DNA from: Diplonema papillatum
Taxonomy: Eukaryota > Euglenozoa > Diplonemea > Diplonemida > Diplonemidae
Direction: 5' to 3'
NCBI GenBank assembly: GCA_030068145.1
Contig: JAPJBO010000174.1
Coordinates: 62,001 to 126,000 of the forward strand
DNA length: 64,000 nucleotides
A program made the position numbers and the translations under genes. The first letter of the stretch is position 1, and each line of letters begins with the position of its first letter. Below are positions 1 through 64,000 of the stretch, one piece after another. The notes beneath the pieces were generated by a model. It made no database searches and was not told the DNA's origin. It was given only the letters and a program-made list of their open reading frames with translations.

Positions 1-636
1 GGGAAGGCGAAGCAGGCGACCCCGAACAAGCCCGCGAAGACGGCCCCCGAGGCCGACAAACTGTACACGAAGGCGTCCAAAAAGTACGCCATCCGCGAAC
101 CCCCTCACACCGTCGCCGTCCACCTGAAGCGGTTCAAGTTCTGCCCCCGGACGATCGCCTTCGTGAAGGACGAGACGCGGGTCGAGATTCCCGAGTGGCT
201 GAGCATGGCGCCGTATCTCGAGGAGGGCGTCACAATAGAGGCGGATCCACCTGCTGCGGACACGCCGACCGGCCGCGCCCTCGAGGTGCCGGACGAGCAC
301 AAAGAGGCGCTGGCGGACCTGTTCGCGATGTTCCCCGAAGCCGACGGCGTGCCCGAAACGTTCCGCCAGTGCGACCACGACTCCGACCGCACCATCAACG
401 AGCTGCTGCGCATGGAGGTCACTGCGACCCGCGCTGCCTCCAAGCCGGCGGGCCCTCCCGGTAGCTACAAGTTGTATGCCGTCGTCGAGCACCAAGGCCA
501 AGTTGGGTTCGGTCACTACATCGCCTACGTCCTGCGGGACGGGCGCTGGTACTGCTGCAACGACGAATGCGTCTCAGAGAGCAACTTCGAAGCTGCGACC
601 CGGTGCCCGTACCTGCTGTTCTACAGCAGGGATTGA
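1..636 (+). CDS. Ubiquitin carboxyl-terminal hydrolase (USP family), C-terminal part
   Basis: Cysteine-protease deubiquitinase that removes ubiquitin from substrates. The frame is open from base 1, so the gene starts upstream and only about 211 C-terminal residues are present. Seen directly: the strand HTVAVHLKRFKF, typical of the 'LKRF' strand of the USP fold, and near the end YKLYAVVEHQG followed by GHYIAYV and WYCCND. The latter is the USP His box, which supplies the catalytic His and the Asn/Asp residue after the Trp. The Cys box must lie off the window. An acidic, low-similarity insert of about 100 residues separates the two boxes, as in many USPs. The protein ends shortly after the His box (YLLFYSRD), normal for the family. 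USP16/45-like assignment is possible but cannot be settled from this fragment. Confidence 0.9.
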   Translation, partial: GKAKQATPNKPAKTAPEADKLYTKASKKYAIREPPHTVAVHLKRFKFCPRTIAFVKDETRVEIPEWLSMAPYLEEGVTIEADPPAADTPTGRALEVPDEHKEALADLFAMFPEADGVPETFRQCDHDSDRTINELLRMEVTATRAASKPAGPPGSYKLYAVVEHQGQVGFGHYIAYVLRDGRWYCCNDECVSESNFEAATRCPYLLFYSRD

Positions 637-2048
637 AAGACTCCGCACATGCGCGTCAGGCTGTCCGTCGGGGGGAAGTTTCCCATCAAGGTGTCGGCCG
701 CAGCCGTAGGCAGCGCAGTCGCGTGAAAGAAGAGGGCCGCAGCGTTACAAGGCGGCGATCCTCAGCGAGACGAGCTCACCCGCCGGCCAGAGCGCCCGCT
801 GCAGCGCCAACTCCGGCGCCGCCACTCACTGTAGCAGAGCCAGCGCGCCTCCGGAGCGACTTACGCCCGCCGTAGCAGCACGAAGAGAAGTGAGCAGACC
901 GGAAACTCCCCGGAGAGATGGTCCCTGCACTCTATCTCGTCTCCCTTTCTCTCCTCGGGGTCCAAAGCGCTGCGTGTTGGTTCACGGATACAACCCTGAG
1001 CGGAGCAGCATCTTCAAAGCAGGCAGAGCCCTGCCTTGGAGCAGCCCGCAAAGGAGGGGGGCATCAATCACCTCTGTCTGCCAGACAGCAAGTTGCTCTA
1101 CCATCTGGTGACACCCTTTTATGATTAAATGCCTGAGAGGTGTACCCCAGCCTTCTGAACACCTGCTGTACTCAAGGAACTTCAGCTTCTGCGTGCAGGC
1201 CGGCAATGTGGTCTGGACATAGTCAGGTGCCTAGTTTCTCCATGCTTTGAGCGACGGAGCCGAAATGGCCTCCGCAATGCGTACCTTCGCAGACGGTGCG
1301 ACTTTCTTCCTCAATTGAGCCGTCTTCAGCGGCAGGGACGGTGCCCACAGTGATTTTTTCCGTTCGATGACTCGCGACCGCCGGGATCACACGCGGCGCA
1401 AAGGCTTTCCTTGCATCCTTGCCCCGCTGGACGTGGCCGACCTACTTGCCTCTTGACGCGTCTTCTTTCTTGTCCAATTCTGCGCGAGAGTGTGCTTGCT
1501 GTGGTGGGCGAGTGTGTTCGAAGTATCCCCTTGTTATGCGTGAACAGGCGGAGAGACTGAAGCATCGAAGCCACCCAGATGCAAAGGCGGATGCACCTGT
1601 GCTCGTCATGTCAAGAGAACCATTGGAGCGTTAGGGCTACGATATAGTTGTTGCAGTCTCGGCCTATGCGCTGGGTTGACGGTACCAGCTTGAGATGTCA
1701 AGTTGCCCACCATGCCGCAGGAAAACTCCGGCTACCTCGTTTGCGCACATGCACGATCTTGATGGAGGTTGCACGAAGAAAAAAGACAGGCGCTTCGTTT
1801 TCTTTGTGCGCGCCGGTTGCACGTTTTCCCTGCACGTTTTCCCACTTGATTCTACCCTGTGTCATTTTCAAAGGAATTCCGATCACACCACCAAAACACG
1901 TTCGCCTCCGTCTTTTTGGCCAGATTGTTTACGTTACGAAAATAACGGGAAGGGCAAACCGCCAGTACAACGCAACGTAGGACCGGGCCTGTGCCCAAAG
2001 GAGGGAGCGAGGAGTGGGAAGGTAAGGGGGTGCTGGGCACGCTTGCTG
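637..2048. other. Intergenic region
   Basis: No convincing coding segment. It holds one copy of dispersed repeat R1 (about 826-950). An open frame runs upstream of the next gene from about 1695, but its translation there is unlike the gene that follows, so it is probably not coding. Confidence 0.6.
826..950 (+). repeat. Dispersed repeat R1, copy 1
   Basis: About 110 bp shared with copies near 13573, 24286 and 35071. The common core runs from CGACTTACGCCCGCCGTAG through ACCGGAAACTCCCCGGAGA to GGTCCCTGCACTCT and ends in a CT-rich TCTCTCT tail. This copy and the one at 35071 are closest and share extra sequence on the left (GCGCGCCTCCGGAGCGACTT). All four copies have the same orientation. Confidence 0.85.
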
Positions 2049-5000
2049 ATGTCGCAGCGCCACGGGTGGGCGTGCAGCAGCTGCGCGGTGGTGAACGACC
2101 TGAGCAGCGCTGTTTGCAGGTACTGCGGGGTGCGGTCTCCGATCGTGTATTTGTCGTCGAAGCCGCGGCACGAGCCGCCGGCCGTGCGGTCCCCGGCGGG
2201 TGCGCGGGAAACGTCCGGGTTTCGGGCCCACCGCGCCTACAGGCCGACCGCCGACGACCTCGTCTGCACGGCGCGCGCGCTGCAAGGCGGCGTTTTGCCG
2301 AAAAAAGCGGGGCCGCCATCGCCGGCCCTGCCGTGCTCTTCCCACGCGTTCTCGCACGCCTCGTCCGTGTCGCTGGCCCTGACGCACGACGGCCGGGACG
2401 GCCCCGCCTGCGCCGCAACTCCGTCGTCCGCGAGAGACGCGCGCCGCCCGGCGGTGGCGGCGTACGATGCGCACCGGCTGCTCTGCTCGCCGCCGCCGGC
2501 CCCGCTGGGCGGTGGGGACGGGCGGGGCACGCCGGCGCCGCTCCGGGCGCAGTCGTTCTCGACGAGTGCCGCCGGGGGCTTCCCGGGCGGCGGGCTCTCG
2601 CGCCCAGGGTCGAGCGCAGCGCCGAGCGTCGTTTTTGATGGGCCCCCGCAAGACTCTGGCAGCAGACATCTCGTTCACCCCGCGTTCTCGACGAGCGGGG
2701 CGCAGGCCGGCGGGTTCTTCTCGCGCCCAGGGTCGAGCGCAGCAGCGCCGAGCGGCGTTTTTGATGGGCCCCCGCAAGACTCTGGCAGCAGACAGCTCGT
2801 TCACCCCGCGTTCTCGACGGGCGGGGCGCAGCCCGGTGCCGCCGGCGGCGGCTTTCCTGGCGGGCAGGCCGGCGGGTTCTTGTCGCGCCCAGGGTCGAGC
2901 GCAGCAGCGCCGAGCGTCGTTTTTGATGCCCCCCTGCAAGACTCGGGCAGCAGACAACTCGTTCACCCCGCGTTCTCGACGAGCGGGGCGCAGCCCGGTG
3001 CCGCCGGTAGCTTCCCGGGCGGGCAGGCCGGCGGGTTCTTCTCGCGCCCAGGGTCGAGCCTAGCGCCGAGCGTCGTTTTTGATGCCCCCCTGCAAGACTC
3101 GGGCAGCAGACAACTCGTTCACCCCGCGTTCTCGACAGGTGGCGTGCAGCCCGGTGCCGCCGGGGGCGGCTTCCCGGGCGGGCAGGCCGGCGGGTTCTCG
3201 CGCCCAGGGTCGAGCGCGGTGCCGAGCGTCGTTTTTGAGGGCCCCCCGCAGGACTCGGATAGTAGGTTGCTCGTTCACCCGGCGTCGTGCCCCGCGGCCA
3301 TCGGGCGGTACGAGCCGACGGAAGCAAGCGGCCGGCCGCCTTTTTCCGACGCCGCCGACGCCGTCCGCCTGCAGCCGCTGCACCCCTCGCTCAACCCCGT
3401 GCGCCGGAGCCTCGCGACCGAAACCAGCGGCCAACGCGCGCCGCGCCCCGCTGGAGACCCGCAGCTGCCGCAGCTCCTCCCCGGCGCTCCCTGCCGAAGC
3501 CGCGGGCGAGGACCCGCGTCGACCCAGCGGTTCACGGCGGTGCCGGGCGGCCGCTCGGAGGGGGAGCAATGGAACGCGAAGCGCCCCCCGCCTGCCGCAA
3601 CGCCACACGACTCGGCGGGGTCGGGTGGCGAGGCGGCGGGCGGTGCCGAACGGCGCGTGCTCTCGGAACGCAGCGAACTCGGTGTGGGGCGCTTTCCAGC
3701 CGGGGATCGTTCCGCGCTTTGTTCAAAGCCGGGACGTGCTGCAAGCAGTGCGCGCAGTACCACCGTTGAGCATCCATCCGGACGCTCAAACCTCGACGAG
3801 ACAACCGCACGCAGGGCACACGGTGGAATGTACTCTTCGTGTGAGGCTCCCGCGCATGCAACGCCGGATGAAGTCACCAACAGCATGCACAGCGCCAGGC
3901 ACCATCCATCCGGACGCTCAAACCTCGACGAGACAACCGCACGCAGCGAACACGGTGGAATGTACTCTTCGTGCGAGGCTCCCGCGCATTCAAAGCCGGA
4001 TGAAGTCACCGACAGCGTGCACAGCGCCAGGCACCATCCATCCGGACGCTCAAATCTCGACGAAACAACCTCGAGCTGCGCAAACGGTGTGATGTACTTT
4101 TCGCGCGAGGCTACCGCTCGTTCAAGGCCGGATGGGGCCACAATCAGCATGCGCAGCACCAAGCACCACCCATCCGGGCGCTCGAAGCTCGACGTGGCAA
4201 CAACCGCAGGCAGCAGCACGCACAGTGTGATGCACTTTCAATCCGGGGTCCCCGTGCATTCGAAGCCGGATGAAGTCGCAAACAGCATGCACAGCACCAA
4301 GCACCATCCGTCCGGAAGCTCAAACCTCGACGAAACCGCACGCAGCGCACACAATGTTGTGTACTTTCCGTGTGAGGCTCGCGCGCATTCAAAGCATGAC
4401 GAAGTCACAAACAGCATGCACAACACCAAGCACCATCCATCCGGACGCTCAAACCTCGATGAACCCGCACGCAGCGCCCACGGTGTCATGTACTTTCCGT
4501 GTGAGGCTCCCGCGCATTCAAAGCATGACGAAGTCACAAACAGCATGCACAGCACCAAGCACCATCCATCCGGACGCTGCAAGTTCGACGAGGCACTTGC
4601 AAGCACGCACGGCGCGAAGCACCTCCGACCAGAGGGAAAAAGCGGCGGGCACCCAAACCTCGAAAGCCCAGCCGCCAGCGACCGGCACCGGCCCCCGCCG
4701 GCCCACGGCGCCGCGGCACCCCCCACCTTCCCCGGCGCCGGGCTGCGCGCGGTGTATTCGGGCGGCGAGCCGGCCTTCGGCTACCGCTGCCCGACGCCGA
4801 CGCCGCTGCACCCGCTCCCGCTGCAAGACGACCCCCCGGCCCAGCCGCCGGGGGCCTGCCGCAGCGCCGCCGCCGAGGGGAGGGGCTGCGTGGTGGCGGA
4901 TTCGGGCACGATCGAGCTGTACGCCGACACGCCGTCTTCGGCAGGCGCGCGGCGGCCGTTCGGCGAGTTGCCGGTCAACGGGATGGGCAGCGATGGGAAG

Positions 5001-5606
5001 GGGGGCGGGGACTGGCTGGAGGCGGCGTGCGCTCGGATCTCGGAGGAGGACAAATCGCGGTCGCTGGCGTCGGGCGGTTCGTCGTATTGGGACGAGCCGC
5101 CGTCGAGAATCCTTGCAGCGACCCCGGAGCCGGCGGCGCCCCGGAAACGGCCGGCGAACGGCCGCACCTCCGGCGCCGTGCAGCTGCGGCCGCTGCCCGC
5201 GGCGGCACACCAGCATCCGAGAAAAAGTGGAGAGGATCCCAACCCGGTCCCAAGGCAAGGGTTCTGCGGGGCGGCTGAAGAAGAAGAGGAAGTGGTCGTC
5301 ATCCTCGACGACTCCGGCCACGAGCAGCTGGGCCGCGCCGGGATGCACACGCAGGCGCCGCTGCTGGTCCTGCGGGAGGGTTCCCCGTGCGGGGCCAGCG
5401 ACGACGTCGAGGAGCCGCACTTCGGCTCTCCGACGGCGAGCGACTGGCAGCGCCGGCGGGCGGTTGCGCAGCTCTGCCAGCAAATCGCGGACGGCGACGC
5501 GTCAAGCTGCTCGCCTTCGGGTCTCTCCGAGTGCTCGATGCGCAGAGCGCTTCAGTACATAGGCGCGCAGCCTTGCGTTCCGCCTCTTGTGTACGACTTG
5601 AAGTAA
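2049..5606 (+). CDS. Low-complexity protein with RanBP2-type zinc finger, two internal repeat arrays and a C-terminal SIM-like motif
   Basis: About 1185 residues if translation starts at the ATG at 2049, chosen because the zinc finger follows at once (MSQRHGWACSSC). The finger has the RanBP2 form W-x-C-x2-C-x10-C-x2-C (WACSSC ... VCRYC), a fold that binds ubiquitin or RNA. The body is Ser/Pro/Gly-rich with two arrays: five copies of a ~40-55-residue unit (RPGSSAAPSVVFDGPPQDSG) and seven copies of a ~43-residue unit (HPSGRSNLDETTAR). Near the end EEEEEVVVILDDSG has a hydrophobic run flanked by acidic residues, the form of a SUMO-interaction motif. The conserved-looking C-terminus (SDWQRRRAVAQLCQQIADGD) is copied again downstream. 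No known full-length family recognised. A ubiquitin- or SUMO-linked scaffold is only an inference. An upstream exon cannot be excluded. Confidence 0.7.
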   Translation: MSQRHGWACSSCAVVNDLSSAVCRYCGVRSPIVYLSSKPRHEPPAVRSPAGARETSGFRAHRAYRPTADDLVCTARALQGGVLPKKAGPPSPALPCSSHAFSHASSVSLALTHDGRDGPACAATPSSARDARRPAVAAYDAHRLLCSPPPAPLGGGDGRGTPAPLRAQSFSTSAAGGFPGGGLSRPGSSAAPSVVFDGPPQDSGSRHLVHPAFSTSGAQAGGFFSRPGSSAAAPSGVFDGPPQDSGSRQLVHPAFSTGGAQPGAAGGGFPGGQAGGFLSRPGSSAAAPSVVFDAPLQDSGSRQLVHPAFSTSGAQPGAAGSFPGGQAGGFFSRPGSSLAPSVVFDAPLQDSGSRQLVHPAFSTGGVQPGAAGGGFPGGQAGGFSRPGSSAVPSVVFEGPPQDSDSRLLVHPASCPAAIGRYEPTEASGRPPFSDAADAVRLQPLHPSLNPVRRSLATETSGQRAPRPAGDPQLPQLLPGAPCRSRGRGPASTQRFTAVPGGRSEGEQWNAKRPPPAATPHDSAGSGGEAAGGAERRVLSERSELGVGRFPAGDRSALCSKPGRAASSARSTTVEHPSGRSNLDETTARRAHGGMYSSCEAPAHATPDEVTNSMHSARHHPSGRSNLDETTARSEHGGMYSSCEAPAHSKPDEVTDSVHSARHHPSGRSNLDETTSSCANGVMYFSREATARSRPDGATISMRSTKHHPSGRSKLDVATTAGSSTHSVMHFQSGVPVHSKPDEVANSMHSTKHHPSGSSNLDETARSAHNVVYFPCEARAHSKHDEVTNSMHNTKHHPSGRSNLDEPARSAHGVMYFPCEAPAHSKHDEVTNSMHSTKHHPSGRCKFDEALASTHGAKHLRPEGKSGGHPNLESPAASDRHRPPPAHGAAAPPTFPGAGLRAVYSGGEPAFGYRCPTPTPLHPLPLQDDPPAQPPGACRSAAAEGRGCVVADSGTIELYADTPSSAGARRPFGELPVNGMGSDGKGGGDWLEAACARISEEDKSRSLASGGSSYWDEPPSRILAATPEPAAPRKRPANGRTSGAVQLRPLPAAAHQHPRKSGEDPNPVPRQGFCGAAEEEEEVVVILDDSGHEQLGRAGMHTQAPLLVLREGSPCGASDDVEEPHFGSPTASDWQRRRAVAQLCQQIADGDASSCSPSGLSECSMRRALQYIGAQPCVPPLVYDLK
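2599..3285 (+). repeat. Coding tandem repeat array, ~120-160 bp unit, 5 copies
   Basis: In-frame units encoding RPGSSAAPSVVFDGPPQDSG then LVHPAFSTSGAQ, with a variable Gly-rich spacer (PGAAGGGFPGGQAGG) that sets the unit length. Length differences are multiples of three, so the frame survives. Units 2-4 are the most alike, as expected from unequal exchange. Confidence 0.9.
3766..4620 (+). repeat. Coding tandem repeat array, ~132 bp unit, 7 copies
   Basis: Units start HHPSGRSNLDETTAR and continue GGMYSSCEAPAHATPDEV then TNSMHSA. Later units have diverged and lost or gained codons in the middle, but the HPSG(R/S)..LDE core is kept in all but the last two. Confidence 0.9.
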
Positions 5607-5756
5607 CCGGGCGGGACTGCACTGCGGGCACCCGTTTCAGCACCTCGCGAACTCGAGACGAGAAGCATGCCCCCTCTGTTGGTTACGGCAGCCCCGTCAA
5701 TCATCGATGATACAAACCGCGGATACATCGAACACTGTCCGTCCAGGGGCTCGTCT

Positions 5757-6053
5757 TATTGAGACGAGCCGCCGTCGAGGATCCTCGCCCGACCCCGGAG
5801 CCGGCTGCGCCCCGGAAACGGCGGGAGGGTTCCCCGTGCGGGGCCCGACGACGTCGAGGAGCCGCACTTCGGCTCTCCGACAGCGAGCGACTGGCAGCGT
5901 TGGCGGGCGGTGGCGCAGCTCTGCCAGCAAATCGCGGACGGCGACGCGTCAAGCTGCTCGCCTTCGGGTCTCTCCGAGTGCTCGATGCGCAGAGCGCTTC
6001 AGTACATAGGCGTGCAGCCCTGCGTTCCGCCTCTCGTGTACGACTTGAAGTAA
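5757..6053 (+). pseudogene. Tandem duplicate of the 3' end of the 2049-5606 gene (copy 2)
   Basis: Nearly repeats 5091-5155 joined to about 5375-5606 of the gene, including the codons for SDWQR, the LCQQIADGDASSCSPSGLSE region and the stop (YDLK). The stretch matching about 5156-5374 has been deleted. It has no start or upstream exon of its own, so it is a non-functional 3' fragment. Confidence 0.85.
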
Positions 6054-6159
6054 CCGGACGAGACTAAAGGCAATCTCGTCGCGAAACTCAAGGCCGTTGC
6101 ATGCCGCCTCTTTTGTATACGGCAGCTCGATGATTCAAGCCACGGGTACACCGTCGAAC

Positions 6160-6300
6160 ACTGCCCATCTGGGACTCGTCTTATTGATACGAGTCGTCGT
6201 CGAAAATCCTTGCAGCGATCCGGAGCCGGCTGCACCCAAAAAGCTGTTTGCAAATGGCTTCGCAGCCCCGGTCCCAAGGCAGAGGTGTCGGGCGCTGCCG
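6160..6300 (+). pseudogene. Decayed third copy of the same 3' region
   Basis: GACTCGTCTTATTGA, then TCGTCGAAAATCCTTGCAGC and CGGAGCCGGCTGCACCC, match 5085-5150 of the gene and 5750-5815 of copy 2. A short match to the GGTCCCAAGGCA stretch near 5248 follows. The 6053-6170 spacer also resembles 5607-5757, so the duplicated unit includes the downstream flank. Confidence 0.7.
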
Positions 6301-7401
6301 CGATTTCGAACCAATGCATGAAATCTAAACTTGTCAATGGGCAGGTCTGGTGCCAGCTTCCGCGGTACTTCCAGCACCCACAGCGTGTGTTGCTGTTAAA
6401 AAGCTCGTACTTGGATTCGGAGCTCAGGTTGCAAGGTGGCCCAGTTTGCTGACTGCTGGGGGCAGCCATTCTCCTTTGGCCATTTCTGTTGGCGTCTTCA
6501 CGCATGTTGTATCCGCTTTTTCTTCTTCTGTGTGCAGCAAGTACTAACAGGTGTCTTTCCACTAGAATAACTCGTGCGAATGAAATCCTTTTCGCTTTTA
6601 CTGTTCGCATTTCTCTTGGACCAGAGTACGAAAGGTTGTCTTTGACAAGGCTAGTCCCATTCGAAGCCAGATATGTGGAAGCAGGTTGTTTTCAAGAGCG
6701 CGACCCAAAAGGTCAGAGCTGCGTTGGCGGGTGCCATTGAGCACTAACGCCGCATTCGGTTCAAGTGATCGGCCAGTAAAGCGCACGCTCGCGCCAATAA
6801 GTGCATCGCAGAGGACTTCAGCATGGGGTGTTTTACTTTGTGTGGTTGTGTGCATTCCATTCCAAAGAGCGTCTGCAGAATGCGATTCAAACTCCTTGGC
6901 TGCGTGAGGAGGAGAAGTGTATCCGTCTTGCTTTGCTTCCGCTGCACACACAATGCCATTCTTCATATTTCACTGTCGAGAGATACGCTGTGGCTGGGAG
7001 AAGCACTGGCTGGACCGTATAATTAAGAAATAACCCCAACACCGTGCAGGAGCGGGCGGCGCGATAGCCAAGCAGGGGCGGGGGGTGGGTCTTCTATTTT
7101 TCCTTTCGATCAAGAGTTTCAGTTTTTCCGGGCGCGGGTCGCATGCGACCGACGGAGTGTGCCACATAGATTCAGTGCTGCTTCATCAGGGCAGGACAGG
7201 AAGGAGGGCGGGGCGTCAGGGGGGGTGCACGGGCAGGGGGAACCCGGACGGGGGGGGGGGGGGGGGTTTGACACCCCCCCATTTTTACTTCTTGTTTTCG
7301 ACAGCGAACGAGCAAAAGAAACAGTCTAGAATAAAACAGTACGCGTTTTCTTTTTCGTTTTTTCTTTTTTTTTTTAACTTCAATTTTTTAAGAAGCAAAC
7401 A
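6301..7401. other. Intergenic region upstream of the first antiporter
   Basis: No coding segment supported. An 18-base G run lies at about 7249-7266, followed by GTTTGACACCCCCCC and a pyrimidine-rich stretch (about 7347-7378) just before the antiporter start. TATAATTAAGAAATAA at 7018 is AT-rich, but nothing ties it to a promoter. Confidence 0.5.
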
Positions 7402-8802
7402 ATGAAGAGCAAGAACGCGGAGGCTGTGATCCTCGCTGTCGTGCTTTGGTTTGTTACGTATTTGGTCATTGGCGACAATGCGCTGCCGGGCGAGCCTTTG
7501 TTTCCCATGGTTGCGCTTTTCGTCGCCGCCAACTTCGGCGGCCTGATACAAAGAATTCAGATAAAGTCGGTGGCCATACCGGGGTTACTCGGGATGATCA
7601 TCGTCGGTGCTGTCCTAAGAAACACGGGGGCATTGAAGGGGAGGAGCGACGACTGGAGTTCCGCGATGCGGACCATCGCATTGGGCATCATCCTGACGAG
7701 AGGCGGGTTGGCGCTTGATTTGAGTGCGTTGAAGACGCTGGGAAGGCCCACCGTTTTGATGTCGTGTCTTCCAGTCTTGGGTGAGGCCGTCACAGACCTT
7801 CTGCTTGCGAAAGCACTGACGGATCTCCCTTGGGCGTGGTGCTGCATGCTAGGGTTCATCCTCGCAGCCATTTCACCGGCGGTCATCGTCCCCCATCTGA
7901 CAGAGCTGCAGGTTTTAAGGTACGGAACGCAACGCGGCATTCCTTCCATGCTGCTGGTCGCTTCGGGAGTCGACGTTGTCATCGCCGTTACCGGATTTGG
8001 TATCTGCTATGGCATAGCTTTTGAGAGCTCGTTGGCCCTGTCCGTGGCAAAGGGACCCATCGACATTGCCATCGGCTTCGCCGCCTCCGGAGCTCTGGCG
8101 TATATGTACGCGAAGCTGTTTGACTCCGATTTGTGCAGCGACGGGTTCAAGGCGGCGCTGTTCCTGCTGACCGGGATCGCGTGCACCTTTGGCTTTGGCA
8201 AGCTCGGGTATTCGGGGGGAGGGGCCCTCGCCACGATGCTGATGGGCGCCTTTGTGCAGAAGCTGACGAGCTATGATATCAAGGCCCTGAACCAGCGCTT
8301 AGCAGATTCATGGGATCTAGTGGCGAAGCCGCTGCTCTTCGGGTTGATCGGCGCCGCGATCGATGTCGAGACGTTGACGGGGCGGACGGTGCGCAATGGG
8401 GTGATCATCTTATTCGGCGGTTTGGTGGTTCGTCTGGCGATGGTCAACTTGTCGATTGCTGGCAAGGATTTGACTCGCAACGAGCGAATTTTTGTTACGC
8501 TCGCGTGGGTGCCGAAGGCGACTGTACAGGCAGCGCTGGGACCGAGTGTGCTTGACTACATACGAGACGACGACGATGCGACCCCTGAAGAAGAAGACTG
8601 GGCTCAGCAAATCCTCACCATGTCGGTGCTGGCCATTCTCATCGCCGCTCCCTTGGGCGCTGCTTTCATAGAGGTGTGCGCGCCTGATTTCACGTGCACT
8701 CTGCCTCATTGGCTCCTCCTGGTGCACCTGCAGCAGCGACTGGTTGTCATGCCGGCCCCCTGGGTGCTTCCAAAATGCGTGCAAACGGGGTTCGATCCGT
8801 GA
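7402..8802 (+). CDS. SLC9B/NHA-like cation:proton antiporter, paralogue 1
   Basis: Membrane protein of about 466 residues with roughly 12-13 hydrophobic segments; a CPA2-type monovalent cation/H+ antiporter by family. Family signatures seen: LGIILTRGGLALDLSAL, LPWAWCCMLGFILAAISPAV, VPHLTELQVLRYGTQRGIPS and WVPKATVQAALG, the last containing the conserved Lys. In the ion-binding helix, where SLC9B proteins have Asp-Asp (SFDDILAI in human NHA2), this protein reads SGVDVVIAV: the first Asp is kept and the second is Val. The ATG at 7402 (CAAACAATGAAG) directly precedes the first membrane segment, so the cytosolic N-terminus of animal NHA2 is absent. The tail after IAAPLGAAFIEV is unlike the family; GAG|GTGTGC at about 8671 could be a donor for a short 3' intron, so the last ~43 residues are uncertain. 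Confidence 0.88.
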   Translation: MKSKNAEAVILAVVLWFVTYLVIGDNALPGEPLFPMVALFVAANFGGLIQRIQIKSVAIPGLLGMIIVGAVLRNTGALKGRSDDWSSAMRTIALGIILTRGGLALDLSALKTLGRPTVLMSCLPVLGEAVTDLLLAKALTDLPWAWCCMLGFILAAISPAVIVPHLTELQVLRYGTQRGIPSMLLVASGVDVVIAVTGFGICYGIAFESSLALSVAKGPIDIAIGFAASGALAYMYAKLFDSDLCSDGFKAALFLLTGIACTFGFGKLGYSGGGALATMLMGAFVQKLTSYDIKALNQRLADSWDLVAKPLLFGLIGAAIDVETLTGRTVRNGVIILFGGLVVRLAMVNLSIAGKDLTRNERIFVTLAWVPKATVQAALGPSVLDYIRDDDDATPEEEDWAQQILTMSVLAILIAAPLGAAFIEVCAPDFTCTLPHWLLLVHLQQRLVVMPAPWVLPKCVQTGFDP

Positions 8803-8925
8803 CGATCGACAATTGAACGCCACGCGGCGGTCGCTGGGACTGGTCTTTGAATGGAAGTCCTCATGTGCGTCGCGATCGACCCCCTCCTCTCCGACCCCGG
8901 GCGGCTTTTATTTTTACCAAACATG

Positions 8926-9033
8926 AAATGTTGGAGGAAATGAGAAGCTCGTCGCCGCAAACCGTGGCGTTTTCACTTGCGTCCTGAATCCAGCTTTACG
9001 TAAAAAACGATCAGGCACTGCGTTCAACGAAAT
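8926..9033 (+). repeat. Dispersed repeat R2, copy 1
   Basis: About 108 bp (AAATGTTGGAGGAAATGAGA ... GCACTGCGTTCAACGAAA) nearly identical to 52081-52190, which lies in intron 2 of the second cullin gene. Lies 123 bp after the antiporter stop codon. Confidence 0.9.
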
Positions 9034-10006
9034 TTGCTTTCGCAAAAAAAAAACGTCCACCATCTCTCATCACTTACACAAACGTACACGGTCTGCAAAT
9101 ATAAAAAGGCATTCGAAAACGCGCAGTTCGACGTTGAGCCTTTTTCGTTTTTTGTTTTTTTTTGGGTGTCGTGTTGTTTCACAACACGACACCAACACGA
9201 AGACAGCTCAAAGCATCTGCAGAATAACACGAAAAGCCGCTATGCAGAAACCCGTTTTTACATTTCTTGTGTGCAACGACAGTGAATCGACAGTGGCCGG
9301 ATCCGCAGCCTGCAAGCGGACGACTTTGTGATGGGCCGCAAGCACCCGAGCGATAGATAAAGGTTGCGGTGGCTGCCTTGTTGCTTCAGCGCCCTTGCAG
9401 CAAGTTGGCTTCTGCTCCGAGATCCATCGTGACCCTTGCAACCGTTTATGGACAAGTGTCAGCGCTTTTTGAACAGGTATTGTGCCTAGTCCAATCCCGA
9501 TACCATTACACGAGGTGGTCTGCACGCCGCCATTGTTGTAGCTGCTTCGCACTGGCCCGAGTCTTTCCAGCTGTGCGATGCAGTCGGTCGCACCGCAGTC
9601 GCCGCCGCCGGATTGCAGTTGCGCTTTTAATTTAAGACTGTATCACGAAAATATCAGCCGCTGACAAAAAAGCGGGGCACAAGCTCGCTCGAAACGGCCG
9701 GCCGAGGTCAACCTGGCCAGCAAATCTTTTTCTGAACGGCAGTCCCGAGGGCATTTCCCGACGCAAAAAAAAAAGAACTGCGATAATATAGCCAAAATAT
9801 AGCGGTAGGATCCACAGTCCACGCGTTGCATAATATTCCCCACCCTCCCCCTTTTCGTGCAGGTCTCTAGACCCTCCCCCTCCGCCGAGTTGTTCTTCAA
9901 GCCGCGGCGGTCACGCGCGAGCGAACAAGAAAAGGAAAAAAGGGCAAGAAAAGAATACCCAAAAGAGTAAGGTCAGTTCCTTGTTGCCCCCAGGTTCTCG
10001 CGCACC
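9034..10006. other. Intergenic region between the antiporter paralogues
   Basis: No coding segment supported. It contains A and T runs (9042-9051, 9154-9163) and a short palindrome GTCGTGTTGTTTCACAACAC at about 9168. The 100 bases before the second antiporter are purine-rich (AAGAAAAGGAAAAAAGGGC). Confidence 0.55.
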
Positions 10007-11419
10007 ATGAACCGCAAAGGCGTCGAGGTGGCAGCGCTCGTTGCGCTGGTGTGGTTTATTTCGTGGCTGCTGTTGGATTCGGATGCTTTGCCCAACCAGC
10101 CGTGGTTCCCGGTGACGCTGACGTTCGTTGCTTCCATGCTCGGCGGGTTCGTGCAGAAGCTTCGCATTGGGTCGGTGGCCGTCCCGGGGCTTCTCGGCAT
10201 GATCCTCGTAGGCGCCATTCTGCGCAACTCCGGTGCTCTGGACGGGCTGAAGAGCACTTGGAATTCGTCGATTCGGACCCTTGCTTTGGGTGTGATCTTG
10301 ACTCGCGGCGGGCTCGTGCTCGACCTGAGCGTTCTGAGGTCTCAAGGAAGATCGGTATTGCTGCTGTCCGCTTTACCGTGCCTGGCAAGCGCCGTGACCC
10401 ACGCTTTAGTGGCGAAAGCTTTGACGGACATGCCTTGGGTCTGGTGCTTGATGCTCGGTTTCATCCTGGCCCCTGTCTCTCCAGCGGTGATTGTCCCGAA
10501 CTTGACGGAGCTGCAGGTGGGCAAATACGGCACCGCGAAAGGAGTCCCTTCGATGCTACTCGCGGCTACCGGGGTCGACGTCGTTGTCGCGGTGACCGGA
10601 TACGGCGTGTGCTACGGGCTCACCTTCGACTCGTCCGTCCCCATGTCCATTGCGAAGGGCCCGATCGGTATAGTCGGCGGCGTCATCATCTCGGTGATCG
10701 CGGCCTCCCTCTTCGCGAAGCTTTTTGATTCTCCCCTCCCCAGCGATGGGTTTAAAGCTGCTTCGTACCTCCTGGCCGGTCTTTCTTGCATGGTGGGGTC
10801 GTACAAGTACGGCTACTCGGGCGGCGGTGCACTGGCGACTATGCTTACGGGTGCCCTTCTTCGGAGGTGGACCAATTATGATCTTGGGTTGCTGACCAAT
10901 ACGTTGGCAGCCGCATGGGAGCTCGCAGCAAAACCTCTTCTGTTTGGGCTCATTGGAGCGGCCATTGATATGGATGTGATGACCGGGCAGGAGGTGTTGC
11001 ATGCCCTCGGTATCTTTGCTGCCGGGCTGGCGGTGCGCTTGGTTATGGTCCAGGTTTCGCTGCTGGGTACCAACCTGAACCTGAACGAGCGCATGTTCAT
11101 AATGCTTTGCTGGCTCGCAAAAGCCACGGTTCAAGCGGCGCTGGGTCCGAGCGTGCTGGACCACGTTCAAAAGCAAGGTGACGTGGATCCAGAGGAGGAG
11201 TCGTGGGGGCAGCAAATCCTGATCACGTCCGTGGTCGCCATCATTATCGCTGCGCCCATCGGCGCTGGGTGCATCGAGGTATCCACTCGTACCCTCACCA
11301 TGAGCCAACAAGAAGAAAGCAAAAAAAAAAAAAAAAAGAGAGAGAGAACCGTCGCTTCAAGATGCACACAAAAAACGAACGATTCGATAGCAGCAGAAGG
11401 ACCCGCTCCTTGCCGTTAG
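10007..11419 (+). CDS. SLC9B/NHA-like cation:proton antiporter, paralogue 2
   Basis: Tandem paralogue of the upstream gene, about 470 residues with the same architecture: LGVILTRGGLVLDLSVL, MPWVWCLMLGFILAPVSPAV, VPNLTELQVGKYGTAKGVPS and WLAKATVQAALGPSVLDHV (PKAT has become AKAT). The ion-binding helix reads TGVDVVVAV, so it shares the Asp-to-Val change at the second position. Start ATG at 10007 (GCGCACCATGAAC) matches paralogue 1 in position. After IEV the tail becomes Lys-rich, coded by an A16 run at about 11320, and a GAG|GTATCC donor-like site sits at the position equivalent to that in paralogue 1. The true C-terminus may therefore lie beyond an intron. No intron is needed within the membrane domain. 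Confidence 0.88.
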   Translation: MNRKGVEVAALVALVWFISWLLLDSDALPNQPWFPVTLTFVASMLGGFVQKLRIGSVAVPGLLGMILVGAILRNSGALDGLKSTWNSSIRTLALGVILTRGGLVLDLSVLRSQGRSVLLLSALPCLASAVTHALVAKALTDMPWVWCLMLGFILAPVSPAVIVPNLTELQVGKYGTAKGVPSMLLAATGVDVVVAVTGYGVCYGLTFDSSVPMSIAKGPIGIVGGVIISVIAASLFAKLFDSPLPSDGFKAASYLLAGLSCMVGSYKYGYSGGGALATMLTGALLRRWTNYDLGLLTNTLAAAWELAAKPLLFGLIGAAIDMDVMTGQEVLHALGIFAAGLAVRLVMVQVSLLGTNLNLNERMFIMLCWLAKATVQAALGPSVLDHVQKQGDVDPEEESWGQQILITSVVAIIIAAPIGAGCIEVSTRTLTMSQQEESKKKKKKRERTVASRCTQKTNDSIAAEGPAPCR

Positions 11420-13570
11420 TACACATCATGCGCCGATTTAGGGGCCACCAGCCTCCCAAAGATCATACTTGCAACAGCTAATATGAAGGATTGCCGTTAG
11501 CGAGTCCTGGTTAAATCGCAGATGCGGAATGTCTTATACTTATGAAGGTCGTCACAAGCTACAAGACACAGGCTTCAGGAACCTTCTGAAAGGGCACGAT
11601 CCGGAGTGAATAAAGGAGGTCAGAGCTTCGCGCGCCAAAGTCCTCCCTCGTCTTCCTGAGGAAGTCCAACGTGTAAGGCACCTTGCGTGGTGGTGTTCGC
11701 GACGATACAATTTTTTTACATAAGCGCCACCTTGAAAGGAAACGCTCGACGCGATGCTGCCCGACAACGAACAGAAGGGATCCCAAGTGCTGTAACTACC
11801 GAACCACGTGTTGAACGGACGTGAAGTCATGCGGGTCTACCCCTACACGACAAATCACACAAACACAACAGGTCAAAGTCCTGAGTGAGAAAGCAACACA
11901 CGGTGGCGTAAGCGAAGAACAAACTGCCGCTGGGGCCAGTTAAACTGGCTTCTTGAAAATGAAAGTTCAAATCTGAAAGTGTCAGGGGAAAGTGGGAACG
12001 CTCAGAACACCCGCCCACAGGTCTTTGGTACGAAGCTGCTCGAGCGAGAGGATCTGCTTGAAGGCGAGGACGAGACGCAGACTCAGGCCCCCATGGATGC
12101 TACTGTCGAAATCGAACGTCGGTCGGTTGCGACAAGCAGATACGGGGAATCTCACAGGACCTTAAGCCTGTACAAGAACTCGCCTGACTACCTGGACCCC
12201 GAAGATCCGTCGCACTGCCACGGGTCGCCGCCATACATCGCAGGATCTCCGGCGTCGTTGCCATTCGACGCCCGATCCACCCGCGACAGCGCATCCTAAC
12301 TACACCGAACTCCGCCGCGATGGTTCCGAGTAGACCGCCTGGATCTGCCGCGTGTCTCAGCACGTTTTCGCGCTGGGCGCCGTCGCATTCCGGCGGGAAA
12401 ACAGGGACAGGGGGAAAGGGAGAAAGAAGAACGAACGGGGGGAAAAGGCGTCGGGGGCTGTTTGCCGCTCTCCCTGCAAAACAGAACCTCGCGCAGAAAC
12501 CAGCATATTTTCCCCCCACCCCCACCTTCCCCCGCCGCACGCAATTGCGTGGTCATTCGCCGGCTTTCCAGACCACCGTATCGGTGACTCCCTGCGGCAG
12601 TCGCTTTCCGGAGCTGTTTCTCTTCTTGCACGATTGTCAGTCACAGTCGACAGGCACGGTTTAAAGGGTTCGCTCGTTTGTAATAAAGATTGTGCCGTTC
12701 TCCTTCTAGACTAGCTCCCGAACTTGAACGACCGTACTACGATTATTGTTACAGGAAGGCCTGGAGCTACGGCTGCGCATGCCAAGGTAAAACGAAAACA
12801 ACCAAAAAGTGTGAACTAGCACAAGATACTGTTGCCTTATCATTATACAGTTGACGCTGGTCGTCCGTTGTTTGGGTTAGTAGTGCAAACCCCTAACTCC
12901 GAAAAGGGGTTTTCGATCCGCAAGCGCCTGATGGCTCCGGCTGCTTCGGCAGTTCGACAACTACTACTGCATCCGACTGGGAGGAAATTCCTGCCTTCTT
13001 CTCCGGAAGACGTCTTTTCCTTTGCATAATTTCCCCCGCAAAGCGCGAGATGCCCACAGTGCTCGCCAAGAACCCGGCGGCGTGTCCCGCTGGGATGTCA
13101 CCGGTACGGCTTGCAATGTTGAGAACATGAGAAGCTCGCGCACATGCGGCGCATCACGTCCTGATTCAAGCAGACGGAAGATCCCCCGTCGGAACGCCCC
13201 GAGTAGCGCCTACATTGACGCCAACAGCTACCGTCCACTTGCTGGAGCAAGCAGAAAAAGTAAGGAGACCAGATACTCTCACGAGTACGGAGAGGTGATC
13301 CTGGTCGTCATTCCGTCTGTCTCTCTTCCTGATGGAAGCATTGGGCCGAGCGAAGAACAACCCGGTAAAGCGTCCAAATCGGCGCACGAATGCACTATTC
13401 GGCAGCACAGTTTTGGCATCCATCTCCTGCCCAGTGTCGGACCCGGTCGCGATCTGCGCGTGGCGAGCCCTCATGTTCAATCACTGCAATAATAGGCAGG
13501 CCAGGCACGGCCACACACGGCCACACACCTACACCTCACCCAACCCCCCGAAACTTCGCCGTCGCACGTT
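11420..13570. other. Intergenic region with one R3 repeat and weak ORFs
   Basis: Holds repeat R3 at 11752-11918. The open frame 12019-12299, after an acceptor-like CCCGCCCACAG at 12008-12018, translates to an acidic Ser-rich stretch (KLLEREDLLEGEDETQTQ), but it has no in-frame ATG before 12091 and no recognisable domain. AATAAA occurs at 12682. A 156-codon frame at 13022-13492 is also unrecognised. I cannot support a gene here. Confidence 0.5.
11752..11918 (-). repeat. Dispersed repeat R3, copy 1 (inverted relative to 36917-37083)
   Basis: About 167 bp whose reverse complement matches 36917-37083 almost base for base, including TCAGGACTTTGACCTG and the GGGTAGACCCGCATGA segment. The two copies lie in opposite orientation about 25 kb apart; copy 2 is inside the methyltransferase intron. 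Confidence 0.9.
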
Positions 13571-13572
13571 TT

Positions 13573-13671
13573 TTTTTATCCGCCGTAGTAGTACGGGATA
13601 GTAGTGGGGCGACCGGATACTCCCCGGAGAGATGGTCCCTGCACTCTAACTCGTCTCTCTCTCTTTATTTT
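13573..13671 (+). repeat. Dispersed repeat R1, copy 2
   Basis: Core CCGCCGTAGTAGTACGGGAT ... ACCGGATACTCCCCGGAGAG ... TGCACTCTAACTCGTCTCTC. Its CT-rich tail runs straight into TIR element M1 at 13672. This copy and the one at 24286 share the GTAGTAGTACGGGA variant, so they form a subfamily. Confidence 0.85.
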
Positions 13672-13890
13672 TGTATAAGCACCTGCTTTGTAGGAAATGC
13701 TTGAGGAGACTGCCAGTTGCGAAAGATCGAAGGAGGTTAATGTGCTGTAGCCCACACGAAACACAGGTAAATCTGGGTTTAGTGGTGGGCGTAAGCGTTC
13801 AACAAAAAAGACCCACTTTGTAGTTGTGTTGTTTTCTCCCCCTCCAGCCTCCGTCGAAATGAGCACAAGGCAGTCCCTCGAGTATTTTTT
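13672..13890 (+). mobile_element. TIR element M1 (MITE-like), copy 1
   Basis: About 219 bp. The left end GAAATGCTTGAGGAGACTGC is an imperfect inverted repeat of the right end GGCAGTCCCTCGAGTATTTT. The interior (GTGCTGTAGCCCACACGAAA, then AAAGACCCACTTTGTAGTTG) is shared with copies at 15503, 23377 and 62386. There is no coding capacity, so a non-autonomous DNA transposon is inferred. Just outside the right end, CTCGAGTATTTT pairs with GGAAATACTCGACG at about 13911, forming a hairpin. Confidence 0.75.
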
Positions 13891-15502
13891 GAGGAAACAC
13901 CTGCCCAGTGGGAAATACTCGACGTGGCCACTAGTCACGAATATCATGTACAGTGCGTAGCATGCCTGTGATTACCACCAATGCAACAAAAAAAGGGCAC
14001 GTGCTGGAGCCCAAACACAGAAATGTTGCTGGGTTAGGGGTGAAAGCGTTCGTTAGGAGAAGTCGACAAGACAAGTCGACCAATCTCTCTCTCTCTGAAC
14101 TTCTTACCTCGGGCTTATTTCGGACCGGCCGCGTTGCTGCCCTCAAACCTCGCACTCGTGTGCTTGCTAACAAGAAAGATAAACGGCAAACCAAGCTAGA
14201 CCACTAAACTGCACTACTTGTGCCACGAAAGATACAAATCCCGATACCATGCCGCATAAAGAACATGAGTCTGCAAAATAAAACCGCCCGAACAGTACAG
14301 TTTTTAGGGAGGGGAGTTGCTGTGTCCTTCGAGTATTTTCTGGAAGTAGGCAAGAGGATAGTCAGTACTTGGATCGGCTTTTACGCGAGAGTCAGCATCG
14401 AACGAATCCAAACCTGAACTGACATTTTCTCCTTTTCGTGAGAACGGTAAAGAAGAAAACAGGGATGATCGCCTTTCTTGTCTTAGACCGTCCAAATAGC
14501 TCCGACTTAGCTATCCTTGTTCTCTTTGTTTCAACTGCCCCGCTTCTAGCGTCACGCTGCTTGTCCTCGAGCAGCTGAAGCGTACTTGAGGGCGTTTGTA
14601 TCGACCTTTTTGCGCCGAAGTTCTTCCTCTGTCCCGTTCATTATACCTTTCCTCACCGTTGCCTTCCCTTCGAGTGTCTAGCCACAGCTCGGGAAAAGGC
14701 GTTTTCGCGAACGAAGCTCCGTCTCACTTCCTCACCTCCTGAAGTCGGTTTACACGATCGGAGGGAAAAGAATGAGGAAGGGTCTGCTACCCTCGGACAG
14801 TAATGTTTTGATATGTGTGTATCGCGTTATCTGTTGCAATGCCGGGGCCGGTGTAATACGTGATCGCATGGTTGCTGCAGTTTTCATAAATCCGGGCTTA
14901 TAGTCTGGACAGTGCGATGGGTTTTTGTGCGCTCGTACTCGACAAACACGCAAGATTTCTGCACTGCGGTACGTCCTACTTGATGTGTCTGCGGAGCGCA
15001 CGTCAGGCGCGCATCGATACATTACTATCTCGAGGGAAGGCGCCACTCGTCGCGTTTTCCTTTTTTTCTTGAATGAGCGTCTGTTTGTAGGAAATACTCG
15101 TGGAGGCCCGTGGCGAATTACCATGCAGACCGCCTGGTTGCGAATCGCAAGCAAATTGTGGTCTTCCCCGACCCCATGGAGGATATCGTGCTGCACCTCG
15201 CACACTAGCAACTGTTAGCGCACGACAATATTCATTTTTTTGGGTGCACAACCCACTTGTTATGCAAAGTAAACGTGTTCATACGAAATATGCCAGTGTG
15301 ATTGATCTCGGGGGTTTACCAGCTTTTCTGCAGCGACTGACCTTTAGAAGCCTTTATGTGGGCCCACTTTTCTGAAGCGACTGGCCTCGTATTTACGCGT
15401 TATTTCGCACGTGAAATCGTAGCTAGTGGGTCATTCGGGTTCGTTGAATCCCTCCGGCCTCCGTTGTAATGAGCGCCGTGCGGCGCCCTCCGAGTATTTC
15501 TT
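13891..15502. other. Intergenic region
   Basis: No gene supported. Isolated fragments related to the M1 ends occur here, for example TTCGAGTATTTTCTGGAAG at 14327 and TAGGAAATACTCGTGG at 15089, suggesting decayed element ends. Confidence 0.5.
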
Positions 15503-15721
15503 TTGTTTAAGCACCTGCTTTGTAGGAAATTCTTGAGGAAACTGCCAGTTGCGATAGATCAAAGGAGGTAAATGTGCTGTAGCCCACACGAAACACAGGT
15601 AAAAATGGGTTCTGTGGCGGGCGTGAGCGTTCAACAAAAAAAGACCCACTTTGTAGTTGTATTGTTTTCTCCCCCTCTAGCCTCCTTCGAAATGAGCACA
15701 AGGCAGTCCCTCGAGTATTTA
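15503..15721 (+). mobile_element. TIR element M1, copy 2
   Basis: Same structure and orientation as 13672-13890: left end GGAAATTCTTGAGGAAACTG, right end GGCAGTCCCTCGAGTATTT. Immediately left lies CTCCGAGTATTTC, matching the right end of another M1 unit, so two element ends abut and could form a hairpin. Confidence 0.75.
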
Positions 15722-17952
15722 TTCGGCATCTCTGCCCCAAGTGCAAAAGCGAGCGCGCCCCCGCGCTGCGAACGAAGTAAAACGCTGGCTCACGCGCTGT
15801 GCGGCAGGCGTGCTTTCACGTTCATGAGGGCGCACCACCACTCTCGGTCTGCGAGTGCCGTCTGCAAAGCTTCACCGGCAGCTGCTGGACGCCGGGTAAG
15901 ACGGGGGCGATTCTTCTCTAATATCCGATATCCGCTGACAGAGTGTTCTTCCGCATGCCGCAGACTGGAACCCGCGTCCGACCGAAGACGGAGCCGGCGA
16001 TGTTATTGCCGCACATCCTCGCGCTTGTTGCCTCTCGCACGTGTTGCTTTCGAGGAACGCCCCGTTGGAAGTTTAGCGGGCTCGGTCGGGCTGTACGTGA
16101 AACAACCCTTTATCGACTGGAAGATGCTTGGAGGTGGAGCTTTGGGGCAAGCCGCACGCAGGGTCACCCCAGTGCGCGAGCGGGGCTTTTGCTTTCTCCA
16201 ACTGTCACAACCCCAGCTTCCTTGTTGACTGAAAGCCTGACGGTTTTTCCGTGAACGGTAAAAAAAAAAAAAAAATGAAACACACAAAGACAAACCCCGC
16301 CCCTCGTCGTAACCCGTTTTAGCAGCATGTGGCGGGTGAGTTTCATCCCTTCTGCTGTGAACAAGAGAGAGTAGTCGGTGCAGCTACTCGTACCATGTAA
16401 AGCTGCCTCCTGCCTGCACAGCGAACCCCCTCCTCAGGCCTCACGGCGGATAAGAAATCCACACTCCGGAGCCACATCAACAGAGCTGATGTGTTTCCAC
16501 CCTGATTAAGACGCGACCCGATGCGATTGATACCGTCTTGCCGGCTTCACCAGTCGAATGCACCGGCTGTAGAAGACGAATGGATGGCCGGCAATGCAAA
16601 GGTCTTCTCTCCATATTCTGAAGCAGGCTTTCGGAAACCCTTCGCAAGGAGCTAGGGATGCGTGCAAAAAAACGATTTCTTGTCTGTCGGGCGGAGCGGG
16701 TGTGAGCCGGTCGTTCCGGTGTGTGTGAGCCAGTCCACCCTTATTTCTTGGACCTGCATCGAATCGTTAAATCACAGTCAATCAGCAGTCAATCACCGGC
16801 CATCATAGGTATCATAGCCTATCACAGGCAAACGTAGTGACTAATGCAGGCCATCGCTACAGATATTTTGCATTCTAACCTCAACGAGCATAGTTTATCA
16901 GCAGTCTATCAGCAGTCTAACAGCAGGGGGTGGACCGGCTCAGTGTTTTCCTTTCTTCCGAGACTAACATATATATCCGTCTGTTCTCTCCAGCTGTTTC
17001 TTTGGCTCCGCTCCCATCGCTAGCGCGAGAAACCCGGAAGGTCTTTTGGGGATCGGGTGAGCGCATCCGCGCGTTCTCACTCCGTTCCTCTTCCTTCTCT
17101 GGTTTTACCTCCTCTTCTTCTGCCGCATTGGTTCGGTTGTTTTCTTTCTCCCCCTTTTGACTGGCGTGCGCTCGCGTCTGCTCGTTACACGCGCGTACCG
17201 TTCGGCGAAGATGGCTCCAAACAGCGAACATTAACTCCAAAAAAATAAGGAATGTACTTGGTGTCGGTCACAAACAATCCCAAACATGGAACGGCAAAGG
17301 TTCAGTGCTGCGGAGACAGACAACCTGCTGCTTCACGCTTGTGTCGAGATGACGGAGGTTGCACAGAGCACGTGCCAGGCTTTTGATTGCAAGAACTCTG
17401 CTTGCCAGGTCTCGACGAGGTCCAGCCACAGATTCACAAAGAAATGAAGCCACACCCCCTTGCATACATCCTTCACGCACACCTCCCGCCACGGTCGCAA
17501 AGTTTGCAAGCTTGAGTAGAAAGAGAGAGAGAGAGAGAGAGAGGTTCAAGAAGGCCGACAGGCCCGAAAAGGCCCCGAGTAGGCCCAACGCGCACTGCCA
17601 AGTAGGCAGGCAGCCAAGCAGGCGATGTCGCGAACGAAGTAGCGGTGTCGAGGTAGGGCGAAACAGCAAAGCCACTTTCTCGTCTCGATACGGATATCAG
17701 GGAGGCGAAGCGGGCAGGCATGCGGAAGAAAGAAAAGAAGGTACTACAGCGCAATGCCAACCCAACGCACCAGAAGGACCCCCCCCCCCCCCCCCCCCCC
17801 TTCCCCCCTAAAAGCAAAAATCATTCCGCAACCCCAAAAAAAAGAAACGGAGGCGGCAGCAAGAAGAAGATAAATTTCGCGGCGAGCGCCGAAGTTCCAT
17901 CCGCGAGCCGAGGGGGGCAACGACCAAAAGCGAGCAACGAGGAGGCGAGCCC
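15722..17952. other. Intergenic region upstream of the zinc-finger/FYVE gene
   Basis: Holds element M2 (16726-16942). A 41-base segment at 17249-17289 (TGTACTTGGTGTCGGTCACA) recurs at 52564-52604. Simple sequence includes an A15 run at 16260, a (GA)n run at 17523-17543 and an 18-20-base C run at 17781-17800 in the probable 5' leader. Long frames at 15572-16228 and 17359-17811 have compositional-shadow translations and no recognisable domain. Confidence 0.5.
16726..16942. mobile_element. TIR element M2 (MITE-like), copy 1
   Basis: About 217 bp. Left end TGAGCCAGTCCACCCTT and right end GGGGGTGGACCGGCTCA are inverted repeats. The flanking GTG on both sides could be a 3-bp target duplication. 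The interior has short direct repeats (ATCAGCAGTC). A second element with the same ends is at 38562-38743. No coding capacity. Confidence 0.65.
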
Positions 17953-20900
17953 ATGATGCAAAACAACCCCCTGCCCCAGCAGCATTACGGCGGAGGGTAT
18001 CCGTCAGATCCCAACGCGGCCGGCTACGGCAACTACGGGTCGCAGCAGCAGAACAATGCTTTCGGAACCGCCGCGAACAAGACCGAGACGCTGGACGACA
18101 TCTTCGGCTCGATGCAGCCGGCTGCTGCGACGTCGACGCCTTCGACCAATCTAAGCGCGTACTCCGGAATGGGCGCCATGGCCGGAATGAGTCCCGCCAT
18201 GAGCAATATGGGCAACACGGGAAGCATGAACATTATGGATACAATGGGTCACGTGAACAACAACATGGGAAACATGGGCAATTTGGGTGACCAGGGCATG
18301 GGCGGCATGCTTGGTGGCGGGGTGCCATCTACCGCGTATTCTACGAATGGCCAGCTTCCCAATGCCAACAACTTTAATGGCGCCCATATGAACTACCCGA
18401 TGAACCCTGCGATCGGGTCGTCTGTTATGAGCAACGACTCGTCGACTGCGGGGAGGCACTTTGGATCGTCGGCAGGGAACGGCATCGGGTATCCGGATGT
18501 GGCCCTTGCTCACACCTCCCTAGCTACGCAACCCAGTTACTCATCGCAGCCCCATGCCGGTCTCGGGTACGGCGGTTTGCCGGAGAACAACTTGATGATG
18601 GGGCCCCTTGGCAACCAGGGGTACGGCGCGCCGTCGTCTCTTAACAACGCTGCGGCCGTCGGCAAGGCCCCCGTATCTGGCAACCTCTCGCACGCGCTCC
18701 TGCAAAGCTACCGGCTTTCGAACGACGGGGCGGCGATGGGCGGCGTGAACAGCGGAGCGGGGATGAATCCGGAGTTCGGCAGCGGGCCCGGGCTGTCGGG
18801 CAGTGTGCTGCCCGGGATCGGGCTCGGCGCGGCGGGGGGCATGGGCATGGGCATGGGCGGCGGCATCGGGAAGGCCGACACGTTGAACTCGCTGCAAAAG
18901 ATGCGGCAGGACATCCAACGGGAGAACGAGGAGCGCGAGCGGCAAGAGCTCGAAAGGGAGAGGCAGAGAGAGCGGGAGGCGGAGCGGCAGAGGGAAGAGG
19001 CGCGGAAGAAGGACGAGTGGACGTGCCCCGTGTGCACGCTGGGCAACCCGACCACGTCCGCCAAGTGCAACGCGTGCGAGACCCCGGCGCCCCCGGGCGC
19101 CTGCCGCCAGCCGCCCAAGTTCGACCCTTCGCAGTACCTCACCACCGCGCAGCAGCAGCACCTCGCCTCGCAAGGCGGCGCGTCGGCCGCGGGGTCTTCC
19201 TGGACCTGCAACAAGTGCTACCACTCTGCCAACAACGGTCACGAATGCCGGGTATGTCGTCCATGTTCCTTCGACTTCGGAAACACCACTACCACCGGGC
19301 GCCTCCCTTCGCAGATGATGTCTTCGAGGCACTTCTGTGGACTGGTTCAGAGAATTCCGCGAGAATTGCTGGAAACATGGAGGTTGTGTTAGTCTGGTAG
19401 TAATATCGGGAACGCTTAAGTTTTCATTTTTAGAGCCAGGTCAAGTGGCTACCGATTTCCCAAACTAAAGCATCAAGGCTTGGCGCACCTTGGGCTTGGC
19501 GCTCGCGCTGAACACAAGCTCGTCGAGACGGTCAGCCGCAGGGCAGAGCGGACGGGGTTGTGGCACTGTGCTGCCTCCGACTCAAGCTTTGCAAGCTGTG
19601 GTTAGCCGTCACGTTCCTTGACCAGGAGCGGCCTGTTTCTCTTTTTCTCTTCTTTCTTCTTCTTCGTGCTGCACCTGATTGGGGGGGGGGGCAGCCTGGA
19701 ACTTTGCTTGGCCCTTGACCCCCGCCTACGGTGAGGTCCTTTTTGGGGTTTTTTTTGGTGGCCTTACCAGCCTCACGACAATGGGGGGGGTCCGGGGGGC
19801 TTCGCCCCCCGGCGAACGGTACGGTACATGAGTTTGCTCGAAATGAGCGGTCCGGGGGCCACACCACTCGGCGACCCGTTCCAGCAGGTACTTTACGGTC
19901 GAATTGGGCAGGTAACGCTCGTGTAACGCTAGTTTACAGCCATACTTGGTATGTCACGCTCATGTAACGCTACGTTACAGTCGAATTTGACATGTCACGC
20001 TCGTGTCACGCTACTTTGGAGTCGAATTCGACATGTAACGCTCGTGTCACGCTACTTTACGGTCGAATTGGGCAGGTAACGCTCGGGTAACGCTAATTTA
20101 CAGTCATATTTGGTATGTCACGCTCATGTAACGCTACGTTACAGTCAAATTTGACATGTCACGCTCGTGTCACGCTACTTTGGAGTCGAATTCGACATGT
20201 AACGCTCGTGTCACGCTACTTTACGGTCGAATTGGGCAGGTAACGCTCGGGTAACGCTAATTTACAGTCATATTTGGTATGTCACGCTCATGTAACGCTA
20301 CGTTACAGTCAAATTTGACATGTCACGCTCGTGTCACGCTACTTTGGAGTCGAATTCGACATGTAACGCTCGTGTCACGCTACTTTACGGTCGAATTGGG
20401 CAGGTAACGCTCGGGTAACGCCAGTGAGCCTTGGCCAGTGGCGAACGAGGGTGGCAGGCTCGTCTACAAAGTGTGTCTGAGCCCTTCATGAGGTAGAGCC
20501 GATGAACATGCATGAGCTTCGAGTATTGTCTGCGCCTGTCCCGTGTTCCAGCGAGCATACCTTTCTGCAAAAACCTAGAGACAAGTCAATATCGAAAGCC
20601 CTGGTGAAGTTCAGACGTGCTGATGACTCGTCAAGCGAAGGACATTTCGTACCATAAACGGCTAACAGGACAATTCTGCTGGAAATCTCAGCTAGCTTGC
20701 CAAGCCAGCATCCCTTCTACCGTGCGCCGGATGGAGCCCTCCCGGACCTTCCCCTGTCACACAGCATCACGCGGCGTTAAAAGACCAATATCGACCGTCA
20801 CACAGCATCACACGACAACGTAACCAAGCCAAATTCGACCGTCACAAACCGCCAAATTCGACCGTCCCACAGTGTAAGCCTGTAAGGCCACCTGTTTGTT

Positions 20901-23126
20901 GTGTACCGTGCCCCCCCGGACCCCCCATGCAAGCAGTTTGATTTACCGTACCGTTCGGCGGGGGGTGAAGCTCGGACCCGGAGTCGTGCGGGTAGGGCCA
21001 TGTACTTGCATTTTTACTGAAACCTACCTACCGGTAAAACCTGACGGCGAAGGTGGTCTGTAGGGAAACAGTCAGCGAAAATTTTTTTTTTTTGAGTGCC
21101 GGAATGACCTAAAAACCGCGCTTCGTAAATTTTTTTTCGCCCCAATTTCCCAGGAGGTTTTGACCATTTCACCTTAGAGAATCTGGTGTCCACCCAAAAA
21201 AAACCTAAAACCCCTGCTTGGCCCTTGGCCCCGAGGCCCAGATCTTATGTTCCACCCTGGGGGGAAAATGTTTCTTGGGGGGGGGGGTGCTAATCCGAAG
21301 CAGGGGTTTTGAGGTTTGTTTGACAGCAGGAGGGGACGTGGGTCAACCGACAGCTGACCTGAGGTGTCCGAGTAATTGCTCATCAGATCCCGCGAAGTGT
21401 GTGCGGTTCATGACGGAGATCTTGTTTCCTTTTGCGATGCACACAGCGAGCATCAAGCGATCAACTATGGCACGCGAGTCGCCACGCAGCAAGGCAGCAA
21501 ATGAAGTTAAGTGGCCATTCTATGCGGACAACTAAAAACGGCAGGTTTGCGGTGCGTCGAAGTCGGCAGCCAGCCAGCCGATCTCAACCGGCCAACCAGC
21601 TGCGCCGTCGAGCGGCAGCTCCCCTAAGGTAGGTCCCGACGAATGGGAGTGCGAGCAATGCACGTACGTTTGCAAGTTGTCAAACGCCGCCTGCACTATG
21701 TGCGACGCTCGGAAAGTATGCCTGCTTCCGTTTTCTGCCGTGCTCAACTGTCATTCGCACGCGCGTGTCAGACACAGCGATCTCTACTGCCTATCACGGA
21801 ACAACGAACCGTCCGCTTTCAGTTTGCTACTTTCGCTCCTACCAAACACCGAAGGAAACGAAGCCCGTTCGGGAAAAGGAGATGTCATTTCATAAAAACC
21901 ATTTCACAGCCTCAAAAGGTTATTGATCGCGAAAAGCTGACTGCGAGTCCCGACGGTTGGGCGTGCCCCATGTGTACGCTTGTGAGCCCTTGGTCTGCTG
22001 CAAGGTATGTGCCATTCCGTTCTGTTCAGTGTGGAATAAGGTGCGGGCAACATATCTTCCGACGGCGAACACAGAAGATGAGGAGGAAAATTTACCCAGC
22101 GCCCCGTTCTTCTCTGCTCACTGCAGGTTGCTCACTTTGCAGTGGGCCTGTTGGTTGCTACACCTGCTGCTAGCTCCGAGAGGACGAATGCTACCGCGGG
22201 GTTCAGCCACCAACTGCGAGGGGCCAAGGTGTTGGCGCGAACCAGGAAGTCGTTTTCTTTTCCCGGACCTCAGACGTCTGAGGGTACACGGTGGAACCAG
22301 TCTGGACCTCGCGCTGAACGCGGACACGGAAAAGAAACAAGCAAACCGGTGCGGGTGGGTGGGAACTTTTGTTTTCCGTTTCCTTTGGAATCGGGTGCCC
22401 AGCACCGTCCTGGTTAGTGGTTCGTTACGCGCTTAGCAGTATAACATTTCCCACCGACAAACCCGGAACCTGCTGCTTCCGATAGCCTGGGCGTTTAGGT
22501 TGTTCGGATCGTCATGAAGAAGCGGGCGACGGAGCTTCAGAACCTCAGCGTTCGACGCTTTGAGCTTCTTCCTCAGCTTCGCAAACACCCTTCATTTTCC
22601 AAACAATACGCTCGCTTCGAAGAACCTCTGAACTCTGAAGTTGGCTCTGGACCTCATCGAGATCGTTGCCTTGGTCATTCCGCTGCGCACTTCGCAACTT
22701 AACACAAGCAGGTGCTCAGCGTGCAACACGAGCGCGCCGCAGCGCGCGGGCCAGCGGCCGAATACGAGCCTGAGTGCGATGCCGGCAGCTCCCGCCGGCG
22801 GCGGTGGGACGGGGTACCCGAGCTCGTCGTTTCTCAACCGGGGGTTCCCCGCCGGCGCGGCCACGAAGAGCCCGCGGGGCGACGACGGCAAGCAGGGCGC
22901 CGGCAAGAGCGGCGGCCGCGAAAAGATCATGTGGCAGAGCGACACGGCGACGACGAACTGCAACAACTGCAACAGGCCGTTCACCCTCACCCTGCGCCGG
23001 CACCACTGCAGGCTCTGCGGCTTCATCTTCTGCCACCCTTGCTCCTCGCACACAATCACCGTCCAGGGAAGCCTGGTCCCCGAGCGTGTGTGCGACGGTT
23101 GCTTCAGCAGCCGCTTCGATTCGTGA
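17953..23126 (+). CDS. Multi-RanBP2/NZF zinc-finger protein with C-terminal FYVE domain (4 exons)
   Basis: Exons 17953-19251, 21545-21715, 21910-22004 and 22712-23126 join in frame with GT-AG introns to give about 659 residues. Residues 1-310 are Gly/Asn/Met/Gln-rich and disordered, with a DDIFGSM motif near 50. Residues about 312-354 are a highly charged Glu/Arg helix. Four RanBP2-type fingers follow: W356 (WTCPVCTLGNP), W417 (split by intron 1, ECR|VC), W467 (WECEQCTYV) and W507 (split by intron 3, SAA|RCSAC). The two split fingers are complete only after splicing, which independently supports the model. Residues about 596-656 are a FYVE domain with all three PI3P signatures: WQSD, RRHHCRLCG and RVC. 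FYVE domains bind PI3P on endosomes, and NZF-type fingers with CT(L/Y) bind ubiquitin in other proteins. A ubiquitin-sensing endosomal role is inferred, not shown. Confidence 0.85.
19800..20972. repeat. Inverted-arm structure enclosing a satellite, inside intron 1
   Basis: The left arm (about 19800-19842, CTTCGCCCCCCGGCGAACGG then TACGGTACATGAGTTTGCT) reappears inverted at about 20928-20972 (AAATCAAACTGC in the inverted strand, then ACCGTACCGTTCGGCGGGG). A poly-G block with TCCGGGGGG lies beside each arm but in swapped order. Between the arms lie the 164-bp satellite and, at 20785-20875, inverted satellite-like segments (AATTCGACCGTCAC). The whole reads as a large imperfect palindrome within the 2293-bp intron. 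Confidence 0.7.
19891..20420 (+). repeat. Higher-order satellite: 41-bp monomers in a 164-bp unit, ~3.2 copies
   Basis: CTTTACGGTCGAATTGGGCA recurs at 19891, 20055, 20219 and 20383, an exact 164-bp period. Each unit is four related 41-bp monomers starting CTTTACGG, CTAGTTTACAG, CTACGTTACAG and CTACTTTGGAG, each ending with two GTAACGCT/GTCACGCT motifs. Copies 2 and 3 are virtually identical; copy 1 is slightly diverged. Confidence 0.92.
21075..21190. repeat. Dispersed AT-rich repeat R4, copy 1
   Basis: Shares T/A runs and the block TGACCATTTCACCTTAGAGA with 41591-41735 in intron 2 of the first cullin. Partial inverted ends (AAGGTGGTC on the left) suggest a decayed TIR element. Lies in intron 1, just outside the inverted arms. 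Confidence 0.55.
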
Positions 23127-23376
23127 GCACGCCCGGCGCCCCTCGGAGCACGTTCCATCCGAAACACCGGTCAATCTCCAGGATGCTCCCAGCGTTTCTT
23201 AGCACCAGCAATGCTTGCGGGGTTGCCTCACAATGTATTGTGCGAGCGAGAAAGACGCAGGGCAGCGCGTTTTGTGGGTGGGTCAGAATTTCTAACCTGA
23301 GAGATGGCACGGTAGATACAAGTGGGAAGACAATCCGCCGGCACGCACAAACAAACCGAAGCGCCTTTCTTTTTTT

Positions 23377-23610
23377 TGTACAAGCACCTGCTTTGCAGAA
23401 AGTACTTGAGGAGACTGCCAGTTGCGAAATCTCAAGGGAGGTGGTAGTGTGGTACTCATCAGCATGCCGATGACTCCCCACTACCGCAACAAATTTCCAA
23501 TCTCAAAGGAGGTAAATGTGCTGCAGCCCACACGAAACACAGGTAATTCTGAGTTTAGTGGCAGGGCAGGCGTAAGCGTTCAACAACAGCCAGCCTCCGT
23601 TGAGTTTCTG
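23377..23610 (+). mobile_element. TIR element M1, copy 3, right end lost, with a nested insertion
   Basis: Left end AGTACTTGAGGAGACTGCC and interior TGCTGCAGCCCACACGAAAC match other M1 copies; the right TIR is missing. About 70 bp at about 23435-23503 is absent from the other copies. It contains the inverted pair GGTAGTGTGG / CCCCACTACC and is bounded by repeats of AATCTCAA(G/A)GGAGG. Confidence 0.65.
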
Positions 23611-24285
23611 TCTAGCGAGAACAAGAACCGACCAATGGCAGCGTACCACACTCCCGTTACATCCAGAAGACAGGTTGAAGGAAGTTTGCGTAAACAACGG
23701 CTGCCCTTTCCGCTCCCGCGCAAAGACAAAGAAGATTATTTTTTTGCCCTGCAGCAGGGTCTCTTGTGAGCAGGCTTTCTCGGTCCCGATCTTCTTTTCT
23801 GGTGAAGCACCTGCTTTATAGGAAAATACTCGAGGCCGCCAAGTTGCAAAATCTCAGCAGATGCCGACCGTTCGTTTTATTTTGTCTTAAATTCGTTTCG
23901 ATACTCTTTTTTCATTTTGTGTTTCCCATGCTTCGGACTTGATACTCTGCTTGGAACACCCTTGTTCCCCCTGCTTCGCAGAACACAGAAGAGAATATTC
24001 CGGAGCAACGGCTTGCGCATGAGAAAGTTGGACAAATTAACTCTGAAATATTTGTTCGAAAGGTGCCAATGTACCCGGCAGCCGCCTGGCGAACTAGACT
24101 ATACTCCCTGCGTACATATCTTCAAGGGCTATTGCCAAAAGGAGGAGAGCCCGCGAAACAACGCGTCAACACACGCCTGCCAGGCCGTCTCGTCCGTCAG
24201 TCAGAACGCCCCCGGCTGCGCCGCCATCGGTGCAACAATCATCCGTGACTGGGCCGCGGCTCGCTCCGCGCCCACGACGTAACGA

Positions 24286-24375
24286 CTTACGCCCGCCGTA
24301 GTAGTACGGGACAGACCGGATACTCCCCGGAGAGATGGTCCCTGCACTCTAACTCGTCTCTCTCTCTTCAAGACT
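24286..24375 (+). repeat. Dispersed repeat R1, copy 3
   Basis: ACGACTTACGCCCGCCGTAG ... ACCGGATACTCCCCGGAGAG ... TCTAACTCGTCTCTCTCTCT, the subfamily of the copy at 13573. Confidence 0.85.
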
Positions 24376-25171
24376 TAGACCTCCGGAAATGTTTTTGAAA
24401 CACTCGATGTGCCTGTTTCCTAAGTCCGGAGAAGGAAAATGTGCGGCTACTCAACTGTGCATGGTATAATCTGGTTTCGTGCGAGGGGTTCTTGTTTCAT
24501 ATTAAGCGTTTGTTTCATTCAGTGTTCCGTCTATCCTTCTGTATCCTTTTTCGCCCTTCCTTTGTGCGGCAGGTTTCCTTTGAAGTAGTAGCATCCTAAC
24601 TCCATACCTGACACAAGAGCTTTGGGGCTGCCCCGGCCGATGTGGCGTGCATGTGTGTCGCAACGCGAACAGAAAGAAGAAAAAAAATGCCGACATGGCT
24701 TTTCTTTTGTTAGTTCTTGAGTTTCACGCGCGTCTCCACCTCCTTATGTCTGCTTTGTCCTCCGTCCCGCAAGGTTCTTTGTCTTCTACCCTTCGTATCC
24801 TCGCCCTCTTCAACCCCTGGACCTTTTCTCGAAACTGTATCAGAGTGCAATTGGTATACCGCATGAGGTCTCAGGATTTCTGTTTTGATCGCCTTGAAGT
24901 GAGCACAGAGCCACCCGTATTGCCTCGCCCCAGTATCCGGTTCATTCAATTGTTATTCGTGAGCTACCAAATTTGCGTTCTCGGAAACACAAAGAACCCC
25001 CAAAAACTATAGTTTTAACTTTTAAGGCACCGACTGACAGGGACCTGGCAGGGGCTAGCTGGCCACGGTCGGCGCGCACAAGCTGCCGCCGGGAGGGCGG
25101 GGTGGAGGGGAAGTCGATTCGAACCGGGTTGCCCGCCAAAGTCGAGTAAGGATGCGGTGAGCTGGGCGCTG

Positions 25172-28100
25172 ATGACGCACATGGCGGATGCGGGCGTGCA
25201 GAGGGAGATGGGCGTCCGGGCGGGTCTGGAGGCGGTCGAGACCATGGCCCGCGCGGTGCTTGTCGGCCGGTGGAAGACAATGCGGACACCCAAGAACAAC
25301 ACGTACCCGGCGTTGCAACTGATCGCGAAGCCGCCAGCCAACCTCGGCGCCGAGTCGGCGAAGGCAGGCCCAGGGGGCACCAGTGTTCGCATGATCCGTA
25401 TCTCCACCGACAACACGCCGGAAGACGCTTTGAGGCGTGTGGGCCTCATGGATGCAGACAGGTCCATCCGCAGCCTCGAGCGGGCCACCACGTACAACCC
25501 TCAGTACTCCGTCGACAGGAAACGAAAGACCCCTGCGAAGGCTGTAAAGAGCGCGCTTTCTCCTCGCAAGGGACGAGTAGGATCCCGTCGAACGAACGAA
25601 GATCGACATGCTTCCCCTGCAAACGGCCGCGCATCGGATCCTGGAGCGCCTGTCAACTCTAGGAATCCGGAGGCATCACGAGACGTTCCAGCTTCTGAGG
25701 CTTCTCCGCCAACGAATTCTTCTAGAAAACGGCATCGGGAGACAAAGGGAGACGCGCGCAGTGCTTCTTCCACCCGAAGCCAGGGCGCCGCGTCGGATTC
25801 TTCCTCGCTACAGCGAGGAATCCCGGCGAAACCCAGAGGGTGGCAGCGCACCGCGAAGGCAGAGCGAGGCGACCCATCCGATGCTTCTCCCACACACAGC
25901 CAGCGTTCCGTACCGAATTATTCGCCGGCAGGAGACGGAATGCGGCGTCAAGTAGTGGAATCAGTACCATCTGATGCTTCTCCTTCTCACAGCCAGCGTT
26001 CCGCGGTAGGAGACGGAATGCGGCGTCAAGTAGTGGAATCAATACCATCCGATGCTTCTCCTTCTCGCAGCCAGCGTTCCGTACCGAATTATTCGCCGGC
26101 AGGAGACGGAATACGGCGTCAAGTAGTGGAACCAATACCATCCGATGCTTCCCCCTCTCACAGCCAGCGTTCCCAACGGCATACGATAGAGGCAAAACGA
26201 GACGATCCATCCGATTCTTCACCCCCACACAGCCAGCGCGCCGTAGTGAAGTCTTCACCGGCCAAAACACGAGAGCATAAAAGGGACCCTTGCTGTGCTC
26301 TTCGTTCTTCCATACGCGGCCAGCGCGGCGTGATCAACCATTTGCCGGCAGAAAGCGGTGAACGGAACCATGTAGCAGAGGCGGCACGGAGGGACCCTTC
26401 CGATGCTTCCCCCGCGCACAGTCAGCATGCCGTGTCGGATTATTTTTACTCGCCGATCAGACACGTTGAATCGGAGCATGTTACGAAGGCAGAGGAAAGC
26501 GCCCCACCCGGCAGTCCTCCCGCCCGCGGCGAGAGAGAGTGGCGACGTAAAGGCTGCGGAGGCCCGTTGGATGTGGAACAGTGCTGGGACGAGCACGGAC
26601 GAGAACGACTTGGCCCCACGCCGCGAGCGATCGAAACCACCAGTCCCGCCTCGGCTGCAACGGATGCGGAGGACCCCCGGCCGCGGCGCCTGCCGGGCGG
26701 GGCGGCGCCGAAGAGGCAGCTCTCCCCCCCGCCGCCGCCGCCGCCGCCCATCGCGAGTCCGACCGTGGCCCGCGTCGCGCTCCTCTCGCAGGCCCACGGC
26801 CGCGAAGGCAGCGCATCTTCCATCAGCTGCTGCTCCCAGCAGCAGCAGCAGCAGCAGCAGGGGGACAGCGGCAGGTCCAGCCGCAGCCCCACCGCCGGCT
26901 CCGGCGGGGCCCCCGGGCGCAGACCCCGGCTCCAGCCTGCCGCCACCGCGTCGGGCTCGTCTTTTTCGGTGCCCTCGACGCCCGAGAGCAACCGGACGCC
27001 CGCCGCCGCCGAGCGGCACCCCCCCCCGCCCCCCCGCGCGCCAGCTTCGGCTGGGCGACCCCGCGGGCCCTCGCGGCGCTGGACGGCGGGGCCGACCCCC
27101 GCCGCGTCGCGTCCGCCGCAGCGCTCAAGCGGCTGTCTCGGCAGCTCGATAGGCGGTTCACGCACTTCTCGGACGTGTCGCCGGTCACGACGCCTTCGGG
27201 GTCCATTTGCTCCGTGAGCGATGGAAACGTCGTCCTCGACGCCACGACGCTCGAGAGTCTCGAACTGCACCGCAGGCAGAGGATCGCGCTGGCCTGCTCC
27301 GAAAGCAGCTCGAGGGTGAAAACGGTGTTCTGGGAAGAGCACCGGAGCCGGTTCTCGAAGTTAGTCCCGATGTATTCGACCGGGCTCCTCCTTCGCCGGG
27401 GGGCCGCGGCAGTGGCGGTGGCGGCGGGGCGGCGTGGCGACTTGGAGACGGTTCTCGCCGCCGCGCACATCGACCGTGGATACGCCCTGCTGCAGGAGGC
27501 GGACGGCGCGGGGCTGGTCCACGGGTTCCCGGCGCCCGTCGAGGCGTTCACCGCGACGATGCTCTGGGACCGGGATGTCTTCGCGATGCGCTTGTGCTGG
27601 CAGAAGGCGGCGGCCGCCCGCGTCCCGCGGGCCTGCCGCCAGGTCGCGCGGCGCATGGCGGAAACGGACCACGCCGTCGCCTTCCGGGTCGACCTCCGCG
27701 CGCTCGCCACCGCCGAAGCCGCGGCGCGGCTGCTGCTCTGCCGCGGGAACTCCGCCTTCGCCGTCCATAGCACCGCGCACGCCCGGTGCCTGCGGGATAT
27801 TCACGCGTCGATCGTCGAAGCACCCGAATCCGAGCGCGCGGCTCGGGCCGGTCTCCGGTGGGAGGAGGCCGTGCAGGTGAAGGCCGTCTTCGCCGTCTTC
27901 CAGCTGACCGCGCCCGGCGCCGCCGACGTGCTGGTGTTTGCCGCCGGCGAGGCCGCCGCTCGGCTGTTCGTCGCCGCACACGCCGACGCCGCCTTCCGCG
28001 CGTGCCACGCCGCCGCCCAGCAGGGGCTCGCCCACGCCACGGCCGCCGGCCACCTCCGGACGCTCACCCGCTACGCAGCGAAGTTCTGGTGGGACTACAA

Positions 28101-31100
28101 CGGCGGGCTGGAGACGCTGCTGTTCGCCGCGGAGGACGCCCGTGCGCAGCGGGGGGAGGCGGCCCTGCGGGAAGCCGCCGCCAGGGCGAACCTCGCGGAA
28201 GAGGAGGCCGAGGCGTGGCGGCGGGTGGGGCGCGGGGCGGTGGAGGGAAGGCGGGGCGCGCGCGTCAAAAAGCGGGCGCGCGTCGAATTCGAGAAGTTCT
28301 GTCGGCACGAGGCGGAGCGGCGGGCCAAGGGCCTCGAGGCCCGCCGTGCCCGCGGCGCCGCCACGCGGCGGGCCGAGAAGGCGGGCACCCGCCGTGAGCG
28401 GGCCGAGCTGAAGCGCAGGCGTGACGGCGTCGCCGCCTTCGTCGCCGACCTCCAGCGGCGCGAGCGGGTGAGGCAGCTCCGCGCGCTGTATTCGGCCGCC
28501 GGCGGCCGCTCAGCCCGAGGATCGGCCGGTAACGGGAACCGAGGACTGACGGGCAAAGGGAGTTCTGTCGATGGATTGACGGCTAGTGGGAACCCCGTCG
28601 GAGGATTGACGGCTAACGGGAGTCCGGTTGGGGGATTGACGGCTGATGGGTGCCCCATCGGAGGACTGACGGCTAACGGAAGTCCTGTTGGAGGATTGAC
28701 GGCTGACGGGAGCCCCATCGGAGGATGGATGGCGAACGGGAGGGCGCCACTGTGGGTGCCTCGGCGGGTGCCGTCTCCGCCTCCGATGTTTCTGCCGTGT
28801 TCGCTCGCTTCGCCGGACTCGGCGCACGAGGACACCTTCATCGACGTTGCGTGCCGGGTGGCGGCGGCGTCGCTGCTCGCCGGCCGGGCCCGCACCTTCG
28901 GCTGGCACTGCTTCCCGGCCAACTCGGCCGGAAACGCGTACAACCACGCGCTCTGCCTCGCGCCCGCCCGCTCCCTCCGCCACCAGCGGGTCCTCCTCTC
29001 CTGCGCCGAGTGCTACCGCGTCTCGTTCGTCGACTCGCTGTTCGCACGCCCCGACCCCCCCCGCGAAGAGGCCGACCACGTCCTGCAGCGCGCGCACGAG
29101 GTCCTATCCATGTGCAGCCTCGACAGCCGCCCGGCCGCCCCCCGCCGCCGGGCCCACTCCGTGCCCGCGCGCCGGTGCATCCTGTTCATGGAAGCGCGCG
29201 CCGGCGTCGCCGCCGCAGAGGCCGCCGCCCGCGGGTCGCTGGTCCGCGAGTGGAAAGCCGCGTGGGCCTCTTGGAGGACGATGCGGCTGGATGCGCTGTG
29301 GGGCGACTCGGCCCGCCGCCGCGCGAAGCAGTTCGAAATGGGTGCGCCCCGCCGCACAGCCGTCCGGGCCCAGGAGCGCTCCGCGCGCCTGCGCGTCGCC
29401 GCCGACGCGGCGGCGCAGTACCGGGTGTACTACGAGATGCGGCGCCGGGCGCTGCTCTCCCTGCGCGGGCCCCAGCGGCACCGCGACCCTTCCGACCCGG
29501 TGCCCGGGGGAGACGAAGGCATGCCGGGCCTGTTCAACCGCAGCCCGCCGCCGCTCGAAAGAATAGTGCCCTGCGCCCGCGCGATAGACAGCTGGACGGC
29601 CGCCCGCGTGGAGCGCGCGAGCCTCCGCTGCTCAGCGCGTCCGAGACCGGCGGCTGCCGCCGCGCGCGAATCTTCCCCCGTTCCGCCGGCCGCCTTTCCT
29701 CGAGATCTCGAAGAAGATCTCGAAGATGGCACTGCCGCCGGTTCTCAAAGCGCTGCCGCCCCTCCCCCCACCCCCGCCCCGGCCGCAGTCACGACGCACT
29801 TGTGGGACAGAGTGGGGGCTGGCGGGCACGATCCAAGTCGTCGCACACAGCGTGGGGGCCGGGGCCCAGCCCCGGAGAGCCCCGAAAGCCCCGCGGGGCC
29901 GAGACTCTCCGGGGCTGAGAATGGATCTACTGCGAAAACCGCAAAACGTGACCCCTGTTGTCCCAGCAGATCCACTCCCAGCTCCGAAGAGCCTGGGCCT
30001 CGCGGGGCTGTCGGGGCACTCCAGGGCTGGGCCACTACTGCGAAAACAGCAAAAAGTGACCCCTGTTGTCCCAGCAGATCCACTCCCAGCTCCGAAGATC
30101 GCGGGGCTGTCGGGGCACTCCAGGGCTGGGCCGCTACTGCGAAAACAGCAAAAGGTGACCCCTGTTGTCCCAGCAGATCCACTCCCAGCCCCGAAGAGCC
30201 TGGGCCTTGCGGGGCTGTCGGGGCACACCAGGGCTGGGCCAGTCCCCACGCTGTGTGGGACGACTTGGATCGGGACCGGCGGGCGGCCGACGCGCACGCG
30301 CTGCTGGCGGAGCGGGCGGGGCGGCTGCTTGCGGAGGAGGCCGCCGGGCGGTCGGGCGTCGAGGAGGCGGAATCCTCCGAAATAAGGCTCGTCGCCGACC
30401 TCCGCGCGCGCGAGCGAGAGCTGCGCGCCTACGAGGCCGCGCTGGCACGCGCCGTCGCCGGGGGCCGGAAGCCCCATCCCACCCGCCGCCGCCGCCGCGA
30501 CGAATCGAAGCGCTGCGGTTCAACCAACCAGTCGGTTGAACCGAAATGCTGCAGTTCAACCAACCAGTCGAACTTCTGCGGTTCAACCAACCAGTCGAAA
30601 TGCTTCGGTTCAACCAACCAGTCGGTTGAACCGAAATGCTGCAGTTCAACCAACCAGTCGAAATGCTGCGGTTCAACCAACCAGTTGGTTGAACCGAAAT
30701 GCTGCGGTTCAACCGACCACTCGAAATGTTGCTGCGGTTCAACCGACCAGTCGGACTCCGCCGCCGTTCGGCGGGGGCCGTGCGCCCCCGCCCGCCAGCC
30801 GCGCGCCGCCTGGGGTGGGCACGACCGCGGCGGCGGCGAAGGCGGGGACGGCCCCTTTTCGCCGGGAGTTGGCGCGCCGGGGCTTTATGATACTGGATTC
30901 GGGGGGTTTAGCGTTGAAAGCTGGCGGTCCGGGGTCTCGGGCGAACTTGGGCGCGGAGCAGGGCTCCCGAACGATTTCCGAAAATCCGTCGAGCTCGGAA
31001 GTCCCGTCGAAACCGGGGTCTCACGACGGGACGTCGGGTTAATCGGCGCCGAGCGTGCGACTGGAGTCGAACGACGGGGGGCGGCTTTCGGGGTTTCCGG

Positions 31101-31830
31101 CCACGTTCCGTTCACGATCCCGCCGCCGCCGCCGGCGGCTGGCTGCCGGAGCCGGCTGAAGGCGTGGCGGGACGCGGTTTCGGGGCAGCCGTTCTCGTGC
31201 CCGCCGTACGGAAACCACCCCCGGCAGTACACGGCGTGGACGGCGCTCGCCTGCTCGGCGGACGGAGGCGTCGCGGCGAGGATGGCGGCGTCGGAGGAGA
31301 GGGTCATGCGGATTGTGCTGGAAAAGAGGGAGGCCGCCGAACGGACGGCCCGGTCCGACTTTTTTGCGGACCAGCAGCTCGCCTTCGCTCGGAAGCGGGA
31401 GCGCGAGGCGGCGCGGGCCCGCATGGCGGCTTGGGCGACGGAGGAAGAGATCAGGGCCAGGCTGCGGTGCGTCGTCGTGCAGCAGAGCAGCGCCTGCATC
31501 CGCGTGCAGCGGCTGTGGCGGGGGTACCGGGTGCGGAACAACGCCGAGGCTTGCGGGGACATCGCGCTCGCTGCCTTGCAACTCGCCGCATTCGAAGACT
31601 GCTACCGGGCCGACATCCAGCAGATGGAGCTCGAGCAGCGCGGCGCCTCTTTTCCTTGCCCTTCCTTGCCGGCCGACGGTGATCCGCGTGTGCTCGTCTT
31701 CCTCTATGAATCGAAGCGGCGCGAACTCATTCACGAAATGGAAAGCAAGGCGAGAACCGCCGTCGCCACAGCACGGCTCCTGCACGGTAGGCGTTCGAGA
31801 CAAGCGGCGCGGAAACGATTAACAACCTAG
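25172..31830 (+). CDS. Large repeat-rich IQ-motif protein (apparent frameshift in a C tract)
   Basis: Two overlapping frames best explained as one gene of about 2200 residues. 25172 to about 27020 encodes a basic, Ser-rich N-terminus with degenerate repeats (DPSDASPSHSQRS ... RRQVVES) and a polyGln run (Q8 at 26837). 27036-31830 in another frame encodes an Ala/Arg-rich body, for example FWWDYNGGLETLLFAAEDA. The switch falls in a C9-G-C7 tract at 27019-27035, and one missing C would restore the frame; no GT-AG pair is needed. Near the C-terminus IRVQRLWRGYRVR at about 31499 fits the IQ calmodulin-binding pattern (I/V)QxxxRGxxxR. Three repeat blocks lie inside (30-bp, ~100-bp and ~27-bp units). 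Start taken as the first ATG in frame (25172); the frame is open further upstream, so an earlier exon is possible. No full-length family recognised. Confidence 0.6.
28550..28740 (+). repeat. Coding 30-bp tandem repeat, ~6 copies
   Basis: Encodes the decapeptide GLTA(N/D)GSP(V/I)G six times, with the consensus GGATTGACGGCTAACGGGAG at DNA level. Alternate units share N..V and D..I variants, hinting at a 60-bp two-unit amplification. Confidence 0.9.
29829..30272. repeat. Long inverted-repeat (foldback) element inside the coding frame
   Basis: GATCCAAGTCGTCGCACACA at 29830 is the reverse complement, with one mismatch, of the sequence ending at 30271. The similarity continues inward for about 105 bp on each side. 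Between the arms are units of about 100-108 bp repeated three times (GTGACCCCTGTTGTCCCAGC). The frame stays open through the whole element, encoding DPCCPSRSTPS repeats. Confidence 0.8.
30500..30760 (+). repeat. Coding ~27-36 bp tandem repeat with internal palindromes
   Basis: Repeats of GCGGTTCAACCAACCAGTCG encode KCCGSTNQS units, seven or more copies. Some units carry GGTTCAACC ... GGTTGAACC inverted pairs (coding NQSVEPKCC), able to form small hairpins. Cys and Asn/Gln content is very unlike the Arg/Ala-rich flanks. Confidence 0.88.
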
Positions 31831-32784
31831 CATAGGTTAGGTCGCTTCTTCCGTCACGATCACACAATCCTGGAGGCGGCAACACTGAACAACGACAAGC
31901 TCGCACAAACTATTGCCCGCCTGTTATCTTGTACTTCGAATACTTCATCACAGCTCGACCAAGTAGTTCTCTGTGATTCACCCACCTCCAGCATCATCCC
32001 GATGTTGTCGCCTGGAAACGTGCGCTTCCTTGATAGCAGGTGGTTCTAGCCCACGCATGTTGGCACGTTGTATCGAGGATTGCCATTTGTATTCTTGCAG
32101 TGATGACGTTCTCCCCGCTGACGGGAAGCCTCGTCTGTCACAGTACCATTTACACCAAAGGAAACGCATCGCCGCTACCTTGTTTCACCGCTTGTATTCT
32201 TCTGTTGCTCCGCTGTCCTGTCGGCCAGCATGACGCCACTTGTAGCCCCAATTATCAGCAAAAAGGTTTAAGCCGCCGAGCCCTGAGAATTTGTTGCAGG
32301 TTGCACAAGAGTTAGCACGTGCGACCACGACCCGCCAAGGTGCGCAAAGAAGAAGCTAGCTCCGGGTCCAGCGTAGCGGCCAACAGGATGCTGAGCTAGA
32401 TTCGGACAAGCACGAGTCAAACTAAGGGCCTCGGCGTTTGCGCTGAACACAAAGCCGTAGAGACGGTGGCCATTGTGCAGAGCTGGCGGTGTGATACACT
32501 GGTGCTCGCAAGAAGGGAAGGTGTCTTCTATCCCAGCCCCACTACACAGCATGCATCGGGCTGGACCTCAGGTCGAACGACACCAATCCCACGGGGTCGT
32601 AGCACAAAACTTCACAAACGTCACAACGACAACTCACCTATTCCAGGCAGCAGCCCATCCCACACACGCAAGGGGATACGTGGCGGGAGGCGAGTGCGGC
32701 GGGTTTGTCATGCAGTGTTAGCGGAGCCAGTGGGCGCGTACTGTGTGGCACCGAAAGCACCCTTTTTTTCCCCCCCGAGAGCCA
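31831..32784. other. Intergenic region
   Basis: No gene supported. A segment near 32428-32480 (TTTGCGCTGAACACAAAGCC) resembles 19500-19535 in intron 1 of the zinc-finger gene (CTCGCGCTGAACACAAGCTC), an old dispersed repeat. Confidence 0.5.
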
Positions 32785-33279
32785 ATGCCTTTCTCGAGCT
32801 CGGAGCTGGCGGCATACCCGAGGCGAACTTCGCCGATGGCCCCTTCGGTGCCGCCTCTCACCCATTTGTACGCCGAAGGCAGGCTCGCGTTTGGGTCGTC
32901 GCATTTGACTGGGGTCATATCGCCACCGAGACGGCCGGTGTCCGACTCGGGTAATTTTCTGACGCGGCACCACAGAACCGAGAGGCCGCTGCACTTACCA
33001 CCCAGATCACCGCGTGTCCGATTTGAGGAGACGGGTGAACAGTTGGCACGGCAATGCCGAGAAGCCGAGCTTATGGAGGAGAACGCTCGGCTGAGAATGC
33101 AGCTCGCCTCGTCCTGCCCGTGCGCCAGCCGCCCGCCGCCGCTCCGCGCGCCCCCCGCGCCGCGGCAGATGCCCAGCAGCAATCCTTGGCTCGAAGCGCT
33201 CGCTCTTTCCGAGCAGTACCTGAACCTCGTCGATCGATGCTCGTCGCCCAGCTACCAAAGCAGCCGCCGCAGCAGCTGA
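32785..33279 (+). CDS. Small protein with predicted coiled coil, function unknown
   Basis: 164 residues from the ATG at 32785 (GAGCCAATGCC). Ser/Pro-rich N-terminus (MPFSSSELAAYPRRTSPMAP), then a charged helix, probably a short coiled coil (FEETGEQLARQCREAELMEE then NARLRMQLA), then a Pro-rich stretch and a C-terminal segment WLEALALSEQYLNLVD. Composition is protein-like, and the 3' part has a decayed copy downstream, as seen at two other genes in this window. I do not recognise a family. An extra upstream exon or the in-frame ATG at 32743 are alternatives. Confidence 0.45.
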   Translation: MPFSSSELAAYPRRTSPMAPSVPPLTHLYAEGRLAFGSSHLTGVISPPRRPVSDSGNFLTRHHRTERPLHLPPRSPRVRFEETGEQLARQCREAELMEENARLRMQLASSCPCASRPPPLRAPPAPRQMPSSNPWLEALALSEQYLNLVDRCSSPSYQSSRRSS

Positions 33280-33284
33280 GGAGG

Positions 33285-33460
33285 CTTCGCTCTGCGTCCT
33301 GCCCCACGCATCTTCCGCTGCACGGCGGCTTTCTGACCAGTGCCCCGACCGAATCTGTACTTCGCTCGGGTGAAAATGCATCTCGCCCACACGCCATCCA
33401 CTAGAAGCGTTAGCTCTTTTCCGAGCAGTGCCAGGACCTTGTTTATTGATGCGTAGGGCG
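33285..33460 (+). pseudogene. Decayed tandem copy of the 3' end of the coiled-coil gene
   Basis: GAAGCGTTAGCTCTTTTCCG then AGCAGTGCCAGGACCTTGTT at 33399-33440 matches GAAGCGCTCGCTCTTTCCGA and AGCAGTACCTGAACCTCGTC at 33194-33233. AATGCAT(C)TCGCCC at about 33376 resembles AATGCAGCTCGCCTC at 33096. Divergence is higher than for the other 3' duplicates, and the frame is broken. Confidence 0.6.
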
Positions 33461-34230
33461 ATTTCTCGGGTCAAATTTATTCCTATGGGTCTGGCCGAGC
33501 TATTTCTGGGCCCCAGCCATTTGATGTGCCGGGCTGAGCCGAGCGCGCTTCTCCGTGCCGCATTGAATGTGCTAGTTTGTACCACCTGCGATCATCCACG
33601 CCTGTCGGTGTGGCTCATGATTGCTCTACCTGTTGTTGATTGTAGCTTGTAGGTCCTCTCCCGTTGTAATTGTTTCTCCTTTGCTTTTACGCACACTCTT
33701 CAGAGAGTCTCGCTAGATAGCACCCAAGCCCCTTCACGCGTTTATTATTTATTGTCTGCTGGGGTGCCTCGTTGTTGCTGTGGTCGGTGTCAGCTTCCTC
33801 GGATTGGTGTCGTTTTTGAGGAGGCTTCCAGAGGTGCCAATTTGGATCAGAATCGGTCCTGAGATAGTGTTTTGAGCACCCGATGGTGTCGCCCAGGCGG
33901 CACATCGTTGTTCCACATTGACGCAGGTGTCTGAAGGCGCTCAGCGGGACTGAGATTTCGAGGGTGGGACCTCTTTCTCAGTGGTCTAACGGTTCTTTGG
34001 TCTCGTTTCATGCTCAACAGTGTCGGTTAGATAAGGATTAAACGCTCAAACGCTCAAAACGGACCGATCTCGGCTTTTCCACTCTGAGTCGGATGTCCTG
34101 CGATGCCTCATGGAACACTCCATCGGGTGAAATCTGCTCAAGAATAATCGATCCAGCATCATTGTTTCACGACAGGCTTTGCGGGAGAAACTAAAGGTCT
34201 CTCGCTAATGCACACCACGTAGCGCCGGGG
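33461..34230. other. Intergenic region upstream of the tRNA-splicing endonuclease gene
   Basis: No coding segment or recognisable repeat beyond AT-richer simple sequence. Confidence 0.5.
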
Positions 34231-34926
34231 ATGGGCAATTTCTGGCCCTCGACGGCCGAAGGCCCCCCGGTCGTCGAAATTCACGTCTCGGGCGAGTGCG
34301 CGCGTTGCTGGAGCAAGGAAGGCGCCGAAGCTTTGCGCGGGCTCCGTGTGCTCGGGGCGGGCACGAGGAGCAGCAAGAATGACGAACCTGGGGGGGCTCC
34401 CTCGGTTGTCCCGACGTTGCCGTCTCGCAGGATTCGGCTGCAAACGGAGTTGCCGGTTGCCCTCCCGATGGACGTAGTTTCCGGCCTCGCGCTGGCGGGA
34501 AAGGTGCGGATGATATCAGATGATGCCGAAGATCACCATACGCCGAAGCCTTCCAACGAAGCCATCGCGGCTCTCTTCTTCTTGTCCCAGGGGTACTGGG
34601 TTCTGAACGGGATCAAGTACGGCGCCACCTTTGCGATCTACCCGAAGGATCCCGGCTTGTGCCACTCTTCGCACCTCGTCCGCGTTGTCGACAGAACGCC
34701 TTCCCCACGAGACGTCGTGGGCTGCTCTCGATTAGCTCAGGCACTGCACAAGTCATTCATTTTCGTCAACGTGGCCCCTCTCGGTGTCGCTCCTAAAGGG
34801 GACCCGACGTTTCCACCGGGCCCTTGCGGTGCCGTGCCCGCATTGCAGGCCGCACTGCAAAAGCAGCTGCGCGATTCCAAGTCCTACGTCGAAGTCCTCG
34901 TCATCAAGTATGAGAGAGGCGTGTAG
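34231..34926 (+). CDS. tRNA-splicing endonuclease catalytic subunit, Sen34-like
   Basis: 231 residues, intronless. The C-terminal half is the tRNA-intron endonuclease catalytic domain: GYWVLNGIKYGATFAIYPKD followed by PGLCHSSHLV, then SRLAQALHKSFIFVNV. The family's catalytic triad is visible as Tyr137 (AIYP), His145 (LCH) and Lys174 (HKSF). The Tyr-His spacing of eight residues matches the Sen34/TSEN34 pattern. In eukaryotes Sen34 sits in the Sen2-Sen34-Sen15-Sen54 complex and cuts the 3' splice site of tRNA introns. The N-terminal half (VVEIHVSG ... MDVVSGLALAG) fits the family's less conserved N-terminal domain. Length is slightly short of yeast and human Sen34. Sen2 is the main alternative. 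Start ATG is the first in frame; the downstream gene begins 636 bp later. Confidence 0.82.
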   Translation: MGNFWPSTAEGPPVVEIHVSGECARCWSKEGAEALRGLRVLGAGTRSSKNDEPGGAPSVVPTLPSRRIRLQTELPVALPMDVVSGLALAGKVRMISDDAEDHHTPKPSNEAIAALFFLSQGYWVLNGIKYGATFAIYPKDPGLCHSSHLVRVVDRTPSPRDVVGCSRLAQALHKSFIFVNVAPLGVAPKGDPTFPPGPCGAVPALQAALQKQLRDSKSYVEVLVIKYERGV

Positions 34927-35562
34927 GGGACCGGAGGCCCGGGCAGCGGATCTCGCCTTCAATCTAAACTTGCCGACGTGGTTTTAGCACTTTCCATGTC
35001 GTTGGCTGCTCTCGGTTATCCCAGCACCGCCAGCGTTTAAGGAGCAGCAATGTATCCATTGTAGCGAGCCACAAGCGCGCCTCCGGAGCGACTTACTCCC
35101 ACCTTAGCAGCACGAAGAGAAGTGAGGAGACCGGAAACTCCCCGGAGATGGTCCCTGCACTCTAACTCGTCTCTCTCTCTCTTTGCTTATGTTGGTCCAA
35201 CGGCACGTTGCAGCCAGTCTATTTGCGGAGGAAGTTGGGCAGCTGCTAGCCCATAGAGTCCACATCAGGCGATGCTAACTCCGAAAGATGCCGTTTATGC
35301 CAGCCAAGTTCATAGCAGCGTTGTTTTCAATCCCTTTGGCTCCTCCAACCTGGCCAACACACACCAACACACACCAACACGCACGTTATCAACCACGGCC
35401 AATGCGATTTTATTATCGCTACATGAATCTCATTCGTACAGTACCGCATCAGAAGGTTTTTGAAACCCGGGTCAAAAGAGCTGACCAGAATTACAGATGT
35501 ACAAGTGATAGCAGCTCGTGAGCACCTCAGATACTTCCGCAGGTTAGAGAACATTTGGCGAT
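34927..35562. other. Intergenic region with R1 copy 4
   Basis: Holds R1 at 35071-35185 and an ACACACCAAC microsatellite-like stretch at about 35358. No coding segment supported. Confidence 0.5.
35071..35185 (+). repeat. Dispersed repeat R1, copy 4
   Basis: GCGCGCCTCCGGAGCGACTT ... AGCACGAAGAGAAGTGAGGA ... TGGTCCCTGCACTCTAACTC and a TCTC tail; closest to copy 1 at 826. Confidence 0.88.
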
Positions 35563-37996
35563 ATGAACGGTGCTCTGCAGTCTGCGAAAAGCACCCTCGC
35601 GCTTGAAGGTACGGTCGACGATACGCACGTGGAGCAGGTCGACGTGTTGGGCAATCGGAAGTTGACGGTACTGCTGGACGGAGGAGAGACGAAGGTTGGC
35701 CCGAATCAGATCCACATCGTTTTCACCGGCGACTGGGCAACGGCCTGCAGCTTTCTGTCCAAAGGAGACAACCTTTCGGTCTCTGGCTTCGATGTTAGCG
35801 TCACTCAGGACATCCGGAAGCCGTTTGAAGCTCTCGTGACAGACTTGTCGCGTGTCGTCATCAAGCGAGAGCGCCTCATCATTCTGACCGCCGAAGACGT
35901 GCCAACGTTCGACTATGGGAGGGACAAGACAGACACAGAACGCGAGCGCTTGCCCCCTCGGAACAATCCCGCGGCATCAGGGCGTGCGGGCGTGTGTCTT
36001 GGGGCCAACCAGTACTTGAAGATGGGGAGGTACTACGACGTCATTTACGGCGGGAAGGAGGAGTTCACGTCGAAGGCGCAGTTCGTGCTGAGCATCATCA
36101 GCAGGCGCTGCAAAAAGAGCGTCCTCGATCTAGCGTGCGGCAGCGGGCTTTACTCCTTCTTCCTACGGTATGCCTTCGTTTGCGGACCAGAAGAAGACAG
36201 CAGAATTGCGGGCCCCGGATATCTATTGCAACAAGCCAGGGATCCTTTGGTCCTTCCCAAGGTTAAGCCCACATTGTGCAGACCACTCATTGGAGATATG
36301 CCGATACAGGCAGCGGGCTTTACTCCTTCTGCCTACGGTATGCCTACGTTTGCGGACCAGAAGAAGACAGCAGAATTGCGGGCCCCGGATATCTATTGCA
36401 ACAAGCCAGGGATCCTTTGGTCCTTCCCAAGGTTAAGCTCACATTGTGCAGACCACTCATTGGAGATATGCCGATACAGGCAGCGGGCTTTAATCCTTCT
36501 TCCTACGGAATGCCTTCGTTTGCGGACCAGAAGAAGACAGCAGAATTGCGGGCCTGCTACACCCCCCGGATATCTGTTGCAACAACAAGCCAGGGATCCT
36601 TTGGTCCTTCCAAGGTTAAGCTCACACTGTCACATTGTGCAGACCACTCATTGGAGATATGCCGATACAGGCAGCGGATTGCAAATCAGCCTACGAACGA
36701 GAAAAGGTGACGCCGCTAACCCGCACGCATTCAGCACGAAAAAAAGTGATCCATCTTTCAAAGGGGGCTTGCGCTCTCAAAATAAAGTCGACGCGAACGC
36801 GAGTGTTCGGCAGAAGCGGCGCGCCTTTCACCTGGGGATTGAAGGGGCTTGCGCCCTCTAAACGAAAATACTCGACGTTGCTGCTTCGACTCCGTATGGA
36901 AGGGAGGAAATATATTCGCTTACACCACCGTGTGTTGTTTTCTCACTCAGGACTTTGACCTGGTGTGTTTGTGTGATTTGTCGTGTGAGGGGTAGACCCG
37001 CATGACCTCACGTCCGTTCAACACATGGTTCGGTAGTTACAGCACTTGGGATCCCTTCTGTTCTTTGTCGGGCAGCATCGTCGAGCATTTCCGAAAGACA
37101 AAGGGGGCTTGCGCTCTCAAAAGAAATCGACGCGAACACGAGTGTTCGACCAAAGCGGCGCGCCTTCTACCTGGGGATAGAAGGGCGCCCTCTAAACTAG
37201 AAAACTCGACGAATCGCGCGAGCACGCAACATGTCTTCACCGCGTTCCCCGCAGGTATTACGACGTGAAAGTGACAGGCGTCGACGCGAGCCCCGCCCTC
37301 CTGAAGGTCGCCCAAGAAAAGCTGCAGTTCCAGTTGGAGACGGAGCCGAGCGAAAAGCCGGCCGCCCGGTTCGTAGCCGGAGAGATGAGCACGCTCGCGT
37401 TGACGGACGCAGGCAAGACGAAGCGGTCGAACGGGGGTGAGCAGGAGTTCGAGCTGCTCGAGCAATTCGACTGCATCCTCTGCTTGGACTCGCTGCAGCT
37501 GCTGCCTTCGGTCGACCGCGTGCAGTTGGCCTTGCGGCGGGCGTGGTACCACCTGGAGCCTTCCGGCATCCTCCTGGTGTCGATTCCCAACACGTACCAC
37601 CCCAGCACCTTCACCGTGGGCCAGGAGCACCGGCGCCACGTCGTCAACAACACCGGCGCGCTGACCCTCTCGGCCGCTCGGTTCGACAGAGGCGCGCTGG
37701 ACGTCATCGTCCGGACGCAGCGGCTCGCCGACGAGAAGCGGCGGGTCGACTTCATCGGGTCCGCCCTGCTCTGCGACTCTTCTCGGAACGAGTATTTCGC
37801 CGCGTTCGAGGACTCGGTCGAGGAGCTGCTCATCACCCCGAGCGTCTTCGAAGGCATGCTCGACAACGAAAAATTCGAAGTGCTCCACATGTACGGCGAC
37901 CTGGAAGGCTCCGAATACAACGCCCGGGTGTCGCTCGTTCGGTTTTACGTCTGCCAGCGAATGACGTTCGAAGAAGTCCCCCCCGATAGTGACTGA
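35563..37996 (+). CDS. Class I SAM-dependent methyltransferase with OB-fold-like N-terminal domain (2 exons)
   Basis: Exons 35563-36167 and 37255-37996 join in frame (TAC|G GTATGCC ... CCGCAG|G) to give 448 residues. Splicing unites motif I (VLDLACGSGLYSFFLR, from residue 187) with the next strand (YYDVKVTGVDASPALLKVAQ), the normal order for a Rossmann methyltransferase, where GVDAS carries the acidic SAM-binding residue. FDCILCLDSLQLL is motif IV-like and LEPSGILLVSIPN is the following strand. Residues about 20-125 (KLTVLLDGGE, IHIVFTGDWA, FLSKGDNLSVSGFDVS) look like a beta-rich OB fold, somewhat reminiscent of telomere or single-strand-binding OB folds, but this is by eye only. The substrate is unknown. 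The 1087-bp intron is full of repeats. Confidence 0.78.
36140..36690 (+). repeat. 170-bp tandem repeat copying the exon 1 end and splice donor
   Basis: GCAGCGGGCTTTACTCCTTC occurs at 36140, 36310 and 36480 (exact 170-bp period), and a partial fourth unit begins at 36671 after a 21-bp expansion. Each unit contains the last ~28 bases of exon 1, the donor region and intron sequence, and ends in GCCGATACAG. The donor CTACGGTATGCC is intact in units 1 and 2 and changed to CTACGGAATGCC in unit 3. Confidence 0.92.
36758..37210 (+). repeat. Direct repeat pair (~115 bp) flanking an R3 copy in the intron
   Basis: 36760-36875 and 37095-37210 both read AGGGGGCTTGCGCTCTCAAA, then GTCGACGCGAAC with a CGAAC..GTTCG hairpin, then AGCGGCGCGCCTT, ACCTGGGGAT and GCCCTCTAAAC. 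Each has the GGGCTTGCGC motif (or its remnant) at both ends. The R3 element lies between the two copies. Confidence 0.85.
36917..37083 (+). repeat. Dispersed repeat R3, copy 2
   Basis: Matches the reverse complement of 11752-11918 across its full length: CGCTTACACCACCGTGTGTT ... GTTCAACACATGGTTCGGTA ... TTGTCGGGCAGCATCG. Lies in the methyltransferase intron between the two 115-bp direct repeats. Confidence 0.9.
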
Positions 37997-38360
37997 GACT
38001 TTCGAACACGTGCCACCCCAGCACCTTCACCGTGGGCCAGGAGCACCGGCGCCACGTTGTCAACAGCACCGGCACGCTGACCCTCTCGGATTGACAGAGG
38101 CGCGCGGGTCGACTTCATCGGGTCCGCCCTGCTCTGCGACTCTTCTCGGAACGAGTATTTCGCTGCGTTCGAGGACTCGGTCGAGGAGCTGCTCATCAAC
38201 CCGAGCGTCTTCGAAGGCATGCTCGACAACGAAAAAATTGAATTGCTCCACATGTACGGCGACCTGGAAGGCTCCGATTACAACGCCCGGGTGTCGCTCG
38301 TCCGGTATTACGTCTGCCCCGCGAATGACGTTCGAAGAAGTCCCCCCCGATAGTGACTGG
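37997..38360 (+). pseudogene. Tandem duplicate of the methyltransferase 3' end
   Basis: Repeats about 37585-37996 of the gene (CACCCCAGCACCTTCACCGT ... TCGTCCGGTATTACGTCTGC), with a ~60-bp deletion near 38093 and small indels that break the frame. The gene's stop context GTGACTGAGACTTTCG corresponds to GTGACTGGGACTCTCG at the end of the duplicate, so the TGA is TGG there. No start or catalytic motif I, so non-functional on its own. Confidence 0.9.
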
Positions 38361-39569
38361 GACTCTCGCGGCCGACACGCATCCCCTTTCAGTGTTTTTG
38401 CCGCCGATTCAGAACCGTGGACACATACCATTGTTGTCCAACTGGTCCGAAAGGCACCTTCCCCGCCTCGGTCGCGTCCGAAATTGATCGATCGCGAAAG
38501 AAAGCCCCTTTGAAGAACGATCTCGCAACACTGCGAAGGGAACGCGGAGTCGCTTGGAATGTTGAGCCGGTCCGTCCCTATCACTTGAAGATGCATCGAA
38601 GTGCCTGCCGCTGTTTATCACAGTGAATCACGGTCCACCACGGTCTATCAGGTCCATCCCTAGTCCCTAGAGCTGCATCGAATTGCCCGGTGCTGAATTA
38701 TTCGGTCTATCACGGTCTATCAAGAGGGGATGGACCGGCTCAAATGTGGCGTCAGCAGCTGCAGCACTCCAGTACTGCTGCTTCCTCCCTTTTAAGTGCG
38801 GCTTGCATATCTGACATCCTGAGCCCACATAGTTGACTCCTTGGTCCGTGTTTCGTAACGGGTGGTGATCATCCTCGTGTCTGATAGTGCGTAAGGCCAA
38901 CAGGGGCTAAAACGCATATTCATGCCGCAGCTGCAGAAGCGGAGATGCGTAGTACAGTACCTTAAACAACAACAACAAGGCGGACCGATATTGGCAATGC
39001 AAGAGTCAGTCCTGCTGAGGGGCCCCCTACCTACATGATACATCACACTAGCCATGTGCCTCTATGGCTCCATCTACTACCACAACCTGATGCTACGTCT
39101 AGCAATGCGCAAGAGTAGGCAAAGGTAGAAAGCTTTTATCGGTGTGAGTGTCACCAACTCTGGCCTGCGAAGGCCCTCACACTGATGCCGCCCAGTGCTC
39201 ATTTACACTCTCTAAATGTCCGGAGCGAGACGGTGCTGTGCCCACCTGTTTCTACCTTTTGTTGTGTAGCGGCGTTCTCATATGCATCCGCGCAAAGCTT
39301 GTGACGCGGAGCGCAGTCTGCAAACGAGTCAAACCGCCTGCTGCTCACCACACACGACACACCCGAACACAGAGTTCGGGGTGCGTGTTGAATACCAAAT
39401 CGAAAATCCAGAGGGCCGAAGCCTCGGAATCGCTCACCCCGGGGAGGGTGACGGTGACGGTGACGGTATCAATTGAAAGCTGTGAAGGCAACCGGGAGGG
39501 GAGGCGGGGAGGGAAGCGCAAGCAAGCGGGCGAGCCTCCAGAGGGGTTGGTTCAGGGACCTCAGCAGCC
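38361..39569. other. Intergenic region with an M2 element
   Basis: Holds M2 copy 2 (38562-38743). The last 130 bases before the cullin start are purine-rich and include GGTGACGGTGACGGTGACGG at 39448. No coding segment supported. Confidence 0.5.
38562..38743. mobile_element. TIR element M2 (MITE-like), copy 2
   Basis: 182 bp. TTGAGCCGGTCCGTCCCT at the left and AGGGGATGGACCGGCTCAA at the right are inverted repeats (one mismatch in the first 16). ATG flanks both ends, a likely 3-bp target duplication. The interior has GGTCTATCACGGTCTATCA direct repeats like those of copy 1. No coding capacity. Confidence 0.78.
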
Positions 39570-42500
39570 ATGGATCCCGACTTGCCGGAGACGCTCGAGG
39601 AGGACTGCGAGAAGCTGCAAGCAGCCTTCGACAAGGTGGTCAACACGGTCGAGAGCGGGTACGTGCGGCCCATCAGCCCGGAGGAGCAAATGGCGATATA
39701 CAAGGTCGTCTACGACCAGTGCACGTTTTCCAGCGGGAACGCGCCGAACACCATACCCGACGTCCTCTACAACCGCTACGGCGACATGGTGACCCGCTAC
39801 CTGAAGGAGAGGCGCTTCGAAAGTGCCGGAATGCCGTCCGAGGCTCTCCTCCGGCTCGTCGTGCGGCGGTGGGAGAATCACAAGATGATCGTGAAGACGA
39901 CGGTCAAGCTCGTGGGGTACCTGGACCGCTTCTTCACCAAGCACACGTCGGTCGACAGCACGTCGGAGAAGGGACTGCGCTGCTTTCTAACGCACGTCTA
40001 CACGCCGGTGAAGGAGGACCTGCGGAACGCGATCTTCCAGCACATCGAGCGTGAGCGGGAAGGCGAAGTCGTCGAGCGCGCCCTCCTGCGGCAGGCGGTG
40101 ATGGTCTTCATCGAAATGGGCATCGGCATCGAGCCGTTCAAGGTGTACCTCACCGACTTCGAAGCCCCGTTTCTGGCGTTCACGGGGCAGTTTTACCAGA
40201 GGGAGGCGAGCAAGTGGGTCGTCGAAAACTCGGCCACCGAGTACATGAAGAAGGCAGAGCAGCGCCTCATGGAAGAGGCCCAGAGGGCCGAAGCGTACCT
40301 CCACCGCAACTCCGAGAAGCGCCTGATCAAGGTCGTCGAGGAAAAGCTGCTGGCCGACCAGCAGAAGCAGCTCCTCGAGATGGAGGACACTGGCTTCGTC
40401 GCCCTCCTCCGCGACAACCGCCTGGACGACATCGCTCGGAAGTACAGCCTCTTCTCCCGGATTCCGAAGGGGCTCCTCCCCATCGCGAAGCTCATGTACG
40501 AGTACGTCACGACCGAAGGGAAGCAAATCGTGCAGAAGCACTCGAACTCGCCGGAGCTCTGCTACAAGGCGTACACGAAGGACCTCCTCGACGTCCACCA
40601 GAAGTACCGCAGCATCCTCAAGAACCAGCTCGGCGACAACGTGACCTTCCAGAAGGCCGTCAAGGACGCATTCGAAGCCTTCGTCAACCAACAAGTCACC
40701 TCCCACGTCAAAGGCGCACCCCCTGGCACCCCTGCCGGAAAGGTGCGCTTTCGAGTTCTGTTTCGTTTGCAGCTTCCATCGGGTGGTTCATCCCAGGCCT
40801 CTGAGTGTAGACAACCCCCGTTTTGGCACTTTCTGTGTTAACAATGCATTGTTGGTACTAGCAATTAGTAGTTGTCAGCGTACTACATGAAACTTACCAA
40901 AGCAGGTGAGTTCCGCTAGTGCGCACAAACAAGAAATCCTCAAGCCGACCCCTTATTGAACGCTAGTAAGAAGTATTGACAGGCGGTTTAATCTGGATGC
41001 GTCGAATGCACGCACAAAACTCCGTCGGCTACTAACAAGCCAATGGACACCACGCTACCACACTGCACTACTACACAGGTTTCTTCGTCGGAGCTCATCG
41101 CCAACTACTGCGATATGTTGATGAAGAACGCCGCGAACAAAATGGACGACGACGAACTCGAAGACGTCCTGGAGCAGGTCGTCGCCATCTTTGGCTACAT
41201 CAACGACAAGGACTTGTTCCAAGAGTTCTACAGGTACACATTGTATTCTCCTCTTTATTTCCTGCCTTCCATTCGGAGTCGAAGCAGCTACGTCGAGTAT
41301 TTCTTTTCTATCGAAGCGGAGACATGCGGGAACGCCTGCATCGGGGGTGCCACTGAGTACCTCGGGGGCGGGGGGTGCTTTGAGCATTGCGGTATTCGAG
41401 TGTTGCAGGAAACGCTCTGCACACTCAGCCTGGGATGGGTGGGTTCGTGTCGTGGATCCTGCGCGGGAACTGGGGAGGCTGAGAGTCATCCCAGGCATCT
41501 TGTTAAGAACCATCCATCCATCCATCAGCCGGCTGACCCCCCCCCCTCATAGGCTATTTTCACTGTGTGAGGGGGGAGACGCTACCTGTCACTCTCTAAG
41601 GTGGTCACCACGGTGGGCGGTCAGAAAAAAAATTTTTTTTGCCCCAAATACCCCAAATACCACACTTTGGAAAATTTTTGTGGGCCCACTTTTGGCAGGG
41701 AATTTTGACCATTTCACCTTAGAGAATTTGACCACCCAGCCTCCAAGGCAACTGCACTGTAGAGGGGAGGGGGGGGGGGGGTCTGGTTTATCCGGCCATC
41801 CGGCCAAAGTGGCTGATCCTTAACAAGAGCGCTGAGTCATCCCCCCCTCCCCACAATTTGGACGAACCATTGATGAAGAGTGGCGACTCTTACCGAGCTA
41901 GAAAACCTTGATGCGGAATGACCTGCTGACGATTGCCTCTCTGCGCGGTCCGAGTCGAGGTGGGTAACGTGTTCAACATACACAGGAAAGACTCTATGAC
42001 CCTCCCCTCCCCGAAGTGCCCTGAGTTTTTTAACTGATGGCTCACGCACGGTTGTAGGGGCCTCCTCCCCGTTACGGATTCGCCTGTGCTCTAGTAGCAC
42101 GGGTGGTCCTGGCTGTGACGAGCTACGAACAGCCGCCTGACAAACCAGACTCACACCGCAGTCCTGTCTGCAGACACCCAGGTTCCGCGCTGATGATGGT
42201 CCGCCGTATGTGTCCGTGGCTTAAAGGACCGAAACACGGCGCAGACGGGACCAGTGCGGTGTTGAACACATACCCATTTCAAGCCTTCTTGCAATCCCCC
42301 CAAATTTGTTGCACTCGTCCTTTGCCTTACGTCTCATTCAACCATCAACAGGAAGCAATTGTCCAAGCGGTTACTCGTTTCGACGGTGAACGACGATTGC
42401 GAGCGGTCCCTCATCTCGCGGCTCAAAATGCGGCAAGGAGCCCCCTACACATCACGCCTGGAAGGCATGCTGAAGGACAAGAACCTTTCTGCCGACTGGC

Positions 42501-44334
42501 AGACGAAGTTCAAAGGCCACCTGGCAGAGAAGAAGATCAGCTTTGGCTTCGACTACTCGATGCAGGTTCTGACCACTGGATGCTGGCCTTCGTTCCAGAT
42601 TCATACCCTCAACGTCCCTCCGCAAGCAAAGGCTGCCATGGACGAGTTTGCAGCTTTCTACGATTCAGGCACACAGGTTTGTGAGTGTCCCTTATTTGCA
42701 GCGCAGATAGCAAAAATAGTTCCTGGCTGTATTATTTTTCCTTTTTACCGAAAGAAGCTCTGCAGTTTTCCTCAGGGGATAGCTCAAACCGAAACGGAGG
42801 TACAGAGGGCAATGCTCGCCAGTTCAAGGTCAATGGGCACTCAGACCGATCCAAGCTTCCATCTCTTGCGAAGCTGAGATCTTCAGTACACCGATTGCAG
42901 TTTTGGACTGACAAGGATTTTTGGTGTTGCAATAGCACGTGATCAATTGACAAGATTCACTACTCACCATGATGGGCACATGCGTCCCTGGCATTAAAGG
43001 CATTGGCAGGTCCAGGAGTACCACACCGTTGTTGACACAATTCCCACCTTGTCAGAGTCGCAAGCTGCGGTGGGTGCATTCGCTGGGCACGGTCACGTTG
43101 GACGGCTTGTTCAACAAGCAGAAGTTCCAACTGCAGATGACGACGTTCCAAGCCTGCGTGCTGCTTCTTTTCAACCAACGAGACGTGTTTTCAGGCGATG
43201 AACTCGTCGAGGAGCTGAACCTCCCATGGGAGGAAGTGAAGAAGGCGCTGCAGTCTCTCGCGATGGGGAAGTTCCGCCTCCTTCTCAAAGACGTTGTCGA
43301 GGGCACCAAGGGATCGAAGGGTGTCGAAGAAGCTGACACTTTCCGCGTCAACAACGACTTCACCGACAAGTCCAGAAAGCTCAAGATTCCGACGGTCGTC
43401 GCGAAGGCAAATTTGAAGAACTCCCAGCAGGTATCCTGTCGCCTTTTGCAAGCACCATCCTCCGCTTTTTTGCCACGAAGCGTTGGTGTAGTATGTTTCT
43501 ACGAGTTGAAGATCCTCTGGAAAGATTTTCACAGAGGTCACTAATAGTCCTCAGCCAAAGTGACAGTTGCGATCGTCCACCTTAAGACGAATGTATTCCT
43601 TTTCAAGGTGTGTGTATTGCGTCTGTTTAGCAGTGCAGAACCCGTAGCCAAAATTTGTTCAGGTGCAGCAGTCCGTCGAGGACACGCGACGCCATGCGAT
43701 CGAGGCCTGTATCGTCCGAATCATGAAGAGTCGCAAGCAGATCGAGCATCCAATTTTGGTATGTATCCACCACCGAGTGTAGACGGACAATTCGTGTCCA
43801 AAGCTTGTCCCGCTGTTTTCTTAAAGGATCGTCATTCTTGTCCGTGTGTGAAGCATTTCAAGGGTTAATATTTCCAGAGAGCCGAACAATAACGAACGTA
43901 CTCAGCAACACTCTATCCACGTGTAGCCACCGCCTTTACCAACACGTTGCGATCACCGTAATGATGCAATTGTTGACAACACGAGTCACACAAGGAGACT
44001 TCCGGAGGTTCAAGTGAACTTTCTTTCGCGATTGTCAGTGTGTATCTCTGTTTCCGGGTTTGTGCATCCTCCGTCTCTTACGTCGCTAATCATCAACCCT
44101 TTGCCCAAACGGTGCCCGTCTCTGCGGACTTGTTTGGAGCTGGGACGGTGTCGACCGAAAACCATACGTAACCAACCTTTTGAAAACACTCAGATCTCCG
44201 AGTGCATTGCACAACTTTCAAACCACTTCACGCCTGATCCGCGGCACATTAAAAAGCGCATCGAGGAGCTCATCGCGCGTGAGTACATAGAGCGTGATGC
44301 CGAGAAGCCGAGTCTCTACAGATACTTGGCTTAG
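39570..44334 (+). CDS. Cullin, CUL1-class scaffold of a cullin-RING ubiquitin ligase, paralogue A (6 exons)
   Basis: Exons 39570-40742, 41079-41233, 42352-42676, 43056-43430, 43663-43758 and 44194-44334 join in frame to 754 residues, normal for a cullin. N-terminal cullin repeats: RRWENHKMIVKTTVKLVGYL and EYMKKAEQRLMEEAQRAEAY. The cullin-homology domain spans exons 2-4 (FQEFYR|KQLSKRLL, LTTGCWPSF, SRKLRWVHSLGTV). The C-terminal winged helix carries the neddylation site VRIMKSRK, predicted Lys698, and ends in YRYLA like other cullins. Cullins hold adaptor and substrate receptor at the N-terminus and the RING protein Rbx1 at the C-terminal domain. CUL1 class is judged from overall similarity. 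An identical exon plan is found in paralogue B 5.7 kb downstream. Confidence 0.93.
41591..41740. repeat. Decayed TIR-like element R4, copy 2, in intron 2 of cullin A
   Basis: CTCTCTAAGGTGGTCACC on the left and TGACCATTTCACCTTAGAGA on the right form partial inverted ends, with A/T-rich and repeated CCCCAAATA sequence between. The right end and the A/T runs match 21075-21190. A run of about 14 Gs follows at 41767-41780. Confidence 0.55.
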
Positions 44335-45704
44335 AAAAGGCGGCTGTGACGGCTTGAGACCCGCGGAATGCCAACAGTTGGTCTGCACATTCAACGACTG
44401 CGACAGTGCCGTTATCGCGAAGTTCTCAGTTGTGAGTTACTTCCACGCGTCTCATTTCAAGGTACGAATCCGGTACTGGAAACGCGGAGGTTCTGAAGTC
44501 GGAGACTACTTGAAGTCGGGCTTGCAGTAGTCACAAGGTTGTTAGCTGTGTTGCTTCCTACTGAGACACGAAGCCGGAGGTTCTCAAGTCGGAGCCTACT
44601 TGAAGTCGGGCTTGCCGTAGTCACAAGGTTGTTAGCTGTGTTGCTTTCTACTGAGACACGAAGCCGGAGGTTCTCAAGTCTGACACCACTATGAAGTCGG
44701 CTTTACAAGGTCTTCCAGGGCCACTGAGCCAGGGTTTCAAATGTGCACGAACACAACTCGGCGGTAGTCTGGAAATGCGAACCCTGCATGTGGCACAAGA
44801 TGGGCAACGGTAATGCAATGATGCTCCGAACTTTCCTTGATACCTGTGTGCTGGTAGTGGTTGATGCGTGTGTAGTGTTTTCGGACGCCTACAGCGAACG
44901 TGGATGACCTGCCGATTTCGATTAGAGGGCCGGCGGCACGAGCAATCCCCTTTCTCGCCCCTCTGGCAGAGTCTGCGTGATAGGCCGGAGGACAACTTAC
45001 ACATTTGATAGATTTGGAATACTCTGAGGTTGGAATGCAAAGAATCCGTGGCGATAGTCTGCTTTAGCTACTCGTTGATAGACCATCAAACTCACCCGGG
45101 GGGTCAGAGTTGAAGCAGACGTTTACCTCACGAACGGGAGTAAGTTTGTTTGCTTTCAGAACAAGCGAACAAAAGAGTCCAATTATCAAGGATCGCATCA
45201 AGTATTTCCTGTACGTTTGATGGTCCGACCCGCAGCGTCCCCGTTCAGTTCACTCGTGTAGTGAGGCGTCATGGATGTGCATACCGAATACGAAACCCTG
45301 ATGCCGCTGGTTGCAACGCGCAGTCACACGTTTTGGTGCGCTGTAGTTTACGGAGCGGCTAGGAACACAGATCCTCTGTGTTCCGGATCCCCGTGGTGTG
45401 AACAACTGACTCCTCGAAAGCCTATCTACAGGCTTCTACTTGCCTCCGTAAACTCCCCCTCCTCTCTACCGCTCCCTGGTGGAGACACAGCAAGCGCCGC
45501 CGGGACCTCGTCGTCGTCTTCTTTCTTCGAATTGTTGTGTCGTCTGTTTTTCTGTTTGATTGTTTCCTCTTTTTGTTTTGTCTTGGCGGCTCATCCTTTC
45601 ACCGACTCCCATCTTTGCAACCCCAACGGAGCATGCTCTGCATGTATCGTCTGCGGTCCTGCCGGAACCTTGGTTTCTGTACAGGAGAGTCCGGCTGCTG
45701 AGTG
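44335..45704. other. Region 3' of cullin A
   Basis: Contains a 90-bp tandem repeat (44480-44705) and otherwise no recognisable gene. The frame 45271-45759 runs into the minisatellite and ends in repeat-derived peptides, so it is not supported. Confidence 0.5.
44480..44705 (+). repeat. 90-bp tandem repeat, ~2.4 copies
   Basis: GGAGGTTCTGAAGTCGGAG at 44487 recurs as GGAGGTTCTCAAGTCGGAG at 44577 and at 44667 (90-bp period), with TTGAAGTCGGGCTTGC and CACAAGGTTGTTAGCTGTGT inside each unit. It begins about 150 bp after the cullin A stop. Confidence 0.88.
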
Positions 45705-48240
45705 TTCGTGTGTGTTAGCAAAGCCTGCTGAACGTGTGCCTGCTGAACGTGTGTGTTAGCAAAGCCTGCTGGACGTGTGCCTGCTGGACGTGTGTGTTGG
45801 CAAAGCCTGCTGGACGCTTGCTGCTGGACGTGTGTGTTAGCAAAGCCTGCTGGACGTGTGCCTGCTGGACGTGAGTGTTGGCAAAGCCTGCTGGACGTGT
45901 GCCTGCTGAACGTGTGTGTTAGCAAAGCCTGCTGGACGTGTGCCTGCTGGACGTGTGTGTTGGCAAAGCCTGCTGGACGTGTGCCTGCTGGACGTGTGTG
46001 TTAGCAAAGCCTGCTGGACGTGTGCCTGCTGGACGTGTGTGTTGGCAAAGCCTGCTGGACGCTTGCTGCTGGACGTGTGTGTTAGCAAAGCCTGCTGGAC
46101 GTGTGCCTGCTGGACGTGTGTGTTGGCAAAGCCTGCTGGACGTGTGCCTGCTGGACGTGTGTGTTGGCAAAGCCTGCTGGACGTGTGCCTGCTGGACGTG
46201 TGTGTTGGCAAAGCCTGCTGGACGTGTGCCTGCTGGACGTGTGTGTTAGCAAAGCCTGCTGGACGTGTGCCTGCTGGACGTGAGTGTTGGCAAAGCCTGC
46301 TGGACGTGTGCCTGCTGGACGTGAGTGTTGGCAAAGCCTGCTGGACGTGTGCCTGCTGGACGTGAGTGTTGGCAAAGCCTGCTGGACGTGTGCCTGCTGG
46401 ACGTGAGTGTTGGCAAAGCCTGCTGGACGTGTGCCTGCTGGACGTGAGTGTTGGCAAAGCCTGCTGGACGTGTGCCTGCTGGACGTGAGTGTTGGCAAAG
46501 CCTGCTGGACGTGTGCCTGCTGGACGTGAGTGTTGGCAAAGCCTGCTGGACGTGTGCCTGCTGGACGTGAGTGTTGGCAAAGCCTGCTGGACGTGTGCCT
46601 GCTGGACGTGAGTGTTGGCAAAGCCTGCTGGACGTGTGCCTGCTGGACGTGAGTGTTGGCAAAGCCTGCTGGACGTGTGCCTGCTGGACGTGAGTGTTGG
46701 CAAAGCCTGCTGGACGTGTGCCTGCTGGACGTGAGTGTTGGCAAAGCCTGCTGGACGTGTGCCTGCTGGACGTGAGTGTTGGCAAAGCCTGCTGGACGTG
46801 TGCCTGCTGGACGTGAGTGTTGGCAAAGCCTGCTGGACGTGTGCCTGCTGGACGTGAGTGTTGGCAAAGCCTGCTGGACGTGTGCCTGCTGGACGTGAGT
46901 GTTGGCAAAGCCTGCTGGACGTGTGCCTGCTGGACGTGAGTGTTGGCAAAGCCTGCTGGACGTGTGCCTGCTGGACGTGAGTGTTGGCAAAGCCTGCTGG
47001 ACGTGTGCCTGCTGGACGTGAGTGTTGGCAAAGCCTGCTGGACGTGTGCCTGCTGGACGTGAGTGTTGGCAAAGCCTGCTGGACGTGTGCCTGCTGGACG
47101 TGAGTGTTGGCAAAGCCTGCTGGACGTGTGCCTGCTGGACGTGAGTGTTGGCAAAGCCTGCTGGACGTGTGCCTGCTGGACGTGAGTGTTGGCAAAGCCT
47201 GCTGGACGTGTGCCTGCTGGACGTGAGTGTTGGCAAAGCCTGCTGGACGTGTGCCTGCTGGACGTGAGTGTTGGCAAAGCCTGCTGGACGTGTGCCTGCT
47301 GGACGTGAGTGTTGGCAAAGCCTGCTGGACGTGTGCCTGCTGGACGTGAGTGTTGGCAAAGCCTGCTGGACGTGTGCCTGCTGGACGTGAGTGTTGGCAA
47401 AGCCTGCTGGACGTGTGCCTGCTGGACGTGAGTGTTGGCAAAGCCTGCTGGACGTGTGCCTGCTGGACGTGAGTGTTGGCAAAGCCTGCTGGACGTGTGC
47501 CTGCTGGACGTGAGTGTTGGCAAAGCCTGCTGGACGTGTGCCTGCTGGACGTGAGTGTTGGCAAAGCCTGCTGGACGTGTGCCTGCTGGACGTGAGTGTT
47601 GGCAAAGCCTGCTGGACGTGTGCCTGCTGGACGTGAGTGTTGGCAAAGCCTGCTGGACGTGTGCCTGCTGGACGTGAGTGTTGGCAAAGCCTGCTGGACG
47701 TGTGCCTGCTGGACGTGAGTGTTGGCAAAGCCTGCTGGACGTGTGCCTGCTGGACGTGAGTGTTGGCAAAGCCTGCTGGACGTGTGCCTGCTGGACGTGA
47801 GTGTTGGCAAAGCCTGCTGGACGTGTGCCTGCTGGACGTGAGTGTTGGCAAAGCCTGCTGGACGTGTGCCTGCTGGACGTGAGTGTTGGCAAAGCCTGCT
47901 GGACGTGTGCCTGCTGGACGTGAGTGTTGGCAAAGCCTGCTGGACGTGTGCCTGCTGGACGTGAGTGTTGGCAAAGCCTGCTGGACGTGTGCCTGCTGGA
48001 CGTGAGTGTTGGCAAAGCCTGCTGGACGTGTGCCTGCTGGACGTGAGTGTTGGCAAAAGCCTGCTGGACGTGTGTGTTGGCAAAGCCTGCTGGACGTGAG
48101 TGTTGGCAAAGCCTGCTGGACGTGAGTGTTGGCAAAGCCTGCTGGACGTGTGCCTGCTGGACGTGAGTGTTGGCAAAAGCCTGCTGGACGTGTGTGTTGG
48201 CAAAGCCTGCTGGACGGGTGTTAGCAAAAGCCTGCTGGAC
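45705..48240 (+). repeat. 41-bp minisatellite array, about 60 units, with decayed flank to ~48440
   Basis: Unit: GCCTGCTGGACGTGT then GCCTGCTGGACGTGAGTGTT then GGCAAA (41 bp); the unit itself contains a duplicated GCCTGCTGGACGTG. From about 46265 to 48050 the units are practically identical. Both edges hold variants (GTGTGTTAGCAAAG, CGCTTGCTGCTGG, units with one half missing), and decayed remnants such as CCCTGCTGAACTGGCATGTG continue to about 48440. Homogeneous centre with divergent edges is the usual outcome of unequal exchange. No spacers, so it is not a CRISPR array. It lies between the two cullin genes. Confidence 0.97.
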
Positions 48241-49018
48241 AAGCATGCAACCTGACAACTCTGGTGCTGCCTTGAAAGCTGTGACTTCTGAACACGCCCT
48301 GCTGAACTGGCATGTGCCCTGGCAAAGCTTGCGGAACAGAGGGTACTGACTTGAAGGTTTTATCTCCTGGCATGTGTCCGAGAAGGGCTTGCTGGACTGG
48401 CGTGGGCCTGACAAACCCTGCCGAACAGGCGTGGTTGAAAGCTAGGTACGCCGAAGTGTGCCCAACCTCTCAACCAGACCCCGCACCACTAAACTACGGT
48501 ACTCCCACCCTTCGTAACGACATTCGTGCGCAGGGAACAACAAATGCATGCTCGATACATGCAGATTATTGCCACAGTTTCCTCTATGGATTTATATATA
48601 CAAGCTGTTTGTCTATCACTCATTCCACGAAAAAGTGTCACAGATTTCGGCTTTTTTCGGACTTCTGCCGAAAGTTTCCATCTGCAGGTCCAAAAATGGT
48701 CGGTTTCGAGATTTTGAGGACACGTTTGAATCCGTTGAGGACAGGGCTTTCCGAATATTTGGTCGGATAAAATTTTTGACCGACCCCCCCCTCGGAAATG
48801 GAGGTCGGCACCCGAAAAAATGGGGTCCTGGAGATCGGTTTGTTTTCTCTCTGCATCCAGGAGGGGGTCAGATTTTGATCGCTGGGCTAACTGGCAGCTT
48901 GCCCATAATCGCGCATCCCAGAACTACTCGAAAACCAAAAGATTTCCCAAAAAGACCTCGAAAATAATTTCCAGACGGCTGCTTTTCACACCGAAAAATC
49001 GCAAAAAAAAAATTCGGA

Positions 49019-49092
49019 CCGGGGGAATCGAACCAAGGCCTACGGGGGACCAGGTGGGTGCGGCAACCGTTAGGCTATGTTGCCAAACCTCG
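49019..49092 (-). other. tRNA-like segment with pol III box A and box B, inside M3
   Basis: On the minus strand TAGCCTAACGG fits box A and GGTTCGATTCC is a perfect box B about 40 bases later. Acceptor and T stems do not pair, so this is not a functional tRNA gene; a tRNA relic or tRNA-derived promoter is likelier. Confidence 0.4.
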
Positions 49093-49290
49093 GGCCAAAA
49101 TTCGCTTTTAGCGCCTGCTCAGTTGGAATTCTTATCGGAAAGTGCGAGATCGTCATTTACTCGTTTTCAGTGTCCCAGGACGGTATTTCTGCCCTCTGGG
49201 AGCTTCTTTCGCCCGGTTTGCGAAGAACTCAGAATGAGTCCAAAATTTGCACTCGGTAGTGAACAAAAGATTTCTCCTCCGTTTTTTTAG

Positions 49291-49362
49291 CCCATGGTCC
49301 AGAGGTTACCACACCCACACAGGGGTTTGGGGGTCGGTGGTTCAATTCCCACCGGAAATCGT
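49291..49362 (+). other. Second tRNA-like segment with box A and box B, inside M3
   Basis: TGGTCCAGAGG fits box A and GGTTCAATTCC fits box B, correctly spaced on the plus strand. GGTGG/CCACC can pair as a T stem only with an eight-base loop, and no seven-pair acceptor stem is visible. Convergent with the other segment in the same element. Confidence 0.4.
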
Positions 49363-49987
49363 TTTTTGGGGTTTTTGAAACAGCCCCAAAACCGACCTTT
49401 TGTCCATCTGCACGCCAGATTTTGGTCGCCACGCGAGCTGATTGCTTGCCCATATTCGCCAGGGATAGCTCTTTCCATCCCAAAAAAAATTTCCCAAAAA
49501 TTCCAAAATTTTGACCCAAAACGGGCTGCTTTTCAGACGGAAAATCTGTGACACTTTTTCGTGGAATGAGTGCTATATCAAAAAGCGGCGGATGGCAGCG
49601 TGCTGTGCTAAATCACTCAAAACAGGGTTGACACACGCACGCACAAGCCAAACAATACTGATCTTCACTCCAGAGATTCGGCGTGAAGGCTGAGCCATGC
49701 TGCGTATTTTTGGAGTCAGAAGGTGTCCACACGGAATCTGCAAACAAAGCCGACCTTTGAGATCTCGAACATGCTACTCGAAGAACACGGTGCACAGGAA
49801 GAAGGGGGGGCGTAAAAGGAGACAAGACAGAGGCCACTGCGGAACACAGGTACGACCGAAGAACCGGGCCCTCAAAACCCATTTTTCATTGAGGGACCGA
49901 GGAAGGTAACTTTGACGCAAGCGGCCTGTGCCCTCGTCGCGGTGACAACCTTCCCCTCCCCGCCCCAGTTGGGGGGAGGGACCTGCT

Positions 49988-52900
49988 ATGCAGCATGGAA
50001 GTGGGCCGAATGGTGAGAAGCAGAGCAAGCTCGAAAAGGGATGCCATACGCTGCAGAAGGCCTTCGAAGAGAAGGTGGTAGCAGCCGTGGAAAGCGGGTA
50101 CCGGCGGCCGTTCACAGGCGCAGACCACATGGCGATGTACACAGTGGTTTACGATCTTTGCACGGAGTGCAACCTCAACAACGCCATCAACAAAGCACCC
50201 GACGTTCTGTACAGCACGTATGCTGAGATGGTCACGAAGTACCTGAAAGAACGGCGAATTGAAAGCACTGGGATGTCTGCCGACAAGTTGTTGCGCCTGG
50301 TTGTTCAGCGGTGGGAGAATCACAAGATGATCGTCAAAACCACGGTTAAAGTCTTCGGGTACCTAGACCGCTTCCACACGAAGCACACCGCGCTGGATAC
50401 AACGACGGACAAGGGGTTGAAGTGCTTCCTCACCGAAATATATTCCGCCGTGAAGGTTGACCTACGCGGCGCTATCTTCGAACACATCCAGCGAGAGCGT
50501 GAGGGCGAGGTTGTGGAGCGTGGGCTCCTCCGGCAGGCCATCGGCGTGTTCATCGACATGGGCATCGGGGACGATTGCTACGAAACGAAGGTGTACAACG
50601 TGGATTTCGAGGCGCCCTTCCTGACGTTCACGGGCAACTACTACGAGCGGGAGGCCAAACGGTGGATGGCGGAGAACAGCACGACGGAATACATGAAGAA
50701 GGCCGAGCAGCGTCTCAATGAAGAGCTCCAGCGGGCGGAGGCGTACCTGCACCGCAACTCGGAGAAGCCGCTGATCCGCGTCGTCGAGCAGAAGCTCCTC
50801 GAAACGCTCCTCAACCTGGAGGAGACCGGGTTCATCGCCCTCCTCCAAGACAACCGCCTCGACGACATAGCCCGGGCGTACCGGCTCTTCTCCCGGATCG
50901 CGAAGGGCGTCCCCCCCATTTCCCGGTTGATGTACGAGTACGTGACCAGCGAGGGGAAGCAAATCGTGCAGAAGCACTCGAGCTCGCCGGAGCTCTGCTA
51001 CAAGGCGTACACGAAAGACCTCCTCGACATCCACCAGAAGTACCGCAGCATCCTCAAGAACCAGCTGAACGATGATCCCATCTTCGCTAAGTCGATCAAA
51101 GACGCGTTCGAGGCGTTCGTAAACCAGCCGGTGCAGTCTCACGTGAAAGGTGCCCCACCGGGCACACCGACCATCAAAGTGTGTCCCTTTTGTTGTAGCA
51201 ACTTCGTCGTGAATTGCCTGAGCACCGCAAGCGGCCACTACTCTTGCTGTCGCTTTACTCATCCAATGATGCGAGGACAGCAGCTGCTCCCTTGTGGGGT
51301 TAGGGTCTTCGGATGTGTAGCTTATCCGTTTCCAGCGACAAATGGGCTTCGGCTCGTGAATCCTCGTTTGGAGACACCAGTCAGGTGGGGGTTTTGGCTG
51401 GGGGGGCTCATCTGTTACACATTAACGCAGGTGTCTTAAGGCAAGCTCAGCGGGAACAGAAATCTCGCGTAGAGCATAAGGGGTGTATTTCTCGGCGTTA
51501 TGTTACGATTTCAATATATCACTCATTCCACGAAAATGTGTCACAGATTTCGGCTTTTTTCGGACTTCTCCATCCCAAAAAAAAATTCCCAAAAATTACA
51601 AGATTTTGACCCAAAACGGGCTGCTTTTCAGACGGAAAATCTGTGACACTTTTTCGTGGAATGAGTGATATCGAATTGGGTTCATCTCAACAGTGGTATT
51701 GGGGTTGGAAAATCCAAAACCATTGCCTGCCGTTGAGATCTGATCCGAATGCGCGGCAGTCACGCTGGGAAGTTTGTATCGTCCTTTGAGTGTTCGCAGG
51801 CCTCTTGTCTCGTCTCACCTACGACTGCGTCGTGCCTTAGCTGAGTGGAAACGGCGTGCGCTTACTCCAGAATTCTACCGAACCCTACGCGCCCCATGAT
51901 TTCGAAGCATACCCACAGGTTTCTTGTTCGGAGCTCATCTCCAATTATTGCGACATGCTGATGAAGAATGCTGCGAGCAAGATGGACGATGACGAGCTCG
52001 AAAACGTCCTCGAGCAGGTCGTCGCTATCTTCGGCTACATCAACGACAAGGATCACTTCCAGGAATTTTACAGGTGCGCGAAATGTTGGAGAAAATGAGA
52101 AGCTCGTCGCCGCAAACCGTGGCGTTTTCACTTGCGCGTCTTGAATCCAGCTTTACGTAAAAAAACGATCAGGCACTGCGTTCAACGAAAATGCATGTGC
52201 ACCCGCTCCAGAATGCTCGAGAATTCTGGTCTTGCCACGTGCAATATCTAGCAGGTCCAACCCTCATAGAACTGCCCGATTCTGTGTTTCGCGAGAGATT
52301 TGCGGTAAGTCACGGCCTATCGAACCGGCCGATACTGCGGATCCCGCGAAGATCTGCCTGCGCCCGGGTCCGTTTCACAGCAGTGCTGATTTCTCAATCG
52401 AGTTGAAACAAGCTGAATAAAAATGTGCAGGGTAATCGTGAAGTTGCTCAGTTCGAGACAAAGACTCGTCCGTCTCGCCATTCCGGAGCATGTGCCCAAC
52501 AGTAAGCAGAGGCGCTGGAGTTGTTTATTTTCTCAACAAAAGCACACACAAAAACTCCACGAAGGAAAGTACTTGGTGTCGGTCACAAACAGTCCCGGAC
52601 ATGGCTAGCCATAACCCATAACGAAAGCGTGCACTAAATATACAACCCGTAACCACATAGCCCTTTCTTGCTCTAAGAGAACCCATTCATGAACGGTCAC
52701 ACGGAGACCTAAAACCCCGGAATTTCAAGCGAACTTTAACTCTAAAAATGCAGGAAACAACTGTCGAAGCGATTGCTCGTTTCTGTCGTCAACGACGACT
52801 GCGAGAGGTCTCTCATTTCGAAGCTGAAGATGCGACAAGGTGCGCCATATACGTCGCGTCTGGAAGGCATGCTGAAGGACAAGAACCTGTCTGCCGACTG

Positions 52901-54576
52901 GCAGGCGAAGTTCAGGAACCACCTGGCTGCGAAGAAGATGACCTTCGGCTTCGACGCGACGATGCAAGTTTTGACAACCGGTTGCTGGCCCTCGTTTCAA
53001 ATCTTCCCACTCAACGTCCCCGCGCAAGCGAAGGCTGCCATCGACGAGTTCGCCACGTTCTACGACTCCGAAACGCAGGTAATTTCCCGCTTGTCCACTC
53101 CTCGCGAAACATAATGAAGGTCGCTCTACTGCCGACCCTCTGTCCACGTGACTCGGCTGCTTTCGTAAGCGCGATTTGTCTGCTTTTGATCATCCCGACG
53201 CGTTTGTTAAGAACATGCACACACGGAGGGGCGGTATTCAGCTTGTGCAAACATTCCTTCAGCAAGAAATCCCAAACCCGGACCAAACAGAGCCGCAAAC
53301 TGAACTGGGTTCACTCCCTAGGGACGGTGACGATCGAAGGCGTGTTCAACCGGCAGAAGTTCCAGCTGCAAATGACGACATTTCAAGCCTGCGTGCTCCT
53401 GTTATTCAATCACAAGGATGAGTACACTGGCGACGAGCTGATGAAGAAACTCAACCTCCCTTGGGACGAAGTGAAGAAGGCTCTGCAGTCGCTAGCGATG
53501 GGCAAGTACCGCATTCTCCTCAAGGAAGTCCCCGAGAGCTCGAAGATTTCCAAAAGCGTCGACGGTGGCGACACGTTCAAGATCAACAACGAATTCACCG
53601 ACAAATCGCGGAAGTTGAAGATCCCGACTGTCGTCGCTAAAGCCAATCTCAAGCATGCGCAGCAGGTGTGCCGCCCTCTCGCATTCCTAGACTGAGTCCC
53701 GTACCTTGCATTGAGTTGTACCTTGCGCGTGGCTTCGCCGAGGGAGAGGAAACGGAGAACGAGACCCTTTACCGCCATGCGATGGATATGCTCTGCTTTA
53801 GAAAGTACAGGCACGTGGGTAGTGTACGCTGCTGAATTATTCGCGCACTCGTTGAAGATGGATGCGCTGCTGACCATCATGCGTCTGCATGAGTACGACA
53901 CTCTTTGTTGCGCTCTCTTTGTGTTTGTGCGCGTCAGCTACCGGCATTTGCCCTGTTTTGGCATTTTTACGACTCGCACCCCAAAGGCGCGGAATTATTT
54001 ATTATCATTCATTGCAAATTTCCTCCGCAGGTTCAACAATCAGTCGAAGACGACAGGCGGCACGCGATTGAAGCCTGCCTTGTGCGCATCATGAAAAGCA
54101 GGAAACTGATCGAACACCCAATTTTGGTATGCTGCGGTTTTACTCTCCTTCGACCTTGTTCGTGTTGATCTGTTGTGGAATCCGCATTGCTCGTCCTTTT
54201 TGATGGTAAGATGCGAGGGAAAGGTTTTGCCGGTTGCTCTTGCATTGAAAAGAAGATACAGAATAACGCTAGAATAGAAGGCTCGTGTGTGTTTTTGTTC
54301 CGCTTACAGCAGTGCTGTGTCGTCGTGCTGTTCTGCGACATGTATTTTCGACTACGCCTCCTCAGACCCAAGCAGGATTGGCCGAAATCGATCATTCATG
54401 CGAGTCTTCCAGCACCAATCAAACACAAATCGCAGGTCGGCGAATGTGCTGCACAATTGTCGAACCACTTCATCGCGGATCCCCGTCACATCAAAAGGCG
54501 TATCGAGGAGCTCATTGCCCGCGAATACATCGAACGCGATGCTGACAAACCCAGCTTGTACCGATACTTGGCCTAG
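49988..54576 (+). CDS. Cullin, CUL1-class scaffold, paralogue B (6 exons)
   Basis: Exons 49988-51178, 51919-52073, 52754-53078, 53291-53665, 54031-54126 and 54436-54576 join in frame to 760 residues. Exons 2-6 are 155, 325, 375, 96 and 141 nt, exactly as in paralogue A, and intron phases agree, so the two arose by tandem duplication. Matching motifs: RRWENHKMIV appears as QRWENHKMIVKTTVKVFGYL, then EYMKKAEQRLNEELQRAEAY, FYR|KQLSKRLLVSVVNDD and SRKLNWVHSLGTVTIEG. Neddylation site VRIMKSRK, predicted Lys704, and terminal YRYLA. The N-terminus (MQHGSGPNGEKQSKLEKG) differs from A. Intron sequences are unrelated between paralogues and hold different mobile elements (M3 derivative in intron 1, R2 in intron 2). 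Confidence 0.93.
51516..51670. mobile_element. Internally deleted derivative of TIR element M3, in intron 1 of cullin B
   Basis: 155 bp. The left ~50 bases (ATATCACTCATTCCACGAAA ... TTTTTTCGGACTTCT) match the left end of 48614-49576. The right ~105 bases (CCATCCCAAAAAAAA ... ACACTTTTTCGTGGAATGAG) match its right end. The junction falls in CTTCT/CTTT microhomology, consistent with internal deletion of about 800 bp. Confidence 0.88.
52081..52190 (+). repeat. Dispersed repeat R2, copy 2, at the start of intron 2 of cullin B
   Basis: AAATGTTGGAGAAAATGAGA ... CAGGCACTGCGTTCAACGAA matches 8926-9033. It begins seven bases after the intron's GT, so the donor context may lie at the insertion boundary. 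Confidence 0.9.
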
Positions 54577-55972
54577 CGCGGCATTGGCAATTGTTGACCG
54601 GCTGCCCTTTTTCTGGGAGGAGTGGCACAACAACTATTGCAGGTGCGCTGCAGTCAAAGTTCGGAGCCTCTTTCGAGCTTCTCGGGGTACCTGTCGATGT
54701 GTACATTATTTGCGGGCAGGAGCCTAGGATTTCCAAGCGAACACGCAGCTGAGTGCGGCTGACGCATACACGATTGTCAGGGGTGAAACTTGTCGTTCAA
54801 CTCTACCCTCCTACGAGGACCATGTTGTGCGAGGTCTATCTTTTGCATGCACGCGTTGTCATGTATCCTGTGCACATTCGCGTGCGAGGCCAGGAGAGTT
54901 TGCCAGCCAGGCCTGACGCCTATTGAGGAGCTACCCTTTTTCAAACAGAATACTTGACTTCGTCTGGCTGGCTCATTTCCCGCCACGATCGTCCAGGTAT
55001 AGACCAGACCGCGCAATTACAACTCAACCCGAAACCTCCGTGCGGGTCTTTCCTTTGCCGGCTCATGCGTTGTCCGAGCATAAAAGGGTTCTGTGTGCAC
55101 TGGGCACACGTAGTAGTTACCACACAAGCGGTGTTGCAACGTGCGCCCTGTGTCAACAAACCCCCATCAGGTTCAAGCAACCCTTTCAATAGAAGACAGT
55201 AGAAAGAGATAGTGCCACTGGCACTCTTTCTCTCTCACCTTGTTACGGCTGCGCCTGGATGCCCAGCCCGCTTTAAACGACACGTGTGTCAAGCAGAAGA
55301 ATGATCAGCATTCTCTTCGCAAGCAAAGCCCCTCTTGCTCGCGTTTCTCTTCTGTTCTGTTGTTTGAAGTCGCCGCACCAGACCCGAATGGAATTGTGCC
55401 TGTTTTTTACTCGTTACCTACCGCCGCCCCCGTGTTAGTGTCGCCTCGCGTTAAGGCGACACTGACAAGGGCTAAGCGGAGGCGACACTAACACGGGAAG
55501 ACGGGGCAGCATCGTGATTTGGCGTCGCCCCTGCTGGGTCACGACAGGTGAGTGGCGTCACCTCCCCTTAAGCGAGCAAGGCGAGACGCGACGGGAGACA
55601 CCACCCCACCCGCGTGTGGTTTGAAAGACTGTCAGGAACCTGCAAGCAGCTGCACTGCAGGGCTTGCACGATCTCTTCGGCCTCTCGACGCATTGTGCCC
55701 GCTCTCCTGCGCAGTCTATGAACCTAGAGTTTCCTTTGCAGCGCGTGACACCAAGCTTTTCTTTTCCACCAGGCGGTTTTCTTCGTAAGTAACAATTAAT
55801 CGTAAACGCGGAAAGAGAACGCTGGCAGCGTGCTTGGCCTACCGTGCAAACCAACCCACCCCTTTTTCTCGGCAGGAACCCTCCCCCCTGAGCAGGGAGG
55901 CGGGGGGAGAGAGAGAGAGAGGAGCGGGGACATCGACAAGACGCGTCGCCGGGGCGAGCGGGAGTGGTGGCC
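54577..55972. other. Intergenic region upstream of the channel gene
   Basis: Contains a strong palindrome (55429-55497) and, just before the start codon, a (GA)n purine stretch at 55907-55922. No coding segment supported. Confidence 0.5.
55429..55497. repeat. 69-bp palindrome with nested alternative hairpin
   Basis: CCCGTGTTAGTGTCGCCTC (55429-55447) and GAGGCGACACTAACACGGG (55479-55497) are perfect 19-bp inverted repeats around a 31-base centre. The centre contains AGGCGACACT (55454-55463), a perfect 10-bp partner of AGTGTCGCCT in the left arm, so two competing hairpins are possible. Confidence 0.9.
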
Positions 55973-58900
55973 ATGGGGTCGCTTGAGGAAGCGAAGCCGA
56001 GGCTGCGGGGCCGGCGCAGCGTCGTGTCGCTGCCGGACGGGAAGCAGAAGAGCGAAGGCGGAGAGGTGGACAACGTGGAGGCGAAGCCGAAGGCCAGGAT
56101 CTCCAATTTGCTCCTTCCACGCGGAACCATCAATCAAGGAGTCGACTCGCCGAGCCAGTGGGGGTCGCCGACGGAGACGAACAAGCAAGAACTGCCGCCC
56201 GCCCCGCCTCAAAAAATGGACGAGCGCACGTTCCGAGACAGAGTCGCCCTGAAGCATCGGTCGCTGTTTCTCTTCTCGGCGAACAACAGGCTCCGGCGCC
56301 TTGTCTTCGACCTGACGCACCACCGTGTCTTCGAAGGCATTGTCATCGCCCTCATCTTCGCGAACTGCATCTTCTTGGCCCTGGACGACCCCACCCTGCC
56401 CGCTGATCAGCAGCCCGAATACCTGACCAGCATGGAGCTCGTCTTTACCATCGCGTTCGCTCTCGAGATGTGCCTGAAAGTCTTCGCGCAGGGGTTTGTC
56501 GTTCATCAGGGCAGCTACCTCCGGAACAGTTGGAATGTCCTTGACTTCTTGATAGTCGCGCTCTCATTCCTGGCTTTCCTCCCGTTCTTCGGCAACTACT
56601 CTGCGATCCGGATGCTGCGGGTCCTGCGGCCGCTGCGCTCGATTAACGGGATCCAGGGCCTGAAGAACATCGTGAACGCCCTGCTGTACTCGGTGCGGAA
56701 GCTCGTCAACGTCCTCGCGCTGAGCGCCTTCCTCTTTTTCATCTTCGGAATCATCGGCGTGCAGCTTTGGGCCGGCGCGTTTCGGTACCGGTGCCAGCAG
56801 TGCGGCACAGTCGACGACCCGAACACGACGTGCGTGGGCGAGAGGCTGGACGTGTACTACGAGCGCGTCGATTACGTCGAGAACGCGAGCGCGTGCCTCT
56901 GCCACGAAGAGCTGCACCCGACTCTTTTTGTGGACGACGGCCGCTTTTGCAAGCAGGGTGCCGCGGAGTACAAGGTCATCGGCAACTTCTGGGGCCGGGG
57001 CTGCGACGTGGGGTATTCGTGCGTCGACACGTCGGAGAATCCGAATTATGGGTTCACCAGCTTCGACAACATCGGGTATGCTTTCCTGGCGATCTTTCAG
57101 TGCATCACGATGGAAGGTTGGACGGACATCATGTACATCGTCATGGACGTGAGCGGGACGCTCGGTGTCTTTTACTTCGTCATGCTGGTGATACTCGGCT
57201 CGTTCTTCGTGCTCAACCTCGCTCTTGCGGTCATCAACGAGCAGTTCAACAACATCCGCGCCGAAACGGAGAAGGAAAAGTTGGAGAAGTTGCGGTGGCT
57301 CGAGCAGGCGCTGCTGCTGGCCGAGCAGCAGCTGACGCAGACGAATTTCGCGATGGGCGACGAGCTGCTGGTGAGGGACGGACCCCACGACATTTGGCTG
57401 ACGGGCGTCATTGTTGCGACGGGGCACTTCGGGCCACCGCTGGTACGCACCGGTGACGGGATCGAGCGGACGTGGATGTTTTACAGAGCCATCGAGGAGG
57501 ACTCGGAAGACGACGGCATCGAACCGGGCAAGATCTTCTCGAGCGACGACGACTGCGAGGAGCACGTGTCGCACGGGACCAGCGACAACAGCAACGACCT
57601 CGTCGCGTACGACCGGCTGCCGAGCAGCGAGTTGCGCCTCGCGCTGTTCGACAAGAACGCCGTGCACACATCGGAGTTCGGCGGGGACGCCGAGGTGGCG
57701 AGCGCGCGCAGCCAGTCGAGGAAGCAGACGCCCGAGATCACCGAGCTGCCGACTTCGCTGTCGCAAAGCGACCCGCCCTTATTGAGGATCGGCAGCCTGA
57801 GCGGCGGCGCCGGGCAGCAGAAACGCGTCGTCGCTTCGAACGCGTCGTCCCCGTCGGGCGACGACGGCACGCCGCCGCCGCCGCCTCCTCCTCCCGTCGA
57901 CGGCGCGACGCTCTCGTGCGCCCTCGCGCACTACGAGCACGACGACCGGAAGCTGTCGCCGCTCAGCCACAGCCGGTCGCGGAGGACCAGCAGCAACGAG
58001 TCCGGGGGCAACGCCGCGGCCAACCCGCGGGCCGCTCACAGCGCGAGCTTTTCGCGGAAGAACCGGAAGTCGGGCCCGTTGAAATCCAGCGGCCTGAGCT
58101 TGAAGACTGCGACGCACACGGCGTCCTTAACGTCGAAGATCAGCCTGGGCCCCGAGACGAAGTTGCGGCCCGCCCGAAGCTTCGCCCAGCAGCAGCGCGC
58201 CCGCAGCAAGCTGCTCTCCGCCCCCCGACTGAGTCTGTCGAACTTCGACGCGAGATCCGTCGTGAGCCTCAAGCCAGGAGCCGTTCCCAGCGACCTCTTG
58301 GTGCACAGCCCGAAGGGCTCGATGACCTTGCGCCAGAGCCTTGCGCAGCAGCCGGACAGCGAGGCGGTGCCGAAGCAGCAGCAGCCGCCGGCGAACCGGG
58401 GGGCGTTTTTGAACGCGTGGTTCACCTTCCGCTGGTACTGCTACGCCGTGGTGTCCATGCAGTACTTCCAGCCGTTCATCATCGGCTGCATCATGTTCAA
58501 CACCGGGATGCTCGCAGCGGAGCACCACAACCAGCCGCAGACGATGACCGACATCAACGACGTGGCGAACGTGGTTCTCACCCAGATATTCACGCTGGAG
58601 ATGGTTCTGAAGCTGATGGCATCAGGATTCCGTGGGTACACTTCCGACGCGTTCAACGTCCTCGACGGGTGTGTCGTGATCATGTCGCAGGTGGAGTTTG
58701 CCTTGTCGGGATCGTCGTCGGTGTCCGTGTTTCGAGCACTGCGGCTGCTCCGCGTTTTCAAGCTCCTCAAAAATTTCCCCGGGCTTCGCCAGCTCATCGG
58801 GGTGTGCCTGGGGGCCATCCGCGACACCGGGTATTTGAACAGCATCATCCTGCTCTACATCTTCATCGCCGCCCTTGTCGGCATGCAGTTCTTCGGCGGA

Positions 58901-61900
58901 AGCTTCGCCTTCCCCGACCGCGACGAGCCGGTGCCGCGGGCGACGTTCAACTCGTTCTACTGGTCCTTCCTCTCCGTCTTCCAGATCCTGACCCGCGACG
59001 ACTGGGTGGTCATCATGTGGGACGCGATGATCTCGACGGGCACTGCTTCGGCGCTGTACTTTTTGACGCTGGTGCTGTGTGGCGACTTCTTGATTCTGAA
59101 CCTGTTCCTTGCGATTTTGATCCAGTCGTTCGACACGAGCATGGGCATGACCGTCGAAGAGGAAGAAAAAGCGGACGAGGTCTGCCCCCCGGAAGGCGGC
59201 CTCCCGGACCGGAACGCCCGGCACCGGGCCTCGGTGCTGTCGAACCCGGCCGTACGGCGCGCCTCCGCGCTGTTCACGCTGGTGACGAACAACAACAACA
59301 GCAACAACCCGGAGAACTCCGCCAACTTGAACGGCAACGGGAACAACGGCTGCGCGTCGTCGAGCAGGGCTTCGGGGACCCAGGTGCCCCGTTCGGGCTC
59401 GTCTTTCGGGAACGTGCACTTGACCGGTCTGGAAGCGACGTTGGCGAGGCAGCTGACGGCCCGAGACTTGAAGCGAGTCCTGACGTCTGTGACGTTCGCG
59501 CACAAGAACGCGCGGCAGTCCATGGAGCCCAGCCCGGTGCACCCGTTCAAGCGTGTCACTATCGGCTCGAGCATCACGCACCCCGAGACGAGACCATTCG
59601 AAGGGTTCGACGGCCTGTTCAGCTTCGCCCGCCCGCGGAGGCGCGACTCCGTCGCGTTTTGCCCCGAGTGCGGTGAAACGTACGAGGTCACTCTCCCGTA
59701 CGACGACATAGAGGGCGGAGAGGACGCGGCTACGCTGCACGTTGCCGTGTGCCACTTGGTGCAGCTCCGGCACCTTCGGCAGGCGAAGATCCGCGAAATA
59801 TTTTTCCTCGTCCGTGAGCTGGCCAAGCGACAGCATGTGCAGTACGTCAAGTTAACCAAAAACGAGTCTGAGACGATTCTCGGAATGTTCTGGGAAGTCG
59901 GTCTGCTGTTGGAAATCTCGATGGAGGAGTGGGTCGAGCTGTCGGTCATGGACATCGCTAAGGTGATCGAAGATCAGCAGAAGCTGCTCAACTTCCGTGT
60001 CGGGGAAGAAATCGTGGGCCAGTCGCTCATCCACTTTGTGACTGCGAACAAACCGAAGGTTTGGAAGACGAACGGAGGCAACTCTCTGTGCATCTTCAGT
60101 GAGACCAATATACTACGAGCCGCAACGTGTAGGGTCGTGAAGGACCCGATGTTCGAAACATTCATTCTTGCTTGCATCATCTTCTCCAGCTTGCTGATGG
60201 CAGTTGAGAACCCGAGGTTCGAAATGGTTGGGTTCGCCGGCAGTTTTCTCCAGGGTTGCAACTACTTCTTCACCTCTGTCTTTGTCCTTGAGATGGTCAT
60301 GAAAGTGATTACCTTCGGCCTCTTGTTCGGCAACATGCAGCCCGACCCGCCCTACTTACGGGACTGGTGGAACGTAATGGACGGGAGTATTGTGGTGGTT
60401 TCAGTCTTGAGCGTCGTATTGGCTTCGTCCAATTTGTCTTTTTTGAAGGTGTTCCGAACGTTCCGAGCCCTTCGGCCACTCCGAGTCATCAGCCGCAACC
60501 GCGGCTTGCGAATGGTCGTCATCACGTTGATGCAGAGTATCGGAGGGATCGGGAACGTGGCGATCATCTCGTTCCTGATCTTCTTGGTTTTCGGCATTCT
60601 CGGCGTTCAATTGCTGTCCGGGACGCTGCATCACTGCTCGGACACGTCGATCACCTACAGAGACGCGTGCCATGGCTACTATGTGGCTGATAACGGGTTG
60701 CTCATGCAGCGGTCGTGGGAAAACAAGTCGTCGCAGCACTTCGACAACATTTTCGCTTCGCTCCTCACGCTTTTCGAAATCAGCACGCTCGAGCTCTGGA
60801 GCACGATCATGTACAACTGCATCGACAGCGTGAGCGTGGATGAAGCGCCAAGGCGAGACAGCCGACCTTTGATTGGCATGTTCTTCGTCGTGTTCGTCGT
60901 CGTCGGCGCGTTTTTCGTTCTCAACCTGTTCGTCGGCGTCGTTATACACAACTACAACGAAGTGAAGGTGAGGGAAGACGGGCTGCATTACCTCTCGGGG
61001 AAGCAGAAGCTCTGGATAGAGACCCAGCGCCTGATGCTGAACTTCAAGCCGATGGTGAAAATGACGGTCCCGAAGCACCCGTACCGCTTGGCCGTGTACA
61101 ATGCGGTGCAAAGCTCGGTGTTCGAGATGGTGATCGGGTCGTGCATATTGCTCAACGTGCTGGTCATGTCGTTCGAGCACCACAACATGCCGCCCAGTTT
61201 CCAGTCGTTCGTCGAGACCGGCAACCTGCTGTTCACGTTCGTGTTCCTCGGCGAGATGACGACGAAGATCACGGCGTACGGGTTCTCGTACTTCTCCGAC
61301 GCGTGGAACCGGTTCGACTTTTTCCTGGTGCTCCTGTCGATGCTGGACCTGTTCTTGTTCTTCTTCCAAAGCACGGGGCTGCCCGTCGACGCGTCGATCC
61401 TGCGGGTCTTCCGGATCTTCCGCATCATGCGCATCCTCCGCCTGGTCAAGGCCGCGAAAGACGTCCGGATCCTGCTGGAGACAGTGTGGTACTCGCTGCC
61501 GTCGATCGCGAACATCGGCGCGTTTCTCGGGCTGCTGTTCTTCATCTACGCCATCTTGGGCGTGAACCTCTTCGCCCTCGTCCGGCACGGCGAGTACGTC
61601 AGCGAGCATGCGAATTTTGAGAACTTCCCGAGCGCGATTCTTCTGCTCTTCCGCATTGTCACGGGGGAGAACTGGAACGGGCTCATGCACGACACGATGG
61701 TGAAGGAGCCAGATTGTGGCAGGGTGAACTACCCGGGCGGTGATGACTGCGGGTTGTCGGCGGCCGCGCCGCTGTATTACATCTCGTTTTTGTTGATGGC
61801 GGGGTTCGTGCTGACGAACCTGTTCGTCGCGATCATCCTCGACAACTTCGCGACCACGATGGAGATCGAGAAGAGCGAGCTGCGCCTGCACGACCTGCAC

Positions 61901-62374
61901 AAGTTCATCGAAATCTGGGCGGACTTCGACCCGGCGGCGAAGCTGACCATTCGCACCCTCGTCCTTCCCAAGTTCCTCGAGCGGCTTGGCCCCCCGCTGG
62001 GCATCAGCCGGCGGACCAGCAGGGTCGAGATCCTGAAGAGGACCCGGAGTTACTGCATACCCGAGCACGGCGGCGTCGTGCACTTCATCGAGACGATCAT
62101 CCCCTTGGCGCGGCACGTCATGAACACCGACTGGGAGCAGTGCACCGGCCACCGCGACCTCCGCGACCAAGAAGAAGGCTGGCGGCTCGCCTTCCCCGAC
62201 ATCAACGACCTGCCCGTCCTGCGTGTGCGCCAGCGCCGGGTCACCGCTGACCAGTACTTCGCCTCCACCTACATCGCCGCCGCCTACCGCAGGCGCCGCG
62301 CGATGGAGGAGGTGGCGACGATGAAAAGAGCCCACTGCGTCGACCTCTGCAAATTCTACCTCTTCCAGGTCTGA
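55973..62374 (+). CDS. Four-domain voltage-gated cation channel alpha subunit, Cav-like (E/D/E/E filter)
   Basis: 2133 residues in one exon. The ATG at 55973 has a strong context (GTGGCCATGG). Four six-helix repeats lie near residues 115-425, 820-1060, 1380-1665 and 1710-1965. S4 voltage sensors: RMLRVLRPLRS (I), FRALRLLRVFK (II), FRTFRALRPLR (III), LRVFRIFRIMRILRLVK (IV). Pore-loop filter residues are Glu381 (TMEGW), Asp1009 (TRDDW), Glu1607 (TLELW) and Glu1899 (TGENW). An all-acidic ring indicates Ca2+ selectivity by analogy with EEEE Cav channels. The post-IVS6 segment (WADFDPAAKLTIR ... LERLGPPLG) is the EF-like region of Cav/Nav channels, and an IQ-like helix (IAAAYRRRR) lies near 2100. 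Unusual: a compact W..G..W segment at about 463-508 in the I-II linker and CPECGETY...HVAVC at about 1230-1262 in the II-III linker, possibly zinc-binding. An M1 element starts about 11 bp after the stop. Confidence 0.93.
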   Translation: MGSLEEAKPRLRGRRSVVSLPDGKQKSEGGEVDNVEAKPKARISNLLLPRGTINQGVDSPSQWGSPTETNKQELPPAPPQKMDERTFRDRVALKHRSLFLFSANNRLRRLVFDLTHHRVFEGIVIALIFANCIFLALDDPTLPADQQPEYLTSMELVFTIAFALEMCLKVFAQGFVVHQGSYLRNSWNVLDFLIVALSFLAFLPFFGNYSAIRMLRVLRPLRSINGIQGLKNIVNALLYSVRKLVNVLALSAFLFFIFGIIGVQLWAGAFRYRCQQCGTVDDPNTTCVGERLDVYYERVDYVENASACLCHEELHPTLFVDDGRFCKQGAAEYKVIGNFWGRGCDVGYSCVDTSENPNYGFTSFDNIGYAFLAIFQCITMEGWTDIMYIVMDVSGTLGVFYFVMLVILGSFFVLNLALAVINEQFNNIRAETEKEKLEKLRWLEQALLLAEQQLTQTNFAMGDELLVRDGPHDIWLTGVIVATGHFGPPLVRTGDGIERTWMFYRAIEEDSEDDGIEPGKIFSSDDDCEEHVSHGTSDNSNDLVAYDRLPSSELRLALFDKNAVHTSEFGGDAEVASARSQSRKQTPEITELPTSLSQSDPPLLRIGSLSGGAGQQKRVVASNASSPSGDDGTPPPPPPPPVDGATLSCALAHYEHDDRKLSPLSHSRSRRTSSNESGGNAAANPRAAHSASFSRKNRKSGPLKSSGLSLKTATHTASLTSKISLGPETKLRPARSFAQQQRARSKLLSAPRLSLSNFDARSVVSLKPGAVPSDLLVHSPKGSMTLRQSLAQQPDSEAVPKQQQPPANRGAFLNAWFTFRWYCYAVVSMQYFQPFIIGCIMFNTGMLAAEHHNQPQTMTDINDVANVVLTQIFTLEMVLKLMASGFRGYTSDAFNVLDGCVVIMSQVEFALSGSSSVSVFRALRLLRVFKLLKNFPGLRQLIGVCLGAIRDTGYLNSIILLYIFIAALVGMQFFGGSFAFPDRDEPVPRATFNSFYWSFLSVFQILTRDDWVVIMWDAMISTGTASALYFLTLVLCGDFLILNLFLAILIQSFDTSMGMTVEEEEKADEVCPPEGGLPDRNARHRASVLSNPAVRRASALFTLVTNNNNSNNPENSANLNGNGNNGCASSSRASGTQVPRSGSSFGNVHLTGLEATLARQLTARDLKRVLTSVTFAHKNARQSMEPSPVHPFKRVTIGSSITHPETRPFEGFDGLFSFARPRRRDSVAFCPECGETYEVTLPYDDIEGGEDAATLHVAVCHLVQLRHLRQAKIREIFFLVRELAKRQHVQYVKLTKNESETILGMFWEVGLLLEISMEEWVELSVMDIAKVIEDQQKLLNFRVGEEIVGQSLIHFVTANKPKVWKTNGGNSLCIFSETNILRAATCRVVKDPMFETFILACIIFSSLLMAVENPRFEMVGFAGSFLQGCNYFFTSVFVLEMVMKVITFGLLFGNMQPDPPYLRDWWNVMDGSIVVVSVLSVVLASSNLSFLKVFRTFRALRPLRVISRNRGLRMVVITLMQSIGGIGNVAIISFLIFLVFGILGVQLLSGTLHHCSDTSITYRDACHGYYVADNGLLMQRSWENKSSQHFDNIFASLLTLFEISTLELWSTIMYNCIDSVSVDEAPRRDSRPLIGMFFVVFVVVGAFFVLNLFVGVVIHNYNEVKVREDGLHYLSGKQKLWIETQRLMLNFKPMVKMTVPKHPYRLAVYNAVQSSVFEMVIGSCILLNVLVMSFEHHNMPPSFQSFVETGNLLFTFVFLGEMTTKITAYGFSYFSDAWNRFDFFLVLLSMLDLFLFFFQSTGLPVDASILRVFRIFRIMRILRLVKAAKDVRILLETVWYSLPSIANIGAFLGLLFFIYAILGVNLFALVRHGEYVSEHANFENFPSAILLLFRIVTGENWNGLMHDTMVKEPDCGRVNYPGGDDCGLSAAAPLYYISFLLMAGFVLTNLFVAIILDNFATTMEIEKSELRLHDLHKFIEIWADFDPAAKLTIRTLVLPKFLERLGPPLGISRRTSRVEILKRTRSYCIPEHGGVVHFIETIIPLARHVMNTDWEQCTGHRDLRDQEEGWRLAFPDINDLPVLRVRQRRVTADQYFASTYIAAAYRRRRAMEEVATMKRAHCVDLCKFYLFQV

Positions 62375-62385
62375 GCGGGTTTTTT

Positions 62386-62604
62386 TTTTGTATAAGCACC
62401 TGCTTTGTAGGAAATGCTTGAGGAGACTGCCAGTTGCAAAAGATCAAAGGAGGTAAATGTGCTGTAGCCCACACGAAACACAGCTGAATCTGGGTTCAGT
62501 GGCGGGCGTAAGCGTTCAACAAAAAGACCCACTTTGTAGTTGTATTGTTTTCTCCCCCTCTAGCCTCCTTCGAAATGAGCACAAGGCAGTCCCTCGAGTA
62601 TTTT
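62386..62604 (+). mobile_element. TIR element M1, copy 4, directly after the channel stop codon
   Basis: TATAAGCACCTGCTTTGTAG, left end GGAAATGCTTGAGGAGACTG, interior AATGTGCTGTAGCCCACACG, right end GGCAGTCCCTCGAGTATTTT. Nearly identical to 13672-13890 and 15503-15721. Starting about 11 bases after the TGA, it would form the channel gene's 3' UTR. Confidence 0.78.
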
Positions 62605-62746
62605 CCCTTGTCATTTTTATGTGCTGTTTCTTTCGGTAGAGCTGTGGGCACAGTCCAAAGTTCGTCGAGCATGCAAGCAGTCAGGAACCCGCCAAAAGAA
62701 GGAGCTGCCCTTACAGCCAATAACGCACCAACCGCCTCTTTAACAG

Positions 62747-63148
62747 ATTCGTCATTGGGGTGAGTTGCCGAGAGAGTCCCTAGGAACCCTTGCCGGTGTG
62801 CCGGAGGCTGAGGGTGGGGGCGATGCGGAGGCTGAGCGGGAGGACACGTCCGTCTACCCTCTGCTGCCCAGACCTGATACTGATGCGTTGATGGACCGCG
62901 CGAAAGCGAGAACTATACGCACGTTTGTGCAAGCTCAGGCGCTGCCGAAGGATGCCCTCGTGGCAATGCTGAGCACAGACTTAACCATGTCGATCAAAAC
63001 CGTCGCCAAGCTACTCCCTTCCGTCGGTCTTACTGCGCAAGTTGTCTACTCCGAACTTGCCTTCCTCGCTCAAGCCCGCTCACGGTCGCGCCTGAACAAA
63101 CCGCTTGACGCCGGCCTCTCCTCCTCAAGCACGCCATCCCCCGGCTAG
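62747..63148 (+). CDS. Possible terminal exon of an unidentified gene
   Basis: The frame is open from an acceptor-like CTTTAACAG (62738-62746) to a TAG at 63146. It encodes about 133 residues with protein-like composition, including MDRAKARTIRTFVQAQALPK and TMSIKTVAKLLPSVGLTAQV, then a Ser/Pro-rich tail. There is no ATG near the start, so an upstream exon would be required, and I do not see one. It could instead be a short ORF from the Met at 62891. No family recognised. Confidence 0.3.
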   Translation: MRHWGELPRESLGTLAGVPEAEGGGDAEAEREDTSVYPLLPRPDTDALMDRAKARTIRTFVQAQALPKDALVAMLSTDLTMSIKTVAKLLPSVGLTAQVVYSELAFLAQARSRSRLNKPLDAGLSSSSTPSPG

Positions 63149-64000
63149 TCAGTCAGGGTAAGCCGTCTGGAGTATTTCGTAGCCGCTGCTCGGATCATCA
63201 GCCGCCGAAAGCGTGTTCTTCAGCCGCAAGCCCTGCTTCGGCCGCGGAACGATGCCCGGGCCCCTTGGCCACAGGAGCTGCTGAATGGTGTCAACACCGC
63301 CTCGACCGCTTTTCGTTTCAGAACAGGAACGTTGTCTCTTTACCAAGAGGCATCATCCGTACACGACTCATGTGTCCTGGCTTGACATTCCGATGCATTA
63401 TTGCTGAGCGGTACTAGCAGGTGTCGATAGCCTACTATGTCGGTCTAATTAGTGTTGTAAGAACCTCGAAAAGCATATCTCTAACGACCTTCGTCCGTTG
63501 CTGCATGTTCATAGTCAGCACCTTTCCTTCTCCATCTACCCGAAACCCGAATGAAACTTTGCGGAGTTTGGGTCTTTTTTGCACTGACGAGCGAAATGAA
63601 CGAATTGCGCGTCCAGCTGATCAGCAAAGGTGAACATGAAAGGTAACTTGCATGTGTTGGTACAGCTGGTTACGGCGGCTGCTGACTTGGCGACAGCTAT
63701 TCTGATTGCGCAAGTGCGCACCTTCCCTCTCTTATCTCTCTCCTGTTATTTGTTTCATGCTCGGCTTGTTGCTTTGAAAGCGAGCCAGCATATAGAGGTG
63801 TCAAAATGGTCCAGCCATTCCTTTCGAAAAAGCATGTCTTCCAGAACCCTCTTCGAACGAGTCGTTGGCCAGCAACGGACTTGACCCGAACTGGATGTTA
63901 CACACGTGCCTTGAGTACTACGGACCGATGTACCGAGCACTCGGGCCGGCTGCCGAGCCGGTTCAGGTCGGCTGACTCTAAATCCTCCCCCCACCTATTT
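63149..64000. other. Intergenic region to the window end
   Basis: No coding segment, repeat or RNA gene supported. Confidence 0.5.

Follow-up and report, generated by a model that had tools for sequence, protein, structure and literature searches.

A predicted four-exon gene encoding four RanBP2/NZF-type zinc fingers and a C-terminal FYVE domain in a single protein, a candidate endosomal adaptor

Ubiquitin is a frequent ligand of small zinc fingers of the NZF type. The contact is reported to be made through a T-Y/F-Phi motif and, when Thr14/Tyr15 in the first NZF finger of TRABID (NZF1) were changed to Leu/Val, ubiquitin binding was no longer detected (PMC4386031). In yeast Vps36, the finger known as NZF-N is described as docking the ESCRT-I subunit Vps28, with the other NZF finger binding ubiquitin. 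Published accounts of HRS, Vps36 and plant FREE1 indicate that binding to PI3P and binding to ubiquitin or ESCRT components can work together in one protein, an observation that favours an adaptor role for the protein described below. According to a review, canonical ESCRT-0 is restricted to opisthokonts, with other eukaryotes using TOM1-type proteins, and recognition of ubiquitinated endosomal cargo outside the animals and fungi is therefore only partly known.

Here, we describe a gene on the plus strand of a 64,000-nucleotide stretch of Diplonema papillatum DNA (the window) whose predicted product carries, in a single chain, a canonical FYVE domain and an NZF finger with a full ubiquitin motif, making it a directly testable candidate (Table 1). 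The protein is probably a membrane-sorting adaptor in which known parts are brought together in an unusual combination. More specifically, we consider the chances evenly balanced that this one four-exon gene encodes a peripheral endosomal adaptor, anchored to PI3P and reading either ubiquitin or a partner protein.

Table 1. Positions in the window of the predicted exons and introns and of the features of the encoded protein
Feature	Position	Strand	Residues	Details
Exon 1	17953..19251	+	1-433	start codon, low-complexity region, charged segment, finger 1, most of finger 2
Intron 1	19252..21544	+		2293 bp, GTATGT...CAG
Exon 2	21545..21715	+	434-490	end of finger 2, linker, finger 3
Intron 2	21716..21909	+		194 bp, GTATGC...CAG
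Exon 3	21910..22004	+		first part of finger 4, from 21958
Intron 3	22005..22711	+		707 bp, GTATGT...CAG
Exon 4	22712..23126	+		end of finger 4 (to 22724), Gly/Ala-rich linker, FYVE, stop
Low-complexity N-terminal region	17953..18912	+	1-320	by composition
Glu/Arg-rich segment	18895..19008	+	about 315-352	
Finger 1	19018..19077	+	356-375	WTCPVCTLGNPTTSAKCNAC; Pfam zf-RanBP 1.8e-10
Finger 2	19201..19251, VC at 21545-21550	+	417-435	exon 1 part WTCNKCYHSANNGHECR
Finger 3	21644..21703	+	467-486	WECEQCTYVCKLSNAACTMC; best PDB match TRABID/ZRANB1 NZF1
Finger 4	21958..22004 + 22712..22724	+	507-526	split by intron 3
FYVE	22932..23111	+	596-655	Pfam PF01363

From the ATG at 17953 to a stop codon ending at 23126, the four exons keep a consistent frame and encode a 659 amino acid protein, in which a Gly/Asn/Ser/Ala/Met-rich N-terminal half is followed by a charged segment, four W-x-C-x2-C...C-x2-C fingers and the FYVE domain. 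Introns 1, 2 and 3 have phases 0, 0 and 2, respectively. All three donors read GTATGY, a motif present at 15 of the 3722 plus-strand GTs in the window (three of those 15 being the junctions described here), and all three acceptors read CAG. In the two cullin genes of the window, 8 of 10 block starts can be placed at an acceptor, with CAG in all eight, and two of the 10 block ends carry a GTATGY donor, one in each copy and at the same junction. An in-phase C-x2-C in finger 4 is regained with just one of the 52 AG dinucleotides in 22005-22900, the one that precedes 22712. In-frame GC3 is 0.82 for exon 1 overall (0.65-0.98 in 17 windows along the exon) and 0.89 for exon 4; it does not discriminate in exon 3 (0.52 in frame versus 0.55 and 0.61 out of frame). 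On this sequence evidence the four-exon model holds up, and with it the original prediction that splicing would join four fingers and a FYVE domain in one protein.

A second reading of the locus, which we regard as quite improbable, is that it comprises two genes or isoforms, with exon 1 giving a two-finger protein that ends at 19392 by intron retention and the FYVE domain belonging to a separate or alternative product. The intron 1 donor GTATGT itself encodes Val-Cys in frame, so that unspliced read-through also gives C-R-V-C, completing finger 2 and stopping at 19392 to yield a 479 amino acid protein, and the in-frame ATGs at 22779 and 22929 in the exon 4 ORF would make a short FYVE-only product possible. 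GC3, however, drops from 0.87 in the last 46 codons of exon 1 to 0.59 in the 46 read-through codons past the donor, a value under those of all 17 exon 1 windows; the exon 2 ORF has no ATG ahead of finger 3, leaving the middle fingers dependent on an exon further upstream; the join between exons 3 and 4 completes finger 4; and the GTATGY and CAG signals are present at each of the three junctions. The read-through sequence also qualifies the earlier claim that two of the fingers are completed only across exon junctions, which is correct for finger 4 but not for finger 2.

The FYVE domain is canonical, with eight zinc Cys, WxxD, RRHHCR and RVC all present. It matches Pfam FYVE (PF01363) at 8.9e-19 in the whole protein (67.8 bits against a cut-off of 27.8) and at 7.6e-21 as the domain alone, and the PDB matches include LM5-1 (1z2q; 1.7e-17) and EEA1 (1hyi; 2.6e-16). 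In an alignment with these two proteins W6, D9, R27-R28-H29-H30-C31-R32, R57-V58-C59 and the eight Cys are invariant. PI3P binding by the FYVE domain, as originally predicted, is thus well supported by a complete set of lipid-site motifs. The protein ends four residues past the FYVE match, with the tail RFDS. AlphaFold2, run in single-sequence mode on 71 residues from the FYVE exon, returned a mean pLDDT of 44.4.

The fingers are less uniform. Across all six reading frames of the unspliced window, the pattern W.C..C.{9,11}C..C occurs four times (three times here and once at 2067, in another ORF), against none in 30 first-order Markov copies of the window, which rules out chance. The loop is C-x9-C in finger 2 and C-x10-C in fingers 1, 3 and 4. 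When the fingers were scored one by one against Pfam zf-RanBP (PF00641; cut-off 27 bits), finger 1 alone passed (40.3 bits), with finger 3 (7.4e-4, 19.2 bits) and finger 4 (0.24, 11.2 bits) falling below. Finger 4 matches rubredoxin marginally better (0.18), likewise under the cut-off, and that zf-RanBP is no better than rubredoxin for this finger counts against the adaptor reading. Finger 2 has no zf-RanBP match in Pfam, its only matches being sub-threshold ones to DUF7129 (0.036) and Zf_2nd_IFT121 (0.21), and in the PDB it weakly matches Gfi-1, Nup153 and RBM10. Over 25 positions, fingers 1 and 4 share 14 identities, fingers 3 and 4 share 10 and fingers 1 and 3 share eight (finger 2 was outside this count). 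A simple tandem duplication of a two-finger unit is unsupported: the intron that interrupts finger 2 matches that of finger 4 neither in position nor in phase, and the closest resemblance is between fingers 1 and 4. Nor is a role in RNA binding favoured: for finger 1 (ZRANB2 0.035, FUS 0.14), finger 3 (ZRANB2 0.12) and finger 4 (ZRANB2 0.29), RNA-binding fingers give weak matches that are outscored by those to nucleoporin or ubiquitin-binding fingers, and for finger 2, where RBM10 (0.094) and RBM5 (0.26) appear, all PDB matches are weak.

The full T-Y/F-Phi motif is found in one finger of the four, finger 3, which reads T-Y-M; fingers 1 and 4 read T-L-A at these positions and finger 2 lacks the motif Thr. 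The suggestion that the fingers together read ubiquitin by avidity is therefore unsupported as originally worded. The top PDB match of finger 3 is TRABID/ZRANB1 NZF1 (6.5e-4). Among the NZF proteins that share the motif with finger 3 (TRABID/ZRANB1, HOIL-1L, TAB2 and Npl4), TRABID NZF1 is the closest, being identical at Thr14, Tyr15, Ser20, Thr25 and Met26; we know of no FYVE domain in any of the four. Asn17 and Trp18, which belong to the second ubiquitin contact reported for TRABID, are replaced in finger 3 by Cys and Lys. This replacement, like the restriction of the full motif to a single finger, weighs against the adaptor reading.

These same features bear on a somewhat unlikely alternative, in which the protein is a PI3P-anchored scaffold and not a ubiquitin receptor, its fingers binding other proteins such as Ran-GDP, an ESCRT subunit or a NEMO-like coiled coil. 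The nearest solved relatives of finger 1 are RanBP2 (5.4e-20, a chain total summed over many fingers) and Nup153 (3.3e-7), and this closeness to nucleoporin fingers also tells against the adaptor reading; Vps28 is reported as a ligand of the Vps36 NZF-N, HOIP NZF1 binds NEMO by a surface distinct from its ubiquitin site, and the full ubiquitin motif is missing from fingers 1, 2 and 4. On the other side, the motif is complete in finger 3, and finger 1 retains the NZF Thr (T-L), which is absent from all the nucleoporin fingers among the matches listed (these read L-V, L-L, L-A, S-L, S-Q, C-V or Y-V).

Residues 1-320 consist of 19% Gly, 11% each of Asn, Ser and Ala, 8% Met and 5% Gln, a composition suggesting disorder, whilst the Glu/Arg-rich segment (23% Glu, 21% Arg and 11% Gln across residues 300-352) may form a single alpha-helix or coiled coil. 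No P[ST]AP, NPF, LYPxL or clathrin-box pattern is present in the 659 residues, a further point against the adaptor reading; there is one D-I-F, at residue 49. Two W/F/Y-x-x-L/I/V matches (residues 180 and 206) are relevant to the very unlikely case that the protein serves selective autophagy and not endosomal sorting, with the FYVE domain on the phagophore and the fingers on ubiquitinated cargo. A precedent exists in the oomycete FYVE protein PsAF5, reported to act in mitophagy, whose binding to ATG8 did not require the FYVE domain (PMC10912746). The two matches, however, are at chance level (1761 of 2000 shuffled versions of the sequence contain two or more, mean 3.4), and nothing else sets such a role apart from an endosomal one.

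If the endosomal adaptor reading is correct, the C-terminal FYVE domain would anchor the protein to PI3P-bearing membrane, a strong expectation given its fully conserved lipid-site motifs, and finger 3 may bind the Ile44 face of ubiquitin via T-Y-M. Fingers 1 and 4 (T-L-A) might bind ubiquitin weakly or dock a partner, as Vps36 NZF-N does with Vps28, and the N-terminal half may promote clustering by analogy with the disordered region of FREE1. A bolder version, which we think unlikely, is that the protein is an independent ESCRT-0 substitute in a lineage without canonical ESCRT-0, converging on HRS and FREE1 by way of other modules, with a condensate-forming N-terminus, ubiquitin read by finger 3, ESCRT-I docked by finger 1 in the manner of Vps36 NZF-N and the FYVE domain as PI3P anchor.

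Pairing of the two domain types is not new. A 2010 survey lists Zf-RanBP among the Pfam domains that co-occur with FYVE (PMC2837644, Table 1), the same Pfam pair as here, the comparison being with the pair as listed. The earlier statement that no standard family has this domain order must be modified to this extent; no description of the four-finger arrangement with FYVE was found in literature searched for the domain pair, with few subscription journals covered. In passages of other papers the two domain kinds, or just one, are mentioned in separate proteins (PMC4506424, PMC12211564, PMC6379464, PMC8394649, PMC4276913). No homologue was confirmed by tblastn in collections of viral, bacterial and archaeal DNA: peptide-pattern searches gave 1, 3 and 20 matches in viral contigs (finger-FYVE region, FYVE alone and a three-sequence FYVE alignment, respectively) and 13 in genome contigs (finger-FYVE region), none of them confirmed. 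Given the nature of these collections, the missing relatives say little.

How, then, does the protein compare with known endosomal adaptors? At E values up to 1, with filters that discard most weak matches beyond roughly 0.1, a whole-protein Pfam search returned only FYVE, zf-RanBP and a sub-threshold Vps36-NZF-N match. HRS/Vps27 (ESCRT-0) is likewise described as combining FYVE on PI3P with ubiquitin-binding modules in one chain, but HRS also contains VHS, a double UIM and segments that bind clathrin, and neither VHS nor UIM was matched here. Vps36 (ESCRT-II) similarly joins PI3P binding to NZF fingers, and it is finger 1 that gives the Vps36-NZF-N match (8.9e-4 alone; in the whole protein 16.4 bits against a cut-off of 27); Vps36, however, is reported to bind lipid via GLUE where the present protein has FYVE, and no Pfam match to GLUE or winged-helix domains was obtained. 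Plant FREE1/FYVE1 is described as having an N-terminal disordered region and FYVE on PI3P, as here, together with a C-terminal coiled coil and VPS23 binding, and NZF fingers do not figure in a review's account of it; in our protein FYVE lies at the very C-terminus, behind the fingers, and the charged segment precedes the fingers. The protein has the defining architecture of none of the three, but in the adaptor reading it would work much as they do, as a cargo-capturing adaptor of the ESCRT-0 or ESCRT-I type made of different modules. Because both its components and the way it would probably act are already known, the interest of the protein would lie in convergence rather than in a new mechanism.

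The predicted gene opens at an ATG at 17953, and its joined exons (see table) give a stop-free reading frame of 659 residues, in which an N-terminal 320 residues rich in glycine, asparagine, serine, alanine and methionine are followed by a glutamate/arginine-rich segment, four zinc fingers and a FYVE domain. Across the six unspliced frames the finger pattern W.C..C.{9,11}C..C matches four times, with three of the matches falling in this gene; 30 Markov copies, used as a chance control, give none. A second RanBP2-type finger pattern (WACSSCAVVNDLSSAVCRYC) is seen at 2067, within a separate, repeat-rich ORF (1680-5606; 1308 amino acids) that has no Pfam match at E up to 0.01.

Coordinates of the exons and of the repeats bounding the intron 1 insertion
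Feature	Position	Strand	Basis or property
Exon 1	17953-19251	+	frame, finger completion
Exon 2	21545-21715	+	frame, finger completion
Exon 3	21910-22004	+	frame, finger completion
Exon 4	22712-23126	+	frame, finger completion
Inner inverted arms of insertion	19799-19862 and 20908-20971		73% complementary over 64 nt
Outer arms of insertion	19742-19758 and 21194-21210		
Direct repeats flanking insertion	at 19705 and 21215		18-bp, near-identical

With junction 1 held fixed, enumeration of GT and AG pairs in short ranges around the remaining junctions left four stop-free combinations, identical apart from an extra residue at the last acceptor and an exon 3 acceptor placed nine bases downstream. 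At junction 1 itself, 11 GT/AG pairs give an open frame, and one of these (19252 with 21544) yields the C-R-V-C of finger 2 and the remainder of exon 2. The chosen donors (GTATGT, GTATGC and GTATGT) are followed by CAG at all three acceptors. GTATGY occurs at 15 of the 3722 plus-strand GTs in the whole window; three are the donors of this gene and three more sit in the tandem array within intron 1. Donors were retained for frame and finger completion, but the search ranges had been picked visually from the raw sequence, and the support from the donor motif is therefore not strictly independent.

Mutual comparison of the two cullin paralogues of the window allows eight of ten block starts to be placed at an acceptor, all eight CAG, with GTATGY at two of ten block ends (one junction, both copies) and absent from the others. 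These tandem genes (about 39486-44331 and 49946-54573; first block 68% identical) have conserved blocks that break at the same places. A fragment that matches eukaryotic LSU rRNA (51396-51540; 63 bits, model positions 2623-2763) falls between conserved blocks 1 and 2 of the second cullin and therefore probably lies in its first intron.

It had been proposed that two fingers are completed only across exon junctions. This holds for finger 4, whose C-x2-C is restored in the right phase by one of 52 AGs in 22005-22900, that preceding 22712 (window-wide, 8 of 3752 AGs could do so), but not for finger 2: the GTATGT donor encodes an in-frame Val-Cys, so unspliced exon 1 reads HECRVCRPC before a stop at 19392. 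Seven of 129 AGs in 19300-21640 complete finger 2 and four stay open in frame to finger 3, with only the AG giving 21545 doing both. In-frame GC3 drops from 0.87 (final 46 codons of exon 1) to 0.59 (46 read-through codons), the range across 17 exon 1 windows being 0.65 to 0.98. Exon 3 alone is not long enough for GC3 to be a guide: the values are 0.52 in frame versus 0.55 and 0.61 in the other two frames. The exon 2 ORF has no ATG upstream of finger 3.

Intron 1 carries a mobile-element-like insertion (19705-21232) containing 13 copies of a 41-bp tandem repeat (80% match) with a 164-bp higher-order unit (3.2 copies, 98%). Elsewhere in the window the intron finds two weak matches, near 41633-41730 and 32427-32492, each about 74%. 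Three minus-strand ORFs, 712-840 amino acids long, run open through a larger 41-bp array (45707-48194; about 61 copies matching at 96%), which shares the period of the intron 1 array but has a different unit. The window also holds adjacent tandem ORFs with one Na_H_Exchanger domain apiece (7378-8802 and 9971-11419) and an uninterrupted 2160-amino acid ORF (55892-62374) whose four Ion_trans stretches and GPHH domain resemble a four-domain voltage-gated calcium channel.

With an E limit of 1, the Pfam matches of the full-length protein are FYVE (8.9e-19), zf-RanBP (1.6e-8) and, under its cut-off, Vps36-NZF-N (0.006). The FYVE domain matches the solved structures of LM5-1 (1.7e-17) and EEA1 (2.6e-16), with the zinc cysteines and lipid-site motifs all invariant in the three-sequence alignment. 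Taken singly, fingers 1, 3 and 4 score 1.8e-10, 7.4e-4 and 0.24 against zf-RanBP, and finger 1 alone passes the curated cut-off. Finger 4 marginally prefers rubredoxin (0.18, also under cut-off), and finger 2 matches only DUF7129 (0.036) and Zf_2nd_IFT121 (0.21), both under cut-off. The nearest solved relatives are RanBP2 and Nup153 fingers for finger 1, TRABID NZF1 for finger 3 and Nup153 (0.0015), with a weak HOIL-1L match, for finger 4; finger 2 finds Gfi-1, Nup153 and RBM10, all weakly. A single-sequence structure model was of too poor quality to use.

NZF fingers canonically contact ubiquitin through a T-Y/F-Phi motif, Thr14, Tyr15 and Met26 in TRABID NZF1, where changing Thr14/Tyr15 to Leu/Val leaves binding undetected (PMC4386031); HOIP NZF1 uses T360 and F361/I372, with a ubiquitin KD of about 135 uM (PMC9294000). 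On alignment, finger 3 has T-Y-M, together with TRABID Ser20 and Thr25, whereas fingers 1 and 4 have T-L-A and finger 2 lacks the threonine; finger 3 is thus the one good candidate ubiquitin binder of the four. It has Cys and Lys in place of Asn17 and Trp18, part of TRABID's second ubiquitin contact (PMC4386031), and a TRABID-like K29/K33 preference is therefore not predicted.

The original prediction knew of no standard family with this domain order. The pairing itself is already in print, Zf-RanBP being listed among FYVE-associated domains, 78% of which are restricted to one taxonomic group (PMC2837644), but in the available portions of the literature searched for the domain pair we found no protein in which a low-complexity N-terminus and an array of four fingers precede a C-terminal FYVE domain. 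The varied domain composition of the 272 FYVE proteins reported in Phytophthora sojae (PMC8233823) indicates that at least one group of protists commonly shuffles FYVE domains.

HRS joins FYVE and UIM, and canonical ESCRT-0 is confined to opisthokonts (PMC12051064). A direct HRS equivalent is disfavoured here, since a motif scan of the 659 residues turned up a single D-I-F (aa 49) and none of the P[ST]AP, NPF, LYPxL or clathrin-box patterns; LIR-like matches are at chance level only. In FREE1, the disordered N-terminus is combined with FYVE and a coiled coil (PMC12051064), and condensates driven by its disordered region interact with membranes (PMC11525194). Vps36 binds ESCRT-I Vps28 through NZF-N, ubiquitylated proteins through its other NZF and PI3P through GLUE (PMC6379464), a scheme matched in outline by PMC4276913. 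Because the protein joins parts of kinds found in HRS, FREE1 and Vps36, we favour a predicted role as an adaptor anchored to PI3P; its finger 3 would read ubiquitin, and the remaining fingers may dock partners.
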